A DNA stretch of 61,764 nt from Altererythrobacter sp. Its GTDB lineage: Bacteria; Pseudomonadota; Alphaproteobacteria; Sphingomonadales; Sphingomonadaceae. Location of the stretch: the NCBI GenBank assembly GCA_031178065.1, contig JAPSJS010000015.1, forward strand, positions 1 through 61,764, read 5' to 3'. The translations under genes were made by a program, and so were the position numbers. Within the stretch, counting starts at the first letter, position 1, and every line of letters starts with the position of its first letter. Under the pieces are notes generated by a model that worked only from the letters and a program-made list of their open reading frames with translations, ran no database searches and was not told where the DNA came from. Below, one piece after another: positions 1 through 61,764 of this stretch.

Positions 1-2301
1 AGGTCGCTGCAGGATCGCCTGGCGCATCGCATCGCGGAAGAAACGGGTGCGGAGCCGGTGCCGCCGCCGGTGCCGCAATGGCAGGAGCCGGAGTGGAAAC
101 AGGTCGCGCCGGGCATCGCGTGCAAGCTGCTCGCGGCCGATACCGAACAGCACCGGATCAGCATGCTGGTGCGCCTGGAGCCCGGCGCAAGTTATCCGCC
201 GCACACCCATGCCGGCGTGGAAGAGCTGCATCTCCTCGACGGCGAGCTGTGGATCGACGAACGCAAGCTGATGCCCGGCGACTACAACTACGGCCTGCCC
301 GGAGCGAGCGACGAGCTCGTCTGGAGCGAGACTGGCTGCACCTGCGTCCTCCTCACCAGCACCAGGGATACCTTGCGGTGGGGATGCGGGACCGCGCGCC
401 CTTACGATCGCCCGGCGCGACGATCCTCTGTCTCACGCCGAGAGAAGCAGAAGTCCGCAGCGGCCATGGCGCCAGCACGCGTTCACTTGGAGGAAAACAT
501 GGCCACCCTTGATTCGACCCGCCTGTCCGACGTCGCACGGTCGATGGCCGAGGAACTCGACGATAATCTCGTGCTGGAGAGCCTTCCCGTTGGCGTATAT
601 GTTTGCAGCGCGGACGGATTGATCGTTCGATACAATCGTGCGGCCGCAGCTCTGTGGGGACGCGAGCCCCGGCTTGGCGAGCCGGGTGAGCGATTTTGCG
701 GTTCCTATCGTCTGCTCGACCTGGGTGGCACGCATGTGCCGTCCGCAGAGTGCCCCATGGCCATCGCGCTCGCGACCGGTCAGAGCTATCGGGATCAGCG
801 GATCCAGATCGAGCGCCCCGGTGGCAGCCGAATCCTGGCGCTGGTGAACATCGAAGTGCTGAAGAATGACCGCGGTCAGGTGACAGGCGCGGTAAACGTC
901 TTTCGCGACAGCGCATCGCTGAGCCGGGGAAATGGGCGGGTCGACCGGACGGAGGAGCTGGATGCGGTCCTGCAGGCTCTCCCCGCCGCGATCTACACGA
1001 CCGACCTCGAGGGCCGGATCACCTTCTACAACGAAGCCGCGGCCGAGTTATGGGGCGTTCGGCCCGAGCTCCACCGCAGCGAATTCTGCGGCTCGTGGAA
1101 GCTCTACTGGCCCGACGGAACTCACCTGCCCCACGACCAGTGCCCGATGGCGATGGCTCTAAAGGAAGGAAGGGCCATCAGGGGGAAGGAAGCCGTCGCC
1201 GAGAGGCCTGACGGGACGCGCGTTCCGTTTCTCGCTCACCCTACACCGCTCTTCGACGAAGCGGGCATGTTGACCGGCGCGGTCAATATGCTGGTGGACA
1301 TCAGCGGCCGCCAGGAAGCCGAACTTGCGGCCCAGAGGCTGGCCGCCATTGTGGAGTTCTCGGACGACGCGATCCTGTCGAAGGACCTCGACGGGGTCAT
1401 CACCAGCTGGAATCGCGGCGCCGAACGGCTCTACGGCTATGCCGGCCACGAAGTCCTAGGAAAGCCGGTGACCATTCTCATTCCGGAGGATCGGCAGGAC
1501 GAGGAGCCCAGGATTCTCGCGCGCATCCGCCGGGGAGAACGCATCGATCATTACGAGACGATGCGGAGGCGGAAGGACGGCAGTCTTGTCGACATCTCGC
1601 TGTCCGTCTCTCCCATCGTCGATTCGACGGGGAGAATCGTCGGCGCTTCGAAGATCGCCCGCGACATCACCGACCGAAGGCGCGCGGAAGAGCAGAAGGA
1701 TCTCCTGCTCCAGGAAATGGACCACCGAGTCAAAAACCTGTTTGCCCTGGCCAACGGGATAGTCACCTTGAGCGGCCGCGAGGCGACTTCCGTAGCTGTC
1801 CTGGTATCGGACCTTCAGGGCCGCTTCGGCGCGCTCTCGCGGGCTCATTCGCTGACGATGCCGAGAGGGCGGGACCGGGAAACGGAGCCGGTCGCGACGC
1901 TTCACGCCCTGATCTACAAGGTTACCGAGCCTTACTTGAACGATCAGGCAGAAGGCCGCGTCGTCGTGACCGGTCCGGACCTTGCGATCGGCCCCGCCGC
2001 GGTTACGAACTTTGCACTGCTCATCCACGAGCTCGCCACGAACGCGCTGAAGTACGGGGCATTGGCCGTTGCGAACGGAAAGGTGCGGATAGAGTGCGTC
2101 GATGAGGGCGAGGGTATCTGCATCACCTGGCGCGAGCGCGGTACACCTGGAAATAGCAGCGAACCGCTGGAGGAAGGATTCGGCAGCCGCCTTGCGCGCG
2201 CAACGATCCAAGGGTCTCTCGGAGGAAGCATTTCTCGCGAGTTCAAGAGCGATGGCGTGGAAATTCGGCTAAGATTGCCACGTCATCGCATGAGCGAGTG
2301 A
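1..2301 (+). CDS. Cupin (ChrR-like) / triple-PAS HWE sensor histidine kinase, 5' partial
   Basis: The frame is open from the left window edge, so the true start lies outside. Residues about 25-125 form a small cupin resembling the C-terminal domain of ChrR-type anti-sigma factors (HTHAGVEELHLLDGE, then a GDYNYGLPG turn). After about 40 unconserved residues come three PAS domains (about 187-300, 320-430, 440-555), then an HWE-type kinase core: phospho-acceptor in MDHRVKN (H575), N-box HELATNALKYG (H676) and the family W-x-E signature (W710). HWE kinases autophosphorylate and pass phosphate to response regulators, often in light or general stress signalling. A Shine-Dalgarno immediately before an internal ATG at 499 suggests that the kinase may be translated as a separate protein of about 600 residues, with the upstream cupin gene having lost its own stop. 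Kinase identity is firm; whether the cupin is truly fused is not. Confidence 0.8.
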   Translation, partial: RSLQDRLAHRIAEETGAEPVPPPVPQWQEPEWKQVAPGIACKLLAADTEQHRISMLVRLEPGASYPPHTHAGVEELHLLDGELWIDERKLMPGDYNYGLPGASDELVWSETGCTCVLLTSTRDTLRWGCGTARPYDRPARRSSVSRREKQKSAAAMAPARVHLEENMATLDSTRLSDVARSMAEELDDNLVLESLPVGVYVCSADGLIVRYNRAAAALWGREPRLGEPGERFCGSYRLLDLGGTHVPSAECPMAIALATGQSYRDQRIQIERPGGSRILALVNIEVLKNDRGQVTGAVNVFRDSASLSRGNGRVDRTEELDAVLQALPAAIYTTDLEGRITFYNEAAAELWGVRPELHRSEFCGSWKLYWPDGTHLPHDQCPMAMALKEGRAIRGKEAVAERPDGTRVPFLAHPTPLFDEAGMLTGAVNMLVDISGRQEAELAAQRLAAIVEFSDDAILSKDLDGVITSWNRGAERLYGYAGHEVLGKPVTILIPEDRQDEEPRILARIRRGERIDHYETMRRRKDGSLVDISLSVSPIVDSTGRIVGASKIARDITDRRRAEEQKDLLLQEMDHRVKNLFALANGIVTLSGREATSVAVLVSDLQGRFGALSRAHSLTMPRGRDRETEPVATLHALIYKVTEPYLNDQAEGRVVVTGPDLAIGPAAVTNFALLIHELATNALKYGALAVANGKVRIECVDEGEGICITWRERGTPGNSSEPLEEGFGSRLARATIQGSLGGSISREFKSDGVEIRLRLPRHRMSE
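489..501 (+). promoter_or_regulatory. Internal ribosome binding site and alternative kinase start
   Basis: GGAGG at 489-493 lies five bases before the ATG at 499, inside the open frame that joins the cupin to the PAS kinase. The spacing and strength are those of a genuine initiation site. It supports kinase initiation at 499 whatever happens to the upstream reading frame. Confidence 0.6.
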
Positions 2302-2430
2302 AGCCTCGCCGTCATTGATCGTGCTTGCAGCGTGACCAATGGATCGGTCACGGCCATCACCGACTATCGCTCGCCGGGGTAGCCAACGTCCGCTGTCGGG
2401 ACGAAAACAGTTCCTGCGCAATGACAGTGT

Positions 2431-2784
2431 TTGAGCGCGAAACAGCTGGCGGCACTCGCCAACATAGCCGTTGTTCTCCCACCCCTGTGGTCTCATTGGA
2501 AGCGCCACGGCGCCGCCGACGTTCCGATCACGGTCAAGGCCTTCAACAAAGAGGCTCACTTCGTGTTCTCTGTCGCAAACGGGGGCGACCCGATACCACT
2601 CGCGGCGCGCGAAAGACATTTTCAGCCGTTCGCCAGGGGCGATGTGCGCAAGAGCCAAAGCGGCCTTGGACTCGGCCTCTTCATCGTAGGCGAAATTGCA
2701 AGGGCGCACGGCGGGACGGTGGGCGTAAGGTCCTCGGATGAAGAGACGCGCTTCACCTTCACCATGCCCCTGGAACACGAATAA
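2431..2784 (+). pseudogene. C-terminal fragment of a sensor histidine kinase (HATPase domain only)
   Basis: From about 2500 the frame reads as the end of a histidine kinase ATPase domain: a strand ending FSVANGGDPIP, an F-box (FQPFARGD), the G2 box GLGLGLFI and the closing EETRFTF strand. No PAS, dimerisation or phospho-acceptor segment is present, and the first 25 residues do not resemble the family. In the preceding 130 bases the same frame has several stops. This is most simply a decayed kinase whose 5' part was lost when the neighbouring HWE kinase region rearranged. A short GTG-started protein could still be made, but it could not autophosphorylate. Confidence 0.6.
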
Positions 2785-2921
2785 TCCGTGTTGAGAAGCA
2801 ACCATCCAGCGCGAAACGGCTCGGCTTGCGCGCCCAATCAGCGACTACGAACGTAGGAACCGCGAGTGCACTCGCCCCTGGTGGGTCAGGCGCCCGGTAT
2901 GATCAGCTCACGGCAAGACCC

Positions 2922-3131
2922 TTACGCGTGAGCGCGAGCTTCATCGCCGCGAAAGAGCGGAACAAGCTGCCACAACGCTGAGAGGCCTACCAGCACGTAC
3001 ACAATTCGAGAGAGCATCGACATCTCTCCGAACAGCGCCGCGACGAGATTGAACTCGAAGAGGCCCACAAGGCCCCAGTTGAGTCCGCCTACGATGACTA
3101 GGATCAAGGTAACGATATTCAGTACGCGCAT
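2922..3131 (-). CDS. DUF378 family small membrane protein
   Basis: This 69-residue protein has the DUF378 pattern: a first membrane helix (LNIVTLILVIVGGLNWGLVGLF), a short loop, a second helix (IVYVLVGLSALWQLVPLF) and a charged tail. The start at 3131 was chosen because the purine-rich GGAGAAAGGA lies seven bases upstream; a longer reading from 3197 adds only unconserved residues. The family has no established biochemical function but often appears among stress-inducible inner-membrane proteins. An EcfG-like promoter (3154-3179) lies directly upstream, which fits that picture. Confidence 0.8.
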   Translation of the reverse strand: MRVLNIVTLILVIVGGLNWGLVGLFEFNLVAALFGEMSMLSRIVYVLVGLSALWQLVPLFRGDEARAHA

Positions 3132-3153
3132 GAGATGTTCCTTTCTCCCCCGC

Positions 3154-3179
3154 AACGCATCCGAAGCGCCCGACGTTCC
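3154..3179 (-). promoter_or_regulatory. EcfG-type general stress promoter for the DUF378 gene
   Basis: On the minus strand GGAAC (3175-3179) is followed by 17 bases and then CGTT (3154-3157), an exact match to the alphaproteobacterial EcfG/SigT consensus. The -10 element is about 22 bases before the ATG at 3131, leaving room for the ribosome binding site. The match is visible in the sequence; its use by EcfG is inferred. Confidence 0.6.
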
Positions 3180-3262
3180 GCTCTGGCGGTATTTCATTGT
3201 GATACCCCCATCCGCTGGGTAATGCCGGGGAAGGAAAGACTGTATCGTCCGAGGGCCGCACA

Positions 3263-3287
3263 GGAACTCCGGGCGAGCTTTGCTGTT
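3263..3287 (+). promoter_or_regulatory. Possible EcfG-type promoter for the antiporter gene
   Basis: GGAAC (3263-3267) is followed by 16 bases and TGTT (3284-3287), one base off the EcfG -10 consensus. Transcription would begin almost at the annotated ATG (3296), so the mRNA would be nearly leaderless or translation would start slightly further in. It is divergent to the DUF378 stress promoter. Confidence 0.4.
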
Positions 3288-3295
3288 GCAAATGG

Positions 3296-4606
3296 ATGCC
3301 CGCTCTCGCGCCGCCGGAACCCTATATATTGTGGCTTACGGGAGCAGGCGTACTGATCGCACTGGTCGCGTGGCTGCCGCTTGCGTTGCGGCGCCTACCG
3401 CTTTCGTTGCCCATCATCTGCATTGGGATCGGGGCGCTGATTTTCTCCGTTCCCGCGATCTCGCTGCGACCGCTGCCGATGGCTTATCCTACGATAAGCG
3501 AACGCTTTACTGAATTCGTGGTCATCATCGCGCTGATGGGCGCCGGCCTGAAGCTCGACCGGACCTTCGAATGGCGACGCTGGAGTGTCACCTGGCGGCT
3601 GCTTGCCATCACCATGCCGCTCAGCATTGCGGCAATCACCCTGATCGGCGGCTGGGGACTTGGCCTCACGTGGGTGGCGGCGCTGCTCCTAGGGGCGAGC
3701 CTGGCACCGACCGATCCGGTTCTCGCTGCGGACGTGCAGGTCGGACCACCAAGATCGGGCGAGGAAGACGAGGTGCGCTTCGGCCTAACATCGGAAGCTG
3801 GCCTGAACGACGGCCTTGCCTTCCCATTCGTCAATCTTGCCATCGCGCTGGGCTTGGCTGCCACCACGGGTGAACCCTGGGCTCGCGAGTGGGTGCTGCA
3901 CAGCGTCCTGTGGGAAGTCGGCGTCGGTGTCGCGGGCGGCTGGTTGATTGGCAAACTGTTCGGCTGGCTTACCTTCCGCATACCGGCAGAGACGAAGCTC
4001 GCGAGAACGGGCGATGGTCTGATCGCGATCGCTGCAACTTTCGTATCATATGGCGTGACGGAAATTCTCAACTGCTATGGCTTTCTCGCTGTATTCGTGA
4101 CGGCGTTGACGTTGCGGCGATCCCATCGAGACCACGAGTTCAACTACCAGATGCACGCGATTACCGAGCAGCTGGAGCGCATAGCCATGATGGTGCTGCT
4201 GGTCCTGTTCGGCGGAGCCTTGGTAGACGGACTGCTGCAACCGCTCCGCTGGCAGGACTGGCTTGCCGCCGTTGCAATCATCCTTCTGGTGCGCCCCGCC
4301 ACCGGAATGATCGCCATGATCGGCTGCAAGGCCGACCTCTCGGAGAGGTTGACACTGGCCTTCTTCGGCATACGCGGCGTCGGATCATTCTACTATGTCG
4401 CCTATGCGCTGAACCACGGCGACTTTGCCGGCGGCGAGCGCCTCTGGGCGATCGTGGGACTGGTCGCGCTGCTCTCCATCCTGCTTCACGGCTTGACGGT
4501 TACGCCTATGATGCGGGCACTTGATCGCCAGCATGCCCGCGACCCGGATGCGCCGGAGAAGCCCCCGCCTGGTCTGCAAGGACCCGCCGCAGGGGCCCCG
4601 GATTAG
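3296..4606 (+). CDS. CPA1-family cation/proton antiporter (NhaP-like)
   Basis: This 436-residue polytopic protein has about twelve hydrophobic segments and the core features of the monovalent cation:proton antiporter-1 family: an acidic pair region (SLAPTDPVLAADVQVG) where transport aspartates sit, a GLTSEAGLNDGLAFP helix with a conserved Glu and Asp, and a late FFGIRGVGSFYYVAYAL helix. It would exchange cytoplasmic Na+ or K+ for external protons across the inner membrane, giving pH and salt tolerance. The extended Pro/Gly-rich C-terminus (about 25 residues) is not part of the transport domain. Its divergence from a DUF378 gene with an EcfG-like promoter suggests stress induction. The ion preference cannot be read from the sequence. 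Confidence 0.85.
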   Translation: MPALAPPEPYILWLTGAGVLIALVAWLPLALRRLPLSLPIICIGIGALIFSVPAISLRPLPMAYPTISERFTEFVVIIALMGAGLKLDRTFEWRRWSVTWRLLAITMPLSIAAITLIGGWGLGLTWVAALLLGASLAPTDPVLAADVQVGPPRSGEEDEVRFGLTSEAGLNDGLAFPFVNLAIALGLAATTGEPWAREWVLHSVLWEVGVGVAGGWLIGKLFGWLTFRIPAETKLARTGDGLIAIAATFVSYGVTEILNCYGFLAVFVTALTLRRSHRDHEFNYQMHAITEQLERIAMMVLLVLFGGALVDGLLQPLRWQDWLAAVAIILLVRPATGMIAMIGCKADLSERLTLAFFGIRGVGSFYYVAYALNHGDFAGGERLWAIVGLVALLSILLHGLTVTPMMRALDRQHARDPDAPEKPPPGLQGPAAGAPD

Positions 4607-4926
4607 AACGCAGAAGTCGTGGCTCACCGAAAGCGACCGGGTGGACATAGTCGGAGATCGAGCCGCACGCGGATTCCAGGGCACAGACGATCGTTCCCGA
4701 GGTCTCACTGGCCTATAGCTGATCGCGAGTCTTCGCTTGCGGCGGAACCGAACACAGACTGAAACGATACTGCAAGGCCCGTGCGAGTGGCGCAGTGGAA
4801 AAGGGGAGATGACATCGTCATAAAGCGGACGGGCGTCAGCCGAAGCAAGCGCGGTAGCCGAGCGGTGGTTGCTCCTCCCATCTTACCCTAAAAGTCCAAC
4901 TTCAACTTTGAGTAGATGTTAACGTT
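4607..4926. other. Intergenic region without recognisable gene
   Basis: About 320 bases separate the antiporter from the second HWE kinase. No coding frame with family similarity, RNA gene or clear terminator was seen. It must contain the promoter of the kinase-regulator pair; an AT-richer stretch ending in TTAACGTT sits just before the kinase start. Confidence 0.4.
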
Positions 4927-6393
4927 TTGACGGACGAACAGACGACGCCCCCACCTATCGATTTCACGGCACTGCTTGGGAGTTCACCCAATCCTTACGT
5001 CGTGATCGATCCAGCACTCACAATCGTCTGGATGAACGAGGCATACCTGCGAGCCACCATGCGCGAGCGAGCTGAGCTCGCCGGCCGGCCGATGTTCGAA
5101 GCGTTCCCCAGCGCGTCTGGCTCCGAGAGCCACAAGTCCTTGAGCCGTTCTCTTGAGCGGGTACTTGCGACAGGCGAGCCGGACGAAATTGCACTGATCC
5201 GCTACGACATCTCGGGGTCCGGTGGTGCCATGGAGGAGCGCTATTGGAGCGCGACACATACTCCGCTTACCGACGAACGTGGCAACGTCCTCTACATTCT
5301 GCAGCACACCGTCGATGTGACGGAGCTCCACAGCTTACGGCGGCTGCGCGATGAAGTGGGCGTGGTGCAGCGCGCCCAAGCAGTACAGGCCCGAAACGTC
5401 GACCTGGCCGAAGAAACGAACCGCCTACGGACGCTGTTCGGACAGGCCCCGGGTTTCGTTGCCGTTCTCGAGGGTCCCGAACACCGCTTTCTCATGGCCA
5501 ACGATGCTTATCGCAGCTTGGTCGGCGGACGGGACGTCGTCGGCAAGCGCGTGTCTGAAGCATTACCAGAGGTCGTGCGCCAAGGCTTTGTGGAGCTGCT
5601 CGACAGTGTAGCCAAATCACGCACGGCCTACGTCGGCAGCCGCGAGAAAGTGCAGCTGACCTCGACCGAGCTCGGCGAGAACGATGAGCGCTTTCTCGAT
5701 TTCGTCTATCAGCCAATCGTGGACGACGCCGGCGAGGTCTCCGGCATTTTCGTCCAGGGGCATGACGTGACGGAACAAGTCCATTCCGAGGAGCGGCAGG
5801 AGCTAATGATAAACGAGCTCAACCACAGGGTTAAGAACACGCTCGCCATCGTCCAGGGTCTGGCGATGCAATCGTTCCGACAGGTTGAGGGATCCGAGAC
5901 TGCGCGCGCAACTTTTAGCGCACGGCTACATGCGCTTGCTGCCGCGCACACGAAGCTCACCAGTGGCAGCTGGAAAGCCGCGTCGCTCCGGGACATCGTT
6001 CGCGGCTCCATTGAGGCCACGGCGGGACTGGACGCGAGCCGGGTCGTCCTAGCAGGTCCGAAAGTGCCCTTGCCTCCGCAAATATCCGTATCGCTCGCCA
6101 TGATCGTGCACGAGTTGAGCACCAACGCCATTAAGTATGGCGCTCTTTCAGTGCCCGAGGGCCGAGTGGACATGACCTGGACGATCGAACCGCAGGCGAG
6201 CTACAGGCGGCTGAACATCGTGTGGGCGGAGACCGGCGGACCTCCAATTGATCGGCCCGAGCGAGGCGGGTTCGGCCTGCGCCTGATCGAGAGCGGCCTT
6301 TCCAGCCACTTGCCATCTGCCGCGATGGTCGATTTCCGAGCCGAAGGTCTGCGTTGCACGATCGAAGCGACCCTGTGGCAGGACGACACATGA
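4927..6393 (+). CDS. Two-PAS HWE-family sensor histidine kinase
   Basis: This 488-residue cytoplasmic protein has no membrane helices. A first PAS domain (about 15-135) is followed by a short coiled-coil linker (about 138-165), a second PAS domain (about 168-285) and an HWE core: LNHRVKN with phospho-acceptor H300, N-box HELSTNAIKYG and W-x-E at W433. It probably senses an intracellular cue through PAS and phosphorylates the response regulator whose ATG overlaps its stop codon (ATGA at 6390). The start shown is TTG at 4927; no good Shine-Dalgarno precedes it and no ATG lies close, so the N-terminus is uncertain by a few residues. Its position among general-stress-type genes suggests the stress phosphorelay. 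Confidence 0.85.
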   Translation: MTDEQTTPPPIDFTALLGSSPNPYVVIDPALTIVWMNEAYLRATMRERAELAGRPMFEAFPSASGSESHKSLSRSLERVLATGEPDEIALIRYDISGSGGAMEERYWSATHTPLTDERGNVLYILQHTVDVTELHSLRRLRDEVGVVQRAQAVQARNVDLAEETNRLRTLFGQAPGFVAVLEGPEHRFLMANDAYRSLVGGRDVVGKRVSEALPEVVRQGFVELLDSVAKSRTAYVGSREKVQLTSTELGENDERFLDFVYQPIVDDAGEVSGIFVQGHDVTEQVHSEERQELMINELNHRVKNTLAIVQGLAMQSFRQVEGSETARATFSARLHALAAAHTKLTSGSWKAASLRDIVRGSIEATAGLDASRVVLAGPKVPLPPQISVSLAMIVHELSTNAIKYGALSVPEGRVDMTWTIEPQASYRRLNIVWAETGGPPIDRPERGGFGLRLIESGLSSHLPSAAMVDFRAEGLRCTIEATLWQDDT

Positions 6394-6749
6394 GCGTTGC
6401 CGATCTGACAATCCTCGTGCTTGAAGACGAGCCCATCATCGCATTCGCATTAGAGGATGTGCTCATCGACGCCGGCGCACTCCCCCAGTTCGCTTCCAGT
6501 CTCGCCAAAGCCGAGGCTCTCATCTCCCGGAGCCTTCCCGATGCGGCGATCCTCGACGTCAATGTGCACGGCGAGAAGAGCTACGGAGTTGCCCGAATAC
6601 TTCGCAAGCAGGGCGTGCCCTTCATCTTCGCCACAGGTTACGGTGCCTCGGCCCATGAAGCGGACCTCGCCGACATTCCAACGGTGAACAAACCGTACGA
6701 TCTCACCGCCATCGAGCACGCCCTAACAGCTGCCCGCAACGGTACCTAG
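6390..6749 (+). CDS. Single-domain response regulator
   Basis: The 119 residues form one receiver domain with no output domain: the acidic pocket (LEDEP), phospho-acceptor D56 in AILDVNVHG, the ATGYG switch-region segment and K101 in VNKPYD. The start at 6390 overlaps the kinase stop in an ATGA arrangement, so the two are translationally coupled and almost certainly a cognate pair. Stand-alone receivers of this kind act as phosphate shuttles or sinks, or bind a partner protein; in sphingomonads they often feed or buffer the PhyR-NepR-EcfG stress pathway. That last link is inference from context. Confidence 0.85.
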   Translation: MSVADLTILVLEDEPIIAFALEDVLIDAGALPQFASSLAKAEALISRSLPDAAILDVNVHGEKSYGVARILRKQGVPFIFATGYGASAHEADLADIPTVNKPYDLTAIEHALTAARNGT

Positions 6750-7066
6750 GCATCGGCGAACGGAGCGGGAACAGGCCACCCGGGCCGGGCCCATTGGGTC
6801 GGCCCGTTCACAGGGCCGTGTCGCCGCTCCGCCGCAGGATTTGTGTCTGGCTCCACTTCATCAGTCACGATCGCCTCCATAGCGAACATAGCGCGGATTC
6901 GGGCATGAGCTTCGTCTCGAGCGCGACGGCCGGGCTGCAACAGCTCATTGACGTAGTTGAACTCGTTATCGACCAAGAATTCAAAGTCGCCAGGCGGTTT
7001 AGTCGAGATCGGCAGGACCCTGGGCGGGATTTGGTCCTGCAGAACCACACCGAGCTTACGCTTCAA
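6746..7066 (-). CDS. Hypothetical protein, convergent with the response regulator
   Basis: A minus-strand frame of about 106 codons reads like ordinary protein: a basic start (KRKLGVVLQDQIPPRVLP), a mixed central part (FEFLVDNEFNYVNELLQPGRRARDEA) and an acidic stretch (AIVTDEVEPD). A TTG at 7066 is the most plausible start, without a clear ribosome binding site. Its stop overlaps the response-regulator stop in the palindrome CTAG. The family was not recognised. The alternative is that the 500 bases between 6750 and 7270 are non-coding leader of the catalase gene; the plus-strand frame here looks less protein-like. Confidence 0.3.
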   Translation of the reverse strand: MKRKLGVVLQDQIPPRVLPISTKPPGDFEFLVDNEFNYVNELLQPGRRARDEAHARIRAMFAMEAIVTDEVEPDTNPAAERRHGPVNGPTQWARPGWPVPAPFADA

Positions 7067-7130
7067 GTAGGAACGGCCGTTCGAAACTCCACCTAGCCAG
7101 TTCGGGCAGCAGGAATTTTTTCCAGGGCGG

Positions 7131-7155
7131 GGAACTGACCTCTGCCGCTGTAGTT
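7131..7155 (+). promoter_or_regulatory. EcfG-type promoter of the manganese catalase gene
   Basis: GGAAC (7131-7135) is followed by 16 bases and AGTT (7152-7155), close to the GGAAC-N16/17-CGTT consensus of the general stress sigma factor. It lies about 115 bases before the catalase ATG, implying a leader of roughly 105 bases. Confidence 0.45.
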
Positions 7156-7270
7156 TCATAAACTTCACAAAGTTCAACAAGTTAGCGAATGCGATCCACC
7201 ACCGAAAGCGATTGGCTTTCGGGCGCGGACTCATCTGTTCGCTTGAAGACTGGCGAGCGGAGAACCCCCT

Positions 7271-8164
7271 ATGTTCATGCACAACAAACGCCTGCAGTAC
7301 ACGGTTCGCGTCGAAGGCCCGGATCCCGTCCTGGCTTCGTTCCTGCTGGAGCAGTTTGGCGGGCCCGATGGTGAGCTTGCCGCTGCCATGCGGTACTTCA
7401 CCCAAGGCTTGGGTGAAGTGGATCCGGGCCGCAAGGACATGCTGCTCGATATTGCCACGGAGGAGCTCAGCCACCTTGAAGTGATCGGGTCGATCGTCGC
7501 TATGCTCAACAAGGGCGTCAAGGCTCGACTGAGTGAGGGCGCGATGGAAGAAGCGGAGATGTATCTCGCCCTGAATCAGGGCGGCAACAGTCACACGCAA
7601 TCGATTCTCTACGGCGGCGGACCCTCGCTCACCAATTCAAGCGGCGTGCCGTGGACTGCAGCCTACATCGACTCACGAGGTGATCCGACATGCGATCTGC
7701 GGTCGAACATCGCGGCGGAGAGCCGCGCCAAGATCATCTACGAAAGGCTGATCAACGCCACCGACGACCCGGGCATCAAGGACGCGCTGGGCTTCTTAAT
7801 GACCCGCGAAATCGCGCATCAGAAGTCCTTCGAGAAGGCGCTGTACGCGATCGACGACAATTTCCCTCCCGGCAAGCTCCCCGGGCAGGACGAATTCACG
7901 AACCTCTATGTCAACGGCTCGCAAGGTGACGGGGACATGGACGGCCCTTGGAACTCGGGCGAGATGTGGGACCGCGATGACGGTCCTACCCCCGCCCTAG
8001 ACGGTGGAGATGGAACGGCCAGCGTCAAGCTGGCGAGCGACGACAGCAAGATTGTCAAGGCTCTGGCGGAGCGCACCCTGTCCGATCCAAGCGTCGATGC
8101 GGTCACTGGCGCAGACTTGGGTGCGGGACCAGGCGCGGGCCGCACTACGCCGGTCGAGGACTGA
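7271..8164 (+). CDS. Manganese catalase family protein
   Basis: This 297-residue protein has the ferritin-like dimanganese catalase fold, which converts hydrogen peroxide to water and oxygen. Metal ligands are visible as E-x2-H in ATEELSHLEVIG, a Glu in NIAAESRAKIIYERL and a His in MTREIAHQKSFEKAL; the first ligand Glu is expected in the DGELAAAMRYF helix. The GGNSHTQ segment and the glycine/acid-rich C-terminal extension are usual for the family. GGAG sits upstream of the ATG at 7271. It lies next to general-stress-type genes and under an EcfG-like promoter, consistent with a role in peroxide resistance of stressed or non-growing cells. Confidence 0.9.
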   Translation: MFMHNKRLQYTVRVEGPDPVLASFLLEQFGGPDGELAAAMRYFTQGLGEVDPGRKDMLLDIATEELSHLEVIGSIVAMLNKGVKARLSEGAMEEAEMYLALNQGGNSHTQSILYGGGPSLTNSSGVPWTAAYIDSRGDPTCDLRSNIAAESRAKIIYERLINATDDPGIKDALGFLMTREIAHQKSFEKALYAIDDNFPPGKLPGQDEFTNLYVNGSQGDGDMDGPWNSGEMWDRDDGPTPALDGGDGTASVKLASDDSKIVKALAERTLSDPSVDAVTGADLGAGPGAGRTTPVED

Positions 8165-8166
8165 CC

Positions 8167-8406
8167 GTGCGCGGCTGCCACGGGTTCAGCGCCGATATAC
8201 TGAACCTCAAGACCGCGAGCTATGCTCTTATGCATCTCATAGTGGCAGTCATGGTTGCCTATGCGCTCACTTGGGACTGGCGAAAAGCTCTGGCGATCGG
8301 ACTCATTGAACCGTTCGTACAGACGTTCGCATTCGCGGTTCACGATCGCTACTGGCGCCGCCGGGAACACGTTAGTTCGGTATCGGTCAACGCCGTGGCT
8401 GCATAG
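8167..8406 (+). CDS. DUF2061 family small membrane protein
   Basis: This 79-residue protein contains the DUF2061 core: LKTASYALMHLIVAVMVAYALT (first membrane helix), WRKALAIGLIEPFVQTFAFAVHDRYW (second helix with the conserved H/D-R-W end). GTG at 8167 starts two bases after the catalase stop, so the two genes are likely co-transcribed. An internal ATG would remove the first conserved helix and is less likely. The family is of unknown function and is predicted to lie in the inner membrane. Confidence 0.7.
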   Translation: MRGCHGFSADILNLKTASYALMHLIVAVMVAYALTWDWRKALAIGLIEPFVQTFAFAVHDRYWRRREHVSSVSVNAVAA

Positions 8407-8460
8407 CTGCGCGCGCGCCTGTAAACTTCCGGTGCGCAATAATGAGAAGAAGGAACTGTC

Positions 8461-8628
8461 GTGTTCAAACTCGCCGCTCTCGGAGCACTCTGCTATGCCG
8501 GATACCGTTACTACCAGACAAAGAGGCGCGGCGTGGAAGACCCTACCATTCGAGAGGTAGCTGTCGCTGGTGGCCCACTCAGCGAGAATGCCGTCGTCCG
8601 GCACTCTGCTGACGGGCTTCCCGCCTGA
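8461..8628 (+). CDS. Small hypothetical protein, 55 residues
   Basis: Starting at GTG 8461 with AAGGA seven bases upstream, the frame encodes a short hydrophobic/aromatic N-terminus (FKLAALGALCYAGYRYYQ) followed by a hydrophilic tail ending in DGLPA. The single N-terminal hydrophobic helix with tyrosines looks like the small membrane-anchored proteins found beside stress genes in sphingomonads. The function is unknown. The good ribosome binding site and coding-like composition support it. Confidence 0.55.
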   Translation: MFKLAALGALCYAGYRYYQTKRRGVEDPTIREVAVAGGPLSENAVVRHSADGLPA

Positions 8629-8885
8629 CAATACCCGCACATGATCTGGTCGACCGAGGATTGTTGGGCGCTCAACTGAAACGTCTCGGACCCGACGGAC
8701 CGTAGCCGGACGCAGATGCAGGAGTGCGCAGCCAAGTCCGTAGCGCTGTGGCTGTCAACGCGGCGTTTTCCCGCATCAGGCGTTTCGGCGCGGCTCTCAT
8801 GTGCGACAGCGGAGTCTAGGTGAGAAAGTGCCGCCACTATTCAGGCGATCAAGCGTTGTTGGCTCATCTGCAAGGAGATTTTCAA

Positions 8886-9380
8886 ATGAATGAATTCCAC
8901 GATACATCCGCTAACCCCGCCAACGGGGCTGAGAACCGCACCGCGAGCGACGTCACCGTGCTGAATACGTTGATCGCAACTCTGCTGGACAGCATCGAGG
9001 GCTATCAGAAGTCCGCCGAGAACGTCGAGAACCCCCGCTTTGCCGAGCTGTTCAACGAACGCGCACAGGAACGCCAGCAAGTCGTCACCAAGCTGCAAGC
9101 CGCCGTAGCGGAAGCGGGCGGCACTCCCGAGGATGATGCCTCAACCCTAGGCTCTATGCACCGCGTGTTTGTCGACCTGAAGTCGGCGGTCACTGGGACT
9201 GACGACAAAGCTATCGTCAACGAGGTCGAGCGGGGCGAAGACTACCTCAAGGAAAAGTTCGAAACAGCCATGCGCAACACCGACCTTTCAGCGCGAGCTC
9301 AAGCGGCGGTGAATGAAGCCTGGACCTCCGTCAAAGCCGGCCACGATCAAATGAGCCAGCTGAAGCACGGTATTGCATAA
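8886..9380 (+). CDS. PA2169-family four-helix-bundle protein (DUF2383)
   Basis: This 164-residue protein is predicted to be all-helical, with a ferritin-like four-helix arrangement: LNTLIATLLDSIEGYQKSAEN, FAELFNERAQERQQVVTKLQAAV, GSMHRVFVDLKSAVTG and DYLKEKFETAMRNTDLSARAQAAV. The family (PA2169/DUF2383) is widespread in proteobacterial stress regulons; its biochemical role is not established. AAGGAG eight bases upstream fixes the ATG at 8886. A hairpin immediately downstream closes the transcription unit. Confidence 0.8.
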   Translation: MNEFHDTSANPANGAENRTASDVTVLNTLIATLLDSIEGYQKSAENVENPRFAELFNERAQERQQVVTKLQAAVAEAGGTPEDDASTLGSMHRVFVDLKSAVTGTDDKAIVNEVERGEDYLKEKFETAMRNTDLSARAQAAVNEAWTSVKAGHDQMSQLKHGIA

Positions 9381-9388
9381 GAGTGCAT

Positions 9389-9419
9389 GAGCCGGCGGGC
9401 CGTCACGGCGGGCCGGCTC
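9389..9419 (+). terminator. Hairpin downstream of the PA2169-family gene
   Basis: GAGCCGG at 9389 pairs with CCGGCTC ending at 9419, with further GC pairing inside the loop. The U-tract is weak (ATTTTGG), so termination may be only partly intrinsic. Confidence 0.5.
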
Positions 9420-9610
9420 AGCATTTTGGCACGACAGAGTCCTCTGGCTGGTATTAGCCGAACTGCGCGCGACAAGGGTGAGGTTGACACCTCGGCTTCT
9501 TGAGCCTGCATCGGGGCGCGAATGACCCCGGGGTCGACGCCCACAGCGCAAACGGCGTCCATACCCGCGGCGCCCGCGAAATAGCGCCGGGATCGCAATC
9601 TCCAGGTCCG

Positions 9611-10747
9611 TTAGCCGTTCGTCTGCTCCTGGGTGTTGCTTTCGGCAGCCAATTCAGCGCGCGTGTGGAACGAGCGTTCGCCCACATTTTCTTCAAGGAT
9701 GTGTCGCGGAGTGGCTGCATTCCTCATACGCGTGTTACGATAGCGCACCCCTCCGAAGATGAGCCGCGTCCCGAGCGCCATCCAGGACGTCACCGCTCGC
9801 TCCGCAAGCCAGGCCGGCGCCCACAGCGCGCTGCTGGCCGGGAAAACGCTTCGGCCGTTTCCTCGCCGCCGTCCTGCCTCCGCGGCGGCCATAGTGCAGA
9901 CCGCTGCCGCCAACAGCCAGCCCGGCCGGCGGCGGCTCACCAGTATCGCAGCAGGCAGCAGGGCCAATTCTGCGGCAAATCGCCGAGGCCGTGCCCATTC
10001 GTCGTAGGCCTGGCGCACCCGCTGGGACAGGAAGTGAGCTGTGTCCGGCGGGCGACGAACGACGAATAGATCGAACGGAACCGCCTCGCGCCCTCCAGCT
10101 GCATGGATCGTACGAACCAGTTCGAGGTTCTCGAACAGGACCTCTCCTGAGTAACCGCCTGCATTCAACAGGAATGACCGGCGCACGCCCAGCGTGCCGG
10201 GCCAGTCGCCATCACCGAGCCGGTTCAGCAAACTGCGGGCAGCATCCCACCGCGCGTGCCACGGCAGAGGGTGGAAGTAATTTTGCGGTCGCACCACCTC
10301 GTGTTCTTGCAGCAAGGCCCGCATCCGGACGAGTTCCGCGTGCCGATAGCGAACATCGTCGTCTGCGACGATCAGGCATTCGTGACGCGCGGCCTGTACG
10401 CCTGTCATCACTCCTGCGACCTTGCCATTCGTGGTCTGCATTCCCGGGCGCAGATGGCGAACATGCGAGGACCAGGAGCGGGCATGCGCATCGAAGATCT
10501 CTTCCGGAGAGCCATCCACCACAATCACGTCGTCCACCGTTCGGCTGAGTCTCCGAAGATAGCCGGATAACGCGCGTGTTTGGGGCACATGTGCTGCAAT
10601 CGGCAGGACATAGCTGAGGGCCAGATGGTCCCCCTTAGCCGGAACTGCGCGGGCGGCGACATCTTCCATGAAGAATAAAGCTCCCATTGGGCCCAATGTT
10701 TCCTGAACCGCAAAAAGTGGGGTGAACGGGAGGAGCACCTGCTCCAT
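9611..10747 (-). CDS. Family 2 glycosyltransferase
   Basis: This 378-residue protein has GT-A features: a nucleotide-sugar pocket with VDDVIVVDGSP, a DxD-like metal site in CLIVADDDVRY, and an acceptor region containing GDGDWPGTLGVRRS. After the catalytic part come two short hydrophobic stretches (about 275-305) that may associate it with the membrane. It would transfer a sugar from a nucleotide donor to a cell-surface or lipid acceptor; the substrate cannot be deduced. ATG at 10747 is preceded by GGGGA; a start at about 10669 (MEDVAAR) is also possible. It is divergent from the YqcI/YcgG-type gene. Confidence 0.75.
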   Translation of the reverse strand: MEQVLLPFTPLFAVQETLGPMGALFFMEDVAARAVPAKGDHLALSYVLPIAAHVPQTRALSGYLRRLSRTVDDVIVVDGSPEEIFDAHARSWSSHVRHLRPGMQTTNGKVAGVMTGVQAARHECLIVADDDVRYRHAELVRMRALLQEHEVVRPQNYFHPLPWHARWDAARSLLNRLGDGDWPGTLGVRRSFLLNAGGYSGEVLFENLELVRTIHAAGGREAVPFDLFVVRRPPDTAHFLSQRVRQAYDEWARPRRFAAELALLPAAILVSRRRPGWLLAAAVCTMAAAEAGRRRGNGRSVFPASSALWAPAWLAERAVTSWMALGTRLIFGGVRYRNTRMRNAATPRHILEENVGERSFHTRAELAAESNTQEQTNG

Positions 10748-10819
10748 CTTTCATCCCCGCAGTTACTTCTGCTGCTCTCCTCTGGCGAACCACCCCTCGC
10801 CGCGCGCGCCACCCTGCAC

Positions 10820-10844
10820 GGAACATTGCTCCGGCTCTCTCGTT
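10820..10844 (+). promoter_or_regulatory. EcfG-type promoter of the YqcI/YcgG-DUF1989 operon
   Basis: GGAAC (10820-10824), 16 bases, CGTT (10841-10844): a perfect match to the EcfG consensus. Transcription would begin near 10850, about 20 bases before the ATG at 10872. It lies on the far side of the divergent glycosyltransferase start. Confidence 0.65.
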
Positions 10845-10871
10845 TCCGTGACAGACCGGAATTGCCATCTC

Positions 10872-11552
10872 ATGCTTGTCGACGAAGATACCGTTCTCAG
10901 AGGGCGAGAAGAGCTGCTCGCGGCGATTGCCGACGAGAGGTTTCCGTGCGTGGGAGCGAAATCGGCAATGGCGCGCGGAACGCTGCGGACGCTTGTATGC
11001 CACTCTCTCGAAAGCGCGTGGGACGATGTGCGAATACATTCCGAGCTGCTCGACTGGGCCTTGGCTTATCGCAAGAATCCCGCCGGACTACGCAGCTTGG
11101 CGGTTATCTTCGAAGGGCCTGCCGATCTTGATGAAGAACGGTTCGAAGCCGCCATGTGGGCGCGGCTGCAATCGCTGGCCGACAAAGACGACTGGCGCGG
11201 TCAGCCGTACGATGGCAGCGTGAGCTCCGATCCTGACGACCCGCATTTCTCGCTCAGTTTCGGCGGGGCAGCGTTCTTCGTGATCGGGCTGCATCCCAAT
11301 GCCTCGCGTCCGGCGCGCCGCGTTCCGCGGCCGACGCTGGTGTTCAACCTGCATGACCAGTTCGAGCGTCTGCGCAACGAAGGGCGCTACGAGCGCATGC
11401 GGGAGGCAATCGTCACGCGCGACGTGGCGCTCGCCGGGAACGTCAATCCGATGCTCGCTCGGTTCGGCGAAGTCAGCGAGGCGCGGCAGTACAGCGGGCG
11501 GGTGGTTGGCGAGGACTGGCGGTGCCCCTTTCAGGATCCGCGGGCCGGATGA
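10872..11552 (+). CDS. YqcI/YcgG family heme-dependent N-hydroxylase-like protein (GntA-like)
   Basis: The 226 residues match the YqcI/YcgG family throughout: FPCVGAKSAMARGTLRTL near the start, a central DDWRGQPYD then VSSDPDDPHFSLSFGGAAFFVIGLHP core, and LVFNLHDQFERLR before a final GEDWRCPF. The characterised member GntA is a heme-dependent oxygenase that N-hydroxylates the guanidine group of pre-guanitoxin; other members are untested. ATG at 10872 was chosen because an EcfG-type promoter ends 28 bases upstream and conservation begins there, although the ribosome binding site is poor. Its stop overlaps the next ATG, coupling it to a DUF1989 protein. Substrate unknown; a guanidino or urea compound is a reasonable inference. 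Confidence 0.8.
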   Translation: MLVDEDTVLRGREELLAAIADERFPCVGAKSAMARGTLRTLVCHSLESAWDDVRIHSELLDWALAYRKNPAGLRSLAVIFEGPADLDEERFEAAMWARLQSLADKDDWRGQPYDGSVSSDPDDPHFSLSFGGAAFFVIGLHPNASRPARRVPRPTLVFNLHDQFERLRNEGRYERMREAIVTRDVALAGNVNPMLARFGEVSEARQYSGRVVGEDWRCPFQDPRAG

Positions 11553-12148
11553 CGGTTACCGAGATCCGCCCGCGCAGCGGGGTAGGCTTTCGAATCCACC
11601 GGGGCCAGGTGCTGCAAGTGATCGATCCAGAGGGGACGCAGGTGTCCGACCTTCTCGCCTACAACGCCGCAGACGTACGCGAAGTCATTTCTAACGGGCG
11701 GACCTTCGATTACGAGGAGACAATCGCCCTGACGACCGGCAATCGCATATGGTCCAACCGATCGAATCTGATGCTGACCATTGTCGAGGACACCGTAGGC
11801 CGGCACGATTTCTTGTTGACGCCGTGCAGCGAGGCGACGTTTCGCCACTTCTATCCCGACCGGCCGGTGCATCGCGGTTGCTTCGGGAATCTGGCCGAGG
11901 CGCTAGCGCCCTACGGCGTGGACCCGGACATGATTCCGTGTGCGTTCAACCTGTTCATGAACGTGCCGATCACCAGCAAAGGAAGGCTTCGGGTCGATCC
12001 TCCGGTGAGTGGGCCTGGAGATTATATCCGTTTACGCGCCGAGATGGACCTAATCATCGGGCTGACGGCCTGTTCGGCTTATGCCTCCAACGGCGGGAGC
12101 TTCAAACCGATCCACTATGACGTAGCTGAGGCCCCGATGCCCGCCTGA
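11549..12148 (+). CDS. DUF1989 / urea carboxylase-associated family protein
   Basis: This 199-residue protein has the DUF1989 signature: a QVIDPEGTQVSDLLAYN opening, GNRIWSNRSNLMLTIVEDT, the Cys/His centre GRHDFLLTPCSEATF, a second Cys in CAFNLFMNVPI, and a GDYIRLRAEMDLIIGLTACS end. Characterised relatives are the two subunits of carboxyguanidine deiminase, which acts with guanidine (urea) carboxylase in guanidine breakdown. Here no carboxylase or allophanate hydrolase is nearby; instead the ATG overlaps (ATGA) the stop of a YqcI/YcgG oxygenase. A deaminating or C-N cleaving role on an N-hydroxylated guanidino product is inference. Confidence 0.8.
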   Translation: MTVTEIRPRSGVGFRIHRGQVLQVIDPEGTQVSDLLAYNAADVREVISNGRTFDYEETIALTTGNRIWSNRSNLMLTIVEDTVGRHDFLLTPCSEATFRHFYPDRPVHRGCFGNLAEALAPYGVDPDMIPCAFNLFMNVPITSKGRLRVDPPVSGPGDYIRLRAEMDLIIGLTACSAYASNGGSFKPIHYDVAEAPMPA

Positions 12149-12290
12149 ACTCAGGTGTTGCAATCGTGAAGTGCTCGTCGATCACTCCGGCCCTGTCCAT
12201 GGCAGAGCTTTCCGGTGATGGAGCACGTGCGGCCGCCCTATGGCTCGATCTGCGTTCGGCCGCCAGCGGCAGATTGTTGTGGAGCGGACT

Positions 12291-12722
12291 TTAGTGGCAG
12301 GCGAAGTTCTGCACCTGTCCGTTCGGATTCATTTGAAACCGACCGCAACCGTAGCCTGTCGCGCCGGTCGTCGTGTGCACTTCGTAGAGCACGCCAATGC
12401 GGGGCGGCTTTGGGGCGATCAATCGCGCAGGCTGCCCCGCATAGGCGTGCGGCCGTCCTTGAAGCGGATCGCCATAGGTGATCGGGAATGTGTTCTCGCA
12501 CCCATCTTCATAAGCGATTGACTGGTCCCACATTACCCCCGCATCTTGGATGCCTTCCTCAGTAACCGCGCCGACGAACACGTGACGAACGCAGTCGGCA
12601 CCCCACTGCGGATTGGCGCTAAACACGAGTTGCCCGTCGGACATCCCTGTTTCGACGCCATAGGAATATGAACAACCAGAAAGCAGGGCAACGCAGAGGA
12701 TCGGAATAGCAGCCCGCAGCAT
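12291..12722 (-). CDS. Hypothetical lipoprotein
   Basis: This 143-residue protein has a lipoprotein signal peptide with the lipobox LLSGC (Cys at about 17), predicting an envelope location. Four further cysteines in the mature part (DCVRHV, DGCENTF, GYGCGRF, NFACH) could form disulfides in the periplasm. The family was not recognised. A second small lipoprotein gene lies on the same strand upstream, 313 bases away. Confidence 0.6.
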   Translation of the reverse strand: MLRAAIPILCVALLSGCSYSYGVETGMSDGQLVFSANPQWGADCVRHVFVGAVTEEGIQDAGVMWDQSIAYEDGCENTFPITYGDPLQGRPHAYAGQPARLIAPKPPRIGVLYEVHTTTGATGYGCGRFQMNPNGQVQNFACH

Positions 12723-13035
12723 CTGCTAAGACTGTCACCGATCAGGAGTGTGAGCAATATCGTCTCTGGAATAGCTGCAGAACGGCCTAAACGGCCATCG
12801 TTCGAGCAGAGGCGCCTGCCGCGTGCGCCGCAGCCGTACTTATTAGCCGACTTAGGGCGCTCCGCTGTAGTCGACACCCGCTAACAAAGCCGTCATTCAA
12901 GAAGCGAACTTAGGGCGTGAAACCGGTCCTTCGTTCAGATTGTTCTCGTTTGCGCCCTCCGCCCCCTTTGGTGAAACCATTTGGGCTCCGTCAATGCGTT
13001 AAGTGGGTGGGGAACAGCTATGAGCTGTCAACTTA
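12723..13035. other. Intergenic region without recognisable gene
   Basis: The 313 bases between the two lipoprotein genes hold no convincing frame, repeat or RNA gene. AT content rises towards 13020-13045 at the 3' end of the upstream lipoprotein gene. Confidence 0.4.
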
Positions 13036-13461
13036 TCAATCTGTATTGACCTCTGAACATTCGAGATAGATGAAAGTCCTGCTCTTAGGGTCAAACTCGA
13101 TCTGCAGGGCAGTGCAGTCCCTACCTACGACCGCGGGATAATCCTCGAATTTTACCCACCTGCGACTCCCCGGTCGAACATCGGCCGCGGCTGGACAGAC
13201 CACAGGCTTATAGCTGCTGTCCGGCTGAGCCTCTTCGCATCCGTGACTGGTTCGTTGCTCTTCAATTTCGGTCGTGTAAGCGCCGTGGACCGATCCACGA
13301 TACTCGGTGTAGTAGCGGGCATAGCTTTGCAGAGGCAACGCCTCGGGTGGCAAGGTTATGGAGCTTTCAATTTCATCCATCAGTGCTTCATGGCTACGGG
13401 GCTGATTAGAAGCGCAAGCTGACAGTGTAATCAGCAATGAAATCAAAAATGCACGGTGCAT
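13036..13461 (-). CDS. Hypothetical lipoprotein
   Basis: This 141-residue protein has a lipoprotein signal (FLISLLITLSACAS; lipobox Cys at about 16). The mature part is polar and contains four cysteines (HGCEEA, VVCPAA, RDCTAL, LECSEV) compatible with two periplasmic disulfides. Like the neighbouring lipoprotein it has no recognised family. GC content is somewhat lower than in flanking genes, suggesting an accessory origin. Confidence 0.6.
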   Translation of the reverse strand: MHRAFLISLLITLSACASNQPRSHEALMDEIESSITLPPEALPLQSYARYYTEYRGSVHGAYTTEIEEQRTSHGCEEAQPDSSYKPVVCPAAADVRPGSRRWVKFEDYPAVVGRDCTALQIEFDPKSRTFIYLECSEVNTD

Positions 13462-13706
13462 TGCATCAGTATCGCACCTGCCGACAAGGTGAGCAATGTC
13501 GTCGTATCCGGAAGGACCAATTTCAGGCCCAGCATCCAGGAATGCTTCCAGCCCGGTGGGATGTCGATGGGCGGGCTGGCGCCGCCGACAAGCCGGTCAT
13601 TCCCGGTGTCGCTTCAGCTCATCAAGACCAGCCGTTCGTTCATGAAGGGCTCTTGCGGCCGTCTTTTCTGCGAATTTGCGGCGACGATCCCCAAGAAACC
13701 TAACGA

Positions 13707-14594
13707 TCAGGTGGCACTCGCACCCAACGCTTCGTTGAGGGCATTGCGTCCGCGTGTAGCAAGCCACGAGCGGAAAGAGAGGATCTCCGGATTGATCTCA
13801 CGCATGGCGTTTAGATCGACATGTTCCGCCAGCGGGCCATCCTCCAAGCTCCTGGCCATGTGTGCGAGGTCAGCATTGGCTTCGAGAACGTCGTCCGGAA
13901 AGCGTGCGTAGGATATGGGGCGACCCGCTACCTCGGAAAAGGCCGCTTCGAGGTCGCGGCCTGCGAGTCTATCGCTAGCGATTTTCAAGGTCACCCCGCC
14001 GAACCGGGCCCGATCGGCGAACATGGCCGCAATGAATTTCCCGACATCCTCGACAGCAATAAGCTGGATCGACTGTTCCGGTCTGATGAGAGAGAGCACG
14101 CGCCCGTTTTCCAAACCGAAACCGGGTCGTACGAGCATCTCCATGAAGATCATCGGCCTGACGATGGTTGCTATGATGGGCAACGTGCGAAGGTGGGCTT
14201 CAATGCGGGGTTTAGCGTCGAAACGTGCCACGCCAGTAAGCGTATCTCCGACGCTGGCGCCCGAGGAATAAACGAAATGGGTAACGCCGCTTTCGGCGGC
14301 CAAGTCCGCGATCGAGATTCCATAGCGTACCTCATCGTCGGCCGCCAAGTTAGCTGGAAGCACACTAAAAATGCCGTGAGTGTTTTTCATCGCTGCCCGC
14401 ACGAGACGGGTATCCTCGAACGAACCGCTGAAGAGTTCGACGCCTGCGTCTCGGAGCGCAATCGCCGCTGGTGCTACGGGATCCCGTACAAGTGCGCGAG
14501 CAGGCCATCCCGCCCGCAGCAGGGCTTTTGCGACTGATCCTCCCTGCTGCCCGGTTGCGCCGAGAATCAGAATTGGACGCCTAGCCTTTGCCAT
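13707..14594 (-). CDS. NmrA-like NAD(P)-binding oxidoreductase/regulator
   Basis: The 295-residue Rossmann-fold protein begins with the dinucleotide motif GATGQQGGSVAKALL and has the NmrA/HSCARG pattern: ALVRDP, GSFEDTRLVRAAMKNTHGIFSV, then SGVTHFVYSSGAS without the classical short-chain dehydrogenase Tyr-x3-Lys. Such proteins sense NADP(H) balance or reduce small quinones and ketones. ATG at 14594 is preceded by GAGGG; upstream residues from 14639 are not conserved. It is transcribed divergently from an HxlR-type regulator, a standard arrangement in which the regulator represses the reductase until an electrophile or disulfide stress appears. Confidence 0.85.
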   Translation of the reverse strand: MAKARRPILILGATGQQGGSVAKALLRAGWPARALVRDPVAPAAIALRDAGVELFSGSFEDTRLVRAAMKNTHGIFSVLPANLAADDEVRYGISIADLAAESGVTHFVYSSGASVGDTLTGVARFDAKPRIEAHLRTLPIIATIVRPMIFMEMLVRPGFGLENGRVLSLIRPEQSIQLIAVEDVGKFIAAMFADRARFGGVTLKIASDRLAGRDLEAAFSEVAGRPISYARFPDDVLEANADLAHMARSLEDGPLAEHVDLNAMREINPEILSFRSWLATRGRNALNEALGASAT

Positions 14595-14683
14595 TGAGAG
14601 CCCTCGTGTTGAACAAGAGCAATCCATATATACAATCATGAATCACCCGGAAGACGGCACATCTTTTAGCATCGGGCACAAGA
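14595..14683. promoter_or_regulatory. Divergent promoter/operator region between NmrA-like and HxlR genes
   Basis: This 89-base gap is the only space for both promoters. It contains an AT-rich ATATATACAAT segment around 14625-14636 suitable as a -10 element. HxlR-family regulators usually bind such divergent gaps; no perfect dyad was identified. Confidence 0.4.
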
Positions 14684-15079
14684 ATGATACGCGTGAAGCA
14701 GCCTCAGACTTCAGAGTTCACTCCTCCGTTCAGGCCAATCCCTTCGAACGGTATCTGTGCTCGGCTCGGGGACAAATGGCCTGTGCAGGTTCTTTGGCGC
14801 CTTTCCCTTGCGGATGAACGCCGGCTCCGTTTCTCGGCGCTACAAAAAGAGATCGGCGGGATCACTCAGCGGATGCTGACACTGACACTCCGCAATCTGG
14901 AGCGCGACGGTCTTGTAGTGCGCCATTATTATCCCGAGGTGCCACCGCGGGTCGAATATGAGTTGACCGAAATGGGCACTGGCGTTCTGCGCGCGCTTGA
15001 GGGGATCAATTCTTGGATTCGAGACAAGCTGCCCGTCATCGAGGAGCATCGTCGCGCCTATGACCAAGACAAGCAATAA
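14684..15079 (+). CDS. HxlR-family winged-helix transcriptional regulator
   Basis: This 131-residue protein shows the HxlR core: ICARLGDKWPVQVLWRL (the single Cys near the start of helix 1 is the usual redox-sensing residue), RFSALQKEIGGITQRMLTLTLRNLERDGLV (helix-turn-helix) and RHYYPEVPPRVEYELTEMG (wing). It is expected to bind as a dimer in the 89-base gap and control the divergent NmrA-like reductase and itself. The start at 14684 is the first ATG in frame; no strong ribosome binding site precedes it. Confidence 0.85.
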   Translation: MIRVKQPQTSEFTPPFRPIPSNGICARLGDKWPVQVLWRLSLADERRLRFSALQKEIGGITQRMLTLTLRNLERDGLVVRHYYPEVPPRVEYELTEMGTGVLRALEGINSWIRDKLPVIEEHRRAYDQDKQ

Positions 15080-15587
15080 CGAAGTTCTGTCGCAGATCCG
15101 GCTTTGCTCTGAACGTCCCGGCGTGCGTCAAGTGCCGTTTTGCTAAGTCGGCAGCCGCTCTATGGCGGCCTTCCACGGCCGCCAATTCAACCTGAGCGGC
15201 CGAGTCTGAGGTCGTCTTCTGCCTGACCGGTTTCAGGCGAAGAAATCGGGAATGGTGATGTTCAACCGCGCCAATGAAGCGGTCAGGTGTCGCCGACAAA
15301 AGCGACATTCGAAGGCCGAGGACGCCTCCTCGAAACCTTCCCTTCGTTCATCAAGCTGCCGCCCCGGCCGATAGTCGGAATCTCGGACAAACCCGCCGTG
15401 CGGGCCAACCGCTGCGAATGACCGCTGCTCTCAAGAAGCGGACCCGTATCTCAACCATCGCTTCGCGGCCGAAGGCGAACGCCAGCCGCCTTGTTTGACC
15501 AGGAAATGCTCGACGTGAGCTACGCGCCGTCCCGGTTCACGCGGGTCGGGCAGGGATAGGTTTGAAGCCGTTGCCGCGCCTTGGCGA
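15080..15587. other. Intergenic stretch between backbone-like genes and the defence island
   Basis: About 500 bases without a frame I can assign. Fragments such as TATGGCGGCC and CACGGCCGCC form GC-rich inverted segments near 15160-15185, possibly a terminator for the HxlR gene. No tRNA, insertion-sequence end or obvious attachment repeat was seen although this is where the accessory island appears to begin. Confidence 0.35.
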
Positions 15588-16025
15588 TCAGCCCGCGGCG
15601 CGGCGACGGATCTTCAGACCCTTCAGATCCATTTCCATGTCGCTATTCCCGACCAAGTAAGGCGTCAGGTGGAAGCGCGCCTTGATCGCTTCCCAACCGG
15701 CCAGGTCGACAAGCGCTAGTTCGCTGTTGATCGTCGTGGCTTGGTCGATCATCGCTTGGACTTCCTCGGCGCTGGGAAGGGCCGTGATGTGCAGCTTGGC
15801 GCCCGCGACTTCCTCGGCCGTCAAGCCATTCTCCGCTAGCGTCTTCTTCGCCTGCGTCTCCAGACGCGACAGGATCGCATCCGGGCCGATCGACTGCGGC
15901 AGGCGCACCGTGTGCAACACGACGTCGACCGTCTCGCCCCGGCTCTCTGCCTCGGCCCACACAATATAGTCGTCGGCCGGCGCCGCCTGGGCGGCCTTGA
16001 TCTCTTCGATGATAGGCTTGGCCAT
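15588..16025 (-). CDS. Hypothetical protein, 145 residues
   Basis: The protein is soluble and mildly acidic, with an alternating strand/helix pattern (DDYIVWAEAESRGETVDVVLHTVRL, then DAILSRLETQAKKTLAENGLTAEEV). No family was recognised. ATG at 16025 has AAAGGGG upstream, while a reading from 16076 adds unconserved residues. It is divergent from the nuclease-HEPN operon and shares its AT-rich control region, so it may belong to that locus as a regulator or accessory factor. That is position-based inference only. Confidence 0.55.
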   Translation of the reverse strand: MAKPIIEEIKAAQAAPADDYIVWAEAESRGETVDVVLHTVRLPQSIGPDAILSRLETQAKKTLAENGLTAEEVAGAKLHITALPSAEEVQAMIDQATTINSELALVDLAGWEAIKARFHLTPYLVGNSDMEMDLKGLKIRRRAAG

Positions 16026-16186
16026 GATAACCCCTTTCTGGCAGCAAAGATGGCGCGCGCGGGTGCCTGATTTCAACCCGCGTGACAGATCACTGTGACA
16101 GAGGACGCTTATAACCTCGGAGAATGTTCAAAATAAACCAATTTTTTCAATGCACATTAGAGGGAAGCGAAAAACCGAGACGGGTT

Positions 16187-16200
16187 ACATGTATTCATGT
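16187..16200. promoter_or_regulatory. Palindromic operator candidate upstream of nuclease-HEPN operon
   Basis: ACATG-TATT-CATGT is a perfect inverted repeat in the AT-rich gap between the divergent genes at 16025 and 16233, 33 bases before the nuclease ATG. GTGACAGA occurs twice nearby (16082 and 16094) and a related GTGTGACACAGG lies at 16213-16224. These are plausible regulator binding sites for the nuclease operon; the protein is unknown. Confidence 0.4.
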
Positions 16201-16232
16201 TATTAAATGCGCAGTGTGACACAGGGTAGCCG

Positions 16233-17828
16233 ATGGCCGATCCCATCGAAGCCATTCTCGACTATTATGGGCCTTTGCTGTCAAGCGAGGTAGCGACTAG
16301 GCTCGCCGAGCGTGAAGGCATCTCGCCGACCGCCGCGCGCCAGCGCCTGTCGCGCGTTCGCGGAAACGTCCGCAAGCTCGCCGGCATTCCCTTCCCGCGC
16401 AACGCGCGCTTCATGTATCTCGACCAGCAATTCGGCTCTCCCACCTACTGGTATAAGCTGGCCGCCGCCCTAATCGCCAACAACTCTGCCCTCGGCTACG
16501 CGATCTCGGCGCTCAGACAGCACCGCGGCATGGTGCCGGCGCGCCAGTTTCCGGTCATCTGCGGATCGCCCGTCCGGCAGCTCAAGCATCTCTCCGCCGA
16601 CACCGTGCTCCAGCGTTTGAGCGAAGCCGGGCTGGTCAAGACCGTCGCGGTTTTGGGTGTCGGTGAATGCGTTGCGCTCGTCCAGGACGATGAATTCTAC
16701 ACGATCGGCGCCATCGAGATGCGCACGCGCACGATCACCGAGGATATCCTTTTGGCGGCGGTCCGCGACTGGCTGCGCAAGCTGGGCATCGCCAGCTATC
16801 ATCTCGTCGCTACCCGCACCCACGAAAAGCTGCCTCAGGTCGGCACCTTCGTCTGGGACCTGAGCGCCCCCTCCTATCTCGGCGCGGTCGTCCGCTTCAG
16901 CCCCGAGGGCGAGCCCAAGCCCGGCTTTGTCGTCTGCGACGTCAATCTGGCCGGGGACATCACGCTCGCCGGCGCGGCGCCCTTCATCCGCAAATGCACC
17001 ACGCTTCGCGCGCTGCGTAATGTCGGCCCCTGCATCCAGATCCTCGTCGCCGACCGCTTCCACAAGGAAGCCTTTGTCGCTTTGCGGGCGGCCGGCATCA
17101 TCGCCGCCACGCCTAAATCGCTGTTCGGTGCCGAAGTGGCGGAAGCCCTGCGCGAGCTAACCAGCGCGCTGACCGAGGCGGCCTACGCCTCCTTCGATGC
17201 CGAGAAGTTTGACCACCTCTTTCGGACGCTCGGCAAGATCGGCGGCGCGGCCAATCAGCTGCGCGGCGCGCTGTTCGAATACATGACCGCAGACATCGCC
17301 AAACGGACCTTCCTCGGCGAGATAACCATGAACCGCATCTTCAAGGTCGCCGACAAGGGGAAGGCCGAGATTGACGTGCTGGTCGTTCAGCAGAACCAGC
17401 GGCTGATCGCGATCGAATGCAAAGGCTACACGCCGCGCTCGATCATTCCCGACGACCTTTTCAAACGCTGGCTCCAGCACAATGTCCCGGTCGCCTATGC
17501 CTATATCCGCCAGCATTCCGAATGGCAGAACCTGCCGTGCCACTTCGAGTTCTGGACCAGCGCCCCGATCAGCGACGAGATGCTCGAACTGTTCCGACGG
17601 ACCAAGGCCGCGCTGAAGCCGAGCCGCTACACGATCGACCTGCGCGGCCCCCAGGATGTCTGGAAAACCTGTATCGACACCGGCGAGAAGAAGCTGATCG
17701 ATGCCTATAGCCATCACTTCACCCCGGGCGACGGCAGTCTGCCGCCGCTCTCGAAGGCCGCACCTCCCAAGCGAGCGCCTGAGCCGCCGGAATATGAGGA
17801 AGACGATTGGGGGGTGCATGACGGCTGA
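16233..17828 (+). CDS. Winged-helix protein with PD-(D/E)XK nuclease domain
   Basis: This 531-residue protein starts with a helix-turn-helix-like region (SEVATRLAEREGISPTAARQRLSRVRG, about 17-44) and continues through several winged-helix-like segments. Near the C-terminus it has a restriction-endonuclease-type catalytic set: E349 in FEYM, D381 in KAEIDVLVV and E395-x-K397 in LIAIECKGY. That arrangement is the Mrr/archaeal-resolvase style PD-(D/E)XK fold and predicts DNA cleavage with Mg2+. Its last 11 bases overlap the ATG of a HEPN protein, so the two are co-expressed. A defence function is inferred from the pairing and the neighbourhood; the family as a whole was not recognised. Confidence 0.65.
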   Translation: MADPIEAILDYYGPLLSSEVATRLAEREGISPTAARQRLSRVRGNVRKLAGIPFPRNARFMYLDQQFGSPTYWYKLAAALIANNSALGYAISALRQHRGMVPARQFPVICGSPVRQLKHLSADTVLQRLSEAGLVKTVAVLGVGECVALVQDDEFYTIGAIEMRTRTITEDILLAAVRDWLRKLGIASYHLVATRTHEKLPQVGTFVWDLSAPSYLGAVVRFSPEGEPKPGFVVCDVNLAGDITLAGAAPFIRKCTTLRALRNVGPCIQILVADRFHKEAFVALRAAGIIAATPKSLFGAEVAEALRELTSALTEAAYASFDAEKFDHLFRTLGKIGGAANQLRGALFEYMTADIAKRTFLGEITMNRIFKVADKGKAEIDVLVVQQNQRLIAIECKGYTPRSIIPDDLFKRWLQHNVPVAYAYIRQHSEWQNLPCHFEFWTSAPISDEMLELFRRTKAALKPSRYTIDLRGPQDVWKTCIDTGEKKLIDAYSHHFTPGDGSLPPLSKAAPPKRAPEPPEYEEDDWGVHDG

Positions 17829-18252
17829 TCCGCACGACCTTGCCCGCGCTTTCACGAGAACCTTCGCGCACGTCGAATATTCCCTGAAGCGCTCCGGCTA
17901 TCTGCGCCCCAAGCGGGACGTCGCCGAGGCCGACTGGGATGCCTTCGCCCGCGACCTCGGGCCGGCATTCTTCAAGGCGGTGGTCGACAAGGGGATCGCC
18001 AAGACCCTGATCGGCGAACCGCCCCGCCGCCTTCTCGCCGACCTGCAATGGTCGCCCGAAATCCCGACGCCGCTGACCAACGTCCACGGCCTGATCATCG
18101 AGGGGGTCTGCCGCGTGCGCAACAGCTATCATCACGGAGAGAAGTTCGTTGGCGGGCCCGAGGGACAATATGATCGCGACAGGGTGCTGGTCGCCGAGGC
18201 GCATGCGGTGCTGGACGAGGCGGTCGCTTGGTCGCATCTCATCAACGGCTGA
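17818..18252 (+). CDS. HEPN-domain protein (putative ribonuclease)
   Basis: This 144-residue predicted all-helical protein has the HEPN catalytic signature R-x4-H at R101-H106 (RVRNSYHHGEKF), in the RN-x3-HG form typical of HEPN proteins in defence loci. Many HEPN proteins cut tRNA or mRNA as toxins in abortive-infection or toxin-antitoxin systems; others are inactive adaptors. The ATG at 17818 lies inside the end of the upstream nuclease gene, giving tight translational coupling. No antitoxin-like nucleotidyltransferase (MNT) lies beside it, so the partner is probably the nuclease protein. Confidence 0.65.
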   Translation: MTADPHDLARAFTRTFAHVEYSLKRSGYLRPKRDVAEADWDAFARDLGPAFFKAVVDKGIAKTLIGEPPRRLLADLQWSPEIPTPLTNVHGLIIEGVCRVRNSYHHGEKFVGGPEGQYDRDRVLVAEAHAVLDEAVAWSHLING

Positions 18253-18368
18253 CTTGTGGCATCGATGACGCCGTTTCCGGGGGGTAGGGACCTGGGTCGC
18301 TTGCCAACCGGCATGGCGCACGCGGCACCTTCATCTGGTGTGGGGCGCAAGGAGTGGAGCGAAGCTAA

Positions 18369-19568
18369 TCAAGGTTTGCGCCGATCGCTCAATGACACGA
18401 CTTCAGCATCCCCATCGGTACGCGCGCCAACGACGCGCATCGACGGTTTCAGTCGCACCAAGTTCGGCGGCGATGGAGAGAGATATTCCTCCGAAAGTCC
18501 GCTTAGGTTCGCGATGTCCGCAGCGCTTAGTCCGATCTCTCGAACGAGGTCGGAGCGACTGACGATGCCCTCATCGAGAATCATCTCAATCGACGCAGCA
18601 AGGTTATGGGGCTGCTCAACCGGCAGCTCGCCGTCCAGGGGCTCAAACCCGCGCCAGCGCCGATAGCTGTAGTACTGCCAGAGTCGCCGCTCGTATTCGG
18701 GCGTGATGCGTTCCATTGCGGCCAGGCGCTTGATCATTGCGGCGACGGCGACTTTCCACTTTGGCTTGATGCTGAGCAGCGCCTCCAGCGACAACGAGTA
18801 GACGTCATCGCCGAACGAGGACTCGGGCAGCAGGAAGGCGCCGGCGAAGGCCATGGCCTGTTCTTCGATGAGAGTGAAATGTTCAGCCAGGTTTTGAGGA
18901 TTGACTCGGCGATGCAGGACGACGTGCCCGAGTTCGTGAGCAGCATCGAACCGGCGGCGCACACCGACGTTCTTATCCCGCGCTAGAAGAATGTAGGGTC
19001 GGCCATTCTCGGCCCAACGCGAAACCCCGTCGAGCTTGGCCGAACCGATCTCGTCCTGGGCAACGACGATGCCGGCGTTCTCGATCACCAGAAGAAGGTC
19101 CTCTATCGGCTCCTCGCCGAGCGACCAATGTTCGCGCAGTGCGCGCGCATAATGCTCGATGTCCGCGATCCGCAGCGTCCGGAAATCGCGATCGCCGATC
19201 AGGTCCGGAACATCGACCGTCGGCAGTTCGACGTGCTCGCTCACCGCGTTGTCGATCGCCTCGACAAAACCGAGCTTCGCCTCGGCCTTGTCCCGCATGC
19301 GCCCCAGTTCCGACTTCATCGAGCGGAAGAAGGCAGCACCTTTCGCTCGATCAACCGGCTTGAAGAACCAGCTCACTTCGACTCCGAGGACCTCCGCGAG
19401 ACGTGGCAGAACGGCAGGGTCGGGCTTCTGATCGTGATCGTCGCTCTCCCACTTCGAGATTGTCGTGTCGGCGCGCTCGACCAGCTCGGCCAGTTCCTTC
19501 TGTCGAAGTGCGCGCGCGCCGCGCGCCATGCGCAGCCGCGCTGGCACGAATCCCTCAACGCCGGGCAT
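18369..19568 (-). CDS. XRE-family HTH protein with ImmA/IrrE metallopeptidase domain
   Basis: This 399-residue protein has an N-terminal XRE helix-turn-helix (LRMARGARALRQKELAELV then TISKWESD, residues about 12-45) and a central ImmA/IrrE domain with the zinc motif HExxH in DAAHELGHVVLH. Relatives bind DNA and cleave or inactivate a repressor or antitoxin upon stress, phage or mobile-element activation (the COG2856 group). The final 100 residues are unassigned. It follows a 230-residue protein gene on the same strand after 35 bases, so the two form an operon resembling toxin-antitoxin or mobile-element control modules. Confidence 0.8.
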   Translation of the reverse strand: MPGVEGFVPARLRMARGARALRQKELAELVERADTTISKWESDDHDQKPDPAVLPRLAEVLGVEVSWFFKPVDRAKGAAFFRSMKSELGRMRDKAEAKLGFVEAIDNAVSEHVELPTVDVPDLIGDRDFRTLRIADIEHYARALREHWSLGEEPIEDLLLVIENAGIVVAQDEIGSAKLDGVSRWAENGRPYILLARDKNVGVRRRFDAAHELGHVVLHRRVNPQNLAEHFTLIEEQAMAFAGAFLLPESSFGDDVYSLSLEALLSIKPKWKVAVAAMIKRLAAMERITPEYERRLWQYYSYRRWRGFEPLDGELPVEQPHNLAASIEMILDEGIVSRSDLVREIGLSAADIANLSGLSEEYLSPSPPNLVRLKPSMRVVGARTDGDAEVVSLSDRRKP

Positions 19569-19603
19569 GATGCATCCCGTTCATTACGAACCCTTCCCGA
19601 CCG

Positions 19604-20296
19604 TCACTTCTTGGGTGCGGGCTTTTTCCTGAGTTTCGGCAGCTTGCGCTGTACGACCTTGCGGACGGGCTTCTTCGTGCCCGCGATCTTCTCGCGCAAA
19701 TATCCCATGATCTGCTCGAACGAGTAGCTGTGATAGCGCTGCTTTAAGTCGGTCGATGGAACCCACAAACCGACAAACGAAGGAATCTCCGGCGTCGCTG
19801 CATTGTGTTCCGAGACGATCAGGCCGCCGAAGGCGCCGTCGGGGATGAGCGTGGACACGGCATCCGCCGCTGGTTCGAAAAGCGTGCCTTGGGGATCGAG
19901 CGGTGCGTTCCGGGCGCACAACGTCTCGACATAAGAGGATCGCGTCCGCAGTTGGCGCGGCGCGCCGTTGTAGCGGCTGAAAACCAAGCCGAGGACCAGG
20001 GTGAAAGCACCGATCCGGACCGTCGGGTAGCTCCAAGTTGCGGGCGTCGTCCAGCTGGTGCCGACTTCAAGAGCCGTCCGAGCTCCGGCGGCGCGGACCG
20101 CCCGCTCCATGAAATGACGCCGCAACGTGCCTCGCGCCTGCTTCGCGGACGGCACGTTCGCCTCGGGAATCGTCCGGACCGCATCAGCGGTCGCCGCGAC
20201 CATCTCCTCATCGAGCGCCTGAAAGAAGCGCAACAGCTGCTCGAGGTCGGTTGAGCGGGTCAGCAGATCAAGCGGGAAGAGGGGTCGATGCGGCAT
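19604..20296 (-). CDS. Hypothetical protein, operon partner of XRE-ImmA/IrrE protein
   Basis: This 230-residue soluble protein has a basic Lys/Pro-rich tail (the last 25 residues are mainly K, P and A). Recognisable segments include a helical N-terminus (LEQLLRFFQALDEEMVAATADAV) and a mixed core ending FVGLWVPSTDLKQRYHSYSFEQIMGYLREKIAG. No family was recognised. The basic tail suggests nucleic-acid contact. ATG at 20296 was chosen over GTG at 20305 because GAAAG lies at a usable distance. As first gene of the operon with XRE-ImmA/IrrE it might be the toxin or effector. Confidence 0.55.
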   Translation of the reverse strand: MPHRPLFPLDLLTRSTDLEQLLRFFQALDEEMVAATADAVRTIPEANVPSAKQARGTLRRHFMERAVRAAGARTALEVGTSWTTPATWSYPTVRIGAFTLVLGLVFSRYNGAPRQLRTRSSYVETLCARNAPLDPQGTLFEPAADAVSTLIPDGAFGGLIVSEHNAATPEIPSFVGLWVPSTDLKQRYHSYSFEQIMGYLREKIAGTKKPVRKVVQRKLPKLRKKPAPKK

Positions 20297-20326
20297 CAGG
20301 CGCACTTTCGTATTTATGACAAATTA

Positions 20327-20354
20327 TGTATAAACTTTCGCCAAAAGGTTGCAA
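20327..20354 (-). promoter_or_regulatory. Predicted sigma70-like promoter of the XRE-ImmA/IrrE operon
   Basis: On the minus strand TTGCAA (20349-20354), 16 bases, TATACA (20327-20332), in a locally AT-rich segment that also holds the arms TTTAT and ATAAA, a possible binding site for the XRE regulator encoded in the same operon. Confidence 0.35.
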
Positions 20355-20522
20355 CCCCTATTCTGTTGGCGTCACATCAATGCGTAGGGGTAGGTTCGGA
20401 CCTGCGCCCGCGCGGCTCAATAGTGGTCAGCTTGGCCTAACTCCTCAGAAGTGCTGATTGTATGGGGTCTCGCTAGGGACAGAGCGTACGTCTCTGGGAA
20501 CGTGAGCGGCCACCTTGAAGCT

Positions 20523-21305
20523 TCATTCGTCTCTGGCGACCAGGGTCGGATCGGATGAAAGGCGGCTCGGCGGCGGAAGACCAGCTTCGTGCGCCTCGCG
20601 GATTTCTCGGCTGCGCAGGGTGATCCACGTGGGGAACGGGATCGCCAAATCCTGAAACCAGATCGCACGATTGAGCCAGGGATGACCCTGCTCATGAAGC
20701 TGTTGGGCGTGATCGCTCCTTTCGAGCAAGGGACCGAACGCTACCTCTGCCATGTCCATCGTCGCCAACATGGTGTCGAGCCTGTTCAACACCGCCGCCT
20801 CAAAGGCCGCAAGATCATCCCTATCTGCCTGATTGGGAAAGCGGATCGTGCTGATTACTGCATCCGGAAGATATCGGAAAACCGTGAGCGGCGCTCCCAT
20901 GTCATTCCACCAGATCGCCGGCATCGCGATGCCGTCGGCGCGCTTCTGTTTCGGGTGCCGCGGAAGCTCGGCGATGCTGAGGTCGACCAGCTCATTGAAG
21001 CTCGTGACGAACCAGACATGGTGTTCGGCACCCCAGAAGCCGCCCCAGGTGTCATGGCCGGCGGCCGCATAGACTTCCACCGAACAGAATGCGCCCATCC
21101 ACATGCGACCGCCGATTCCGAAGCGGTCGAGCGCGGTCTGAAGCGCTTTCGCGGCTTGCAGGCATTTCATCGAATAGGCCTCGCCATAATGTGCCCGTGC
21201 CGTCGCATCGACCGCCTGCGCGACAAGCCGTCGCAGGAATGGAGGTGTTCTGCGACGCGCCTTGGCCTTCGCCACCTGCGCTTTGAGAAAGGCGGGTTTG
21301 ATCAT
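20523..21305 (-). CDS. Cys-His-Asp (transglutaminase-like) protein of the NACHT operon
   Basis: This 260-residue protein contains a candidate papain/transglutaminase-type triad in the family order and spacing: C48 in SMKCLQAAKAL at the head of a helix, H95/H96 in GAEHHVWFV, and D108 in NELVDLSIAEL. The H-x-W followed by a short strand and V-D-L is how transglutaminase-like cysteine peptidases look. It would hydrolyse or transfer amide bonds, or use the fold for binding. Its ATG overlaps the stop of the giant NACHT gene by four bases, so it is co-translated with it. Activity is an inference from three residues; no family name is certain. Confidence 0.5.
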   Translation of the reverse strand: MIKPAFLKAQVAKAKARRRTPPFLRRLVAQAVDATARAHYGEAYSMKCLQAAKALQTALDRFGIGGRMWMGAFCSVEVYAAAGHDTWGGFWGAEHHVWFVTSFNELVDLSIAELPRHPKQKRADGIAMPAIWWNDMGAPLTVFRYLPDAVISTIRFPNQADRDDLAAFEAAVLNRLDTMLATMDMAEVAFGPLLERSDHAQQLHEQGHPWLNRAIWFQDLAIPFPTWITLRSREIREAHEAGLPPPSRLSSDPTLVARDE

Positions 21306-24300
21306 GTGGCAGGAGATGCCTTCTCAGCGGGCCGCGAGACATTGACGACATAGACATCGATCACATCGCGGAGGTTCTCGGGCAGCCGGTCGATGAGCAT
21401 CGTCCGGAGGTCGTCCGGGGTCTTCAGTCGCGCCAACCCGTCGGGATGGGTGGGCAGGTTCTTTCCCGGCACATCGCCGAACCACAGGACGATATAGGCC
21501 CCCCGGCCTTCGGCATGCCAGTCATGCAGATACCGTGCGGCAAGCTGCTCGACCGGTGCGGTCCAGACCTCGGGGTGCCACTGCCCCTTGATCTCGACCG
21601 GCAGACCGATGCTGCCGAGGATCGCGGCAATGTCCGCGCGCTTCTGCTGTGGCATGTGCATTTCCGGCGCGAAGCGGATCGCGTCGGGCAACTGGCCGGA
21701 GATATGCTCGACCAGGCGGTTGCGGCAGAAATTCTCGCCGCGTGGTTTGGCGCCGTCCCAATAGGCTTCCCACATGTCGGTTGCTGTTGAATGCATCCGG
21801 TCGTCGAGGGCTTTGATGCGGTCGCCAAAAAATGCCCGCATATCGTCGATCGTCGATGGCAGTCCGCCGCCGACGACGGCGGCGAGACCTGCAACCGACA
21901 CTGGCGTGAACTCCGAATCGCGCCGGGCACGCAGCTGGAGCGCCAGGGCATGCCGCAGTGGATCGACATAGCTCGGATCGGCCACGGCGATCAGATGTTC
22001 GAGCGCGGTGGTCGCGTCCCGCGACGGGTCGCCGCTGATGGCGTAGCCGCTGTTCTCTATCGTCGATGTCGCATCCCAGGGATTGGTATCGCCGCTCGAA
22101 CTGCCATGCGGACGCGAGGTTCGCGGCCAGGCATGGCTGAACCGCTCGACGATAAACTGGCGCTGGGCGACCGAAAGCCGCCGATCTGCATCGTCCCGTT
22201 CGCCGGACACGCGGTTTCTGATGAACCAGAGAAAGTCGCGATCATCCGCCGCGGCTTCCACGAGCCAGTCAAAGGTCGCATCGAAATCGACCAGAAAATC
22301 GAGCGCGAGCCACGCCAGCATCGTTTCATAGTCGCGATGCAGGCGGCTGCGGGTTTCACGCGCCAGAGCCTGCAGTTCGGTCAGCTCGGCATGGCGGGTC
22401 GCGTGGCCGAGCAGTTCGGCCTCGACCGTTGCCGGAAGCGACGGGAAACGGCGCAGCCACTCCACCGCCAATCGCCCCGCCAATGGCCGCCAGCGCGGAT
22501 CATTGCCGAGAAAATAAAGGTCAGAGACATGACCGGCCTTGCGCTCGAGTTGCGGCTCGATCGACGTGCGGAAGAACCGTTCGATCGCGGCGTCGTCGCA
22601 GAGCACGGCATCCTCAAGCGGCTTCAGGTCGGTGCCGCCGGAAATCTGGGATTCGGTCGTACGCCTCCATGCCATGAACGCGGACTCGCGCGCTTCGACC
22701 GTCAGATCATCAACACCGAGGCCGCGTCGCAGCCGCTCGGCCACCCCGCACACCAGGCTAAGTTCGGCGAAGTAGATCCTGTCGTTGAGGTGCGTCTCGA
22801 CGATATCCTTTGCGGATGGCCGGTCGTTACGATCGAAGCTCGCCATGAAGCCCTGCAGCACCCGCTCGCCTAGGTCTTCGCCCAGAAACGCAATCACGCG
22901 CGTCTCGGGCGGGGCTTCCCGGTCGAAGCCCCTGAACCGGCCGAGATAGGCCTTGGCGGGATCGTACAGTAGCTTCGGTGCGCCCGCGTTGACCGCTAGA
23001 AGATCCTTGGCGATGCTGTCGCGAAAGGTCTGATGGATTGCGGCCCGCCGTGCCTCGGCTTCTTTCTTGGCCGCCGCTTCCTTCTCCTCCCATTCATAGA
23101 CGAGCGGCTTCGACAGCTCCTCGAGCCTCGCCATAAATGCGGGCGAGTCAGCCCCGATCTTGGCCGCTGCCTCCCGAACAGTCGCGGTAATCCCGTCTCG
23201 GCGCGGTGCGAGCAGGACAAGTTCCTCGAGCATTTCCAGATCAGCGGCTCCGTCACCGCGACGACGGTCGAGCTCCTCGATTAGCGCAATGACCTCATCC
23301 TCCTTGGGATAGAGGTCGAGACCGCATTTGTAGAAGGCATAGGCCGCGTCGCGGACATGCTCGCAGCCGGCGTCGAACACGACATAGGTCTGGACGGCGC
23401 GACGGACCGCCGGATGTGTGCCGAACCAATTGGTGAGCGCATTGGTCGTCTCGCGCTTATAGCCCTGGTTGTGATCGACCCAGTGCAGCCGCCGCCAGAT
23501 GTCTGCTGGCGGCATATCAGGATCGAGCCTCAGTGCGCAAAGTCCTGCCAGATGAACCAGATCGGCAACCTGCGCCTTGGCCGAGTGATCGCTGTCGTTG
23601 GCCAGCGGCTCGCCATAGTCCCGCGCCGCGTCAAGCAGCTCCGTCAGCTGGGCGCTCGTCAGTACCTCGATCGACCTGTCGCTGAGATGAGCATGATCGA
23701 TCCGGTCGTCACTCTGATCGACATCGCTGACGGTGACGCCAATATACGCGTAGAGCGCGCGGATGGCCAGATCCATGGACACCGTGCCGAGCCCGAGATC
23801 GTGCAACACCTCCCAGGCCAGCCGGCGATCATCTTCGCCACCTTGCGCCAGCAGCCGTTCGATCGTCTCGGCGGGATTGTCGATCCGGCCCATTTCACGC
23901 AACGCATCGGCGGCGCGGCTGCGCTCGCCATAGTAGCGCGCCGTGTCGAACATCATCGCGCGCAATTCCGGCTTCAGCGCCGCAGTTAGATCGCTTCCCA
24001 CCATCGCCTCGACCAGCAACAGCGTAAGATGCGTGTGCTGATCGGGCGTTCCGATCAGAGCAAGGATTTCGTCCTTGAGTTCGACGCGCATGAGACCGCT
24101 TGCCGGATGCCGGCCCCAATCCTCCGCGCGGAAAAACGGGTCACGATCGGACAGCGCAGCTAGGGCGCCGAGCAGGCGGCGCGCGACATGGACGGGCATC
24201 GTCTCGGCATCCCCATAGCGCAGCACCGCATAGGGATCTGCGGCGACACAGACCTCCGCCAACGTATCACCGAAATGGGCCATCCAGGCGTGCAACCCGC

Positions 24301-25342
24301 GCAGCGATGTCGGTACGCCGTGGCCCTGGCCGAACAGCGAGAAGAGCCGCCGCGCCGACACGCCGGACTGGAAACAGCGCGCGAGCCACTTCGCGCCGAG
24401 ATACTCGGCGATGACCCGATGCAGGAGATGAAAACGCTGGCCGCCCTCTGCTTCGAACAGCCTGGTATGTAGCGCGAATTCGATATCCTCGGCGTGCCCG
24501 AGCGCGGCAATGCTGCCGACATGGACGCAGCCATCGGGAGTCTTACCTGCCGGGCCATTGAACAGCCCTGCAATGTCACATAGCAATTGGGTGGCGGCGT
24601 AGGCACCGGCGGCGAGAAGGAGTTTCTCGGCCTCGGAATGCGCATGTGCGGCGTCCTGGTGCCGGGGATTATCTTCCTGCACGAGCAGCTGGCAGGCGCG
24701 ATCGAGCAATTGCGCGCGGCTGTCCGGCAGCGCCTCATCGCTCGCCGCGACCTCGCCGATCAGCCGCAGCGTTAGTGGATTCTTGTAGGTTTCTTCAAGA
24801 CCACGGTCGGCGAGATGGGTGAGCACGCCCTCGGCATCCACGGCAGGAAAATTACGGCGAAGGAAGAGCGTCGCGTCATCGCGGTCGAACGCCAGCAAGT
24901 GGAGGAGAATGGCGGGTCGCCCATAATCATCCTCGATCTTGATTCGATCGGCCGCCCCGCGCCAGTCGACTTCGCGGCTCGACAGGATGAAGCGGGGATA
25001 GCCAAGCTTCGACAGCTGGCTGAGGATGGCATCAACGCCGCCGCCTACGGTCGCGGACGCGATCTCATCCAGACCGTCGATGACAAGGCATTCGCCGTTA
25101 GGGATCAAGCGTTCAGGCTGAGCATTCCGCACAAAACTTGCCGCGCGGACATAGACGAAGCCAGCCTGCCGCCCGATCGCCTGCGCCAGCACGCTCTTGC
25201 CTAGGCCCGGATCGCCAAGGAGGACGACGGGGCCATCAAGATCAAGGATCGCCGCCTCATCGATGATGACCGGCGTGCGCGTAGTGGGATCTTCGAGCTC
25301 CAGCCTCCGGTCGATCTCGATACTTGGTTTCACATCCGCCAT
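21302..25342 (-). CDS. NACHT-type STAND ATPase with C-terminal PD-(D/E)XK-like nuclease domain
   Basis: This 1346-residue protein carries an N-terminal ATPase with Walker A GDPGLGKS (43-50) and the NACHT form of Walker B, LVIDGLDE (86-93), then a sensor (FILSSREVDW). About 1000 residues of helical, probably repeat-forming sequence follow, with a charged coiled coil near the middle (EWEEKEAAAKKEAEARR). Close to the C-terminus a nuclease-like set appears: D1237 in RADIAAILG, E1250-x-K1252 in LPVEIKGQW. Bacterial NACHT/STAND proteins sense phage components, oligomerise with ATP and activate an attached effector, here DNA cleavage. No Shine-Dalgarno is evident before the ATG at 25342. The next gene overlaps by four bases. 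Exact subfamily not recognised. Confidence 0.75.
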   Translation of the reverse strand: MADVKPSIEIDRRLELEDPTTRTPVIIDEAAILDLDGPVVLLGDPGLGKSVLAQAIGRQAGFVYVRAASFVRNAQPERLIPNGECLVIDGLDEIASATVGGGVDAILSQLSKLGYPRFILSSREVDWRGAADRIKIEDDYGRPAILLHLLAFDRDDATLFLRRNFPAVDAEGVLTHLADRGLEETYKNPLTLRLIGEVAASDEALPDSRAQLLDRACQLLVQEDNPRHQDAAHAHSEAEKLLLAAGAYAATQLLCDIAGLFNGPAGKTPDGCVHVGSIAALGHAEDIEFALHTRLFEAEGGQRFHLLHRVIAEYLGAKWLARCFQSGVSARRLFSLFGQGHGVPTSLRGLHAWMAHFGDTLAEVCVAADPYAVLRYGDAETMPVHVARRLLGALAALSDRDPFFRAEDWGRHPASGLMRVELKDEILALIGTPDQHTHLTLLLVEAMVGSDLTAALKPELRAMMFDTARYYGERSRAADALREMGRIDNPAETIERLLAQGGEDDRRLAWEVLHDLGLGTVSMDLAIRALYAYIGVTVSDVDQSDDRIDHAHLSDRSIEVLTSAQLTELLDAARDYGEPLANDSDHSAKAQVADLVHLAGLCALRLDPDMPPADIWRRLHWVDHNQGYKRETTNALTNWFGTHPAVRRAVQTYVVFDAGCEHVRDAAYAFYKCGLDLYPKEDEVIALIEELDRRRGDGAADLEMLEELVLLAPRRDGITATVREAAAKIGADSPAFMARLEELSKPLVYEWEEKEAAAKKEAEARRAAIHQTFRDSIAKDLLAVNAGAPKLLYDPAKAYLGRFRGFDREAPPETRVIAFLGEDLGERVLQGFMASFDRNDRPSAKDIVETHLNDRIYFAELSLVCGVAERLRRGLGVDDLTVEARESAFMAWRRTTESQISGGTDLKPLEDAVLCDDAAIERFFRTSIEPQLERKAGHVSDLYFLGNDPRWRPLAGRLAVEWLRRFPSLPATVEAELLGHATRHAELTELQALARETRSRLHRDYETMLAWLALDFLVDFDATFDWLVEAAADDRDFLWFIRNRVSGERDDADRRLSVAQRQFIVERFSHAWPRTSRPHGSSSGDTNPWDATSTIENSGYAISGDPSRDATTALEHLIAVADPSYVDPLRHALALQLRARRDSEFTPVSVAGLAAVVGGGLPSTIDDMRAFFGDRIKALDDRMHSTATDMWEAYWDGAKPRGENFCRNRLVEHISGQLPDAIRFAPEMHMPQQKRADIAAILGSIGLPVEIKGQWHPEVWTAPVEQLAARYLHDWHAEGRGAYIVLWFGDVPGKNLPTHPDGLARLKTPDDLRTMLIDRLPENLRDVIDVYVVNVSRPAEKASPAT

Positions 25343-25370
25343 GATATTAGTTTAATCATTGCTGCTCTTT

Positions 25371-25574
25371 TCAATCAACGCGCAGCGTCCGCATAACACC
25401 TCGACCGCGTAACAGGCGTGCTTCGTGGGCAGCGACCCGGTCGAGATGATCGGCTACGATCGTCCAATTCCCGTCGGGCAAACGCTCGGCGGCACGCAGC
25501 GCGTCATAGAGCGCGGTTGGAGAACAAAGAGAGAAAAGGTCATTGCTGGATCGGCTTGTCGACCCCATCTTCAC
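25371..25574 (-). CDS. Possible small protein upstream of the NACHT gene
   Basis: A 67-codon minus-strand frame with protein-like composition (LYDALRAAERLPDGNWTIVADHLDRVAAHEARLL) fills most of the gap between the divergent operons and ends 28 bases before the NACHT start. Ribosome binding site evidence is weak (GGTGAAG directly before the ATG). It might be a genuine first gene of the NACHT operon, a leader, or a degraded remnant; no family was recognised. Confidence 0.3.
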   Translation of the reverse strand: MKMGSTSRSSNDLFSLCSPTALYDALRAAERLPDGNWTIVADHLDRVAAHEARLLRGRGVMRTLRVD

Positions 25575-25595
25575 CGATCAGGACAAAGGGGATTC

Positions 25596-27332
25596 ATGAG
25601 GCTCGAAGACGAGATCATTCATGCGCTGGAAGCGGGCCGATGGCTCGACTTCGTCGGTGGCTATAATCTGCGCGACGACGCCGACGAAGCGTCGATGCGC
25701 GCACTTGCCATTGGTCTCCACAATTCTGGCCGTTTCGATCTGCTGACCGCGATCGACGGGTTCGACAGTGATGGCGACAGTTTCCGTTTCTACGAGATCC
25801 AGCAATTCTACTCCGACGCGCTCCCGCAACTTGCGGCAGAACCGGAGGCAATGCTGAAGGCGGTCAGGCGGCTGGTCGAGGAAGGCGGTCCCAACCGCGA
25901 CGGCGCCTTCATCGCGCTGCCCTTCCGCGATTGGTGCAAGGGCACAAGCCGCGCCACCGCCATCGCCGCATTGCTCGATTTCTCCGCACCGCGCGACGGC
26001 TGGTATCTTCGCCTGGCGCTCGAAGGGGCATCCACAAATGATCCCGACGGTGCGCTCGATTGGGCGCTCGCGCTGATTGCGGATAAGCCCGGACCTCAGC
26101 GCATCGCCGCGCTCGAAGCGCTGGGCTCGCTTGGTCCAACCCCGGCGCTCGCAACGCACGCGATCGCTGCGCTAGGCGACCAGCTCGAACAGGAAGCCGA
26201 CGATCAGATCCTCGGGCTCGGCATCTATGCCGCGATTGAGCTGCACGGCCGCGGCAAACAGGCCAACCCGGCCGACACTGCAAAGATCGTCGCGATCGCC
26301 GCGACGCGCGGCGGCACCGAAATGCGCCGCCGGGCGATGCAGGCGCTCTGGTTCCAGTGGAAGGCGATCACTCCAGCGATCCTAGATCAACTCATCGGCA
26401 TTGCCGAGACCGTCGAAGGCAGCGATGCGATCGCGGTCGATCATCTCGACCATGCGCTTTACCAGATGACGTCGGGCGAGGATGTCGAGCGCGCGATCGC
26501 GATCGTCCGCACATTGCTGTCCGCCAATCGCGGCACGCTCACCGTCCACAGCTTTGACAGTTTCGAGCATCAATTGCTGACCAAGCATCGCGTGCGGTTC
26601 GACACGCTCGCGGTCGAGTGGTTCGTCAGCGGCGATCGTGCGCTCGGCGAAGCGGTGATGGCGCTGGTGCGCAAGGTCCATGGCGCGCCGATGGTGCTGC
26701 GCCCTGACCTCACGCCGTTCGGCTATGGGAGGGCCGAACTTATCTTTCTGGCGCGAAAAGCGGTCGGCTATCTTTTCACGACCCCGATCAGCGCGGCATC
26801 GCTGCTGATGGCGATCATGCGAGCCGACGTCCGCGACGCCATCAAGGGCGCGACCGAGCTGCTGTTCGATCCGCTGCTGGTCAATTATTCGGGCGAGCTG
26901 GGCGAGCATCTGCGGGAAGCCGCCAAAGACATGAACGATCCGGCGAGCCCGCATGTCGCCGCAGCGCTCCAGCAGCTCGAGACCTATCTCGACGGGCTGC
27001 GCGCGGTTGGCCGCGTCAAGGCGCTCGACCCGTCCGAGCGCGAGCGGATGATCGAATGGCGCCGCCGTCAGCAGGAGATGGAAGAGGCGATGAAGGCTGG
27101 CGAGAAGGAGTCGATCTTGTCGCAGCTCGCGACCAAGGTCGTGCTGCTCTACGGCAACCGCTCGATCACCTATGTCCCGCCGTTCGGCGATGAGCCTGGC
27201 CCAGAGCGGCGCATGGTCACCGAGATGCAGAGCCACCATCATAGCCACGAATATGCGCGCATGATCGTGGTCGATCCGCACGGGATCGACCTCATGCTGC
27301 GGCAATTCCGCGTCGAGCGGCTGCCGACATGA
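25596..27332 (+). CDS. Helical-repeat protein paired with Mrr-like nuclease
   Basis: This 578-residue protein, rich in Ala and Leu, is predicted to be an alpha-solenoid: repeated helix pairs such as RIAALEALGSLGPTPALATHAIAALGDQL and EMRRRAMQALWFQWKAITPAILDQLIGIAE resemble HEAT/ARM repeats. The C-terminal 80 residues differ: a basic-acidic helix (ERERMIEWRRRQQEMEEAMKAG) then strands (KVVLLYGNRSITYVPPF) and a His-rich segment. AAAGGGG four bases upstream fixes the ATG at 25596. Its stop overlaps the ATG of the nuclease gene (ATGA). A scaffold or sensor role for the nuclease is inferred. Confidence 0.6.
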   Translation: MRLEDEIIHALEAGRWLDFVGGYNLRDDADEASMRALAIGLHNSGRFDLLTAIDGFDSDGDSFRFYEIQQFYSDALPQLAAEPEAMLKAVRRLVEEGGPNRDGAFIALPFRDWCKGTSRATAIAALLDFSAPRDGWYLRLALEGASTNDPDGALDWALALIADKPGPQRIAALEALGSLGPTPALATHAIAALGDQLEQEADDQILGLGIYAAIELHGRGKQANPADTAKIVAIAATRGGTEMRRRAMQALWFQWKAITPAILDQLIGIAETVEGSDAIAVDHLDHALYQMTSGEDVERAIAIVRTLLSANRGTLTVHSFDSFEHQLLTKHRVRFDTLAVEWFVSGDRALGEAVMALVRKVHGAPMVLRPDLTPFGYGRAELIFLARKAVGYLFTTPISAASLLMAIMRADVRDAIKGATELLFDPLLVNYSGELGEHLREAAKDMNDPASPHVAAALQQLETYLDGLRAVGRVKALDPSERERMIEWRRRQQEMEEAMKAGEKESILSQLATKVVLLYGNRSITYVPPFGDEPGPERRMVTEMQSHHHSHEYARMIVVDPHGIDLMLRQFRVERLPT

Positions 27333-29233
27333 GGCTGATGATCCGCGAGTATCTGGCGTCGCTGCGCGAGCGCGGCGAGCTGGATGCGATCCTGCCCGAT
27401 CTCTTGACCGAGATGGGCTATCGAGTCTTTTCGCGCCCGAGCGTCGGCACGCGCCAGCATGGGGTCGATATCGGCGCGGTTGGCCGCGACATTGACGGGC
27501 AGGACAAGGTCTTTCTATTCTCTGTCAAGGCCGGCAATCTGACGCGCCAGGACTGGAATGTCGGGCAGCAAGCGCTCAAACCTTCGCTCGACGAGATCCT
27601 TCACGTCTATCTGCGCGCGCGGCTTCCGGTCGAGCACGCGCAACTTCCCGTCGTCATCTGCCTCACCTTCGGCGGCGGGATCGACGAGAGCGTCCGTTCG
27701 GATGTCGAAGGCTATATCGACTTCAACACGAACGACCGCGTCAGCTTCAGGCAATGGGACGGCGACCATCTCGCCGCGCTGATCGACGAAGGCCCGTTGC
27801 GCGAAGGACTGATGTCCGGCGACCTGCGCGGCCATTTGCGCAAGGCGGTGGCGATGGTCGAGGAGCCGGAAGTGGCGATGAGCCATTTTGGGCAACTCAT
27901 CCGCGTGCTGACCGAGCAGGCCAAGCCGAAAAGCTCCGACCGGCTGCGGCGAGTGCGGCAGATGACCTTGTCGCTCTGGATCATGTTCGGCTGGGCGCGC
28001 GAGACCGAGAATGTCGAGGCGCCCTATCGCGCGAGCGAGATGGCGCTGCTGCACGCTTGGCAGCTGCTCAAGCATGAACTCGGCAAGACGACTCAGGCCG
28101 GTGAAGCTGCAGGGCTTTCGTTCAACGCGCTGGTCGAGCTGCATCATGCGATCTGGGACGAACTCTACGCCAAGACGATCCTGCCGCACGTCGATACCCA
28201 GCATGCGATATCGTCGGCGATTCATTCGATGAGTGCGGTCGATGTGAATTTGAAGCTGTTCGACATGGTCGGACGGATCGCGCTGCGGGGACTGTGGCTG
28301 GTGTGGAGGTCCAATGATTTTGCCAAGGCGCCGCAGCTGGTCGCCGATGGCGAAGACGCGCAGGTCATCGACGAACTCGCGCTCCAGCTGGTCGCGCTCA
28401 TTCGCAACAACCCGGCGCTGCTGACGCCGATCGCCGACTGGCAGGCGATCGACATCGGTCTCGCGATCACCTTCCTAGCCTGCCGCAGGCCGTTCCACGA
28501 CGCGATCGGACAATGGGCGGACAGCCTGTCGGACAAGTCGTGGTTCGCCTATCGGACGCACGGTGCCTATCCCACGCGGCACGCAAGCTACTGGTATCTG
28601 GTGTCGCACCCAGCGAGCAGCAGCGATGAATATCGCCAGGAGGCGACCGAGGGTAGCGTGCTCTACCCAATGCTCGCGCTTTGGGCCGAAGTGCTCGAAC
28701 GCCGCGATGTGCTCGACCGGATCGTCGATTTCAAAACCGACGATCTGCCGCATTGCAATTTCCAGATGTTCTTCCTCGACCAGGACAGCGAAGCGCAGCT
28801 CTATGTCGGAGACGATCGCCATGGCTCGGTCCTGTGCGATGTCACACCGATCAAGGGCGAGGCGCATACGCTGTTCATGGCGCGGCGCGAATGCGAGGCC
28901 ATTACCGACTATGACCGGCTGTCGGTGGTCGAACTTGGGCATTGGCCGATCGTCCTGACCGCATGCCGCGTCCACCGCATGCCGGTGCCGCCGCAGCTCT
29001 GGCTCGATATAATCGACGCGTTCGCCAAAGACGGCAATCACCCGGATCCAACCCAAAGCTCTGCATCAGGCCGCCCACAGCCGACACGTTGCCCCATTCC
29101 CCGGCACCGTTGGCGATCAATGTTGCGGGCAGGCACTAGCTGGACCGCTATCGCCGCCGCGACGCTCGACAGTGTTGAGGCCCCGCGCGCTTTCTCGATG
29201 CACATCACGCTAGACGACGCCCAAGCCGATTAA
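27329..29233 (+). CDS. Mrr-like restriction-endonuclease-fold protein with long helical C-terminus
   Basis: The N-terminal 80 residues fit the Mrr-type PD-(D/E)XK fold: an acidic helix (LLTEMGYRVFSR, E28), HGVDIGAVG (D47), then a strand FLFSVKAGN in which K67 is kept but the usual Glu/Gln before it is Ser65. The following 480 residues are mostly helical without recognised domains. From about residue 569 the sequence turns Pro/Ser/Arg-rich and no longer looks like the rest, suggesting a 3' end joined to foreign sequence. It is translationally coupled to the helical-repeat protein. It may act as a DNA-cleaving effector, though the S-x-K variant needs testing before activity is assumed. Confidence 0.6.
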   Translation: MRLMIREYLASLRERGELDAILPDLLTEMGYRVFSRPSVGTRQHGVDIGAVGRDIDGQDKVFLFSVKAGNLTRQDWNVGQQALKPSLDEILHVYLRARLPVEHAQLPVVICLTFGGGIDESVRSDVEGYIDFNTNDRVSFRQWDGDHLAALIDEGPLREGLMSGDLRGHLRKAVAMVEEPEVAMSHFGQLIRVLTEQAKPKSSDRLRRVRQMTLSLWIMFGWARETENVEAPYRASEMALLHAWQLLKHELGKTTQAGEAAGLSFNALVELHHAIWDELYAKTILPHVDTQHAISSAIHSMSAVDVNLKLFDMVGRIALRGLWLVWRSNDFAKAPQLVADGEDAQVIDELALQLVALIRNNPALLTPIADWQAIDIGLAITFLACRRPFHDAIGQWADSLSDKSWFAYRTHGAYPTRHASYWYLVSHPASSSDEYRQEATEGSVLYPMLALWAEVLERRDVLDRIVDFKTDDLPHCNFQMFFLDQDSEAQLYVGDDRHGSVLCDVTPIKGEAHTLFMARRECEAITDYDRLSVVELGHWPIVLTACRVHRMPVPPQLWLDIIDAFAKDGNHPDPTQSSASGRPQPTRCPIPRHRWRSMLRAGTSWTAIAAATLDSVEAPRAFSMHITLDDAQAD

Positions 29234-29847
29234 GCGCAGCTGCGATTGATATCGGTCCGGTGCTTGTCAACTAAAGCCAGGTCCCTTGCGTCGCCTCGAC
29301 GTTACCGACGGGGCGACACCGCGCGGTGTGCCAAAGCCCAATTGCATAAGGACATGAGAGACGGCAACGTGCGTACACGTCAGCTCAGCGCTAACCCGTA
29401 AGGTGGCGCCGTCTACTTCCCACTCCACAAGCGTCGTCAGAGCGGGTTGACCACTTTTAGGATGCTGCGGGATTGGCGACTATGACCTCTTAATGGCGCG
29501 AAGCCGACGCGCCGTTCCGCCACCGGAGTGTCCGCTATCCCCATAGCGCTCCTGAAAGAAGCCATTCCGGACTGTCCAACCATGCTGCCGTTCCAGCGGC
29601 ATGCAATTAAAGTCCTCTTTAGGCCTCGTCGAACGGGCCCCCGATCGACTGAGATGAGGGCGGGTAGCGGAAATGGCTGTTTGGGCGCGAAAGCGGAAGT
29701 ACTTCCTCGAATGTAGCGAACGCGCTGTCCGTCCATTGGGTCTAGCGGGCGAATACAGCCCTCTACCCGCTAACGATCAAGCGAGCGCTGTTATCTAGGT
29801 TCCGGCTTGGGCTTCAACGAAGCGTTCGAGCGAATCCACCGCTGCGG
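29234..29847. other. Non-coding junction between defence island and conjugation cargo
   Basis: These 614 bases have no frame with protein-like content and many stops in all frames. The composition is patchwork and less GC-rich in places (CAATTAAAGTCC region near 29610), compatible with several remnants left by recombination. No tRNA, insertion-sequence end or direct repeat was identified. Confidence 0.35.
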
Positions 29848-30462
29848 TCACAGCAGCGAACCCTGCGCGGAGGGCGGCGGATAGACCCGCGTCGCCGGCA
29901 GGCTGCCCTTGGGCAGGACCTGCAGAATCTCGTGCGCCGGCACGCGCGCGTCGAGCCAGTCGATCCACCGCTCGCGCGGCAGCGGGATCTGCCGGCGGTG
30001 GTAGGAGGCGATGTCCTCGCCTGGCTCGGTGGTCAGCATGGTGAAGGCCTCGCCGTCCGCGCCGCTGCGCCAGATGCCGGCAATGCAGAACCAGGGATGA
30101 TCGCGCAGGGTGAAGAGCCACTTGGTCTTGCGCTTCTGCCCCGGCTCGACCGGAGCGGTGAACTCGTAGAATCCGTCGGCGAGGATCAAGCAGCGGCGGG
30201 AGGCGAACTCGCGGCCTTCCGAGCGGAAGTTGTAGACCGGCTTGCCGCCCGCGCCCGGCCAGCTCCAGCGGCGATTGACCAGCTCGCCCGCGCCGCGCGC
30301 GCCGTCGACGCTGCGCACGATCGGCGCGGTATCGCCGATCCTGATGTCCTCGCGCGCAGGAACGTTCGGCATCCCCTCGGGTACCGCGACCGCTACCTCC
30401 AGCTCGCCCAGGTAATCCGCGATCGATGCCAGATCGACTTCGAGCCGGTAGTTATTGCACAT
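29848..30462 (-). CDS. SOS response-associated peptidase family protein (SRAP/YedK/HMCES)
   Basis: This 204-residue protein starts MCNNYRL, exposing Cys2, the residue that forms a thiazolidine DNA-protein crosslink with abasic sites in single-stranded DNA after Met removal. Other SRAP landmarks are VNRRWSWPG, YNFRSEG with the conserved Asn and Arg, CLILADGFYEF and the late HRRQIPLP with the catalytic His. The start was set at 30462 (not the preceding TTG) so that Cys is residue 2; GAGGT lies upstream. It protects single-stranded DNA, useful for an element entering as a single strand, and is a frequent passenger of sphingomonad conjugative elements. Confidence 0.88.
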   Translation of the reverse strand: MCNNYRLEVDLASIADYLGELEVAVAVPEGMPNVPAREDIRIGDTAPIVRSVDGARGAGELVNRRWSWPGAGGKPVYNFRSEGREFASRRCLILADGFYEFTAPVEPGQKRKTKWLFTLRDHPWFCIAGIWRSGADGEAFTMLTTEPGEDIASYHRRQIPLPRERWIDWLDARVPAHEILQVLPKGSLPATRVYPPPSAQGSLL

Positions 30463-30833
30463 CAATCACCTCGATTGCGCCGACGGGCAAACTGCACCGG
30501 ACGCTCTGACCCGTGCCGATCAATGCTCAGCATGAGCAGCAAGCCCCCCCTGTATGCCTTTCGGCACATCTGTGAGGCAATGCTGGTTCGACTGAGTAGC
30601 CGCTCTCCGATGCAAGTATCCTGATGTCGCCTGCATGGGGGCCAAACACGACAAGCCCCATATCTGTACTGCATCTCACCGCGAGAATAAGCCGGCCCGC
30701 TTTATCTGCCTACTTGGCGTCGCCCAGATCGCAGGGAACCAGAGAGTGTCCAAAGCAAGTGGACCGACCAGCGCGAACAAAGGTGGAACAAAATGCTTGA
30801 CCCGACTCGGAGTGATGGCGTTCCTTTTTGCGC
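30463..30833. other. Divergent upstream region between SRAP and DUF6771 genes
   Basis: Roughly 370 bases containing the promoters of both divergent units; no larger gene. A 30-codon plus-strand frame near 30532 was considered too short to support. No operator dyad was recognised. Confidence 0.35.
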
Positions 30834-31025
30834 ATGGACCTCATCGACGCTCAGATAATTGCCCGAACGATCCTCGCCGCTCCGCATCTGACAAGGGCCG
30901 GACTCGCGGCCGACAGTGGCCGCCAGCGTGAGGATTCTGCCAACCAGCTCGCGCGCGCCATCGTTGAGCAGATTTGTCCCGGCAGGCCCGAGCAGGATCC
31001 AAACCAGCTCGGGCTAGCCCTGTGA
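30834..31025 (+). CDS. DUF6771 family protein
   Basis: This 63-residue protein has the compact helical pattern of DUF6771 (IIARTILAAPHLTRAGLAADSGRQREDSANQLARAIVEQI). Members are small, of unknown function, and usually sit at the edge of sphingomonad conjugative or plasmid regions. ATG at 30834 was chosen; a TTG two codons earlier is possible. The next gene begins one base after its stop, so both belong to one transcript. Confidence 0.55.
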   Translation: MDLIDAQIIARTILAAPHLTRAGLAADSGRQREDSANQLARAIVEQICPGRPEQDPNQLGLAL

Positions 31026-31026
31026 G

Positions 31027-31356
31027 GTGGCGCGCTGGACCAGTGACGAAGTTCGGCAGGCCACTAACCTAGTAGAAGCGGCGGCATGGCAAAATGCCAT
31101 CGAAGTCGTGTGTCAGTGCGGTAACCGGGCTACGTTCGATCCCCATGGCTTGTGGTGGTGGTTTCAGCAGCGTGGCTGGGACGGCAGCCTGAGGGCGGCT
31201 CTTGCGCGCTTCTGGTGCCGAAAGTGCGGCGCACGCATCGGACGCCGCGTTCGGCCGATCCGGATCAATCTCGTTCGCGGAAGCGACGCCGACATCCAAC
31301 TGCCGCTGCCGCCTGAGCGTGAGTGGAAGCGGGTGGTAAAGCGAATGCGCTACTAA
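31027..31356 (+). CDS. Hypothetical Zn-ribbon-like protein
   Basis: This 109-residue protein has two cysteine pairs, C-x-C in VCQCGNRATF and C-x2-C in FWCRKCGARIGRR, that could bind one zinc ion as a split ribbon. The rest is rich in Trp and Arg (GLWWWFQQRGWDG; EREWKRVVKRMRY), suggesting nucleic-acid binding. The GTG start at 31027 lies directly after the DUF6771 stop. It precedes the traG operon by about 230 bases, and similar small genes are found ahead of traG in related elements. The specific role is unknown. Confidence 0.55.
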   Translation: MARWTSDEVRQATNLVEAAAWQNAIEVVCQCGNRATFDPHGLWWWFQQRGWDGSLRAALARFWCRKCGARIGRRVRPIRINLVRGSDADIQLPLPPEREWKRVVKRMRY

Positions 31357-31585
31357 GCCGTAGATCGATGGGGCACCGGTAGCGTCTTCGCTCTGGCTCT
31401 CGCCGATCAATTCTGCGGCGGTGGTGGTTGGCGAAGCGCACAGGCGCGACCGAAGGCCGCCGGATCACCTCCAAACCCGGCCGTTCCCGGCCCATCCAGG
31501 CCCTTCACGTCCATTCCGATTTTGCTGGCGTTCGCCGACTCTGCGCCTGCCCGGCCAATCCATTGCGGCCGGCAGGAGCTTTGCC

Positions 31586-33607
31586 GTGACGCCGACCAAA
31601 CTGCTCATCGGACAAATCGCCATCGTCTTTGCGATCGTCATCGCAGGCGTGTGGGCCGCAACCCAGTGGGCGGCCGCCATGCTGGCCTATCAGCCGGAGC
31701 TGGGTACCCCTTGGCTGCAGGTCGGCCGCATCCCGCTCTACCGGCCCTGGGCGCTGTTCGGCTGGTGGTACCACTACGAGGCCTATGCGCCGGACGTGTT
31801 CGACAAGGCTGGCACCCTGGCAGGCCTCAGCGGATTTCTCGGTTGCGGCGCCGCGGTCGCCGGCTCGCTATGGCGGGCACGCCAGTCGCGACTGGTCACG
31901 ACCTATGGATCCGCGCGGTGGGCGACGCGCCGCGAGATCGCGCGAGCCGGCCTGTTTCGCGATGCCGGCGTTATCCTCGGCCGCAGCGCTGGGCGCTATT
32001 TGCGTCACGACGGACCCGAACATGTCATGGCGTTTGCGCCGACCCGCTCAGGTAAGGGCGTCGGCCTCGTCGTGCCCACCCTGCTGTCCTGGACCGGATC
32101 GGCCGTTATCCACGACATCAAGGGCGAGAACTGGGAGCTGACCGCGGGCTGGCGCGCGCGCTTCTCGCACTGCCTGCTCTTCAACCCGACCGACCCACGC
32201 TCCGCTCACTACAACCCGCTGGTCGAGGTGCGCCGGGGCGCGCACGAAGTGCGCGACGTCCAGAATATCGCCGACATTCTCGTCGATCCCGAAGGTGCGC
32301 TCGAGCGGCGGAACCACTGGGAGAAGACCAGCCACTCGCTGCTCGTCGGCGCCATTCTTCACGTCCTCTACGCCGAGGAAGAAAAGACGCTGGCCCGCGT
32401 TGCGACCTTCCTGTCGGACCCTCAGCGGGGCTTCGTCGCGACCTTGCGGCGAATGATGGCCACCAACCACATCGGCACTGCCGATCATCCGCGCGCGCAT
32501 CCCGTGGTCGCATCTGCTGCGCGCGAGCTTCTTAACAAGAGCGACAACGAGCGGTCGGGCGTCCTCTCGACCGCAATGTCGTTCCTTGGCCTCTACCGCG
32601 ATCCCACCGTCGCAGAAGTCACGTCCCGCTGCGACTGGCGCATCGCGGACCTGACGGAGGCGGACCGCCCGCTCTCGCTCTACCTTGTGATCCCCCCATC
32701 GGATATCAGCCGCACCAAGCCCCTGGTCCGCCTCGTCCTCAATCAGATCGGCAGGCGTTTGACCGAACGCCTCGACATGCCGGCAAGCGGCGGCAAGCGT
32801 CACCGGCTCCTGCTGATGCTCGACGAGTTCCCGGCGCTCGGCCGTCTCGACTTCTTCGAAACGAGCCTCGCCTTCATGGCCGGTTACGGCATTCGCGCCT
32901 TTCTCATCGCGCAGTCGCTCAACCAGATCGAGAAGGCCTACGGTGAGCACAACTCGATCCTCGACAACTGCCATGTCCGGATCGCCTTCGCGACCAATGA
33001 CGAGCGCACGGCCAGGCGCATCTCGGACGCGCTCGGAACAGCAACCGAGCAGCGCGCGATGCGCAACTATGCCGGGCATCGGCTCGCACCCTGGTTGGCG
33101 CACGTCATGGTCAGCCGCCAGGAGACGGCGCGTCAGCTGCTGACGCCCGGCGAGGTGATGCAGCTCCCCTCCGACGAGGAACTGGTGCTCGTCGCCGGCA
33201 CGCCTCCGATCCGGGCACAGAAGCTGCGCTATTTCACCGACGCCAACTTCATCGCTCGCCGCCTCCCGTCGCCGCCCCTGCGCGAGGGCACCTATCCCGA
33301 TCGCCCTGCTGGGCGGGCGCACGACTGGCCTGATGATGTGCGAGGCGCGGATGCAAGGCTGAGCGCGCCGTCAGACGTGTCGGACGAGGAAGATGGAGGG
33401 CTGGAACAGCAGCGCCATCCCGGCATGGCCGAGGAGAAGGACCCGGCAAAAGAACCCGTCGACGCCGATCTCGACGCCGACGTCGCGGAAGACGGCGATC
33501 CTTCTGCCGACCAGCGCGCGATGGATCAGGCGCGCGGGCCCACGCCTGCTGTGCGCGCCCATGCGATGAACCAGAGCAATCAGCATGATCTCGTGCCGGG
33601 TCAGTGA
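31586..33607 (+). CDS. traG: Type IV coupling protein TraG/VirD4
   Basis: This 673-residue inner-membrane ATPase brings relaxosome DNA to the type IV secretion channel. Two N-terminal membrane helices are visible (IGQIAIVFAIVIAGVWAATQW; GTLAGLSGFLGCGAAVAGSLW), then Walker A in FAPTRSGKGVGLVVPTLL and Walker B in LLLMLDEFPALG. The last 100 residues are acidic and disordered, as common in TraG. The GTG at 31586 was chosen because AGGAG lies seven bases upstream; upstream residues back to 31421 are not conserved. It is the first gene of the conjugation operon, followed eight bases later by copG. Confidence 0.9.
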   Translation: MTPTKLLIGQIAIVFAIVIAGVWAATQWAAAMLAYQPELGTPWLQVGRIPLYRPWALFGWWYHYEAYAPDVFDKAGTLAGLSGFLGCGAAVAGSLWRARQSRLVTTYGSARWATRREIARAGLFRDAGVILGRSAGRYLRHDGPEHVMAFAPTRSGKGVGLVVPTLLSWTGSAVIHDIKGENWELTAGWRARFSHCLLFNPTDPRSAHYNPLVEVRRGAHEVRDVQNIADILVDPEGALERRNHWEKTSHSLLVGAILHVLYAEEEKTLARVATFLSDPQRGFVATLRRMMATNHIGTADHPRAHPVVASAARELLNKSDNERSGVLSTAMSFLGLYRDPTVAEVTSRCDWRIADLTEADRPLSLYLVIPPSDISRTKPLVRLVLNQIGRRLTERLDMPASGGKRHRLLLMLDEFPALGRLDFFETSLAFMAGYGIRAFLIAQSLNQIEKAYGEHNSILDNCHVRIAFATNDERTARRISDALGTATEQRAMRNYAGHRLAPWLAHVMVSRQETARQLLTPGEVMQLPSDEELVLVAGTPPIRAQKLRYFTDANFIARRLPSPPLREGTYPDRPAGRAHDWPDDVRGADARLSAPSDVSDEEDGGLEQQRHPGMAEEKDPAKEPVDADLDADVAEDGDPSADQRAMDQARGPTPAVRAHAMNQSNQHDLVPGQ

Positions 33608-33614
33608 GGCCGCA

Positions 33615-34019
33615 ATGAAAGTCCGCCAGAACCTCTACATCGACCGCGAGCTCAGCGATGCATTGGAAGCGCTTGCGGCCGGTCCCGGATCGAACAAGTC
33701 GCGGCTAGTCAACGACGCGATCTCGGCTTGGCTTTCGCGCCGCGCGAGCCACGAAATCGACGACCTGTTCAAGCACCGGCTCGACCGCATGTCCCGCGAG
33801 CAGGGTCTGATCCGGCGCGATCTGGAGGTGCTGCTCGAAAGCCTCTCACTCTTCGTGCGCTACCAGTTGATGATCAGCGCGCCTCCGCCCGAGAACGATG
33901 CTGCCGCAATTGCTCTCGGCCGTCAGCGCTTCGAGCGTTTCATCGGTCAGCTCGGCCGTCAACTCGCCACCGGCAAGCGCACCCTTGGCAGCAACCTCGA
34001 CGGGAGCACACAATCATGA
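33615..34019 (+). CDS. CopG-family ribbon-helix-helix protein
   Basis: This 134-residue protein has an N-terminal ribbon-helix-helix (KVRQNLYIDRELSDALEALAAGPGSNKSRLVNDAISAWLS) and a helical C-terminus. The gene sits between traG and trbB in most conjugative elements of this type and is thought to regulate the transfer operon or assist relaxosome assembly. Its stop overlaps the trbB ATG (ATGA). Confidence 0.85.
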   Translation: MKVRQNLYIDRELSDALEALAAGPGSNKSRLVNDAISAWLSRRASHEIDDLFKHRLDRMSREQGLIRRDLEVLLESLSLFVRYQLMISAPPPENDAAAIALGRQRFERFIGQLGRQLATGKRTLGSNLDGSTQS

Positions 34020-34999
34020 ACCACACGATCGCCCATGATCGCCGGCGCGCCATGCTGCGGACCGCAATGGGGCCGACCATTGCGGCCGCGCTTGCCGACC
34101 CGTTGGTGATCGAGATCATGGTCAATCCCGACGGTGCACTCCGTCTCGATCGCCTGGGGGAAGGGCGCATCGACACCCTCGTTCGCTACGAGCCTGCGCG
34201 GACCGAGCGCATTGTCCGCCTCGTCGCTTCCTACGCCAAGATCGACGTCCATGCGAAGGCGCCGATCGTTTCGGCGGAGCTTCCGCCTCACGGCGATGGC
34301 GCGGGCGAGCGCTTCGAAGGTCTGCTGCCGCCAGTGGCGACAGCGCCATGCTTCTCGATCCGCAAGCCGGCAGGCCGGGTCTATACGCTCACCGATTATG
34401 TTGCAGGCGGCGTCATGTCACCCGAGGCCGCCAGGCTCCTCGCGCTCGGCGTCGTAGAGCGCCGCAACATTCTCGTCGCCGGCGGCACCAGCTCCGGCAA
34501 GACGACGCTGGTGAACGCCTTGCTCGCGGAGATGGCGCATCTCGACGAGCGTGTGATCCTCATCGAAGACACGCGTGAACTCCAGTCGCCCGCGCAGGAT
34601 ACCGTAGCCCTGCGCACCCATGCCGGCAGCACGACGATGGCCGATCTCGTGCGGTCCACTCTGCGCTTGCGTCCGGACCGGATCATCGTCGGCGAAGTGC
34701 GCGGCGCCGAAGCGCTGGACATGCTCAAGGCATGGAACACCGGCCATCCGGGCGGGATCGCCACGCTCCACGCCAATAGTGCTGCCTCGGCCCTCTACCG
34801 CCTCGAGCAGCTGATGCAGGAAGCGGTCACCACCGTTCCGCGACGTCTGATCGCCGATGCCATCGACATGATCGTGTTCATCGCTGGCCGAGGTACTGGC
34901 CGGCGCGTCGAAACCGTAGCGCGCGTCACCGGCCTCGAGACCGACGGGCGCTACGCCGTCTGCGACCTCCCCATTAACGTCCCGGATCAAGGAGCCTGA
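34016..34999 (+). CDS. trbB: Conjugal transfer ATPase TrbB (VirB11)
   Basis: This 327-residue VirB11/PulE-type hexameric ATPase has Walker A in VAGGTSSGKTTLVNALL, an Asp box (VILIEDTREL), Walker B region RIIVGEVRGAEALDML and the His box GHPGGIATLHANS. It energises pilus assembly and DNA transfer at the cytoplasmic face of the channel. The start overlaps the CopG stop. Confidence 0.92.
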   Translation: MNHTIAHDRRRAMLRTAMGPTIAAALADPLVIEIMVNPDGALRLDRLGEGRIDTLVRYEPARTERIVRLVASYAKIDVHAKAPIVSAELPPHGDGAGERFEGLLPPVATAPCFSIRKPAGRVYTLTDYVAGGVMSPEAARLLALGVVERRNILVAGGTSSGKTTLVNALLAEMAHLDERVILIEDTRELQSPAQDTVALRTHAGSTTMADLVRSTLRLRPDRIIVGEVRGAEALDMLKAWNTGHPGGIATLHANSAASALYRLEQLMQEAVTTVPRRLIADAIDMIVFIAGRGTGRRVETVARVTGLETDGRYAVCDLPINVPDQGA

Positions 35000-35001
35000 C
35001 C

Positions 35002-35331
35002 ATGATCGTGCTCACCCGCCGCTATCGCCTTGCGCCTCTGCTGCTTGTTGCTCTCCTCGCTGTCAGTGCCGCGAGCGGCGTCTCCGCCAGCGGCTCCGGC
35101 ATGCCGTGGGAGGAACCGCTGCAACAGGTGCTCGAATCCGTTCAGGGCCCCGTCGCCAAGATCATCGCGGTCATAATTATCATAACCACCGGCCTGACCC
35201 TCGCCTTCGGGGAAACCGCGGGCGGCTTCCGGCGGCTGATCCAGATCGTGTTCGGTCTGTCGATTGCCTTCGCCGCGTCCTCCTTCTTCCTCAGCTTCTT
35301 CAGCTTCGGCGGCGGAGCGCTGGTCGCATGA
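35002..35331 (+). CDS. trbC: Conjugal pilin TrbC (VirB2)
   Basis: This 109-residue precursor has a signal peptide (LLLVALLAVSAASGVSAS) followed by two hydrophobic helices (IIAVIIIITTGLTLAFG; IQIVFGLSIAFAASSFFLSFF) separated by a short basic loop (GGFRR), the VirB2/TrbC prepilin layout. It begins two bases after trbB, and its stop overlaps the trbD start. Confidence 0.88.
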   Translation: MIVLTRRYRLAPLLLVALLAVSAASGVSASGSGMPWEEPLQQVLESVQGPVAKIIAVIIIITTGLTLAFGETAGGFRRLIQIVFGLSIAFAASSFFLSFFSFGGGALVA

Positions 35332-35588
35332 ACCACATCGACGGCTTTGAAGCGCCGATCCACGGAGCGCTCGGGCAACCGATCCTGCTGGGCGGCGCGC
35401 CGCGCGGCCTCGCGATCGTCAACGGCACGATCGCAGCGGCGATCGGCCTCGGACTCCAGCAGTGGGCGGTCGGCCTTACGCTCTGGGTGCTCGGACACAG
35501 CCTGGCGGTGTTCGCCGCGCGCCGCGACCCCGACTTCCCGCAGATCCTGATGCGGCATCTTCGCCAGCGAGGGTATTTCTCATGCTAG
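35328..35588 (+). CDS. trbD: Conjugal transfer protein TrbD (VirB3)
   Basis: This 86-residue membrane protein of VirB3 type has an amphipathic start (EAPIHGALGQPILLGGAPRGLAI), two adjacent hydrophobic helices (IVNGTIAAAIGLGLQQWAVGLTLWVLGHSL) and the tail DPDFPQILMRHLRQRGYF. It works with TrbE at the inner membrane. Its end overlaps the trbE start by seven bases. Confidence 0.88.
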   Translation: MNHIDGFEAPIHGALGQPILLGGAPRGLAIVNGTIAAAIGLGLQQWAVGLTLWVLGHSLAVFAARRDPDFPQILMRHLRQRGYFSC

Positions 35589-38041
35589 CTCTGCACGAAT
35601 ATCGGCTGCGCGCCGACCGGCTTGCCGATCATTTGCCGTGGGCAGCGCTCGCCGCGCCGGGCGTCGTGCTCAACAAGGACGGGAGCTTCCAGCGAACGTT
35701 CGTGTTTCGCGGCCCCGATCTCGAGAGCGCCAACGAGGCAGAACTCGTCGGCACCTGCGCTCGGGTCAACAACATCCTCAAGCGTCTGGGCACGGGGTGG
35801 GCGTTCTTCTTCGATGCCGAACGGATCGAGGCGCCGGCCTACCCCGCAAGCTGCTTCCCCGATCCAGCGTCCTGGCTCGTCGACGAGGAACGGCGCGCCG
35901 ACTTCGAAGCTGCTGGCACCCACTTCGAGAGCCACTTCCGACTGACACTGGTCTGGCTTCCGCCAGCCGACGGTACCGACGCGGCGAACCGCTTTCTGAT
36001 CGACCGTCCGGAGGCGAAGAAGGGGCGCGACTGGCACGGCGCGCTTGCGGCGTTCGTCTCGGAGACGGACCGCGTTCTCGACCTCCTCGCCGGCGTCATG
36101 CCCGAAGTGCGTGCGCTCGGCTCGGCCGACACCCTCACGTACCTCCATTCGGCGATTTCCGAGCGGCGGCACCGCGTCGCCGTCCCGGATACGCCGATGT
36201 ATCTCGACGGGTTGATCGTCGACACTCCCTTGACCGGCGGTCTCGCGCCGCGTCTCGGAGATCGGCATCTGCGCACGCTGACCGTGCTCGGCTTTCCCGG
36301 GATGAGCCGGCCCGCCGTATTCGACGCGCTCAATGGTGTGGATTTCGGCTATCGCTGGGTCACGCGCTTCATCGCACTCGACAAGGCGGATGCCGGCAAA
36401 GCGCTGACTAAACTCAGGCGCCAGTGGTTCAACAAGCGCAAATCCATCGCGGCGATGCTGCGGGAAGTGCTCTACAACGAGCCCGCACAGCTGCTCGACA
36501 GCGATGCCGACAACAAGGCCGCCGATGCCGACCTCGCGCTACAGGCGCTGGGCGGCGACCATGTCGCCTTCGGCTATCTCACCGCGACGATCACCGTGGC
36601 CGATGAGGACCCGGCGCGTGCGGACGAGAAGGTCCGCGCCATAGAGCGGATCGTGAACGGGCTCGGCTTCACCTGCATTCGAGAGAGCGTCAATGCCGTC
36701 GAAGCGTGGCTGTCGTCGCTGCCGGGCCATCTTTACGCAAACGTTCGCCAGCCGCTCATCCATACCCTCAACCTGGCGCACCTGATGCCGCTTTCGGCCG
36801 TATGGGCAGGGCCAACCGGGAACGCCCATCTGGAAGGACCGCCGCTGCTGCATGCCCGAACGGCGGGATCCACACCATTCCGCCTCTCGACCCATGTCGG
36901 AGATGTGGGACACATGCTGGTCGTCGGGCCGACCGGTGCCGGCAAGTCGGTGCTGCTCGCCTTGATGGCGCTGCAGTTCCGGCGATACCGCGATGCGCAG
37001 CTCTTCGTCTTCGACAAGGGGTTTTCCGCCCGCGCGGCGACATTGGCGATGGGCGGGGCGCATCATACGCTGGGCGTCGGCGGCGAGGGCGCAGGCGAGG
37101 TGTCCTTTCAGCCTTTGCGTGGGATCGATGCTCCTGCCGAACGCGCCTGGGCGGCCGAGTGGATCGCGGCGCTGATCGCCGGGGAGGGCATCCCTGTCAC
37201 GCCGGAGATCAAGAACTACGTCTGGTCGGCGCTGGAGAGTCTCGCCTCCGCGCCGCCGGGCGAACGGACGCTCACCGGCTTGTCGCTTCTCCTGCAGTCT
37301 TCTGATCTCAGGATCGCGCTCGCGCCCTACACCTTGGAGGGAGCATTTGGACGCCTGCTGGATGCGGCGGAACCCAATCCGAAGCTCGGCGAGATCGAGT
37401 GCTTCGAAACCGAAGCGCTGATGGGGCAGTCAGCTATTGTCGCGCCGGTCCTGTCGTATCTGTTCCACCGTCTTGAAGAGCGGTTCGACGGCCGGCCGAC
37501 GCTCCTCATCCTCGACGAAGCCTGGATCTTCCTCGATCATCCGCTGTTCGCAGCGCGGATCCGCGAATGGCTGAAAACGCTGCGCAAGAAGAACGTCGCG
37601 GTGATTTTCGCGACCCAGAGCCTTGCCGACATAGCAGATAGCAGCATCGCGCCGGCGATCATCGAGAGCTGCCCGCAGCGCATTCTGCTCCCCAATGACC
37701 GCGCGATCGAGCCTCAGTCGCGGGAGATCTACGGGCGTTTCGGGCTCAACGAGCGCCAGATCGAACTGGTCGCGAGCGCGACGGCCAAGCGTCACTACTA
37801 CCTCCAGTCGGCGCGCGGGAACCGCCTATTCGAGCTCGGGCTCGGTCCCGTCGCCTTGGCACTGTGCGGCGCGTCCGACCCGGACTGCCAACGCCTGATC
37901 GATCGGTTGCTCGCCGAGGGCGGCACTGCCGAATTCGCGTCCCGCTTTCTCGCTGCCCGCGATCTCGCGTGGGCCGCCGACCTGCTCGCCTCCTTTCCCA
38001 ATCCCCAAGCCGAACGCCAGTCCAAGGAGACCGCGCCATGA
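35582..38041 (+). CDS. trbE: Conjugal transfer ATPase TrbE (VirB4)
   Basis: This 819-residue VirB4-type ATPase, the largest and most conserved motor of the type IV secretion system, has an N-terminal CagE/TrbE-VirB4 domain (HEYRLRADRLADHLPWAALAAPGVVLNKDGSF), Walker A VVGPTGAGKSVLLALMALQF and Walker B TLLILDEAWIFLDHP followed by FATQSLADIADS. It spans the usual length. ATG at 35582 lies within the end of trbD; the stop overlaps the trbJ start. Confidence 0.93.
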   Translation: MLALHEYRLRADRLADHLPWAALAAPGVVLNKDGSFQRTFVFRGPDLESANEAELVGTCARVNNILKRLGTGWAFFFDAERIEAPAYPASCFPDPASWLVDEERRADFEAAGTHFESHFRLTLVWLPPADGTDAANRFLIDRPEAKKGRDWHGALAAFVSETDRVLDLLAGVMPEVRALGSADTLTYLHSAISERRHRVAVPDTPMYLDGLIVDTPLTGGLAPRLGDRHLRTLTVLGFPGMSRPAVFDALNGVDFGYRWVTRFIALDKADAGKALTKLRRQWFNKRKSIAAMLREVLYNEPAQLLDSDADNKAADADLALQALGGDHVAFGYLTATITVADEDPARADEKVRAIERIVNGLGFTCIRESVNAVEAWLSSLPGHLYANVRQPLIHTLNLAHLMPLSAVWAGPTGNAHLEGPPLLHARTAGSTPFRLSTHVGDVGHMLVVGPTGAGKSVLLALMALQFRRYRDAQLFVFDKGFSARAATLAMGGAHHTLGVGGEGAGEVSFQPLRGIDAPAERAWAAEWIAALIAGEGIPVTPEIKNYVWSALESLASAPPGERTLTGLSLLLQSSDLRIALAPYTLEGAFGRLLDAAEPNPKLGEIECFETEALMGQSAIVAPVLSYLFHRLEERFDGRPTLLILDEAWIFLDHPLFAARIREWLKTLRKKNVAVIFATQSLADIADSSIAPAIIESCPQRILLPNDRAIEPQSREIYGRFGLNERQIELVASATAKRHYYLQSARGNRLFELGLGPVALALCGASDPDCQRLIDRLLAEGGTAEFASRFLAARDLAWAADLLASFPNPQAERQSKETAP

Positions 38042-38796
38042 TGTCTGTACTTACCGCCCGTCGACGCCGCGTCGGCAGATATGCCTGCCTCGCTCTCCTG
38101 CCGTCCGCCCTGATCGGATCGCTCGCGGTAGACGCCCAGCTTTCCCCCGCCGCCGCGCAGATCTCGGTGTTCGATCCGGCCAACTACCGGCAGAACCTGC
38201 TCTCTGCGGCGCGGGCGCTCCAGCAAGTCGACAATCAGATCCGGTCGCTTCAGAACCAGGCAGCGATGCTGACCCAGATGGAGAAGAACCTCCAGCGCGT
38301 CGATTTCGCCGAACTGGCAGAGCTCGAGCGAACCTTGCAGAAGATCGATGGTCTGATGCGCCGCGCCGAAGGCATCGAGTTCGACGCAGCTCAGGTCGAC
38401 GCGCAGTTCCGCAGCCTCTTTCCTGAAGGACGCCCGCAAGGCGATGTCGCGCAAGGCATTGCGGCGGCGCAGGCCCGGCTCGACACAGCGCGCGCGGCCT
38501 TGCGGCACACGCTCGGCGTCCAGGCACAGGTCGTCGGCAATGTTCGTCAGGATGCCGAAGCTCTGGCTGGGATCGTCGCGCGCAGCCAAGGCGCCGAAGG
38601 CGCGCTCCAGGCCGCGCAAACCACCAACCAGTTGCTGGCGCTGACGGCCAAGCAGCAATTCCAGATCCAGAACATGATGGCGGCGCAATACCGCGCCGAT
38701 GCCATCGAACGCGCTCGCCGCATCCAGGCCGAGCGCGACGCGCGCGCGGCAACCGCGCGCTTTCTCGGATCCGGCTCGGCCTACACCCCCCAGTAG
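38038..38796 (+). CDS. trbJ: Conjugal transfer protein TrbJ (VirB5)
   Basis: This 252-residue periplasmic protein has an N-terminal signal peptide (ACLALLPSALIGSLAVDAQLSPAAAQ) and a largely helical coiled-coil body (QQVDNQIRSLQNQAAMLTQMEKNLQRV), as in TrbJ/VirB5 minor pilin-associated proteins. The start overlaps the trbE stop (ATGA). The 113 bases downstream contain no convincing trbK. Confidence 0.88.
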   Translation: MMSVLTARRRRVGRYACLALLPSALIGSLAVDAQLSPAAAQISVFDPANYRQNLLSAARALQQVDNQIRSLQNQAAMLTQMEKNLQRVDFAELAELERTLQKIDGLMRRAEGIEFDAAQVDAQFRSLFPEGRPQGDVAQGIAAAQARLDTARAALRHTLGVQAQVVGNVRQDAEALAGIVARSQGAEGALQAAQTTNQLLALTAKQQFQIQNMMAAQYRADAIERARRIQAERDARAATARFLGSGSAYTPQ

Positions 38797-38909
38797 GCAC
38801 AGCCGGTGCGGGCGAGGGCGTTTCCTGTGCCGCCTTCGCCGCCGCGGGGCGCGTGCCCCCTCGGACATCCCGCGGCATCCGCCGCTTTCAGCCAGTCAAC
38901 GGTGCCCTG

Positions 38910-40208
38910 ATGAACGACCTCAATGTCATCGACCGGTTCATGGAGACCTTCATCCGCTACATCGACAGCGGGTTCGGGCTTCTAGGCGGCGACGTCGCCT
39001 TTCTGTCGAGCGCGCTGATCGTCCTCGACGTGACGCTTGCCGGGCTGTTCTGGGCCATGGGCGGTGAGCAGGACGTCATTGGGCGTTTCTTGAGGAAGAT
39101 TCTCTACGTCGGGGCTTTCGCCTTCATCCTGGGCAACTTCTCCCGCCTTGCAGACATCGTCTTCCGCTCGTTTGCCGCGGCAGGGATTACCGCCGGCGGA
39201 GGCGGGATCTCGGCCGATGATCTGCTGAGGCCCGGGCAGCTCGCTGGCACCGGCTTCGAAGCAGCCTGGCCGCTTCTCGAGCAAGTCTCCGAGCTCATGG
39301 GTTTCACGACCTTCTTCGACAATTTTCTCGCGATCGCGGTGCTGCTGTTCGCCTGGGGAATCGTGATCCTCGCCTTCTTCGTTCTCGCGGTGCAGCTCTT
39401 CGTCACGATCATCGAGTTCAAGCTGACAACCCTTGCCGGCTTCATCCTGGTGCCGTTCGCGCTGTGGAACCGCACAAGCTTCCTTGCCGAGCGCGTGCTC
39501 GGGAGCGTGGTCAGTTCCGGCATCAAGGTCATGGTCCTTGCCGTCATCGTCGGGATCGGATCGGGTTTCTTTGCCGATTTCACGAGCGCACTCCAAGGCG
39601 AGGAACCCGACATCGGCCAGGCGATGAGCCTGATGCTGGCTTCGCTGACGCTGTTCGGTCTCGGCATCTTTGGCCCCGGCATTGCTTCTGGCCTGGTCGC
39701 CGGCGCGCCCCAGCTCGGCGCCGGCGCGGCCGTTGGTGCTGCGGCCGGCGCGGTCGGCGCGGCCGCAATGACGGGCGGTGCCGCTCTCGCTGCAGGCCGC
39801 ATGGCCGGCGGCGCTGCTCTGGGGGCGATCCGGGCAGGCACGACAGTCGGATCGGCTGCCTCGACGGCATACAAGCTCGGGCAGGAGGCTTCCGGCTCTT
39901 CGACGATCGGTGCCGGCGTGGGAGGTGTGGCCCGCGCGGGCGGCAGTGCGCTCAAGCAGAAGGCCAGTGCCGCGCTGGGCGTCTCGGAAGCAGCTTCTGC
40001 CGGACGATCGGGCGCATGGGCGGCGCTGCATGGTACGGCAGGCTCCAGCGCCGCGGCCGGCGGCGGCGATCAGCGGCCTGCATGGGCGCGCGCGATGAAG
40101 CGCCAGCAAGACATGCGCCACCATCGCCAGACCGCGATCCATACCCTGCGCGACGGCGAGCGCGGCGGCGCCTCGGCAACTCCCGACATCAAGGAAAAGG
40201 AGGACTGA
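38910..40208 (+). CDS. trbL: Conjugal transfer protein TrbL (VirB6)
   Basis: This 432-residue polytopic inner-membrane protein of the VirB6/TrbL family has six or so membrane helices in the first 280 residues (for example FLAIAVLLFAWGIVILAFFVLAVQLF), then a long Ala/Gly/Ser-rich, basic C-terminal tail with no helices. It forms part of the translocation channel. The ATG at 38910 follows an unconserved leader. Confidence 0.9.
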   Translation: MNDLNVIDRFMETFIRYIDSGFGLLGGDVAFLSSALIVLDVTLAGLFWAMGGEQDVIGRFLRKILYVGAFAFILGNFSRLADIVFRSFAAAGITAGGGGISADDLLRPGQLAGTGFEAAWPLLEQVSELMGFTTFFDNFLAIAVLLFAWGIVILAFFVLAVQLFVTIIEFKLTTLAGFILVPFALWNRTSFLAERVLGSVVSSGIKVMVLAVIVGIGSGFFADFTSALQGEEPDIGQAMSLMLASLTLFGLGIFGPGIASGLVAGAPQLGAGAAVGAAAGAVGAAAMTGGAALAAGRMAGGAALGAIRAGTTVGSAASTAYKLGQEASGSSTIGAGVGGVARAGGSALKQKASAALGVSEAASAGRSGAWAALHGTAGSSAAAGGGDQRPAWARAMKRQQDMRHHRQTAIHTLRDGERGGASATPDIKEKED

Positions 40209-40214
40209 TCCATC

Positions 40215-40991
40215 ATGCTCTTCAGGCGAAGCATCCAGCGCTATGGCCGCACGCCGGCCCCCGAGACGCCGTTCCAGCGGGCGGGGCAGTTGTGGGACGA
40301 GCGCATCGGTTCTGCGCGCGTGCAGGCGCGCAACTGGCGTCTCATGGCGTTCGGCGGTCTCATGCTGTCGAGCGCGATGTCCGCTGCCCTCATCTGGCAG
40401 TCGCTGCAGAGCCGGGTGATCCCCTATGTCGTCGAAGTCGACCGGCTCGGTGCGGCGCGTGCTGTCGCTCCGGCCGATGCCGAGTTTACGCCAAGCGACC
40501 CGCAGATTGCTTGGTACCTTGCCGAGTTCATCCGCGCTGTGCGCACGGTCTCGCTCGATCCGGTGTTGATGCGGCGTGACTGGCTGACCGCCTATGACTT
40601 CGTGACGCAGCGCGGTGCGCGTTTCCTTGGCGAATATGCGCGTACCGAGAAGCCGTTCGATCAGATTGGCGAGCGAACCGTCAGCATCCAGATCACAAGC
40701 GTTGTGCGTGCGTCGGATCACTCGTTCCAGATCGAGTGGACCGAGACTCATTTCGAACGCGGCGCAAAGTCCGGCGCGAGCAATTGGACAGCAATCCTCG
40801 GCGTTCAGACGCGGCCACCACGATCCGCCGAGGAGCTCAGGCGAAATCCGCTCGGCATCTACATCGATGCGATCGACTGGAGCCAAAAAGTCTCCCCGCC
40901 GCAATCATCAGCGCCAGCAAGCGCGCCGTCGCTCACGCACCAAACCGCGCCCGACGCCAATCAGGACCAAACGACGGAGGATCTCTCATGA
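40215..40991 (+). CDS. trbF: Conjugal transfer protein TrbF (VirB8)
   Basis: This 258-residue VirB8-like protein has a short cytoplasmic start (TPFQRAGQLWDERIGSARVQARNWRL), one membrane helix (MAFGGLMLSSAMSAALIWQSL) and a periplasmic NTF2-like domain (PSDPQIAWYLAEFIRAVRTVSLDPVL). It nucleates assembly of the core channel. The stop overlaps trbG. Confidence 0.9.
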   Translation: MLFRRSIQRYGRTPAPETPFQRAGQLWDERIGSARVQARNWRLMAFGGLMLSSAMSAALIWQSLQSRVIPYVVEVDRLGAARAVAPADAEFTPSDPQIAWYLAEFIRAVRTVSLDPVLMRRDWLTAYDFVTQRGARFLGEYARTEKPFDQIGERTVSIQITSVVRASDHSFQIEWTETHFERGAKSGASNWTAILGVQTRPPRSAEELRRNPLGIYIDAIDWSQKVSPPQSSAPASAPSLTHQTAPDANQDQTTEDLS

Positions 40992-41824
40992 GATATCGCT
41001 TCGACCGCGCATTCTTCCTCGCGGCAGCCGCAATAACCGTGGGCTGCGCAGTTGCTGGCGGCGCCCGAGCCGAAGCGCGGCAATCACCGCAGCAGCCGGC
41101 GGCTCTGCATGCGCCGGTCAGCGCGGCCCGCACATACACCTTCGTCGAAGGTGCGATCTACGCGGTCCAAACATCCCCCGGAAGGGTAACGGACATCGCG
41201 CTCCAGGCAGGAGAGGTCCTCGGCGCCGTCGCCAGCGGCGACACGGCGCGCTGGGTCATCGGCGATACGATCAGCGGATCGGCCGATGCGGTTCGGCCCC
41301 ACGTTCTGATCAAGCCAATCGCCGCCGGGTTGTCGACCAACCTGATCATCACGACCGACCGCCGCGTCTATCATCTCACGGTCAGCAGTGATGCAGACGG
41401 TGCGATGTCGTCGGTAACGTGGTCCTATCCGCAAGACGCGCTGATGGCCTTAAAGCAGAAAGACGCTGCCGCGAGAGCTGTGGCGCCTGTGGCGTCGGCA
41501 ATTGCGATCGACGAGCTTCGCTTCGATTACGCGATTACCGGTGATGAACCCTCCTGGCGTCCGCTGCGCGTGTTCGACGACGGACGGCAGACCTTCATCC
41601 AGTTTCCTGCCTCGATTACAGTCGGCGAGGCGCCGCCGCTGTTCCTCGTGGGCCAGACGGGCGAAGCCGAGCTGGTGAACTATCGCATGCGCGGGCGCTA
41701 CTACGTGGTCGACCGCCTGTTCGATCTGGCCGAGCTCCGCCTCGGCACCAAGGATCAGAAGATCGTCCGCATTCGGCGGATCGGCGATGCAGGACGCGCC
41801 AGGCGTGAACGGAGGCGGCGGTGA
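40988..41824 (+). CDS. trbG: Conjugal transfer protein TrbG (VirB9)
   Basis: This 278-residue outer-membrane-complex protein has a signal peptide (FFLAAAAITVGCAVAGGARAEA), then a VirB9-type beta domain: YTFVEGAIYAVQTSPGRVTDIALQAGEVL and the C-terminal FDYAITGDEPSWRPLRVFDDGRQTFIQFP. GGAGG seven bases upstream supports the ATG at 40988, which overlaps the trbF stop. Confidence 0.9.
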   Translation: MRYRFDRAFFLAAAAITVGCAVAGGARAEARQSPQQPAALHAPVSAARTYTFVEGAIYAVQTSPGRVTDIALQAGEVLGAVASGDTARWVIGDTISGSADAVRPHVLIKPIAAGLSTNLIITTDRRVYHLTVSSDADGAMSSVTWSYPQDALMALKQKDAAARAVAPVASAIAIDELRFDYAITGDEPSWRPLRVFDDGRQTFIQFPASITVGEAPPLFLVGQTGEAELVNYRMRGRYYVVDRLFDLAELRLGTKDQKIVRIRRIGDAGRARRERRRR

Positions 41825-42990
41825 GCGAGCCAGCCGAAACGCCGCCGCCCAAGTGTGATCCCGAGGCGCTTTCGCTTCGTGCGCGGCCCGCACCTGCAAT
41901 TCGCTTCAAACGCGAAGTTGTCATTGGCGCCGTAGCGCTCGCGGCGCTCGGCATTTTTGCCGTCGCCTGGATCGCGCTGAAGCCGTCCGACGCTCCCATC
42001 GGTCCGGCTGAGGGCGACGCCGCTATCAATTTGAGCGCACCCACCGACACGCTTGCTCAGCTTCCGGCGAGTTACGAAGACGTGCCCGAGCTTGGTCCGC
42101 CGCTTCCAGGCGATCTCGGACGGCCAATTCTGCGCCGCCGGCAACTATCGGAGGAGGCCGTGGAAGATCGCGCGGACGCTATGATCGATCAGCAGGCGGT
42201 CGATGAGCGGGCGCAAGAGCTGGCGGACAAGCAGGCCGCGCTCGCGTCTGCTATTCTTGCGCAGACTTCCTCTCCGGCGCCTCAGCCGATGACGCAAATG
42301 GAAAAGGGAAGGGCGCCAAGCGGACAGGTCTCCCTCGCTCCAGAGCGGTCAGCAGATGCGAACACAACGGACCGCGGCACGGCGGGACGATCACATACGG
42401 CGAACCTGAATCCGGTGGAGCCGCCGGCATCGCCCTACATGCTGAACGCGGGAAGTGTGATCGCCGCCAGTCTGATCACTGGCCTTCGATCGGATCTCCC
42501 CGGCCTGGTTGTGGCGCAAGTGACCGAGCGTGTGTTCGACAGCGCAACCGGGCGCGTGCTGCTCATCCCGCAAGGCGCGCGCCTTATCGGTAGCTATGAC
42601 AGCACCCTTGCCTTTGGACAGCGGCGCGCGCTCATCGTGTGGCAGCGGCTTGTTCTTCCGGACGGGTCATCGCTCACGCTCGATGAGGTGCCGGCGGCGG
42701 ATCCGTCAGGTTACGCCGGCCTCGCTGATCAGGTGGATTTCCATACTTGGTCTCTAGTGAAGGGCGCTGCGATCTCGACGCTGCTGAGCATCGGATCAAA
42801 CCTCACCTTCTCGGATGAAAGTGATCTCGTGGAGGCGATCCGCGAGGCGACGCAGCAAAACACGACCCGCGCCGGCGATCAGCTCGTATCGCGCAGCCTG
42901 TCGATTCAACCGACGATCACCGTTCGGCCAGGTGCACCTGTGCGCTTGATCGTGCACCGCGACCTCATTCTTCAGCCATGGCAGGAATAG
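41821..42990 (+). CDS. trbI: Conjugal transfer protein TrbI (VirB10)
   Basis: This 389-residue protein spans the envelope: a short cytoplasmic start, one membrane helix (VVIGAVALAALGIFAVAWIAL), a disordered Pro-rich linker, and the VirB10 beta-barrel domain (ASPYMLNAGSVIAASLITGLRSDLPGLVVAQVTERVFDS, IPQGARLIGSYDS). It links inner-membrane ATPases to the outer-membrane ring. The GTG start overlaps the trbG stop. Confidence 0.92.
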   Translation: MSEPAETPPPKCDPEALSLRARPAPAIRFKREVVIGAVALAALGIFAVAWIALKPSDAPIGPAEGDAAINLSAPTDTLAQLPASYEDVPELGPPLPGDLGRPILRRRQLSEEAVEDRADAMIDQQAVDERAQELADKQAALASAILAQTSSPAPQPMTQMEKGRAPSGQVSLAPERSADANTTDRGTAGRSHTANLNPVEPPASPYMLNAGSVIAASLITGLRSDLPGLVVAQVTERVFDSATGRVLLIPQGARLIGSYDSTLAFGQRRALIVWQRLVLPDGSSLTLDEVPAADPSGYAGLADQVDFHTWSLVKGAAISTLLSIGSNLTFSDESDLVEAIREATQQNTTRAGDQLVSRSLSIQPTITVRPGAPVRLIVHRDLILQPWQE

Positions 42991-43001
42991 GAGCAGACTC
43001 T

Positions 43002-43220
43002 ATGTCACTCAAACTCACCAAGCTCCCGGAGCGCACGCCCGTCAAGCTGACGATCAGCGTTCCGCCGGACCTCAGCCTTGCCCTTTCGGACTACGCGGAA
43101 ATCTACCGGGAGCAGTATGGCGAGGCGGAATCGGTCGCCGATCTGGTGCCGCACATGCTTCGCGCATTCCTCGACAGCGATCGTGGCTTCGCAAGGGCGC
43201 GGAAGGCGAGAGCGTCGTGA
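43002..43220 (+). CDS. DUF2274 family protein
   Basis: This 72-residue protein follows trbI in sphingomonad and rhizobial conjugation operons. It has a ribbon-helix-helix-like start (LKLTKLPERTPVKLTISVPPDLSLALSDYAEIY) and a helical end (VADLVPHMLRAFLDSDRGF). It is probably a small DNA-binding or accessory transfer protein. Its stop overlaps the next GTG. Confidence 0.8.
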   Translation: MSLKLTKLPERTPVKLTISVPPDLSLALSDYAEIYREQYGEAESVADLVPHMLRAFLDSDRGFARARKARAS

Positions 43221-43471
43221 GCGCGCAGCCCCGCGGCGCTTCGGATCGTACCGGTAGTGCGACGGGCGTTCTCGATGGGGAGACGCGCCCCATCTGCGTC
43301 CGTGTCGACCAAGCAATGCAGATGCTCGGGATTGGCAAGACAAAGATCTACGAGCTCTTTTCTGACGGTGAGCTGGAAACGATCCACATCGGTCGGCGGA
43401 CCCTTGTCCTTCGCGACAGCATCGACCGAATGATCGAACGGCTTCGGCGATCCGGTCGCCACAGCAGCTAG
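43217..43471 (+). CDS. Excisionase/AlpA-like helix-turn-helix protein
   Basis: This 84-residue protein has a MerR-type winged helix-turn-helix as in excisionases: VRVDQAMQMLGIGKTKIYELFSDGELETIHIGRRTLVLRDSIDRMIERL. The pattern of a strand-helix-turn followed by a positively charged wing is clear. The GTG start at 43217 overlaps the DUF2274 stop. As last gene of the transfer operon it may control excision or transcription, although no integrase is found in the window. Confidence 0.7.
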   Translation: MSAQPRGASDRTGSATGVLDGETRPICVRVDQAMQMLGIGKTKIYELFSDGELETIHIGRRTLVLRDSIDRMIERLRRSGRHSS

Positions 43472-43635
43472 CGCAATCGGATCCACCTTCCGTGCCTTGG
43501 TGTCGGCGACGGATGCGCCTGGCAAGCGGCCATGCGCTGTATACGGCAGGCCCCAGCACCTTAGACCCTGTTCACAAGACTTCAGTCGAAGGCGCGTTGA
43601 GGCGTGCAGCCTCAAGCGGCAAACTCCGCGGTCTA

Positions 43636-43941
43636 TCAGTATAATCGCCACCCAAGTGTTCGAGCAGCCGAAAGACACTTCTCGCACGAAATCCCTAAAG
43701 CCCGGGCCACCGCCGCGCGCTGATCCTCCTCAGGTAGCAGTCCTCCGAAGACGGCCTTGCACGAAGCATCGTCATACGGGTCTGCGCGCTTCGGTATCGA
43801 ATGCGACAGCGGCGCGCGCACTTTCCTCGATCCATTCCGGATCATAGGTAAATGCCATCGCGCGCTCCGGTTGATTGTGAGCACTCCCGTGAGGCAATGG
43901 CCCGCCTCGACCGTAAGGCGATTCATGACGTCGTCATTCAT
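43636..43941 (-). pseudogene. hipA: Truncated HipA-like toxin
   Basis: The 101 residues correspond only to the N-terminal subdomain of HipA: VEAGHCLTGVLTINRSARWHLPMI, then APLSHSIPKRADPYD and VFGGLLPEEDQRAAVARALGIS, matching the family PLS-x-S-x-P and F-x-GLLP-E landmarks. Intact HipA kinases have about 400-440 residues, so the kinase core that phosphorylates glutamyl-tRNA synthetase is missing and the product cannot be a working toxin. The ATG overlaps the hipB stop. Loss of the rest probably accompanied rearrangement at the end of the conjugative element. Confidence 0.7.
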
Positions 43942-44171
43942 CGCTGCATGCCTCCGACGCTAGCGCCGCTGGGAAGCCTGATTTCGAGCTCGCACCCGAG
44001 CGCCTCAAGAACCTTCATGACCTTGCCAATCTCCGCGGTCTGCTTGCCCCGCTCGAGGTCGACGATGAAGCGAGTGCCGACGCCGGCTGCGGCCGCCAAT
44101 TCATCTTGGCGCAGGCCCAGTTCTTTGCGCTCCTCGCGCACCGTGTCGCCGATGATCGTCATGCTCAGCAT
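43938..44171 (-). CDS. hipB: HipB-like XRE-family antitoxin/repressor
   Basis: This 77-residue helix-turn-helix protein (GDTVREERKELGLRQDELAAAAGVGTRFIVDLERGKQTAEIGKVMKVLEALGCELEI) is of the HipB type, with the usual C-terminal strand for dimerisation and toxin contact. ATG at 44171 and another at 44162 are both possible. It overlaps the start of the truncated hipA. Three near-palindromic sites upstream suggest that it still autoregulates its promoter although the toxin is broken. Confidence 0.8.
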   Translation of the reverse strand: MLSMTIIGDTVREERKELGLRQDELAAAAGVGTRFIVDLERGKQTAEIGKVMKVLEALGCELEIRLPSGASVGGMQR

Positions 44172-44182
44172 AGGAATTCATC

Positions 44183-44296
44183 TTCCCGGAGGGGAAATAA
44201 GCGGATTACCAAGGCATGACAGTCATATAAATTACCGTACGGGAATATTTCATGAGAAGCTGCGAGGCGGAGATCGCATTTTTTACCGTACGGGAA
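44183..44296. promoter_or_regulatory. Three operator-like palindromes upstream of hipB
   Basis: Two identical 14-base sites TTACCGTACGGGAA lie at 44232-44245 and 44283-44296, and a related site TTCCCGGAGGGGAA at 44183-44196. All have TTnCC...GGGAA half-sites. Start-to-start spacings are 49 and 51 bases, roughly five helical turns, so bound dimers would sit on one DNA face. The array lies in the promoter region of hipB and is the natural target of HipB. Both the repeats and the spacing are directly visible; the binding protein is inferred. Confidence 0.65.
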
Positions 44297-44588
44297 ATTC
44301 TTACGGTGACTGACGGGGCTGCTAGATCTGCCGGGGTATTGGGCCTGCGCCTCCCGTGGACCGGTGGCCCGGAAACTGCCTCCAGCATCATCTGCCAGCT
44401 GTCGTTTGGCAGATCTGGAGCGGCTCGGCCGCAGGCAAAAGTTGATCGCGAAGCGAATCAGGACGGTGGATTCACAGTCACGAGACTGAGCGTGCCGGGC
44501 TGCTCTGGCTTCAAAAGTTTTCCACAGCGGCGTATTTCATACGCATTTCATACGGCGGATCGTTGAGCGAGCTAAGTGCTTGAAATCA

Positions 44589-44663
44589 TGGTGGGCGCGG
44601 CAAGGATTGAACTTGCGACCCCACCCGTGTGAAGGGTGTGCTCTACCACTGAGCTACGCGCCC
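44589..44663 (-). tRNA. tRNA-Val (anticodon CAC)
   Basis: A full cloverleaf reads on the minus strand: acceptor GGGCGCG pairing with CGCGCCC, D arm GCTC-AGTGGTA-GAGC, anticodon arm CACCC-TTCACAC-GGGTG with anticodon CAC, T arm with TTCAATC loop, and an encoded CCA. Its 3' end points towards the conjugative element, the usual orientation for an integration site. Confidence 0.95.
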
Positions 44664-44813
44664 GCCGGAGTGCCTCACGGCATGCCTCTACGGCAGGGGC
44701 GCGCCTTTGCCATGCGCTGCCGGGCTTGGCAAGCATGCGATTCGGCAATTCAGCGGCCCGCCGTGAGCGGTGAGTGAAGTCGCCAGCCGCTCGGGTCCCC
44801 AGTAGCCTCCGCG

Positions 44814-46685
44814 TCAGCCGATAAGCGCGAACATGCGCGCCAGCCAACCCTTCGGCTCGACGACCCGCGCTTGCGCCTCGGCCGACGGCGGGCAGGCGAG
44901 GCAGTAGGCCTGCATTCCGCTCACCGACAGCAGCCGGTCCACGTCGCTGGCGACGCGTGCCAGCAGCGACTGCTCGCGGCGGGCGACCATGGCGAAGATG
45001 TCGCCGCTTCGTGCGCTTTCGCCCGTGATGATCTGGCGGATCAGCGAATCGTAAGCCCGCACGTCGTCGCCGAGGAATTCGAGATGCCAGCCGCCTTCCT
45101 CCAGCTTGGCCTGCTTGGCGGCCCAGGCGACCGCATCGTCAAGCCCGCCGTACTGGTCGACCAGGCCGATCTGGCGCGCGGTGCCGCCGTCCCACACGCG
45201 GCCCTGGCCGATCGCATCGACCTGCTCGGGCGTCATGCTGCGCGATTCGGCGACACGGGTCAGGAAATCGCGGTAGCCGTTCTCGATCGAGCTCTGCAGG
45301 ATCGCCTCGATCTCGGGCGTAAACCCGCCGATCAGGTCGGGCTGGCCCGATAGCGGCGTGGTGCGCACGCCGTCTGCGTGGATGCCCCAATTGGCCGCTG
45401 CATTCTCGAACGTGGGAATGACCGCGAAGATGCCGATCGAGCCGGTGATCGTCTCCGGCTCGGCGAAGATGCGGTCCGCGGGGGTCGAGACCCAATAGCC
45501 GCCGCTCGCCGCGACGTTGGCCATCGAGACGACGATCGGAATGTCCTTCGCCTTGTGGCGCAGGATGCCGCGGCGGATCTCCTCCGATGCGGTGACCGAG
45601 CCGCCGGGCGAATCGACGCGTACGACCAGCGCCGCCAAATCCTCGTCGAGCGCATCGAGCAGGATGTCGCGGATGCGGTCGCCGCCCGCTGTGCCGGGCC
45701 CGGCATCGCCATCGACGATCGTCCCCGCAATCGTGACGACGCCGATTTTCTTGCCCGGCTGCTCCGGCTCGATGTCCGCCAGCCACGGGTCGAGTTCGGT
45801 GTGAGCGTACTTTCCGGGGGTGTCGTCCCAGGTGTCCGCGCCGGCGATCTCCGCCACGCGCTCGCCGAACTCGGTCTTGCTGCCCAGCTTGTCGACGAGG
45901 CCGGCTTCCATCGCGGCAGTCGCGAGATCGCCATCGGCGCCGGCGATCCATTCGGCCGGCTGCTGGGTGACGCGGTCGAGCTGAATCTGCGGCCGCGCCT
46001 TCTTCACGTTGGCCTGCCACTCTTCCCACAGCGCGCCGTAGAGCGCCTGGTAGTTCTCCCGCGCTTCGGGTGACATGTCGGTTCGCGAGTAGGGTTCGAC
46101 GGCCGACTTGTACTCGCCGACCTTGTAGATGTGCGCGTTGACCTGGAGGTTCTCGAGCAGCTCGCCGAAATAGATGTTAGAACCGCCCGGTCCGGCGATG
46201 ATCGCGCCGCCCAGCGGATCGACCCAGACCTCGCTGGCGTGTGAGGCAAGCATCATCGCATCGTCGCCATAGGCCACGGCATAGGTCAGCACCGGCTTGT
46301 CGGCCGCCCGCGCACGGTCGAGCGCCTCGCCGATGTCCTGCAGGTGCACCTGCCCGCCGCCCAGGAACGAGGTGAGATCGAGCACGATCGCCTTCACCCG
46401 GTCATCGGTCGCCGCCTCCTCGATCGCGCGAACGAGGTCGCGGGATTGGAACTCCGTGATCGGCGGCTCTCCGCTCAGCAGCACCGTGAACGGATCGATC
46501 TCCGACTTCTCCTCGACCACGACACCGTCAAGCTCGAGCAGCAGCGCGCCTTCGCGCACCTGGGCAGGGCTGGGCCGGGCGGTGAGGAGGGCATAGAGCG
46601 CCATGAAGAAGAGCAGCAGGAACAGGAGGCTCATCCCGTCCTTGATGCCCACCAGCAACCGCCAAACCTTGCCTGCGAAGCTCAT
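44814..46685 (-). CDS. sppA: Signal peptide peptidase SppA, 67K type
   Basis: This 623-residue tandem S49 peptidase is anchored by one N-terminal membrane helix ([17 protein letters not shown]). The first half supplies the general-base lysine K193 ([12 protein letters not shown]) and the second half the nucleophile S394 ([11 protein letters not shown]), preceded by [15 protein letters not shown]. It degrades cleaved signal peptides in the inner membrane. Length and domain order match the E. coli-type protease IV. Core genome, transcribed towards the tRNA-Val gene. Confidence 0.93.
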
Positions 46686-46842
46686 CAGTTCGAAATCTCC
46701 GGAAGTGTCGTCCCGGCGCGGAACCTAGGGAGTGCGGGCGAAAGGTTCCACCCGAAAGCGCGCGAGCGGCAGATGAGGCTCGACGAAGGGGCTCGAACGA
46801 TGCTGCCGGCCATTGCCAGCCATGGCCCGCGACCCTAAGAGC

Positions 46843-47883
46843 ATGGCTTCAATGGCATCGACGGGCACTCACGACACACCGGGCCGCTTTCCGGCAGGCG
46901 CGCGCGCCTTTCCGCATCGCGACCTGACCGGCATCGGACATCTCGAGCGGCACGAGATCCTCTTCCTGCTGGCCGAGGCGGAGCAATGGGTGGAGCTCAA
47001 TCGGCAGCCGTCCAAGCACTGCGACGAGCTGGCCGGGCTCACCATCATCAACGCCTTCTTCGAGAACTCGACACGCACGCTGCTGAGCTTCGAAATCGCG
47101 GGCAAGCGGCTCGGGGCGGACGTCGTCAACATGCACGCCGCGCAGTCGAGCGTGAAGAAGGGCGAGACGCTGATCGACACCGCGATCACCCTCAACGCCA
47201 TGCGCGCCGATGCGATCGTGATCCGACACGGATCGAGCGGGGCGGTGGACCTGATCGCGAGCAAGGTCGACTGCCCGGTGCTCAATGCCGGCGACGGGCA
47301 GCACGAGCATCCGACGCAGGCGCTGCTCGATGCGCTCGCGCTGCGCCACGCGCTGGAGGATCGGGGCGAGGGGAGCGAGGACTTCACCGGGCTGACGGTG
47401 ACGATCTGCGGCGACATCCTGCACAGCCGCGTCGCGCGCTCGAACGTGTTGTGCCTGCAGGCGCTCGGCGCGACGGTGCGCCTCTGTGCACCGCCTGCGC
47501 TGATGCCTGCCGGGGTCGAGGCCATGGGCGCGCAGCCGTTCCACGACTTCGATGCCGCGCTCGAGGGAGCGGACGTGGCGATGATGCTGCGGCTCCAGAA
47601 CGAGCGGATGAGCGGCCAGTTCATTCCCTCCGCGCGCGAATACCACCACCTCTACGGCCTGACCCGCGAACGGCTGGAGCGCTGCGCGCCCGACGCGCTC
47701 GTCATGCACCCGGGCCCGATGAACCGCGGGGTGGAGATCGACAGCGAGGTGGCCGACATGCTCGACCGCTCGATCATCACCCGCCAGGTCGAGATGGGCG
47801 TGGCGATCCGCATGGCCTGCCTCGACGTGCTGACCCGCAAGGCGCGCGGGGTTCCAGGCTGGAACGACGGGCAATGGGTATGA
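46843..47883 (+). CDS. pyrB: Aspartate carbamoyltransferase catalytic subunit
   Basis: PyrB condenses carbamoyl phosphate with aspartate to carbamoylaspartate in pyrimidine synthesis. Signatures are clear: the phosphate loop [13 protein letters not shown], a conserved [10 protein letters not shown] loop, [14 protein letters not shown] and the C-terminal [13 protein letters not shown]. Several in-frame starts exist (46813 TTG, 46822, 46843, 46852) without a strong ribosome binding site; conservation starts only at about FPHRDLTG, so 46843 is a compromise. It is followed by a dihydroorotase-like gene whose ATG overlaps its stop, as in organisms where ATCase forms a dodecamer with an inactive DHOase-like partner. 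Confidence 0.92.
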
Positions 47884-49106
47884 AGCAGGCGCGCGCGCTC
47901 ACGATCACCGGCGGCCGGCTCGTCACGCCCGAGGGCGTTCGCGCGGGCGCGATCCGGATTGCGGACGGGCAGATTGCGGGACTCGGCGAGATTGTCCCAC
48001 AGGAGGGCGACGAGACGCTCGATGCAAAAGGCAGGCCCGTCGCGCCGGCGCTGATCGACTTCGGCGTCTTCGCGATCGACAAGCCGGCGTTCCGCTTCGG
48101 CGGTATCGCCCGCGCGGCGCTGATGCCGGATCAGAACCCCGCGCTCGACCTGCCGAGCCGCGTTTCCTTCATCGCCAAGAGCGGCAAGCCCGACCTGTGG
48201 GTCCATCCGCTCGCCGCCGCCACGCAAGGTCTCGACGGGATCGAGCTCGCCGAGATCGCGCTGATGAAGGACGCGGGCGCCCGCGGGGTTGCGACGGGGC
48301 GGCGGTGGATCGCCGATTCGGGCGTGATGCTGCGGCTGCTGCAATATGCCGCGATGCTCGATCTCGTGGTGGTGGCGCATGCGGAGGATGGCGGTCTGGT
48401 CGGATCGGCGGCCGCCACCGCAGGCGAGATCGCGACCCGTCTCGGCCTGCCCAGCGCACCCGCGGAGGCCGAGGCGCTCGCAGTGGCACGCGATGTCGCG
48501 CTGACCGAGATGAGCGGCGCGCGGCTACACTTGCGCCAGGTCACCACCCGCGCGGCGCTCGATCTGATCCGAGCGGCCAAGCGGCGCGGCGTCTCGGTGA
48601 CCGCCGGGGTGACACCGGCGCACTTCATGCTGTCCGATCTCGCGACGGCCGATTTCCGCACTTTCGCGCGCCTCTCCCCGCCGCTCCGCTGCGAGGACGA
48701 TCGCAAGGCGGTGATCGAGGCGATCGGCGACGGCACGATCGACGTGATCGCCTCGGGCCACGATCCGCGCGGTGCGGAAGACAAGCGTCTGCCCTTCGCC
48801 GATGCGGAGCCCGGCATGGCGGGGGCGGAGACGCTGCTTGCCATGACGCTGACGCTGGTGCGCGACGGGGTGATCGACTGGCCGCGCGCCTTCGACCTGC
48901 TGGCGGGCGCACCTGCGCGGCTGCTCGGTGTGGATACCGGCGTCCTGCGCGAAGGCTGTGAGGCCGACGTGGCGCTGATCGACCCGGAGAAGCCGTGGAT
49001 CGTCGACAGCCGCAAGATGGAGGCGACCGCCGGTAACACGCCGTTCGACGGTCAGCCGACGCAAGGCCGCGTGCTTGCTCTCTTCAAGGGCGGCGTGGCG
49101 CTCTAG
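47880..49106 (+). CDS. Dihydroorotase-like protein PyrC' (PyrX), probably non-catalytic
   Basis: This 408-residue amidohydrolase-fold protein is homologous to dihydroorotase, but where active enzymes have the metal-binding D-x-H-x-H this one reads [14 protein letters not shown], so both histidines are missing. The late DHAPH-type motif is changed to [16 protein letters not shown]. Several other family strands are intact ([24 protein letters not shown]). This is the pattern of PyrX, a structural partner that stabilises PyrB rather than an enzyme, as characterised in Pseudomonas. The ATG at 47880 overlaps the pyrB stop. A catalytic PyrC must be encoded elsewhere. Confidence 0.85.
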
Positions 49107-49119
49107 CGAACAGCGAAGC

Positions 49120-49136
49120 CCCTCCCGCGAGGAGGG
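49120..49136. terminator. Hairpin between pyrC' and the SPOR/TPR gene
   Basis: CCCTCC, loop CGCGA, GGAGGG, followed by AATTGTTT on the plus strand. It lies between two convergent genes and may terminate both, though the stem is only six base pairs. Confidence 0.5.
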
Positions 49137-49153
49137 AATTGTTTATCGGCTAG

Positions 49154-50539
49154 CTAGCGCCGCGCCACGCGCACGCCGGTGTCGACTGCGCCCGGCAGGG
49201 GGCGGCCCTCGGCCCAGGCGAAGCAGCCTTGGCCGCGCGCCTTGACGGTCGAGCACATCGAGCGGGCGTCTGCCCGTTCGAGGCCGCCGGCAGAGACGCG
49301 GTAATAGGTCTTTCCGCGAACCTGCGCTTCGGTGACGACCATGCGGTAGCGGTCAAGACCCGGATACTCGCGCGCATAGATACCCCAGGCGCGCCGTGCA
49401 CCCTCGCGGCTCGCGAACGAACCGAGCTGGACCAGGTGCTTGCCGTCCGCCGCCGCGAGAGCCGCGGCCGGTGTTTCCGCCGCTGCAGCGGCGCGGGGGG
49501 CGGAGCGGACCTCGCGGACCGGCGCTGCTTCCGCGCCGTAACGCGCAGGCATCTTCTGCACCACCGGGTTGGAGATGAAGGCCACCATGCTCTCGGTGAT
49601 CTGCGCAGGCGTTGCGCCCGCCGGTGCCGGTGCGGCGAAAGCGGTGCGCATATCGGCGGGCGCGTCGACTTGCGGCGCGGCGAGCGCGAGCTGCGGCGCG
49701 GGATCGACCGGTTCGAGTTCGCCCGCCGGCGCGGCGGATGCGAGCGCGACCGAGGCTTCCGCGGCGACGGGTTGGGCAAGCGCGGCAGCTTCGGCTGCGA
49801 GCTGTTCAGAACTGGGATGATTGCTCAGAGCAAGGCCGATCGGCTGGCCGGCGTCGCGCACGACGGGCGCGCCGAGAAGCTTGGCGACGCGCGCCTGATA
49901 CATCTCAGGTTGAACCGCGCGCGCCCACTCGGAGATCCGCGCACCGACCTGATCGGCCGGAACATCCTCCGCGACCATCAGCCGCGCCGCGCGCCAGTTG
50001 CCCTGGAGCGCATAGGCATAGGCGAGGTTCTGGCGCACCTTGGCGGTGTTCTGTCCGCCGCGCAGTGCATTGGCGAGCACGTTGGCGCCCTCGTCGGGCC
50101 GCCCGGCCAGTGCGAGCGCCAGGCCGAGGTCGGCCGGATCGAGGTCTTCGCGCCAATCGTCAAGCACGGCGACGGCCTTGGGATAATTGCCCACCGCGGT
50201 CTGAGCGAGCGCGTAGCTGAGCGCGGTGCGCGGCGAGTTGTCGCCGAGCGACATGGCGTCCTGAAAACTGGTCGCGGCCGATTGGAAACGGCCGGCCTCG
50301 AGATAGGCGGCCCCCAGCATGGCGCGGTACTGCGCGTCACGCGGCGCGGCGAGGACAGCCGCCTCGGCATAGGCAACGGCCTTGCTGGCCTGACCCTCTC
50401 CCAGCGCGCTCTGCGCCTTGCTGGCCGAAAGAGTCGCGGGCGGTGCGGCCTTCGTGGTGCAGCCGCTCAGTGACGCGGTCGCGAGCGCGGTGGTCAGCGC
50501 CAGCGCGGCGAGACGGGTGGTCTTGGCGGTACGGATCAT
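49154..50539 (-). CDS. TPR-containing lipoprotein with C-terminal SPOR domain
   Basis: This 461-residue protein has a lipoprotein signal (ALALTTALATASLSGC), tetratricopeptide-like helix pairs in the first 230 residues (ASKAVAYAEAAVLAAPRDAQYRAMLGAAYLEAGRFQSAATSFQDAM), a long Ala/Pro-rich linker and a C-terminal SPOR domain (GKHLVQLGSFASREGARRAWGIYAREYPGLDRYRMVV...RVSAGGL). SPOR binds denuded peptidoglycan at division sites. It is the last gene of an operon with a ParA-type ATPase and a ribbon-helix-helix protein, joined by 17-19 base gaps, which hints at coordination of chromosome and envelope functions. Confidence 0.85.
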   Translation of the reverse strand: MIRTAKTTRLAALALTTALATASLSGCTTKAAPPATLSASKAQSALGEGQASKAVAYAEAAVLAAPRDAQYRAMLGAAYLEAGRFQSAATSFQDAMSLGDNSPRTALSYALAQTAVGNYPKAVAVLDDWREDLDPADLGLALALAGRPDEGANVLANALRGGQNTAKVRQNLAYAYALQGNWRAARLMVAEDVPADQVGARISEWARAVQPEMYQARVAKLLGAPVVRDAGQPIGLALSNHPSSEQLAAEAAALAQPVAAEASVALASAAPAGELEPVDPAPQLALAAPQVDAPADMRTAFAAPAPAGATPAQITESMVAFISNPVVQKMPARYGAEAAPVREVRSAPRAAAAAETPAAALAAADGKHLVQLGSFASREGARRAWGIYAREYPGLDRYRMVVTEAQVRGKTYYRVSAGGLERADARSMCSTVKARGQGCFAWAEGRPLPGAVDTGVRVARR

Positions 50540-50558
50540 GATTGTCCCCCCGGATCTT

Positions 50559-51119
50559 TCACTGTCGCTCGATCTGTGCCGCAAGGCTGTCGAGGTCGGG
50601 CATTTGGGCGAGCAGCGCGTCGAGCGCTTCGGTGACGATCTGCTGCGCGCTGCGATTGCGGACGGTGCAGGCGAGCCGCAGCTTGAGATGCCGGTCGGCG
50701 TCGAGCCGCAGCGTGAAGGCGGCGCGCTTGCCCCGCTCGAGTGCGGAGCGGCGGACGGCGGCGTCGTGCGACTCCACCGTTGCATCCATCCGTTCGGCGA
50801 GCACCGCTTGCTGCTGGCGGACCGGCGGCGGCTCCGGCAAGACGTTTCCGTCGAGCTGACCATGCGCTGCATGATCGATCTCGCGCGCCTCGGCCGCGGT
50901 CGCCGGATTGGCGGGGAAGGGCGTCAACTGAAGAACCTCGGCCTCGCGCGCGGGCTCTTGGTCGGCGCCCATGTCGTTCCAGCCGAGATCCTCTATCTTG
51001 TCCGGCATGGCCGCCGCATGGCCCGCGATCAGCGCGGACTGCGGCCGCATGGCGGGCCGTGCGCCGCCCTTGCGGGCGAGCAGCGAGGAATTGAGGGAGG
51101 CGAAGCTGGCGTCGCTCAT
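50559..51119 (-). CDS. Ribbon-helix-helix-like protein of the ParA operon
   Basis: This 186-residue protein has a variable, probably disordered N-terminal half. Its C-terminus (RAAFTLRLDADRHLKLRLACTVRNRSAQQIVTEALDALLAQM) looks like a ribbon-helix-helix DNA-binding domain, with a beta strand followed by two helices. That layout is shared by ParG-like centromere binders that partner ParA. It lies 17 bases after the ParA gene and 19 before the SPOR gene on the same strand. The assignment as ParA partner rests on domain appearance plus position. Confidence 0.65.
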   Translation of the reverse strand: MSDASFASLNSSLLARKGGARPAMRPQSALIAGHAAAMPDKIEDLGWNDMGADQEPAREAEVLQLTPFPANPATAAEAREIDHAAHGQLDGNVLPEPPPVRQQQAVLAERMDATVESHDAAVRRSALERGKRAAFTLRLDADRHLKLRLACTVRNRSAQQIVTEALDALLAQMPDLDSLAAQIERQ

Positions 51120-51136
51120 GGTGTTCCGTCCCGCCC

Positions 51137-51886
51137 TTACTGCGCGACCCGGCGGCCGAAGCCCCCGGCGGGGCGATGCGCGCCCGGCAGCGGAGAAATG
51201 GCGTGCGGAACGGCGAACACCGTGCGCCGGAAGTTCTTCTCGAGCCGGTCGGCGACGTAGTTCCACAGCGCAGTGACCTCGGCAGCGCTGCGGCTGTCGG
51301 GATCGACTTCCATCACCGTCCGGCCGTCGATCATCGAGGCGGCGAAGTCGGTGCGGTGGTGCAGGGTGATCGGTGCGACGGTGCCGTGCTGGCTCAATGC
51401 GACTGCGGCTTCCGACGTGATCTTGGCCTTGGGCGTGGCCCCGTTGACCACGAAGACCAGCGGCTTGCCCGCGCGTTCGCACAAGTCGACGGTGGCGCCG
51501 ACGGCGCGCAAGTCGTGCGGGCTGGGACGGGTGGGCACGACGATCAGCTCGGCCACACCGATGACCGACTGGATCGCCATGGTAATCGCGGGCGGCGTGT
51601 CGATGACGGCGAGCTTGAAGCCCTGCTGCCGCAGAACTTGGAGGTCGCTGGCGAGCCGCGACACGGTGGTCTGGGCGAAGGCGGGATATTCGGCTTCGCG
51701 CTCGTTCCACCAGTCGGCGAGCGAGCCTTGCGGGTCGATATCGATCAGCACCACCGGCCCGGCGCCGGCGCGCTGCGCCTGCACGGCCAGGTGACCCGAC
51801 AGCGTCGTCTTGCCCGATCCCCCCTTCTGCGAAGCCAATGCCAATACTCGCACAGGCCGGTCCCCCCTGCTGTTCCTGTCCTGCAC
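51137..51886 (-). CDS. ParA/MinD-family ATPase
   Basis: This 249-residue deviant-Walker ATPase has the signature lysine pair motif ASQKGGSGKTTLSGHLAVQA, Walker A' and switch residues in VLIDIDPQGSLADWW, and FKLAVIDTPPAITMAI. Such proteins form ATP-dependent dimers that position chromosomes, plasmids or division and envelope complexes. Here the partner is the adjacent ribbon-helix-helix protein. Several starts are possible; the ATG at 51886 adds about 12 residues before the conserved core. No parB or parS-like site was seen nearby, so it is not the standard chromosomal ParAB pair. Confidence 0.85.
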   Translation of the reverse strand: MQDRNSRGDRPVRVLALASQKGGSGKTTLSGHLAVQAQRAGAGPVVLIDIDPQGSLADWWNEREAEYPAFAQTTVSRLASDLQVLRQQGFKLAVIDTPPAITMAIQSVIGVAELIVVPTRPSPHDLRAVGATVDLCERAGKPLVFVVNGATPKAKITSEAAVALSQHGTVAPITLHHRTDFAASMIDGRTVMEVDPDSRSAAEVTALWNYVADRLEKNFRRTVFAVPHAISPLPGAHRPAGGFGRRVAQ

Positions 51887-52056
51887 CGCGCGAACGCGGG
51901 CTGGATGCCGGGATCGCAGGATACCCCTAATTTAAGGTTAATGACTGTTACCCGGTCGAGGGCGGTGGGTGAGGCAGAGTTAGAAACCTTTTGCTAACGG
52001 ACCATTCACTATGTCAGTCTTTCCTGCAGGAGGGACTCGGGGGACCGAAACGGATT

Positions 52057-53241
52057 ATGAGGTTCGCACACGCACTGTCGCTGTTCGCCGCCGGCGCTGC
52101 GCTAGCCGTAGCCGCGCCCGCGCTCGCCGATGTCAAGGCGGGGGTCGATGCGTGGAGCCGGGGGGACTACGCCGCCGCGGTGCGCGAATGGCGCGAGCCG
52201 GCGGCGCAGGGCAACCCCGACGCGCAGTTCAACATGGCGCAGGCCTACCGGCTCGGCCGCGGGGTGGAACGCGATCCGAGCCAGGCCGAGATCTTCTACG
52301 CCAAGGCGGCCGCGCAGGGCCATATCAAGGCGGCGGACAATTACGGCCTGATGCTGTTCCAGGCGGGGCGGCGGGAAGAGGCCATGCCTTACGTCGTCGC
52401 CGCGTCCGACCGCGGCGATCCGCGCGCGCAGTACCTGATCGGCATCGCGCATTTCAACGGAGATCTGGTGGAGAAGGACTGGGTGCGCGCCTATGCGCTT
52501 CTGACGCTCGCCAACTCGGCCGGACTGCCGCAGGCGAGCCCTGCGATACAGCAGATGGACGGCTACATTCCGCTCGAACAGCGTCAGGAGGCGCAGGCGC
52601 TCGCGCAGCAGCTCAAGCGCGAGAGCGATGCGGTGCGGGCGCAGCAGCTTGCGGCAGCTGACCTTGCGCTCGGGGGCGACCCGGGCCCGGCTTCCGCGCC
52701 TCGCGTGCCGCAAGCGCAGCCTCCGGTCGCGGTGGTACCGGCCCAGAGCCGCGTGCCGACGCCGATCGCGTCGGCAAGTGTTCCACCCTCGGTCGCTGCC
52801 GCGCAGGCGGCGATCGTCGAGGCGAGCCGCGTCACCGGCACGACCAGCCCGGCTCAGGCAGGCGCCGACTACGCGCGTCCGGCTGCCGTGGCCACCGCCA
52901 CTCCGCAGCCCAAACCCCAGCCAAAGCCGAAGCCCGAACCCGAGCCCGAACCGGTGCGTACTGCAGTGGCGACGCCGCCGCCCGCCACGTCCCCGAGCCC
53001 GTCTCCCTCGTCCGACGGGCCCTGGCGGGTCCAGCTCGGCGCCTTCTCGGTGGCGGGTAACGCCGATCGGTTGTGGCGCGACGTTGCGGGCCTGGCGCCG
53101 CTTTCTGGGAAGGAGAAGCTCCTGGTGCGTGCCGGTAAGCTGACGAAGCTGCAGGCTGGCGGCTTCGCGACCCGTGCGGCGGCTCAGGCGGCCTGCGGCA
53201 AGCTGAAGGCCGCCGGGCGGGCCTGTCTCGTCACGCGCTAG
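52057..53241 (+). CDS. Sel1-repeat protein with C-terminal SPOR domain
   Basis: This 394-residue exported protein has a signal peptide (LSLFAAGAALAVAAPALA), Sel1-like repeats (GDYAAAVREWREPAAQGNPDAQFNMAQAYRLGRGVERDPSQAEIFYAKAAAQGHIKAADNYGLML), a long Pro/Lys/Ser-rich linker and a SPOR domain (WRVQLGAFSVAGNADRLWRDV ... AGGFATRAAAQAACGKL). It probably binds septal peptidoglycan in the periplasm. It is divergent from the ParA operon that also ends in a SPOR protein, so two septal-wall binders share one control region (51887-52056). Confidence 0.85.
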   Translation: MRFAHALSLFAAGAALAVAAPALADVKAGVDAWSRGDYAAAVREWREPAAQGNPDAQFNMAQAYRLGRGVERDPSQAEIFYAKAAAQGHIKAADNYGLMLFQAGRREEAMPYVVAASDRGDPRAQYLIGIAHFNGDLVEKDWVRAYALLTLANSAGLPQASPAIQQMDGYIPLEQRQEAQALAQQLKRESDAVRAQQLAAADLALGGDPGPASAPRVPQAQPPVAVVPAQSRVPTPIASASVPPSVAAAQAAIVEASRVTGTTSPAQAGADYARPAAVATATPQPKPQPKPKPEPEPEPVRTAVATPPPATSPSPSPSSDGPWRVQLGAFSVAGNADRLWRDVAGLAPLSGKEKLLVRAGKLTKLQAGGFATRAAAQAACGKLKAAGRACLVTR

Positions 53242-53317
53242 GTTCCGCACACTGCAGGGTTCCCTGCGCGCCTGCGGCTGCTAACACCACCGCTCATCGC
53301 AGGAAGGGGAGGGGCCG

Positions 53318-54607
53318 ATGGCGGGCAATTCGGACGAACCGCAGTTGCACCATACGCCCGACCAGCCGCGGCCTCTGGCTGCCGCCGGCGCTGAGCGGAT
53401 CGAAAGCCTCGACTTCATCCGCGGCATCGCCGTCATGGGTATCGTGCTCGCCAACATCGTGATCTTCGGCCAGCCGATTACCGCCGTGATGTGGCCGGGC
53501 GGCTTCATCGGGCCGGACAACGATCCCGGAGGATGGCTGTGGATCGCGCAGTTCGTCCTGATCGACGGCAAGATGCGCGGGCTGTTCACCCTCCTGTTTG
53601 GCGCAGGGGTCCTGCTGTTCATGGACAAGGCCTGGGCGCGCGGAGCGACCGCCTGGCTCCAGGCGCGGCGGCTGGGCTGGCTCCTCGTATTCGGTCTGCT
53701 GCACTACTTCCTGCTGTGGCAGGGCGACATCCTGACGGTCTATGCGCTCTGCGGGCCGATCGTACTCGCCTGTGTCCGATGGGACGTGCAGACCAAGCTC
53801 GTGGCCGCGCTGGTGGTCTATGTCGCGGGCGCGCTGCTGTGGACCGCGCTGTTCTATTACTTCTACCTGATTGCCGAGACCCCGCTCGGTGCGAACCCGA
53901 TGCTGGCCGAGGCGCATGCCGAGATCATGGGGGCGAAGGATTTGCCTGTGGCCGACGCCGCAGCCGAGACCGCGCTCATGCAGGACGGGAGCTGGCTCGC
54001 CAATGTGTCGCACCGGCTGAGTGAGCACCGCTTCGGCTGGCTGACGGTGCTGTGGCAGGTCGCGTGGGAGACGATCCCGCTGATGCTGCTGGGCATGGCG
54101 CTCTATCGGATGGGTCTGTTCGATGGGCGGCTTGATCCGCGCAAGCAGCGCCTGTGGGGATGGGCCGGCCTGCTCGGCGGGGCGTTTGCCACCCTTCTGC
54201 TCGCGCTGTGGGTGCAGGCGAAAGGGTTCACCTACTTCACGACCCTGTTCGCTTTCCTCGGCCCCTCGATGCTGACGCGCCTGCCGATGATCCTCGGGCT
54301 AGCGGCGCTGCTAGCGCTCTGGGCGCCCAAAGCGCGGGGATGGCTCGGGCAGCGAACGGTTGCTGCCGGGCGAATGGCGTTCTCGAACTACCTCGGCACG
54401 TCTTTCGTCCTGCTGTTCGTGTTTTCCGGCTGGGCACTCGACCTGTTCGGACGGCTCGACCGCCTGCAGCTCTACCTCGTCGCGCTGCTGAGCTGGGCGA
54501 TCATGCTTGCCTGGTCGAAGCCGTGGCTCGCACGCTTCCGCTATGGACCACTCGAATGGCTCTGGCGCTGCCTTACTTACGGACGACTGTTTCCACTTCG
54601 GCGCTAA
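53318..54607 (+). CDS. DUF418 family membrane protein
   Basis: This 429-residue polytopic inner-membrane protein begins with the family motif RIESLDFIRGIAVMGIVLANI and contains MRGLFTLLFGAGVLLF, then a C-terminal DUF418 domain (RTVAAGRMAFSNYLGTSFVLLFVF, ending GPLEWLWRCLTYGRLFP). About ten membrane helices are predicted. Relatives may be acyltransferase-related transporters or modifiers; the function is unproven. A strong GGAGGGG precedes the ATG. Confidence 0.88.
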   Translation: MAGNSDEPQLHHTPDQPRPLAAAGAERIESLDFIRGIAVMGIVLANIVIFGQPITAVMWPGGFIGPDNDPGGWLWIAQFVLIDGKMRGLFTLLFGAGVLLFMDKAWARGATAWLQARRLGWLLVFGLLHYFLLWQGDILTVYALCGPIVLACVRWDVQTKLVAALVVYVAGALLWTALFYYFYLIAETPLGANPMLAEAHAEIMGAKDLPVADAAAETALMQDGSWLANVSHRLSEHRFGWLTVLWQVAWETIPLMLLGMALYRMGLFDGRLDPRKQRLWGWAGLLGGAFATLLLALWVQAKGFTYFTTLFAFLGPSMLTRLPMILGLAALLALWAPKARGWLGQRTVAAGRMAFSNYLGTSFVLLFVFSGWALDLFGRLDRLQLYLVALLSWAIMLAWSKPWLARFRYGPLEWLWRCLTYGRLFPLRR

Positions 54608-54618
54608 CTGGGGTTGAT

Positions 54619-54636
54619 ATTGAGAACAGTTCGCAT
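54619..54636. promoter_or_regulatory. Fur-like iron box upstream of bfd
   Basis: ATTGAGAACAGTTCGCAT resembles the sphingomonad/Fur-type operator ATTGAGAAT-N-ATTCTCAT with mismatches, 35 bases before the bfd ATG. A second dyad TGCGA-ATCGA-TCGCA lies at 54648-54662. Iron-responsive control of bfd is expected for this family. Confidence 0.45.
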
Positions 54637-54671
54637 AAATTGGCGACTGCGAATCGATCGCAGGAGCCGCA

Positions 54672-54863
54672 ATGTACATCTGCATCTGCAATGCCATCCG
54701 GGAATGCGACTTGCGCCGCGCCGCGCGTTGCTGCCGGGGCGATGCGGAGGCGGTCTACGCCGCGATGGGCAAGCGCCCCAACTGCGGCCAGTGCCTGGAA
54801 GAGGCGGACGAGATCCTGTTCGAGGAACGCGAAGGGGCGCTTCTCCCCGCTCGCGCAGCCTGA
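54672..54863 (+). CDS. bfd: Bacterioferritin-associated ferredoxin (2Fe-2S)
   Basis: This 63-residue protein has the Bfd four-cysteine pattern C4-x-C6 and C38-x2-C41 (CICNAIRECD ... PNCGQCLEEADEIL), which holds a 2Fe-2S cluster. It binds bacterioferritin and supplies electrons to release stored iron. AGGAG precedes the ATG. It stands just upstream of bfr, separated by a strong terminator, with a Fur-like site in its promoter, so it can be induced independently when iron is scarce. Confidence 0.9.
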   Translation: MYICICNAIRECDLRRAARCCRGDAEAVYAAMGKRPNCGQCLEEADEILFEEREGALLPARAA

Positions 54864-54899
54864 TTCCCGCCCTCGGCTGGGCTAACGCAAATCGCTCGC

Positions 54900-54924
54900 A
54901 AATGGCGGAATTCCGCCATTTTTT
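54900..54924 (+). terminator. Intrinsic terminator between bfd and bfr
   Basis: A perfect palindrome (AATGGCGGAA joined directly to TTCCGCCATT) ends in a run of T (54919-54924). It separates the bfd transcript from bfr. Confidence 0.85.
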
Positions 54925-54999
54925 CGTGGTCCCGCCCTTGCCAGAGGGGTGATCGGAGCGCATAGTCGCAGCATATTCCCCGAGCGATGGAGACGCCCC

Positions 55000-55485
55000 G
55001 TGAAAGGCGACGCGACAGTCATCGAGTTCCTCAACAAGGCGCTCACCAACGAACTCACCGCCATCAACCAGTACTGGCTACACTACCGCGTGCTGAAGGA
55101 CTGGGGTGTCGAGCGTCTGGCTGAATATGAGCGCCACGAATCGATCGACGAGATGAAGCACGCCGACGTTCTGGCCGAGCGGATCCTGTTTCTCGACGGG
55201 CTTCCCAACTTCCAGGCCATCCATAAGCTCAAGGTGGGCGAAACGGTCGAGGAAATCCTCAAGGCCGACCTCGCGATGGAGCAGGAGGCGATTCCGCTCC
55301 TGCGCGACGCGATCGAGCATTGCGAAAGCGTCCGCGACTACGTCAGCCGCGAGATCTTCGAACGCATTCTCGAGAGCGAGGAGGAGCATGTCGACTTCCT
55401 TGAGACCCAGTTCGACATGATCGCGCGGATGGGCCTGCAGAACTACGTCCAGTTGCAGAGCAAGCCGGCGGAGGAAGGGGGCTAG
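55000..55485 (+). CDS. bfr: Bacterioferritin
   Basis: This 161-residue ferritin-like subunit of the 24-mer iron store has all ferroxidase ligands at canonical positions: E18, E51, H54, E94, E127 and H130, plus the heme ligand M52 (HESIDEMKHADVLAERILFLDGLPN). GTG at 55000 gives the usual MKGD start, with GGAGA upstream. It oxidises and stores Fe2+; the bfd ferredoxin upstream mobilises it. Confidence 0.93.
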   Translation: MKGDATVIEFLNKALTNELTAINQYWLHYRVLKDWGVERLAEYERHESIDEMKHADVLAERILFLDGLPNFQAIHKLKVGETVEEILKADLAMEQEAIPLLRDAIEHCESVRDYVSREIFERILESEEEHVDFLETQFDMIARMGLQNYVQLQSKPAEEGG

Positions 55486-55548
55486 AGTCAGGGCTTCCGC
55501 GCTGAGCCTTGCGTCACGCGGGGCATAGCCGCTTGCATTTCCCAATTG

Positions 55549-55576
55549 CGTCATCCCAGCGAAAGCTGGGACGACG
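55549..55576. repeat. Extragenic palindrome with GAAA tetraloop
   Basis: TCCCAGC-GAAA-GCTGGGA flanked by CGTC/GACG arms (one internal mismatch) forms a strong hairpin between convergent bfr and DUF2721 genes. The core matches a short extragenic palindrome that I recall as recurrent in sphingomonad genomes; only one copy is in this window. It could also act as a bidirectional terminator. Confidence 0.5.
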
Positions 55577-55615
55577 GGAGCAAGGGGGCGGGCCATCCCC
55601 CAACCAGCTCGCTGG

Positions 55616-56110
55616 CTAGCTTTCGTCCCCGTTCCGGTCGAACGCCCGTGCGCCGCGCACGGCCAGGCGGGTTTCGCGGAGGAAGAAGCCGAGACCGATC
55701 AACAGCAGCAGCATCGTCAGGATCCAAGCGATCGCGATCAAGGTGCCGATCTGCGGGCGGATGAAGGCACTGACGAACAGCAGCACGATCACCACGCTGA
55801 TCACTGCGGCCGAGGCGGTGCTGAATGCCATCGCCTTTTGCACGTGCTTCCGGCGCTGCTCCAGCCACGGCAGTTCGCGCACTTCGTGATCGCCCGCCTC
55901 CTCGTCCTCGACGCGGCGGTGAATTCGCTCGATGCGCTGGGCGACCCAGATCATGCGGCTCATCATCACGTTCATGATCGCGCCGATGCCGCCGAGTAGG
56001 AACGCGGGCGCGAGCGAAAGTTGCACCATCTGCTGCACCCGCGGCGTGCTCGCAGTGCGTTCGAGCATCTCGAGGGCAAGGCTGGCGCTGGAAGAGAGCA
56101 GATCGAGCAT
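55616..56110 (-). CDS. DUF2721 family membrane protein
   Basis: This 164-residue protein has the DUF2721 arrangement: an N-terminal helix (VQLSLAPAFLLGGIGAIMNVMMSRM), a basic-acidic linker (RIERIHRRVEDEEAGDHEVREL), then two hydrophobic helices (AAVISVVIVLLFVSAFI; LIAIAWILTMLLLLIGLGFFL). It is membrane-located, of unknown function. The start overlaps the der stop by one base, so it is co-transcribed as second gene after der. Confidence 0.82.
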   Translation of the reverse strand: MLDLLSSSASLALEMLERTASTPRVQQMVQLSLAPAFLLGGIGAIMNVMMSRMIWVAQRIERIHRRVEDEEAGDHEVRELPWLEQRRKHVQKAMAFSTASAAVISVVIVLLFVSAFIRPQIGTLIAIAWILTMLLLLIGLGFFLRETRLAVRGARAFDRNGDES

Positions 56111-57510
56111 CAGTCGCTCTTGTAAGGGTTCTTAGGGCTCTTGAGAACGACCCGGACCGGCACCGCGTCGAAGCCGAGCTCGCGGCGGATGCTGTTGACC
56201 AGATAGCGCTCGTAGCTCTTGGGCAGCATGTCGAGCCGGGTGCCGAACACCACGAAGCGCGGCGGGCGCGTGCTCGACTGAGTGATGTAGCGCAGCTTGA
56301 TTCGCTTGCCGCCCGGCGCAGGCGGCGGATTGGCGGTCAGCGCATCGTCGAACCAGCGGTTGAGCGCGGCGGTGGACACGCGCTTCGACCAGCTCTCGCG
56401 GATCTCGAACGCCGCGCCGAGCATCGTGTCGAGTCCCTTACCGGTGCGGGCGCTGACCGCGAGCAGTGGTAGCCCGCGGACCTGCGCCAGCCCTTCGTTG
56501 AGCGCCTCGCGGATGCCGTTGAACAGCGAGGAGGCGTTCTCGGCCACGTCCCACTTGTTGATCGCAACGATCAGCGCACGGCCTTCTTGCAGCACTGCAT
56601 CGGCGATCTTGAGATCCTGATGCTCGAGGCCCTTGGTAGCATCGAGCAGCAGGACGACGACTTCGGCGAAGTCGACCGCGCGCCGCGCGTCGGCCACGCT
56701 GAGCTTCTCGAGCTTCTCGGTCACGCGCGCCTTCTTGCGCATTCCGGCGGTGTCGATCAGGCGGACATCGCGCACTTCACCGCTTGCGGGATCGGTCCAG
56801 CGCCAGTCGACCGCGATCGAATCGCGCGTAATGCCCGCCTCTGGCCCGGTGAGCAGGCGGTCTTCGCCGAGCAGGCGGTTGATCAGCGTGGACTTGCCAG
56901 CATTCGGCCGTCCGACGATCGCGAGCTTGAGCGGGCCGAGCGGGGCGTCCTCGTCGAATTCCGCGCCATCGCCCGCTTCCGCATCGGCAATGTCCTTGCG
57001 CTCCGCTTTCTCGCCGATGATCGGCCACAGCGCGCCGAACAGATCGGCGATGCCTTCTCCGTGCTCGGCCGACAGAGCGACGGGCTCGCCGAAACCGAGC
57101 GACCATGCCTCGATCGCCCCCGCCTCGCCAGACGCCCCTTCGGCCTTGTTGGCGACCGGCACCACGGGCACGGTCTGGCTGCGCAGCCAGCGCGCGATTT
57201 CCTCATCCAGCGGAGTAAGCCCGGCGCGCGCGTCGATCACGAACAGCGCCGCATCGGCGCCTTCCAGGCTGACCTCGGTCTGCCGGCGCATGCGGCCGGG
57301 CAGGGTTTCGGGATCGTCGTCCTCCCACCCGGCCGTATCGACGACGGTGAACTCCAGCCCGGCGATGGTCGCATCGCCGAAACGCCGGTCGCGCGTCACG
57401 CCCGGCTGATCGTCGACCAGCGCCAGGCGCTTGCCCACCAGCCGATTGAACAGCGTGGACTTGCCGACGTTGGGACGGCCGATGATGATGACTTGCGGCT
57501 TCTTGACCAT
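56110..57510 (-). CDS. der: Ribosome-assembly GTPase Der (EngA)
   Basis: This 466-residue double GTPase has two G domains in tandem: GRPNVGKSTLFNRL with DTAGW and NKAE, then GRPNAGKSTLINRLL with DTAGMRKK and NKWD; a C-terminal KH-like domain follows (PVRVVLKSPKNPYKSD). It matures the 50S subunit and is essential. The usual length and order are kept. It is co-directional with DUF2721. Confidence 0.95.
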   Translation of the reverse strand: MVKKPQVIIIGRPNVGKSTLFNRLVGKRLALVDDQPGVTRDRRFGDATIAGLEFTVVDTAGWEDDDPETLPGRMRRQTEVSLEGADAALFVIDARAGLTPLDEEIARWLRSQTVPVVPVANKAEGASGEAGAIEAWSLGFGEPVALSAEHGEGIADLFGALWPIIGEKAERKDIADAEAGDGAEFDEDAPLGPLKLAIVGRPNAGKSTLINRLLGEDRLLTGPEAGITRDSIAVDWRWTDPASGEVRDVRLIDTAGMRKKARVTEKLEKLSVADARRAVDFAEVVVLLLDATKGLEHQDLKIADAVLQEGRALIVAINKWDVAENASSLFNGIREALNEGLAQVRGLPLLAVSARTGKGLDTMLGAAFEIRESWSKRVSTAALNRWFDDALTANPPPAPGGKRIKLRYITQSSTRPPRFVVFGTRLDMLPKSYERYLVNSIRRELGFDAVPVRVVLKSPKNPYKSD

Positions 57511-57638
57511 TACGGGGCGCAGGTGGAGCCTATTGCGGCGCTTGGCAAGCGCGCTCGGCCGACTCAGCGCAAAGGTAAAGATCCGTTAACCATAACCGGC
57601 AGGGCCGCGTTAACGATAATTCGGCAGCTTCCTGCCGC

Positions 57639-58406
57639 ATGAGGGCAAATCTCTGGATCCTGGCCGCAGCGGGCCTCTGCGCCTTTCACGCGCCGGCGCT
57701 GGCGGATGCCAGCGTAGGGTTTGATCGGCCGAGCCGCGACGAGCTGCCGGCTTATCTCCAGTGCGTGCCCTATGCGCGCGAGCTCTCGGGCGTTCAGATT
57801 TATGGCGATGCGCACACTTGGTGGAATCAGTCCGCGGGCCGTTACGAGCGAGGCGACGAGCCGCGCGTGGGCGCGGTGATGGCGTTCGTTCCGCATGGCA
57901 GCATGCGGCTCGGGCACGTCGCGACGGTGAGTCAGGTGGTCGACAGCCGTACGGTACTGCTGGATCATGCCAACTGGTCGCCGATCAACGGCCGCCGTGG
58001 GCAGATCGAGCGCGACGTGAAGGCCGTCGACGTCTCGCCGGCCAACGACTGGAGTCAGGTGCGCGTCTGGTACGGTCCGATCCAGGCGCTCGGCGCCACT
58101 GTCTGGCCGGTCCACGGATTCATTTACGGCGAGGAGGCCCGGTTCCCGGAAACGCGCCTCGCCGCAGCTCCCCCATCGCGCGTGGCGCCATCCCCCCTGG
58201 CGCCCACGCGACCCCATTCTGCCGCGCCCTCGCGTACGTTCCTGAACGCCTTTGCCGGATTGGCCATGCCTGCCGCCGATGCTCGCGGGAACCTCGCTGC
58301 GCGGACTCCGGCGCGAACGCCGGCGGAGAAGGTCATGCCGCGGCGCAAGGCGGCGTCGGCACCGCGCGATCCGATCGCGGCGGCGGTCGCCCGCTACGGC
58401 AACTGA
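57639..58406 (+). CDS. Secreted CHAP-domain amidase/endopeptidase-like protein
   Basis: This 255-residue protein has a signal peptide (LWILAAAGLCAFHAPALA) then a CHAP domain: the catalytic Cys in YLQCVPYARELSG, an IYGDAHTWWNQ helix, PRVGAVMAFVPHG and the catalytic His in RLGHVATVSQVV, with a HANW segment typical of the fold. The last 100 residues are Pro/Ala/Arg-rich and disordered. It is likely to hydrolyse peptidoglycan peptide bonds in the periplasm. Divergent from der across about 130 bases. Confidence 0.85.
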   Translation: MRANLWILAAAGLCAFHAPALADASVGFDRPSRDELPAYLQCVPYARELSGVQIYGDAHTWWNQSAGRYERGDEPRVGAVMAFVPHGSMRLGHVATVSQVVDSRTVLLDHANWSPINGRRGQIERDVKAVDVSPANDWSQVRVWYGPIQALGATVWPVHGFIYGEEARFPETRLAAAPPSRVAPSPLAPTRPHSAAPSRTFLNAFAGLAMPAADARGNLAARTPARTPAEKVMPRRKAASAPRDPIAAAVARYGN

Positions 58407-58412
58407 GCCGCT

Positions 58413-58694
58413 TCAGGCTTTCGCCACGGGCGCGTCGTCGCCCAGATCCTCGTACCACGCTTCGACCGGTCCGCTGAGCTTGATGGTCAGCGGCTGCCCC
58501 TTGCGGTCCATCGCCTTCCCCGCCTGCACGCGGACCCAACCTTCAGAGATCGAGTACTCCTCGATGTCCGTCCGCTGGCGACCCTTGAAGCGGATGCCGA
58601 TTCCGCGCCGGAGCTTGTCGGCATCGAAGTGTTCGCTGCGCGGATTGACCGACAGGCGGTCAGGCGGGGTGTCGTTGCTGGTCTCGTCGCTCAT
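58413..58694 (-). CDS. DUF3297 family protein
   Basis: This 93-residue protein matches DUF3297: PPDRLSVNPRSEHFDADKLRRGIGIRFKGRQRTDIEEYSISEGWVRV, a small beta-rich soluble protein of unknown function common in Sphingomonadales and related proteobacteria. It converges with the CHAP gene, the stops lying seven bases apart. Confidence 0.85.
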   Translation of the reverse strand: MSDETSNDTPPDRLSVNPRSEHFDADKLRRGIGIRFKGRQRTDIEEYSISEGWVRVQAGKAMDRKGQPLTIKLSGPVEAWYEDLGDDAPVAKA

Positions 58695-58745
58695 GCGCGC
58701 GCCCTAGTCCGGCGCCGCGGGCGCTGCAATATTCAATCCGCCCGC

Positions 58746-58925
58746 TCAGTCAGGAGGCGGCGGCGTTTCGATCGGGCTGCGGTCCGGCCGGTCGAAATCG
58801 GGATTGGGTTGTTCGATCTCGTCCGGCTCCTGCATCGGATCTTCCAGCGGAGGGCTGTCGGGCGGTGTTTCGGGCGGAGAGCCGGGTTCGATTCTATCGG
58901 GCGCGGGATCGGGCTGGGTGGCCAT
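58746..58925 (-). CDS. Proline-rich low-complexity small protein
   Basis: This 59-residue acidic protein is dominated by Pro, Asp and Glu (PDPAPDRIEPGSPPETPPDSPP) with no fold-forming segment. AAGGA nine bases upstream of the ATG at 58925 supports translation. Such proteins are frequent but functionally unassigned; it is probably intrinsically disordered. Confidence 0.5.
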   Translation of the reverse strand: MATQPDPAPDRIEPGSPPETPPDSPPLEDPMQEPDEIEQPNPDFDRPDRSPIETPPPPD

Positions 58926-59091
58926 GGGAGAAATTCCTTCGTGCGGTGTGTCGTGCGAAACCAACGTCCCGCGCGGCCGCTGCGTTCCGCAGCCGCGCGC
59001 CGCAAATCGCAGCGCTTGCCCTTTTCGGCCCGCCCTTCTAAGGGCGCTCCCCTGTTCGCGTGGGTTTCCCGCGCGCGGCTTCGTTCGGGTT

Positions 59092-59176
59092 GCGGGCGCG
59101 GCGGAACTGGTAGACGCGCTGGTTTTAGGTACCAGTATCGAAAGATGTGGGGGTTCGAGTCCCTTCGCCCGCACCA
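59092..59176 (+). tRNA. tRNA-Leu (anticodon TAG)
   Basis: Acceptor GCGGGCG pairs with CGCCCGC; the D arm holds GGAACTGGTAGACG, the anticodon arm CTGGT-TTTAGGT-ACCAG gives anticodon TAG, and a long variable arm (TATCGAAAGATGT) marks leucine. The T arm has GGTTCGAGTCC and CCA is encoded. Confidence 0.95.
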
Positions 59177-59234
59177 GTGACCGGCCCCGGTGCCCTTCGA
59201 TAAATTGTGATTTTAAAAAGGCTTAAGTTCGCAC

Positions 59235-60836
59235 ATGCAGATCAAAGAGACCACCGCCGAGGGCCTCAAGCGCGGCTTCCAGCTCACCATCCCGGCCGGT
59301 GACATCGAGGCCAAGGTCGATGCGGAGGTGAAGAAGATCGCCCCGCAGGTGCGCATGCCGGGCTTCCGCCCGGGCAAAGTGCCCGCCAACCTGGTCCGCA
59401 AGATGCATGGCGAGAACGTTCATGCCCAAGTCTTCAACGATGCGATTCGCGGCTCGGTCGACGAGCTGATCCGCGAGAAGAAGCTCCGCCCGGCGATGCA
59501 GCCGAAGGTCGAGCTCGGCGAAGGCTACGAGCAGGGCAAGGACGCGGTGCTCGACGTCGAGCTCGAAGTCCTGCCCGAGATCGAGGCGCCCGAGATCGGA
59601 GGCATCGCGCTCGAGCGTCTGGTCGTGCCGGTCAGCGACAAGGAAGTCGACGAGGCGCTGGAGCGCATTGCCGGCCAGCAGAAGAGCTACAAGGACGCGC
59701 CGAAGACCAAGAAGGCGGCCGAGGGTGACCAGATCATCATCGACTTCGTCGGCTCGATCGACGGTGTGGAGTTCGAAGGCGGCAAGGCCGAGGACGCACC
59801 GCTCGTGCTCGGCGCAGGCCAGTTCATTCCCGGCTTCGAAGAGCAGCTCACCGGTGTGAAAACGGGTGACGAGAAGACGATCACCGTCACGTTCCCGGCC
59901 GATTATCCGGCCGAACACCTCAAGGGCAAGGAAGCCCAGTTCGCCGTTACGGTGAAGCAGGTAAAGGTCGAAGGCGAGACCAAGATCGACGACGATTTCG
60001 CCAAGAACCTGGGTCTCGAAGGGCTCGACCAGCTCAAGGGTCTGTTGCGCGGCCAAGTCGAGCAGGAGACTGCCGGGCTCACCCGCACGCAGATGAAGCG
60101 TCAGCTTCTCGATCAGCTTGCCGCGGGCCACGACTTCGCCGTGCCGCAGGGCATGGTGGAGGCTGAGTTCGAGCAGATTTGGGCGCAGCTCCAGCAGGAG
60201 GCCTCTCGCGACGAGGATCCGGCCAAGGCGCTCAAGGAAATCGAGGCGGAGAAGGACGACTATCGCAAGATCGCCGAACGCCGTGTGCGTCTCGGCCTCT
60301 TGCTCAGCGAGATCGGCCAGAAGAACGGCGTCGAGGTCAGCCAGCAGGAAATGAGCATGCTCGTCCAGCAGGCCGCGCAGCAGTACCGCGCCGAGGACCG
60401 CCAGCGCTTCGTCGAATACATCCAGTCCGACCCGATGGCCGCCGCGCAGCTGCGCGCGCCGCTTTACGAGGACAAGGTCGTCGACTTCCTGTTCGACAAG
60501 GCCGAGATTTCCGAGCGCGAAGTGACGCGAGAGGAGCTCGAAGCCGCGATCGAGGCGGAAGAGACCGAGCTTGCCGAGACGCCGGCCACGAAGAAGAAGG
60601 CGCCGGCCAAGAAGCCCGCCGCCAAAAAGAGCGCGGCCAAGGACGAAGGCGAGGAGAAAGCCCCGGCCAAGAAGCCGGCGGCCAAGAAGGCTCCCGCCAA
60701 GAAGGAAGCAGCGAAGGATGAGGCCAAGAAGGCCCCAGCCAAGAAAGCCACCGCCAAGTCCGACGACGAGGCTCCGGCTGCCAAGAAGCCGGCCGCCAAG
60801 AAGGCGCCCGCCAAGAAGGCTGCTGCCAAGAAGTGA
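59235..60836 (+). CDS. tig: Trigger factor with a lysine/alanine-rich C-terminal extension
   Basis: This 533-residue ribosome-bound chaperone and FKBP-type peptidyl-prolyl isomerase has the ribosome-binding signature GFRPGKVPANLVRK (about 40-53), a PPIase core beginning AEGDQIIIDFVGSIDGVEFEGGKAEDAPLVLGAGQFIPGFEEQL, and a helical substrate-binding domain (EVSQQEMSMLVQQAAQQYR). Most trigger factors end near residue 430-450; this one continues with about 80 residues of repeated AKKPAAKK/APAKK motifs, resembling histone H1-like tails. The tail would be strongly basic and disordered and may add RNA or ribosome contact. clpP follows, as in many bacteria. Confidence 0.93.
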   Translation: MQIKETTAEGLKRGFQLTIPAGDIEAKVDAEVKKIAPQVRMPGFRPGKVPANLVRKMHGENVHAQVFNDAIRGSVDELIREKKLRPAMQPKVELGEGYEQGKDAVLDVELEVLPEIEAPEIGGIALERLVVPVSDKEVDEALERIAGQQKSYKDAPKTKKAAEGDQIIIDFVGSIDGVEFEGGKAEDAPLVLGAGQFIPGFEEQLTGVKTGDEKTITVTFPADYPAEHLKGKEAQFAVTVKQVKVEGETKIDDDFAKNLGLEGLDQLKGLLRGQVEQETAGLTRTQMKRQLLDQLAAGHDFAVPQGMVEAEFEQIWAQLQQEASRDEDPAKALKEIEAEKDDYRKIAERRVRLGLLLSEIGQKNGVEVSQQEMSMLVQQAAQQYRAEDRQRFVEYIQSDPMAAAQLRAPLYEDKVVDFLFDKAEISEREVTREELEAAIEAEETELAETPATKKKAPAKKPAAKKSAAKDEGEEKAPAKKPAAKKAPAKKEAAKDEAKKAPAKKATAKSDDEAPAAKKPAAKKAPAKKAAAKK

Positions 60837-60866
60837 TCGTTCGGCCACTTGCCGGGTGACGAACAG

Positions 60867-60894
60867 GGGCGGCGGGCGTGTCTCGCCGCCCTTT
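60867..60894 (+). terminator. Intrinsic terminator after tig
   Basis: GGGCGGCG (60867-60874) pairs with CGCCGCCC (60884-60891) and is followed by TTTCTC. It separates tig from clpP. Confidence 0.7.
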
Positions 60895-61026
60895 CTCGTC
60901 GGGGGAGCGGTCGGCGGCACACGGGCGACGGTGCTGATTTCCCCGGCCGCAAGGTTAATCCCCTTGAACATCGCGCCGGCTATCGCGACATAGCCGGTCG
61001 CACTTCTGACGAGAGGAAATTTCCGC

Positions 61027-61725
61027 ATGATCGACCTGTTCGGCACCGATGCCCACACTTCGCAGGGCCAGTTCACCCGCGATCCGGTGACGGGCGCGCT
61101 GGTGCCGGTGGTTGTCGAGCAGACCAGCCGCGGCGAGCGCAGCTTCGACATCTTCAGCCGCCTGCTGCGCGAGCGGATCGTGTTCGTGACCGGTCAGGTC
61201 GAGGACAACATGGCCTCGCTGATCGTGGCCCAGTTGCTGTTCCTCGAAAGCGAGAACCCCTCGAAGCCGATCTCCATGTACATCAACTCGCCCGGCGGCG
61301 TGGTGACGGCCGGTATGGCGATCCACGACACCATGCAGTACATCAAGCCGCGCGTTTCGACCGTCTGCGTCGGCCAGGCGGCTTCGATGGGCAGCTTCCT
61401 GCTTGCGGCGGGCGAGCCCGGCATGCGCATCGCACTGCCCAACGCGCGGATCATGGTCCACCAGCCCTCCGGCGGCGCGCGCGGCATGGCGAGCGACATC
61501 GAGATCCAGGCGCGCGAGATCCTGCGCATCCGCCAGCGGATGAATGACCTCTACGTGAAATACACCGGTCAGAGCCTTTCCGACATCGAGAAGGCAATGG
61601 ACCGCGATACTTTCCTCGAAGCCGACGAAGCGATGAAGTTCGGCATCGTTGACAAGGTGTTCGAGACCCGGCCTGAGAATGAAGAGCCGGGTGACGAGAC
61701 GGGGTCCGGCGGAGCGCCGGAGTAA
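61027..61725 (+). CDS. clpP: ATP-dependent Clp protease proteolytic subunit
   Basis: This 232-residue serine protease of the ClpXP/ClpAP complex has the catalytic triad S120 ([11 protein letters not shown]), H145 ([10 protein letters not shown]) and D194 (DRDTFL), with family segments [23 protein letters not shown] and the hydrophobic pocket helix intact. A 15-20 residue acidic tail is extra. clpX would be expected just outside the window. Confidence 0.95.
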
Positions 61726-61764
61726 CCGATCCTTCCGGGCACAAAACCCGGCGCAGGGCGGTTG

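Follow-up and report, generated by a model that had tools for sequence, protein, structure and literature searches.

What does a small cysteine enzyme contribute to a large NACHT ATPase whose gene it overlaps? The question is raised by two minus-strand genes in a stretch of 61,764 nucleotides from Altererythrobacter sp. (contig JAPSJS010000015.1 of assembly GCA_031178065.1; hereafter the window). The larger (21302..25342) encodes 1346 amino acids and the smaller (20523..21305), which we call the partner, encodes 260; the stop codon of the first and the start codon of the second overlap by four bases (ATGA, 21302..21305, minus strand). A preliminary description, which had given these same coordinates, viewed the pair as a phage-sensing ATPase with a DNA-cutting end coupled to a transglutaminase-like protein, and did not recognize the arrangement as a named defense system. 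We find that the locus is of the known EruA kind and carries an accessory that we did not find described.

The larger gene encodes an EruA-type NACHT protein

The product of the larger gene scored 1364.5 bits against the NCBIfam model NF058535 (NACHT domain-containing antiphage protein EruA), for which the curated cut-off is 1000. The alignment placed residues 12-1336 onto model positions 1-1318, and the protein is thus a member of this family by a score above the cut-off over its whole length. Besides the full-length match, it shares with EruA the N-terminal NACHT domain, the length class and a C-terminal D/E-x-K tail, and nothing in it excludes membership; what differs is the overlapping transglutaminase-like partner, which is absent from 30 of 33 EruA loci. 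We therefore rejected the possibility that the main NACHT gene lies outside any named system. The pair as a unit was not matched to a named two-gene system, as the partner has no family match above cut-off. The antiphage role of EruA is predicted here, as it is taken from the family name. A literature search, with preprints and most subscription papers outside its scope, found, among the matches listed, no description of EruA or HyoA as antiphage proteins. The E. coli regulator called EruA in the literature was considered and set aside as another protein.

The NACHT assignment was borne out by both nucleotide-binding motifs. The Walker A motif GDPGLGKS occupies residues 43-50 (25193..25216, minus strand) and the Walker B motif LVIDGLDE residues 86-93 (25064..25087, minus strand), and K49, D89 and E93 are each found in 18 of the 19 aligned homologues. 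The Pfam NACHT model matched with E=1.3e-4 and 22.3 bits, under its curated cut-off of 26.7. The 19-row alignment omits three interrupted copies (L054, L056, L061), one at a contig edge (L067), one from an unannotated record (L074), the phage record L079, the viral-contig copies L080-L088 and the HyoA-like loci. Seven of the 29 matching plasmid records were taken (H3-H8, H10), six of them into this alignment. A further alignment, A3, has 17 rows, being additionally without L062 and L076 with their differing C-termini.

The C-terminal region, residues 1121-1346 (21305..21982, minus strand), carries E1203, D1237, E1250-x-K1252 (in the sequence VEIKG at residue 1249) and Q1266. D1237 is invariant (19/19), and E1250, K1252 and Q1266 are present in 17 of 19 rows, the other two having a different C-terminus. 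In a model of the tail, the D...E-x-K active site falls on a nuclease-like fold, as compared by VIA-align, whose list leaves room for other folds. The conserved residues and the modeled fold together support the prediction, made earlier from the E-x-K patch, that the tail is a PD-(D/E)XK-type nuclease.

One homologue (L062, 7426-11580) matches EruA model positions 1-1142 only, and by eye a domain that resembles a hydrolase and includes a membrane segment has taken the place of its nuclease tail. As judged from the sequence, the tail appears to have been exchanged as a whole in a natural effector swap. Since the tail can be replaced wholesale, EruA lends itself well to the study of how NACHT proteins swap effectors.

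HyoA (NF058534), a related NACHT antiphage protein, matched with 111 bits and its best stretch at residues 168-780, far under the cut-off of 1200. Avs proteins of the AVAST systems are STAND ATPases with a nuclease effector. EruA probably works alike, and one relative of the partner lies beside Avs2; EruA differs from Avs in that its nuclease is C-terminal and that no PADLOC Avs model matched. Indeed, no family in the PADLOC-DB of 2023, Avs models included, matched EruA at E ≤ 1. Among solved structures, neither EruA nor the partner had a convincing relative by sequence.

Among genomes sampled from the class, 3 of 289 have an EruA match over the cut-off, and among those from the order 10 of 396 (the source genome of the window is counted in both). 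It was matched by tblastn in 29 of 72,556 plasmid records, and nine loci are on viral contigs.

The partner is a predicted transglutaminase-fold cysteine enzyme

The residues attributed to the partner in the preliminary description, in transglutaminase order, are where they were said to be: C48 (21162-21164), H95/H96 (H96 at 21018-21020) and D108 (20982-20984), all on the minus strand. All of them are invariant in the four family sequences. Pfam PF13471 (Transglut_core3) matched the partner with E=0.0029 and 18.0 bits, short of the gathering score of 26; all four sequences match this family and nothing else in Pfam at E ≤ 10. No match was found in PADLOC, NCBIfam or PHROGs at E ≤ 1.

The similarity was examined further by comparing the partner with 20 Transglut_core3 domains using hhalign. 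In local mode the score was 30.4 with an HH-suite probability of 41%, compared with at most 22.7 in 200 template shuffles, at most 21.8 in 200 query shuffles and 15.0 for the reversed query; these shuffle controls cover the local mode only. In global mode the score was 21.9 and the probability 16%, and the alignment paired C48 with the Cys of the family and H96-x-W98 with its H-x-W, leaving D108 off by one column. In the sequences themselves, the partner has a His-to-Asp spacing of 12, as do several of those domains. The Cys-His-Asp order that characterizes the transglutaminase-like superfamily is thus present in the aligned core. A chance pattern was ruled out by the invariance of the triad in all four sequences and by an hhalign score above all 400 shuffles. 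The profile comparison and the invariant triad support the prediction of a transglutaminase-fold cysteine enzyme, most likely a putative protease. The fold is a prediction, because the AlphaFold2 model, built from two rows, reached a pLDDT of 38.5 and was set aside as evidence.

Lasso peptide leader peptidases fall in Pfam Transglut_core3. The partner shares with them the C-H-D order (CLQ...HxW...D), the His-to-Asp spacing of 12 and profile similarity, and differs in its sub-cut-off score, about 140 extra C-terminal residues and its defense-gene neighbors; no lasso gene cluster was found beside it, the adjoining genes being EruA, a RosmerTA-like pair and Olokun. PMC10885120 describes lasso leader peptidases (C96) as cysteine proteases that contain a transglutaminase-like domain. 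In NTPase conflict systems, transglutaminase-like peptidases are infrequent effector domains according to PMC7159879 and PMC8195603; in these descriptions they are domains of larger system proteins, whereas here the enzyme is encoded by a stand-alone gene beside EruA, an arrangement absent from those descriptions. A literature search, with preprints and most subscription papers outside its scope, returned nothing in which a transglutaminase or cysteine protease is linked to STAND/NACHT proteins, Avs2 or Shedu.

The pair is conserved in a second genome and lies among defense genes

In Sphingomonas citricola (L002), the two genes lie at 4964-9004 and 9001-9783 with the identical type of overlap. 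They belong to a homologous block, 20520-29345 in the window, which is 85.5% identical in nucleotides between the two (with a 35-base piece beyond). The block holds the partner, EruA, OloA and OloB and starts three bases past the stop codon of the partner. Between the window and S. citricola, dN/dS values from our own Nei-Gojobori script were 0.114 for EruA, 0.109 for the partner and 0.101 for OloB, and the first two values indicate that both proteins of the pair behave as selected proteins. A third, decayed copy is found in genome G402 (locus L054), with EruA interrupted and the partner cut down to its first 57 bases. The co-occurrence of the two genes is therefore real, with two intact loci and a decayed third, but it is rare in view of the 30 partner-less EruA loci, and both intact pairs belong to a single group of close relatives.

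At L054, the 57-base remnant runs into a fragment of a CAP12/Pycsar-type TIR gene (8050-8424; PF10137, 53.2 bits).

The defense setting suggested earlier is evident from PADLOC matches on both sides of the pair. Upstream of and divergent from EruA is an Olokun pair (25425-29233, plus strand) inside the block common with S. citricola, consisting of OloA (25425-27332, 294.4 bits; its start is probably further in) and OloB (27329-29233, 643 bits). Directly downstream of the partner is a RosmerTA-like pair (18369-20305, minus strand) outside the shared block, which ends at 20520; it consists of RmrT (19604-20305), with a weak match of 36.9 bits, and RmrA (18369-19568), with a strong one of 408.5 bits. 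By its gene content, the setting is a defense island adjoining a conjugative module.

Past Olokun, conjugative type IV secretion genes (VirD4-, VirB11-, VirB4-, TrbL- and TrbI-like) extend over 31421-42990 on the plus strand. A tRNA-Val gene lies at 44589-44663, and we would guess that it may be an integration site. On the other side, a 531-residue protein (16233-17828, plus strand) has a NERD / DUF4143 / CARF-nuclease-like C-terminal patch (NERD 23.2 bits, cut-off 22.1) and is possibly the product of a further defense gene.

The second gene at EruA loci is optional and variable

The genes adjoining EruA were tabulated for 33 loci, with partial and interrupted ones counted. The table takes in same-strand reading frames at most 160 bases downstream or at most 300 upstream, and omits L079, the weak matches L012-L029 and the HyoA-like loci L008-L011 and L041-L048 (1.5 kb of flank each). 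The partner follows EruA intact at two of the 33 loci, with the G402 remnant as the third, while EruA homologues without it are common and their reading frames are open. A DUF4143 protein follows EruA at five loci (by Pfam for four and by record annotation for L075), and a tudor-like domain protein at one (L060). At two loci (L066, L082), the gene immediately 5' of EruA encodes an ATPase that by eye resembles DUF4143. At the remaining loci, the adjoining frames are other genes, unlikely genes or none. These varied contents indicate that the second gene is optional and variable. Since its slot is elsewhere filled by DUF4143 or empty, the partner is an accessory rather than a core part of the system.

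The five DUF4143 genes in the slot are at L057, L058, L059, L065 and L075; some carry AAA_14, and three overlap EruA by 4-8 bases. A DUF4143 protein is possibly a regular companion of EruA.

Relatives of the partner lie beside other nuclease-type defense genes

Three relatives of the partner were found, in S. citricola (91% identity), on a Caulobacter rhizosphaerae plasmid (51%) and on a Vibrio diabolicus plasmid (39%). Searches returned one locus in the genome contig collection and 2 of 72,556 plasmid records, the same two being recovered with the Vibrio protein as query. There were none in 50,697 phages, in three viral-contig scans or, by blastn with the Vibrio gene, in E. coli genomes. Among sampled genomes, the partner was matched in 1 of 289 from the class, 1 of 164 from the family, 3 of 396 from the order (the window's genome, the remnant in G402 and a weak match of 31% interrupted by stops) and 5 of 398 from the phylum (the window's genome and four weak matches); these samples overlap and each counts the window's own genome.

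On the Caulobacter plasmid, the relative is divergent from a 1509-residue Avs2 about 140 bases away, which scored 968 bits with PADLOC and 604.7 with the NCBIfam Avs2 model, under its cut-off of 1000. On the Vibrio plasmid, it follows an SduA (Shedu) type gene (PADLOC 74.6 bits, Pfam SduA_C 46.8 bits). In a search that covered the plasmids alone, EruA itself had no match on the Vibrio plasmid, and on the Caulobacter plasmid a single stretch, containing a stop, scored 14.3 bits. Avs2 and SduA carry nuclease domains. The family thus occurs in three lineages with three different nuclease-type defense neighbors, and three contexts are few. These neighbors support a defense role for the partner and, at the same time, weaken the case that it serves EruA alone.

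At the Vibrio locus (L052, 6973-11104), the SduA-type gene and the partner relative lie between inverted IS30-type copies of 1102 bases that are 100% identical. No other gene is annotated between the copies, in a table that may lack entries, and no further reading frame of 80 or more residues was retained.

Discussion

The preliminary description had offered a second effector, a maturation protease or an off-switch as candidate roles for the partner. We propose that the locus encodes a phage-sensing NACHT protein of the EruA type together with an optional proteolytic accessory that acts in the same response, a reading we consider evenly balanced between right and wrong; the probabilities we attach to this and the three readings below overlap in part. 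By analogy with NLR and STAND biology, the long middle region of EruA would sense phage infection. ATP-driven assembly would then gather the C-terminal PD-(D/E)XK nucleases, and the gathered tails would cut DNA. The partner may provide a second arm by proteolysis of a cell or phage protein, or it may process the nuclease protein, and we favor either over a pure bystander. This proposal is consistent with the full-length EruA match, the nuclease residues in 17 of 19 rows, the triad in all four sequences and the overlap in two genomes, as well as with the similar dN/dS, the block edge at the stop codon of the partner, the G402 remnant and the Avs2 and SduA neighbors. To be weighed against it are the 30 of 33 EruA loci without the partner and the two distant relatives away from EruA, together with the sub-cut-off Pfam score, the HH-suite probabilities of 41% and 16%, the pLDDT of 38.5 and the single related group in which the pair occurs.

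The same scarcity at EruA loci would be expected if the partner were an independent one-gene defense or counter-element whose gene came to overlap EruA by accident in a single lineage. Its relatives lie beside three unrelated defense genes, and in a divergent arrangement at Avs2. Yet the 4-base overlap and a constraint equal to that of EruA in two species speak against an accident, as does the Vibrio relative in its IS-bracketed two-gene stretch with an SduA-type gene, and we regard this account as possible though on the unlikely side. In a further reading, the partner would be a safety lock, or off-switch: a protease by which the nuclease protein, once activated, is removed or held in check. 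A nuclease-type neighbor in all three contexts would give it a common thing to restrain, and an overlapping gene fits matched production; however, the many open-framed EruA homologues that lack it speak against a lock. The G402 copy is damaged in both genes, so that the order of loss cannot be read there, and this too counts against a lock, which we think doubtful. If the partner were a strict maturation protease, it would cut EruA and free the nuclease tail as lasso leader peptidases act on leaders. Transglut_core3 is the nearest fold relative found for the partner, and those peptidases are, according to PMC10885120, cysteine proteases with such a domain (C96). But many EruA genes have no partner, and a single dedicated substrate fits poorly with an enzyme family whose members also accompany the unrelated Avs2 and SduA. 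We regard strict maturation as quite improbable.

At this locus EruA is already named; the novelty lies in a conserved cysteine enzyme found with EruA and, elsewhere, beside two unrelated nuclease defenses. We tentatively suggest that the partner is the founding member of a mobile, so far undescribed family of cysteine proteases with the transglutaminase fold, a shared add-on to EruA, Avs2 and Shedu. If so, several unrelated nuclease-based phage defenses would have a common second arm or control element, and bacterial NACHT immunity would gain a protease branch that is operon-coupled to a DNase. Such a shared proteolytic add-on of DNA-cutting immunity, if real, would be in its logic a bacterial counterpart of NLR-protease coupling.
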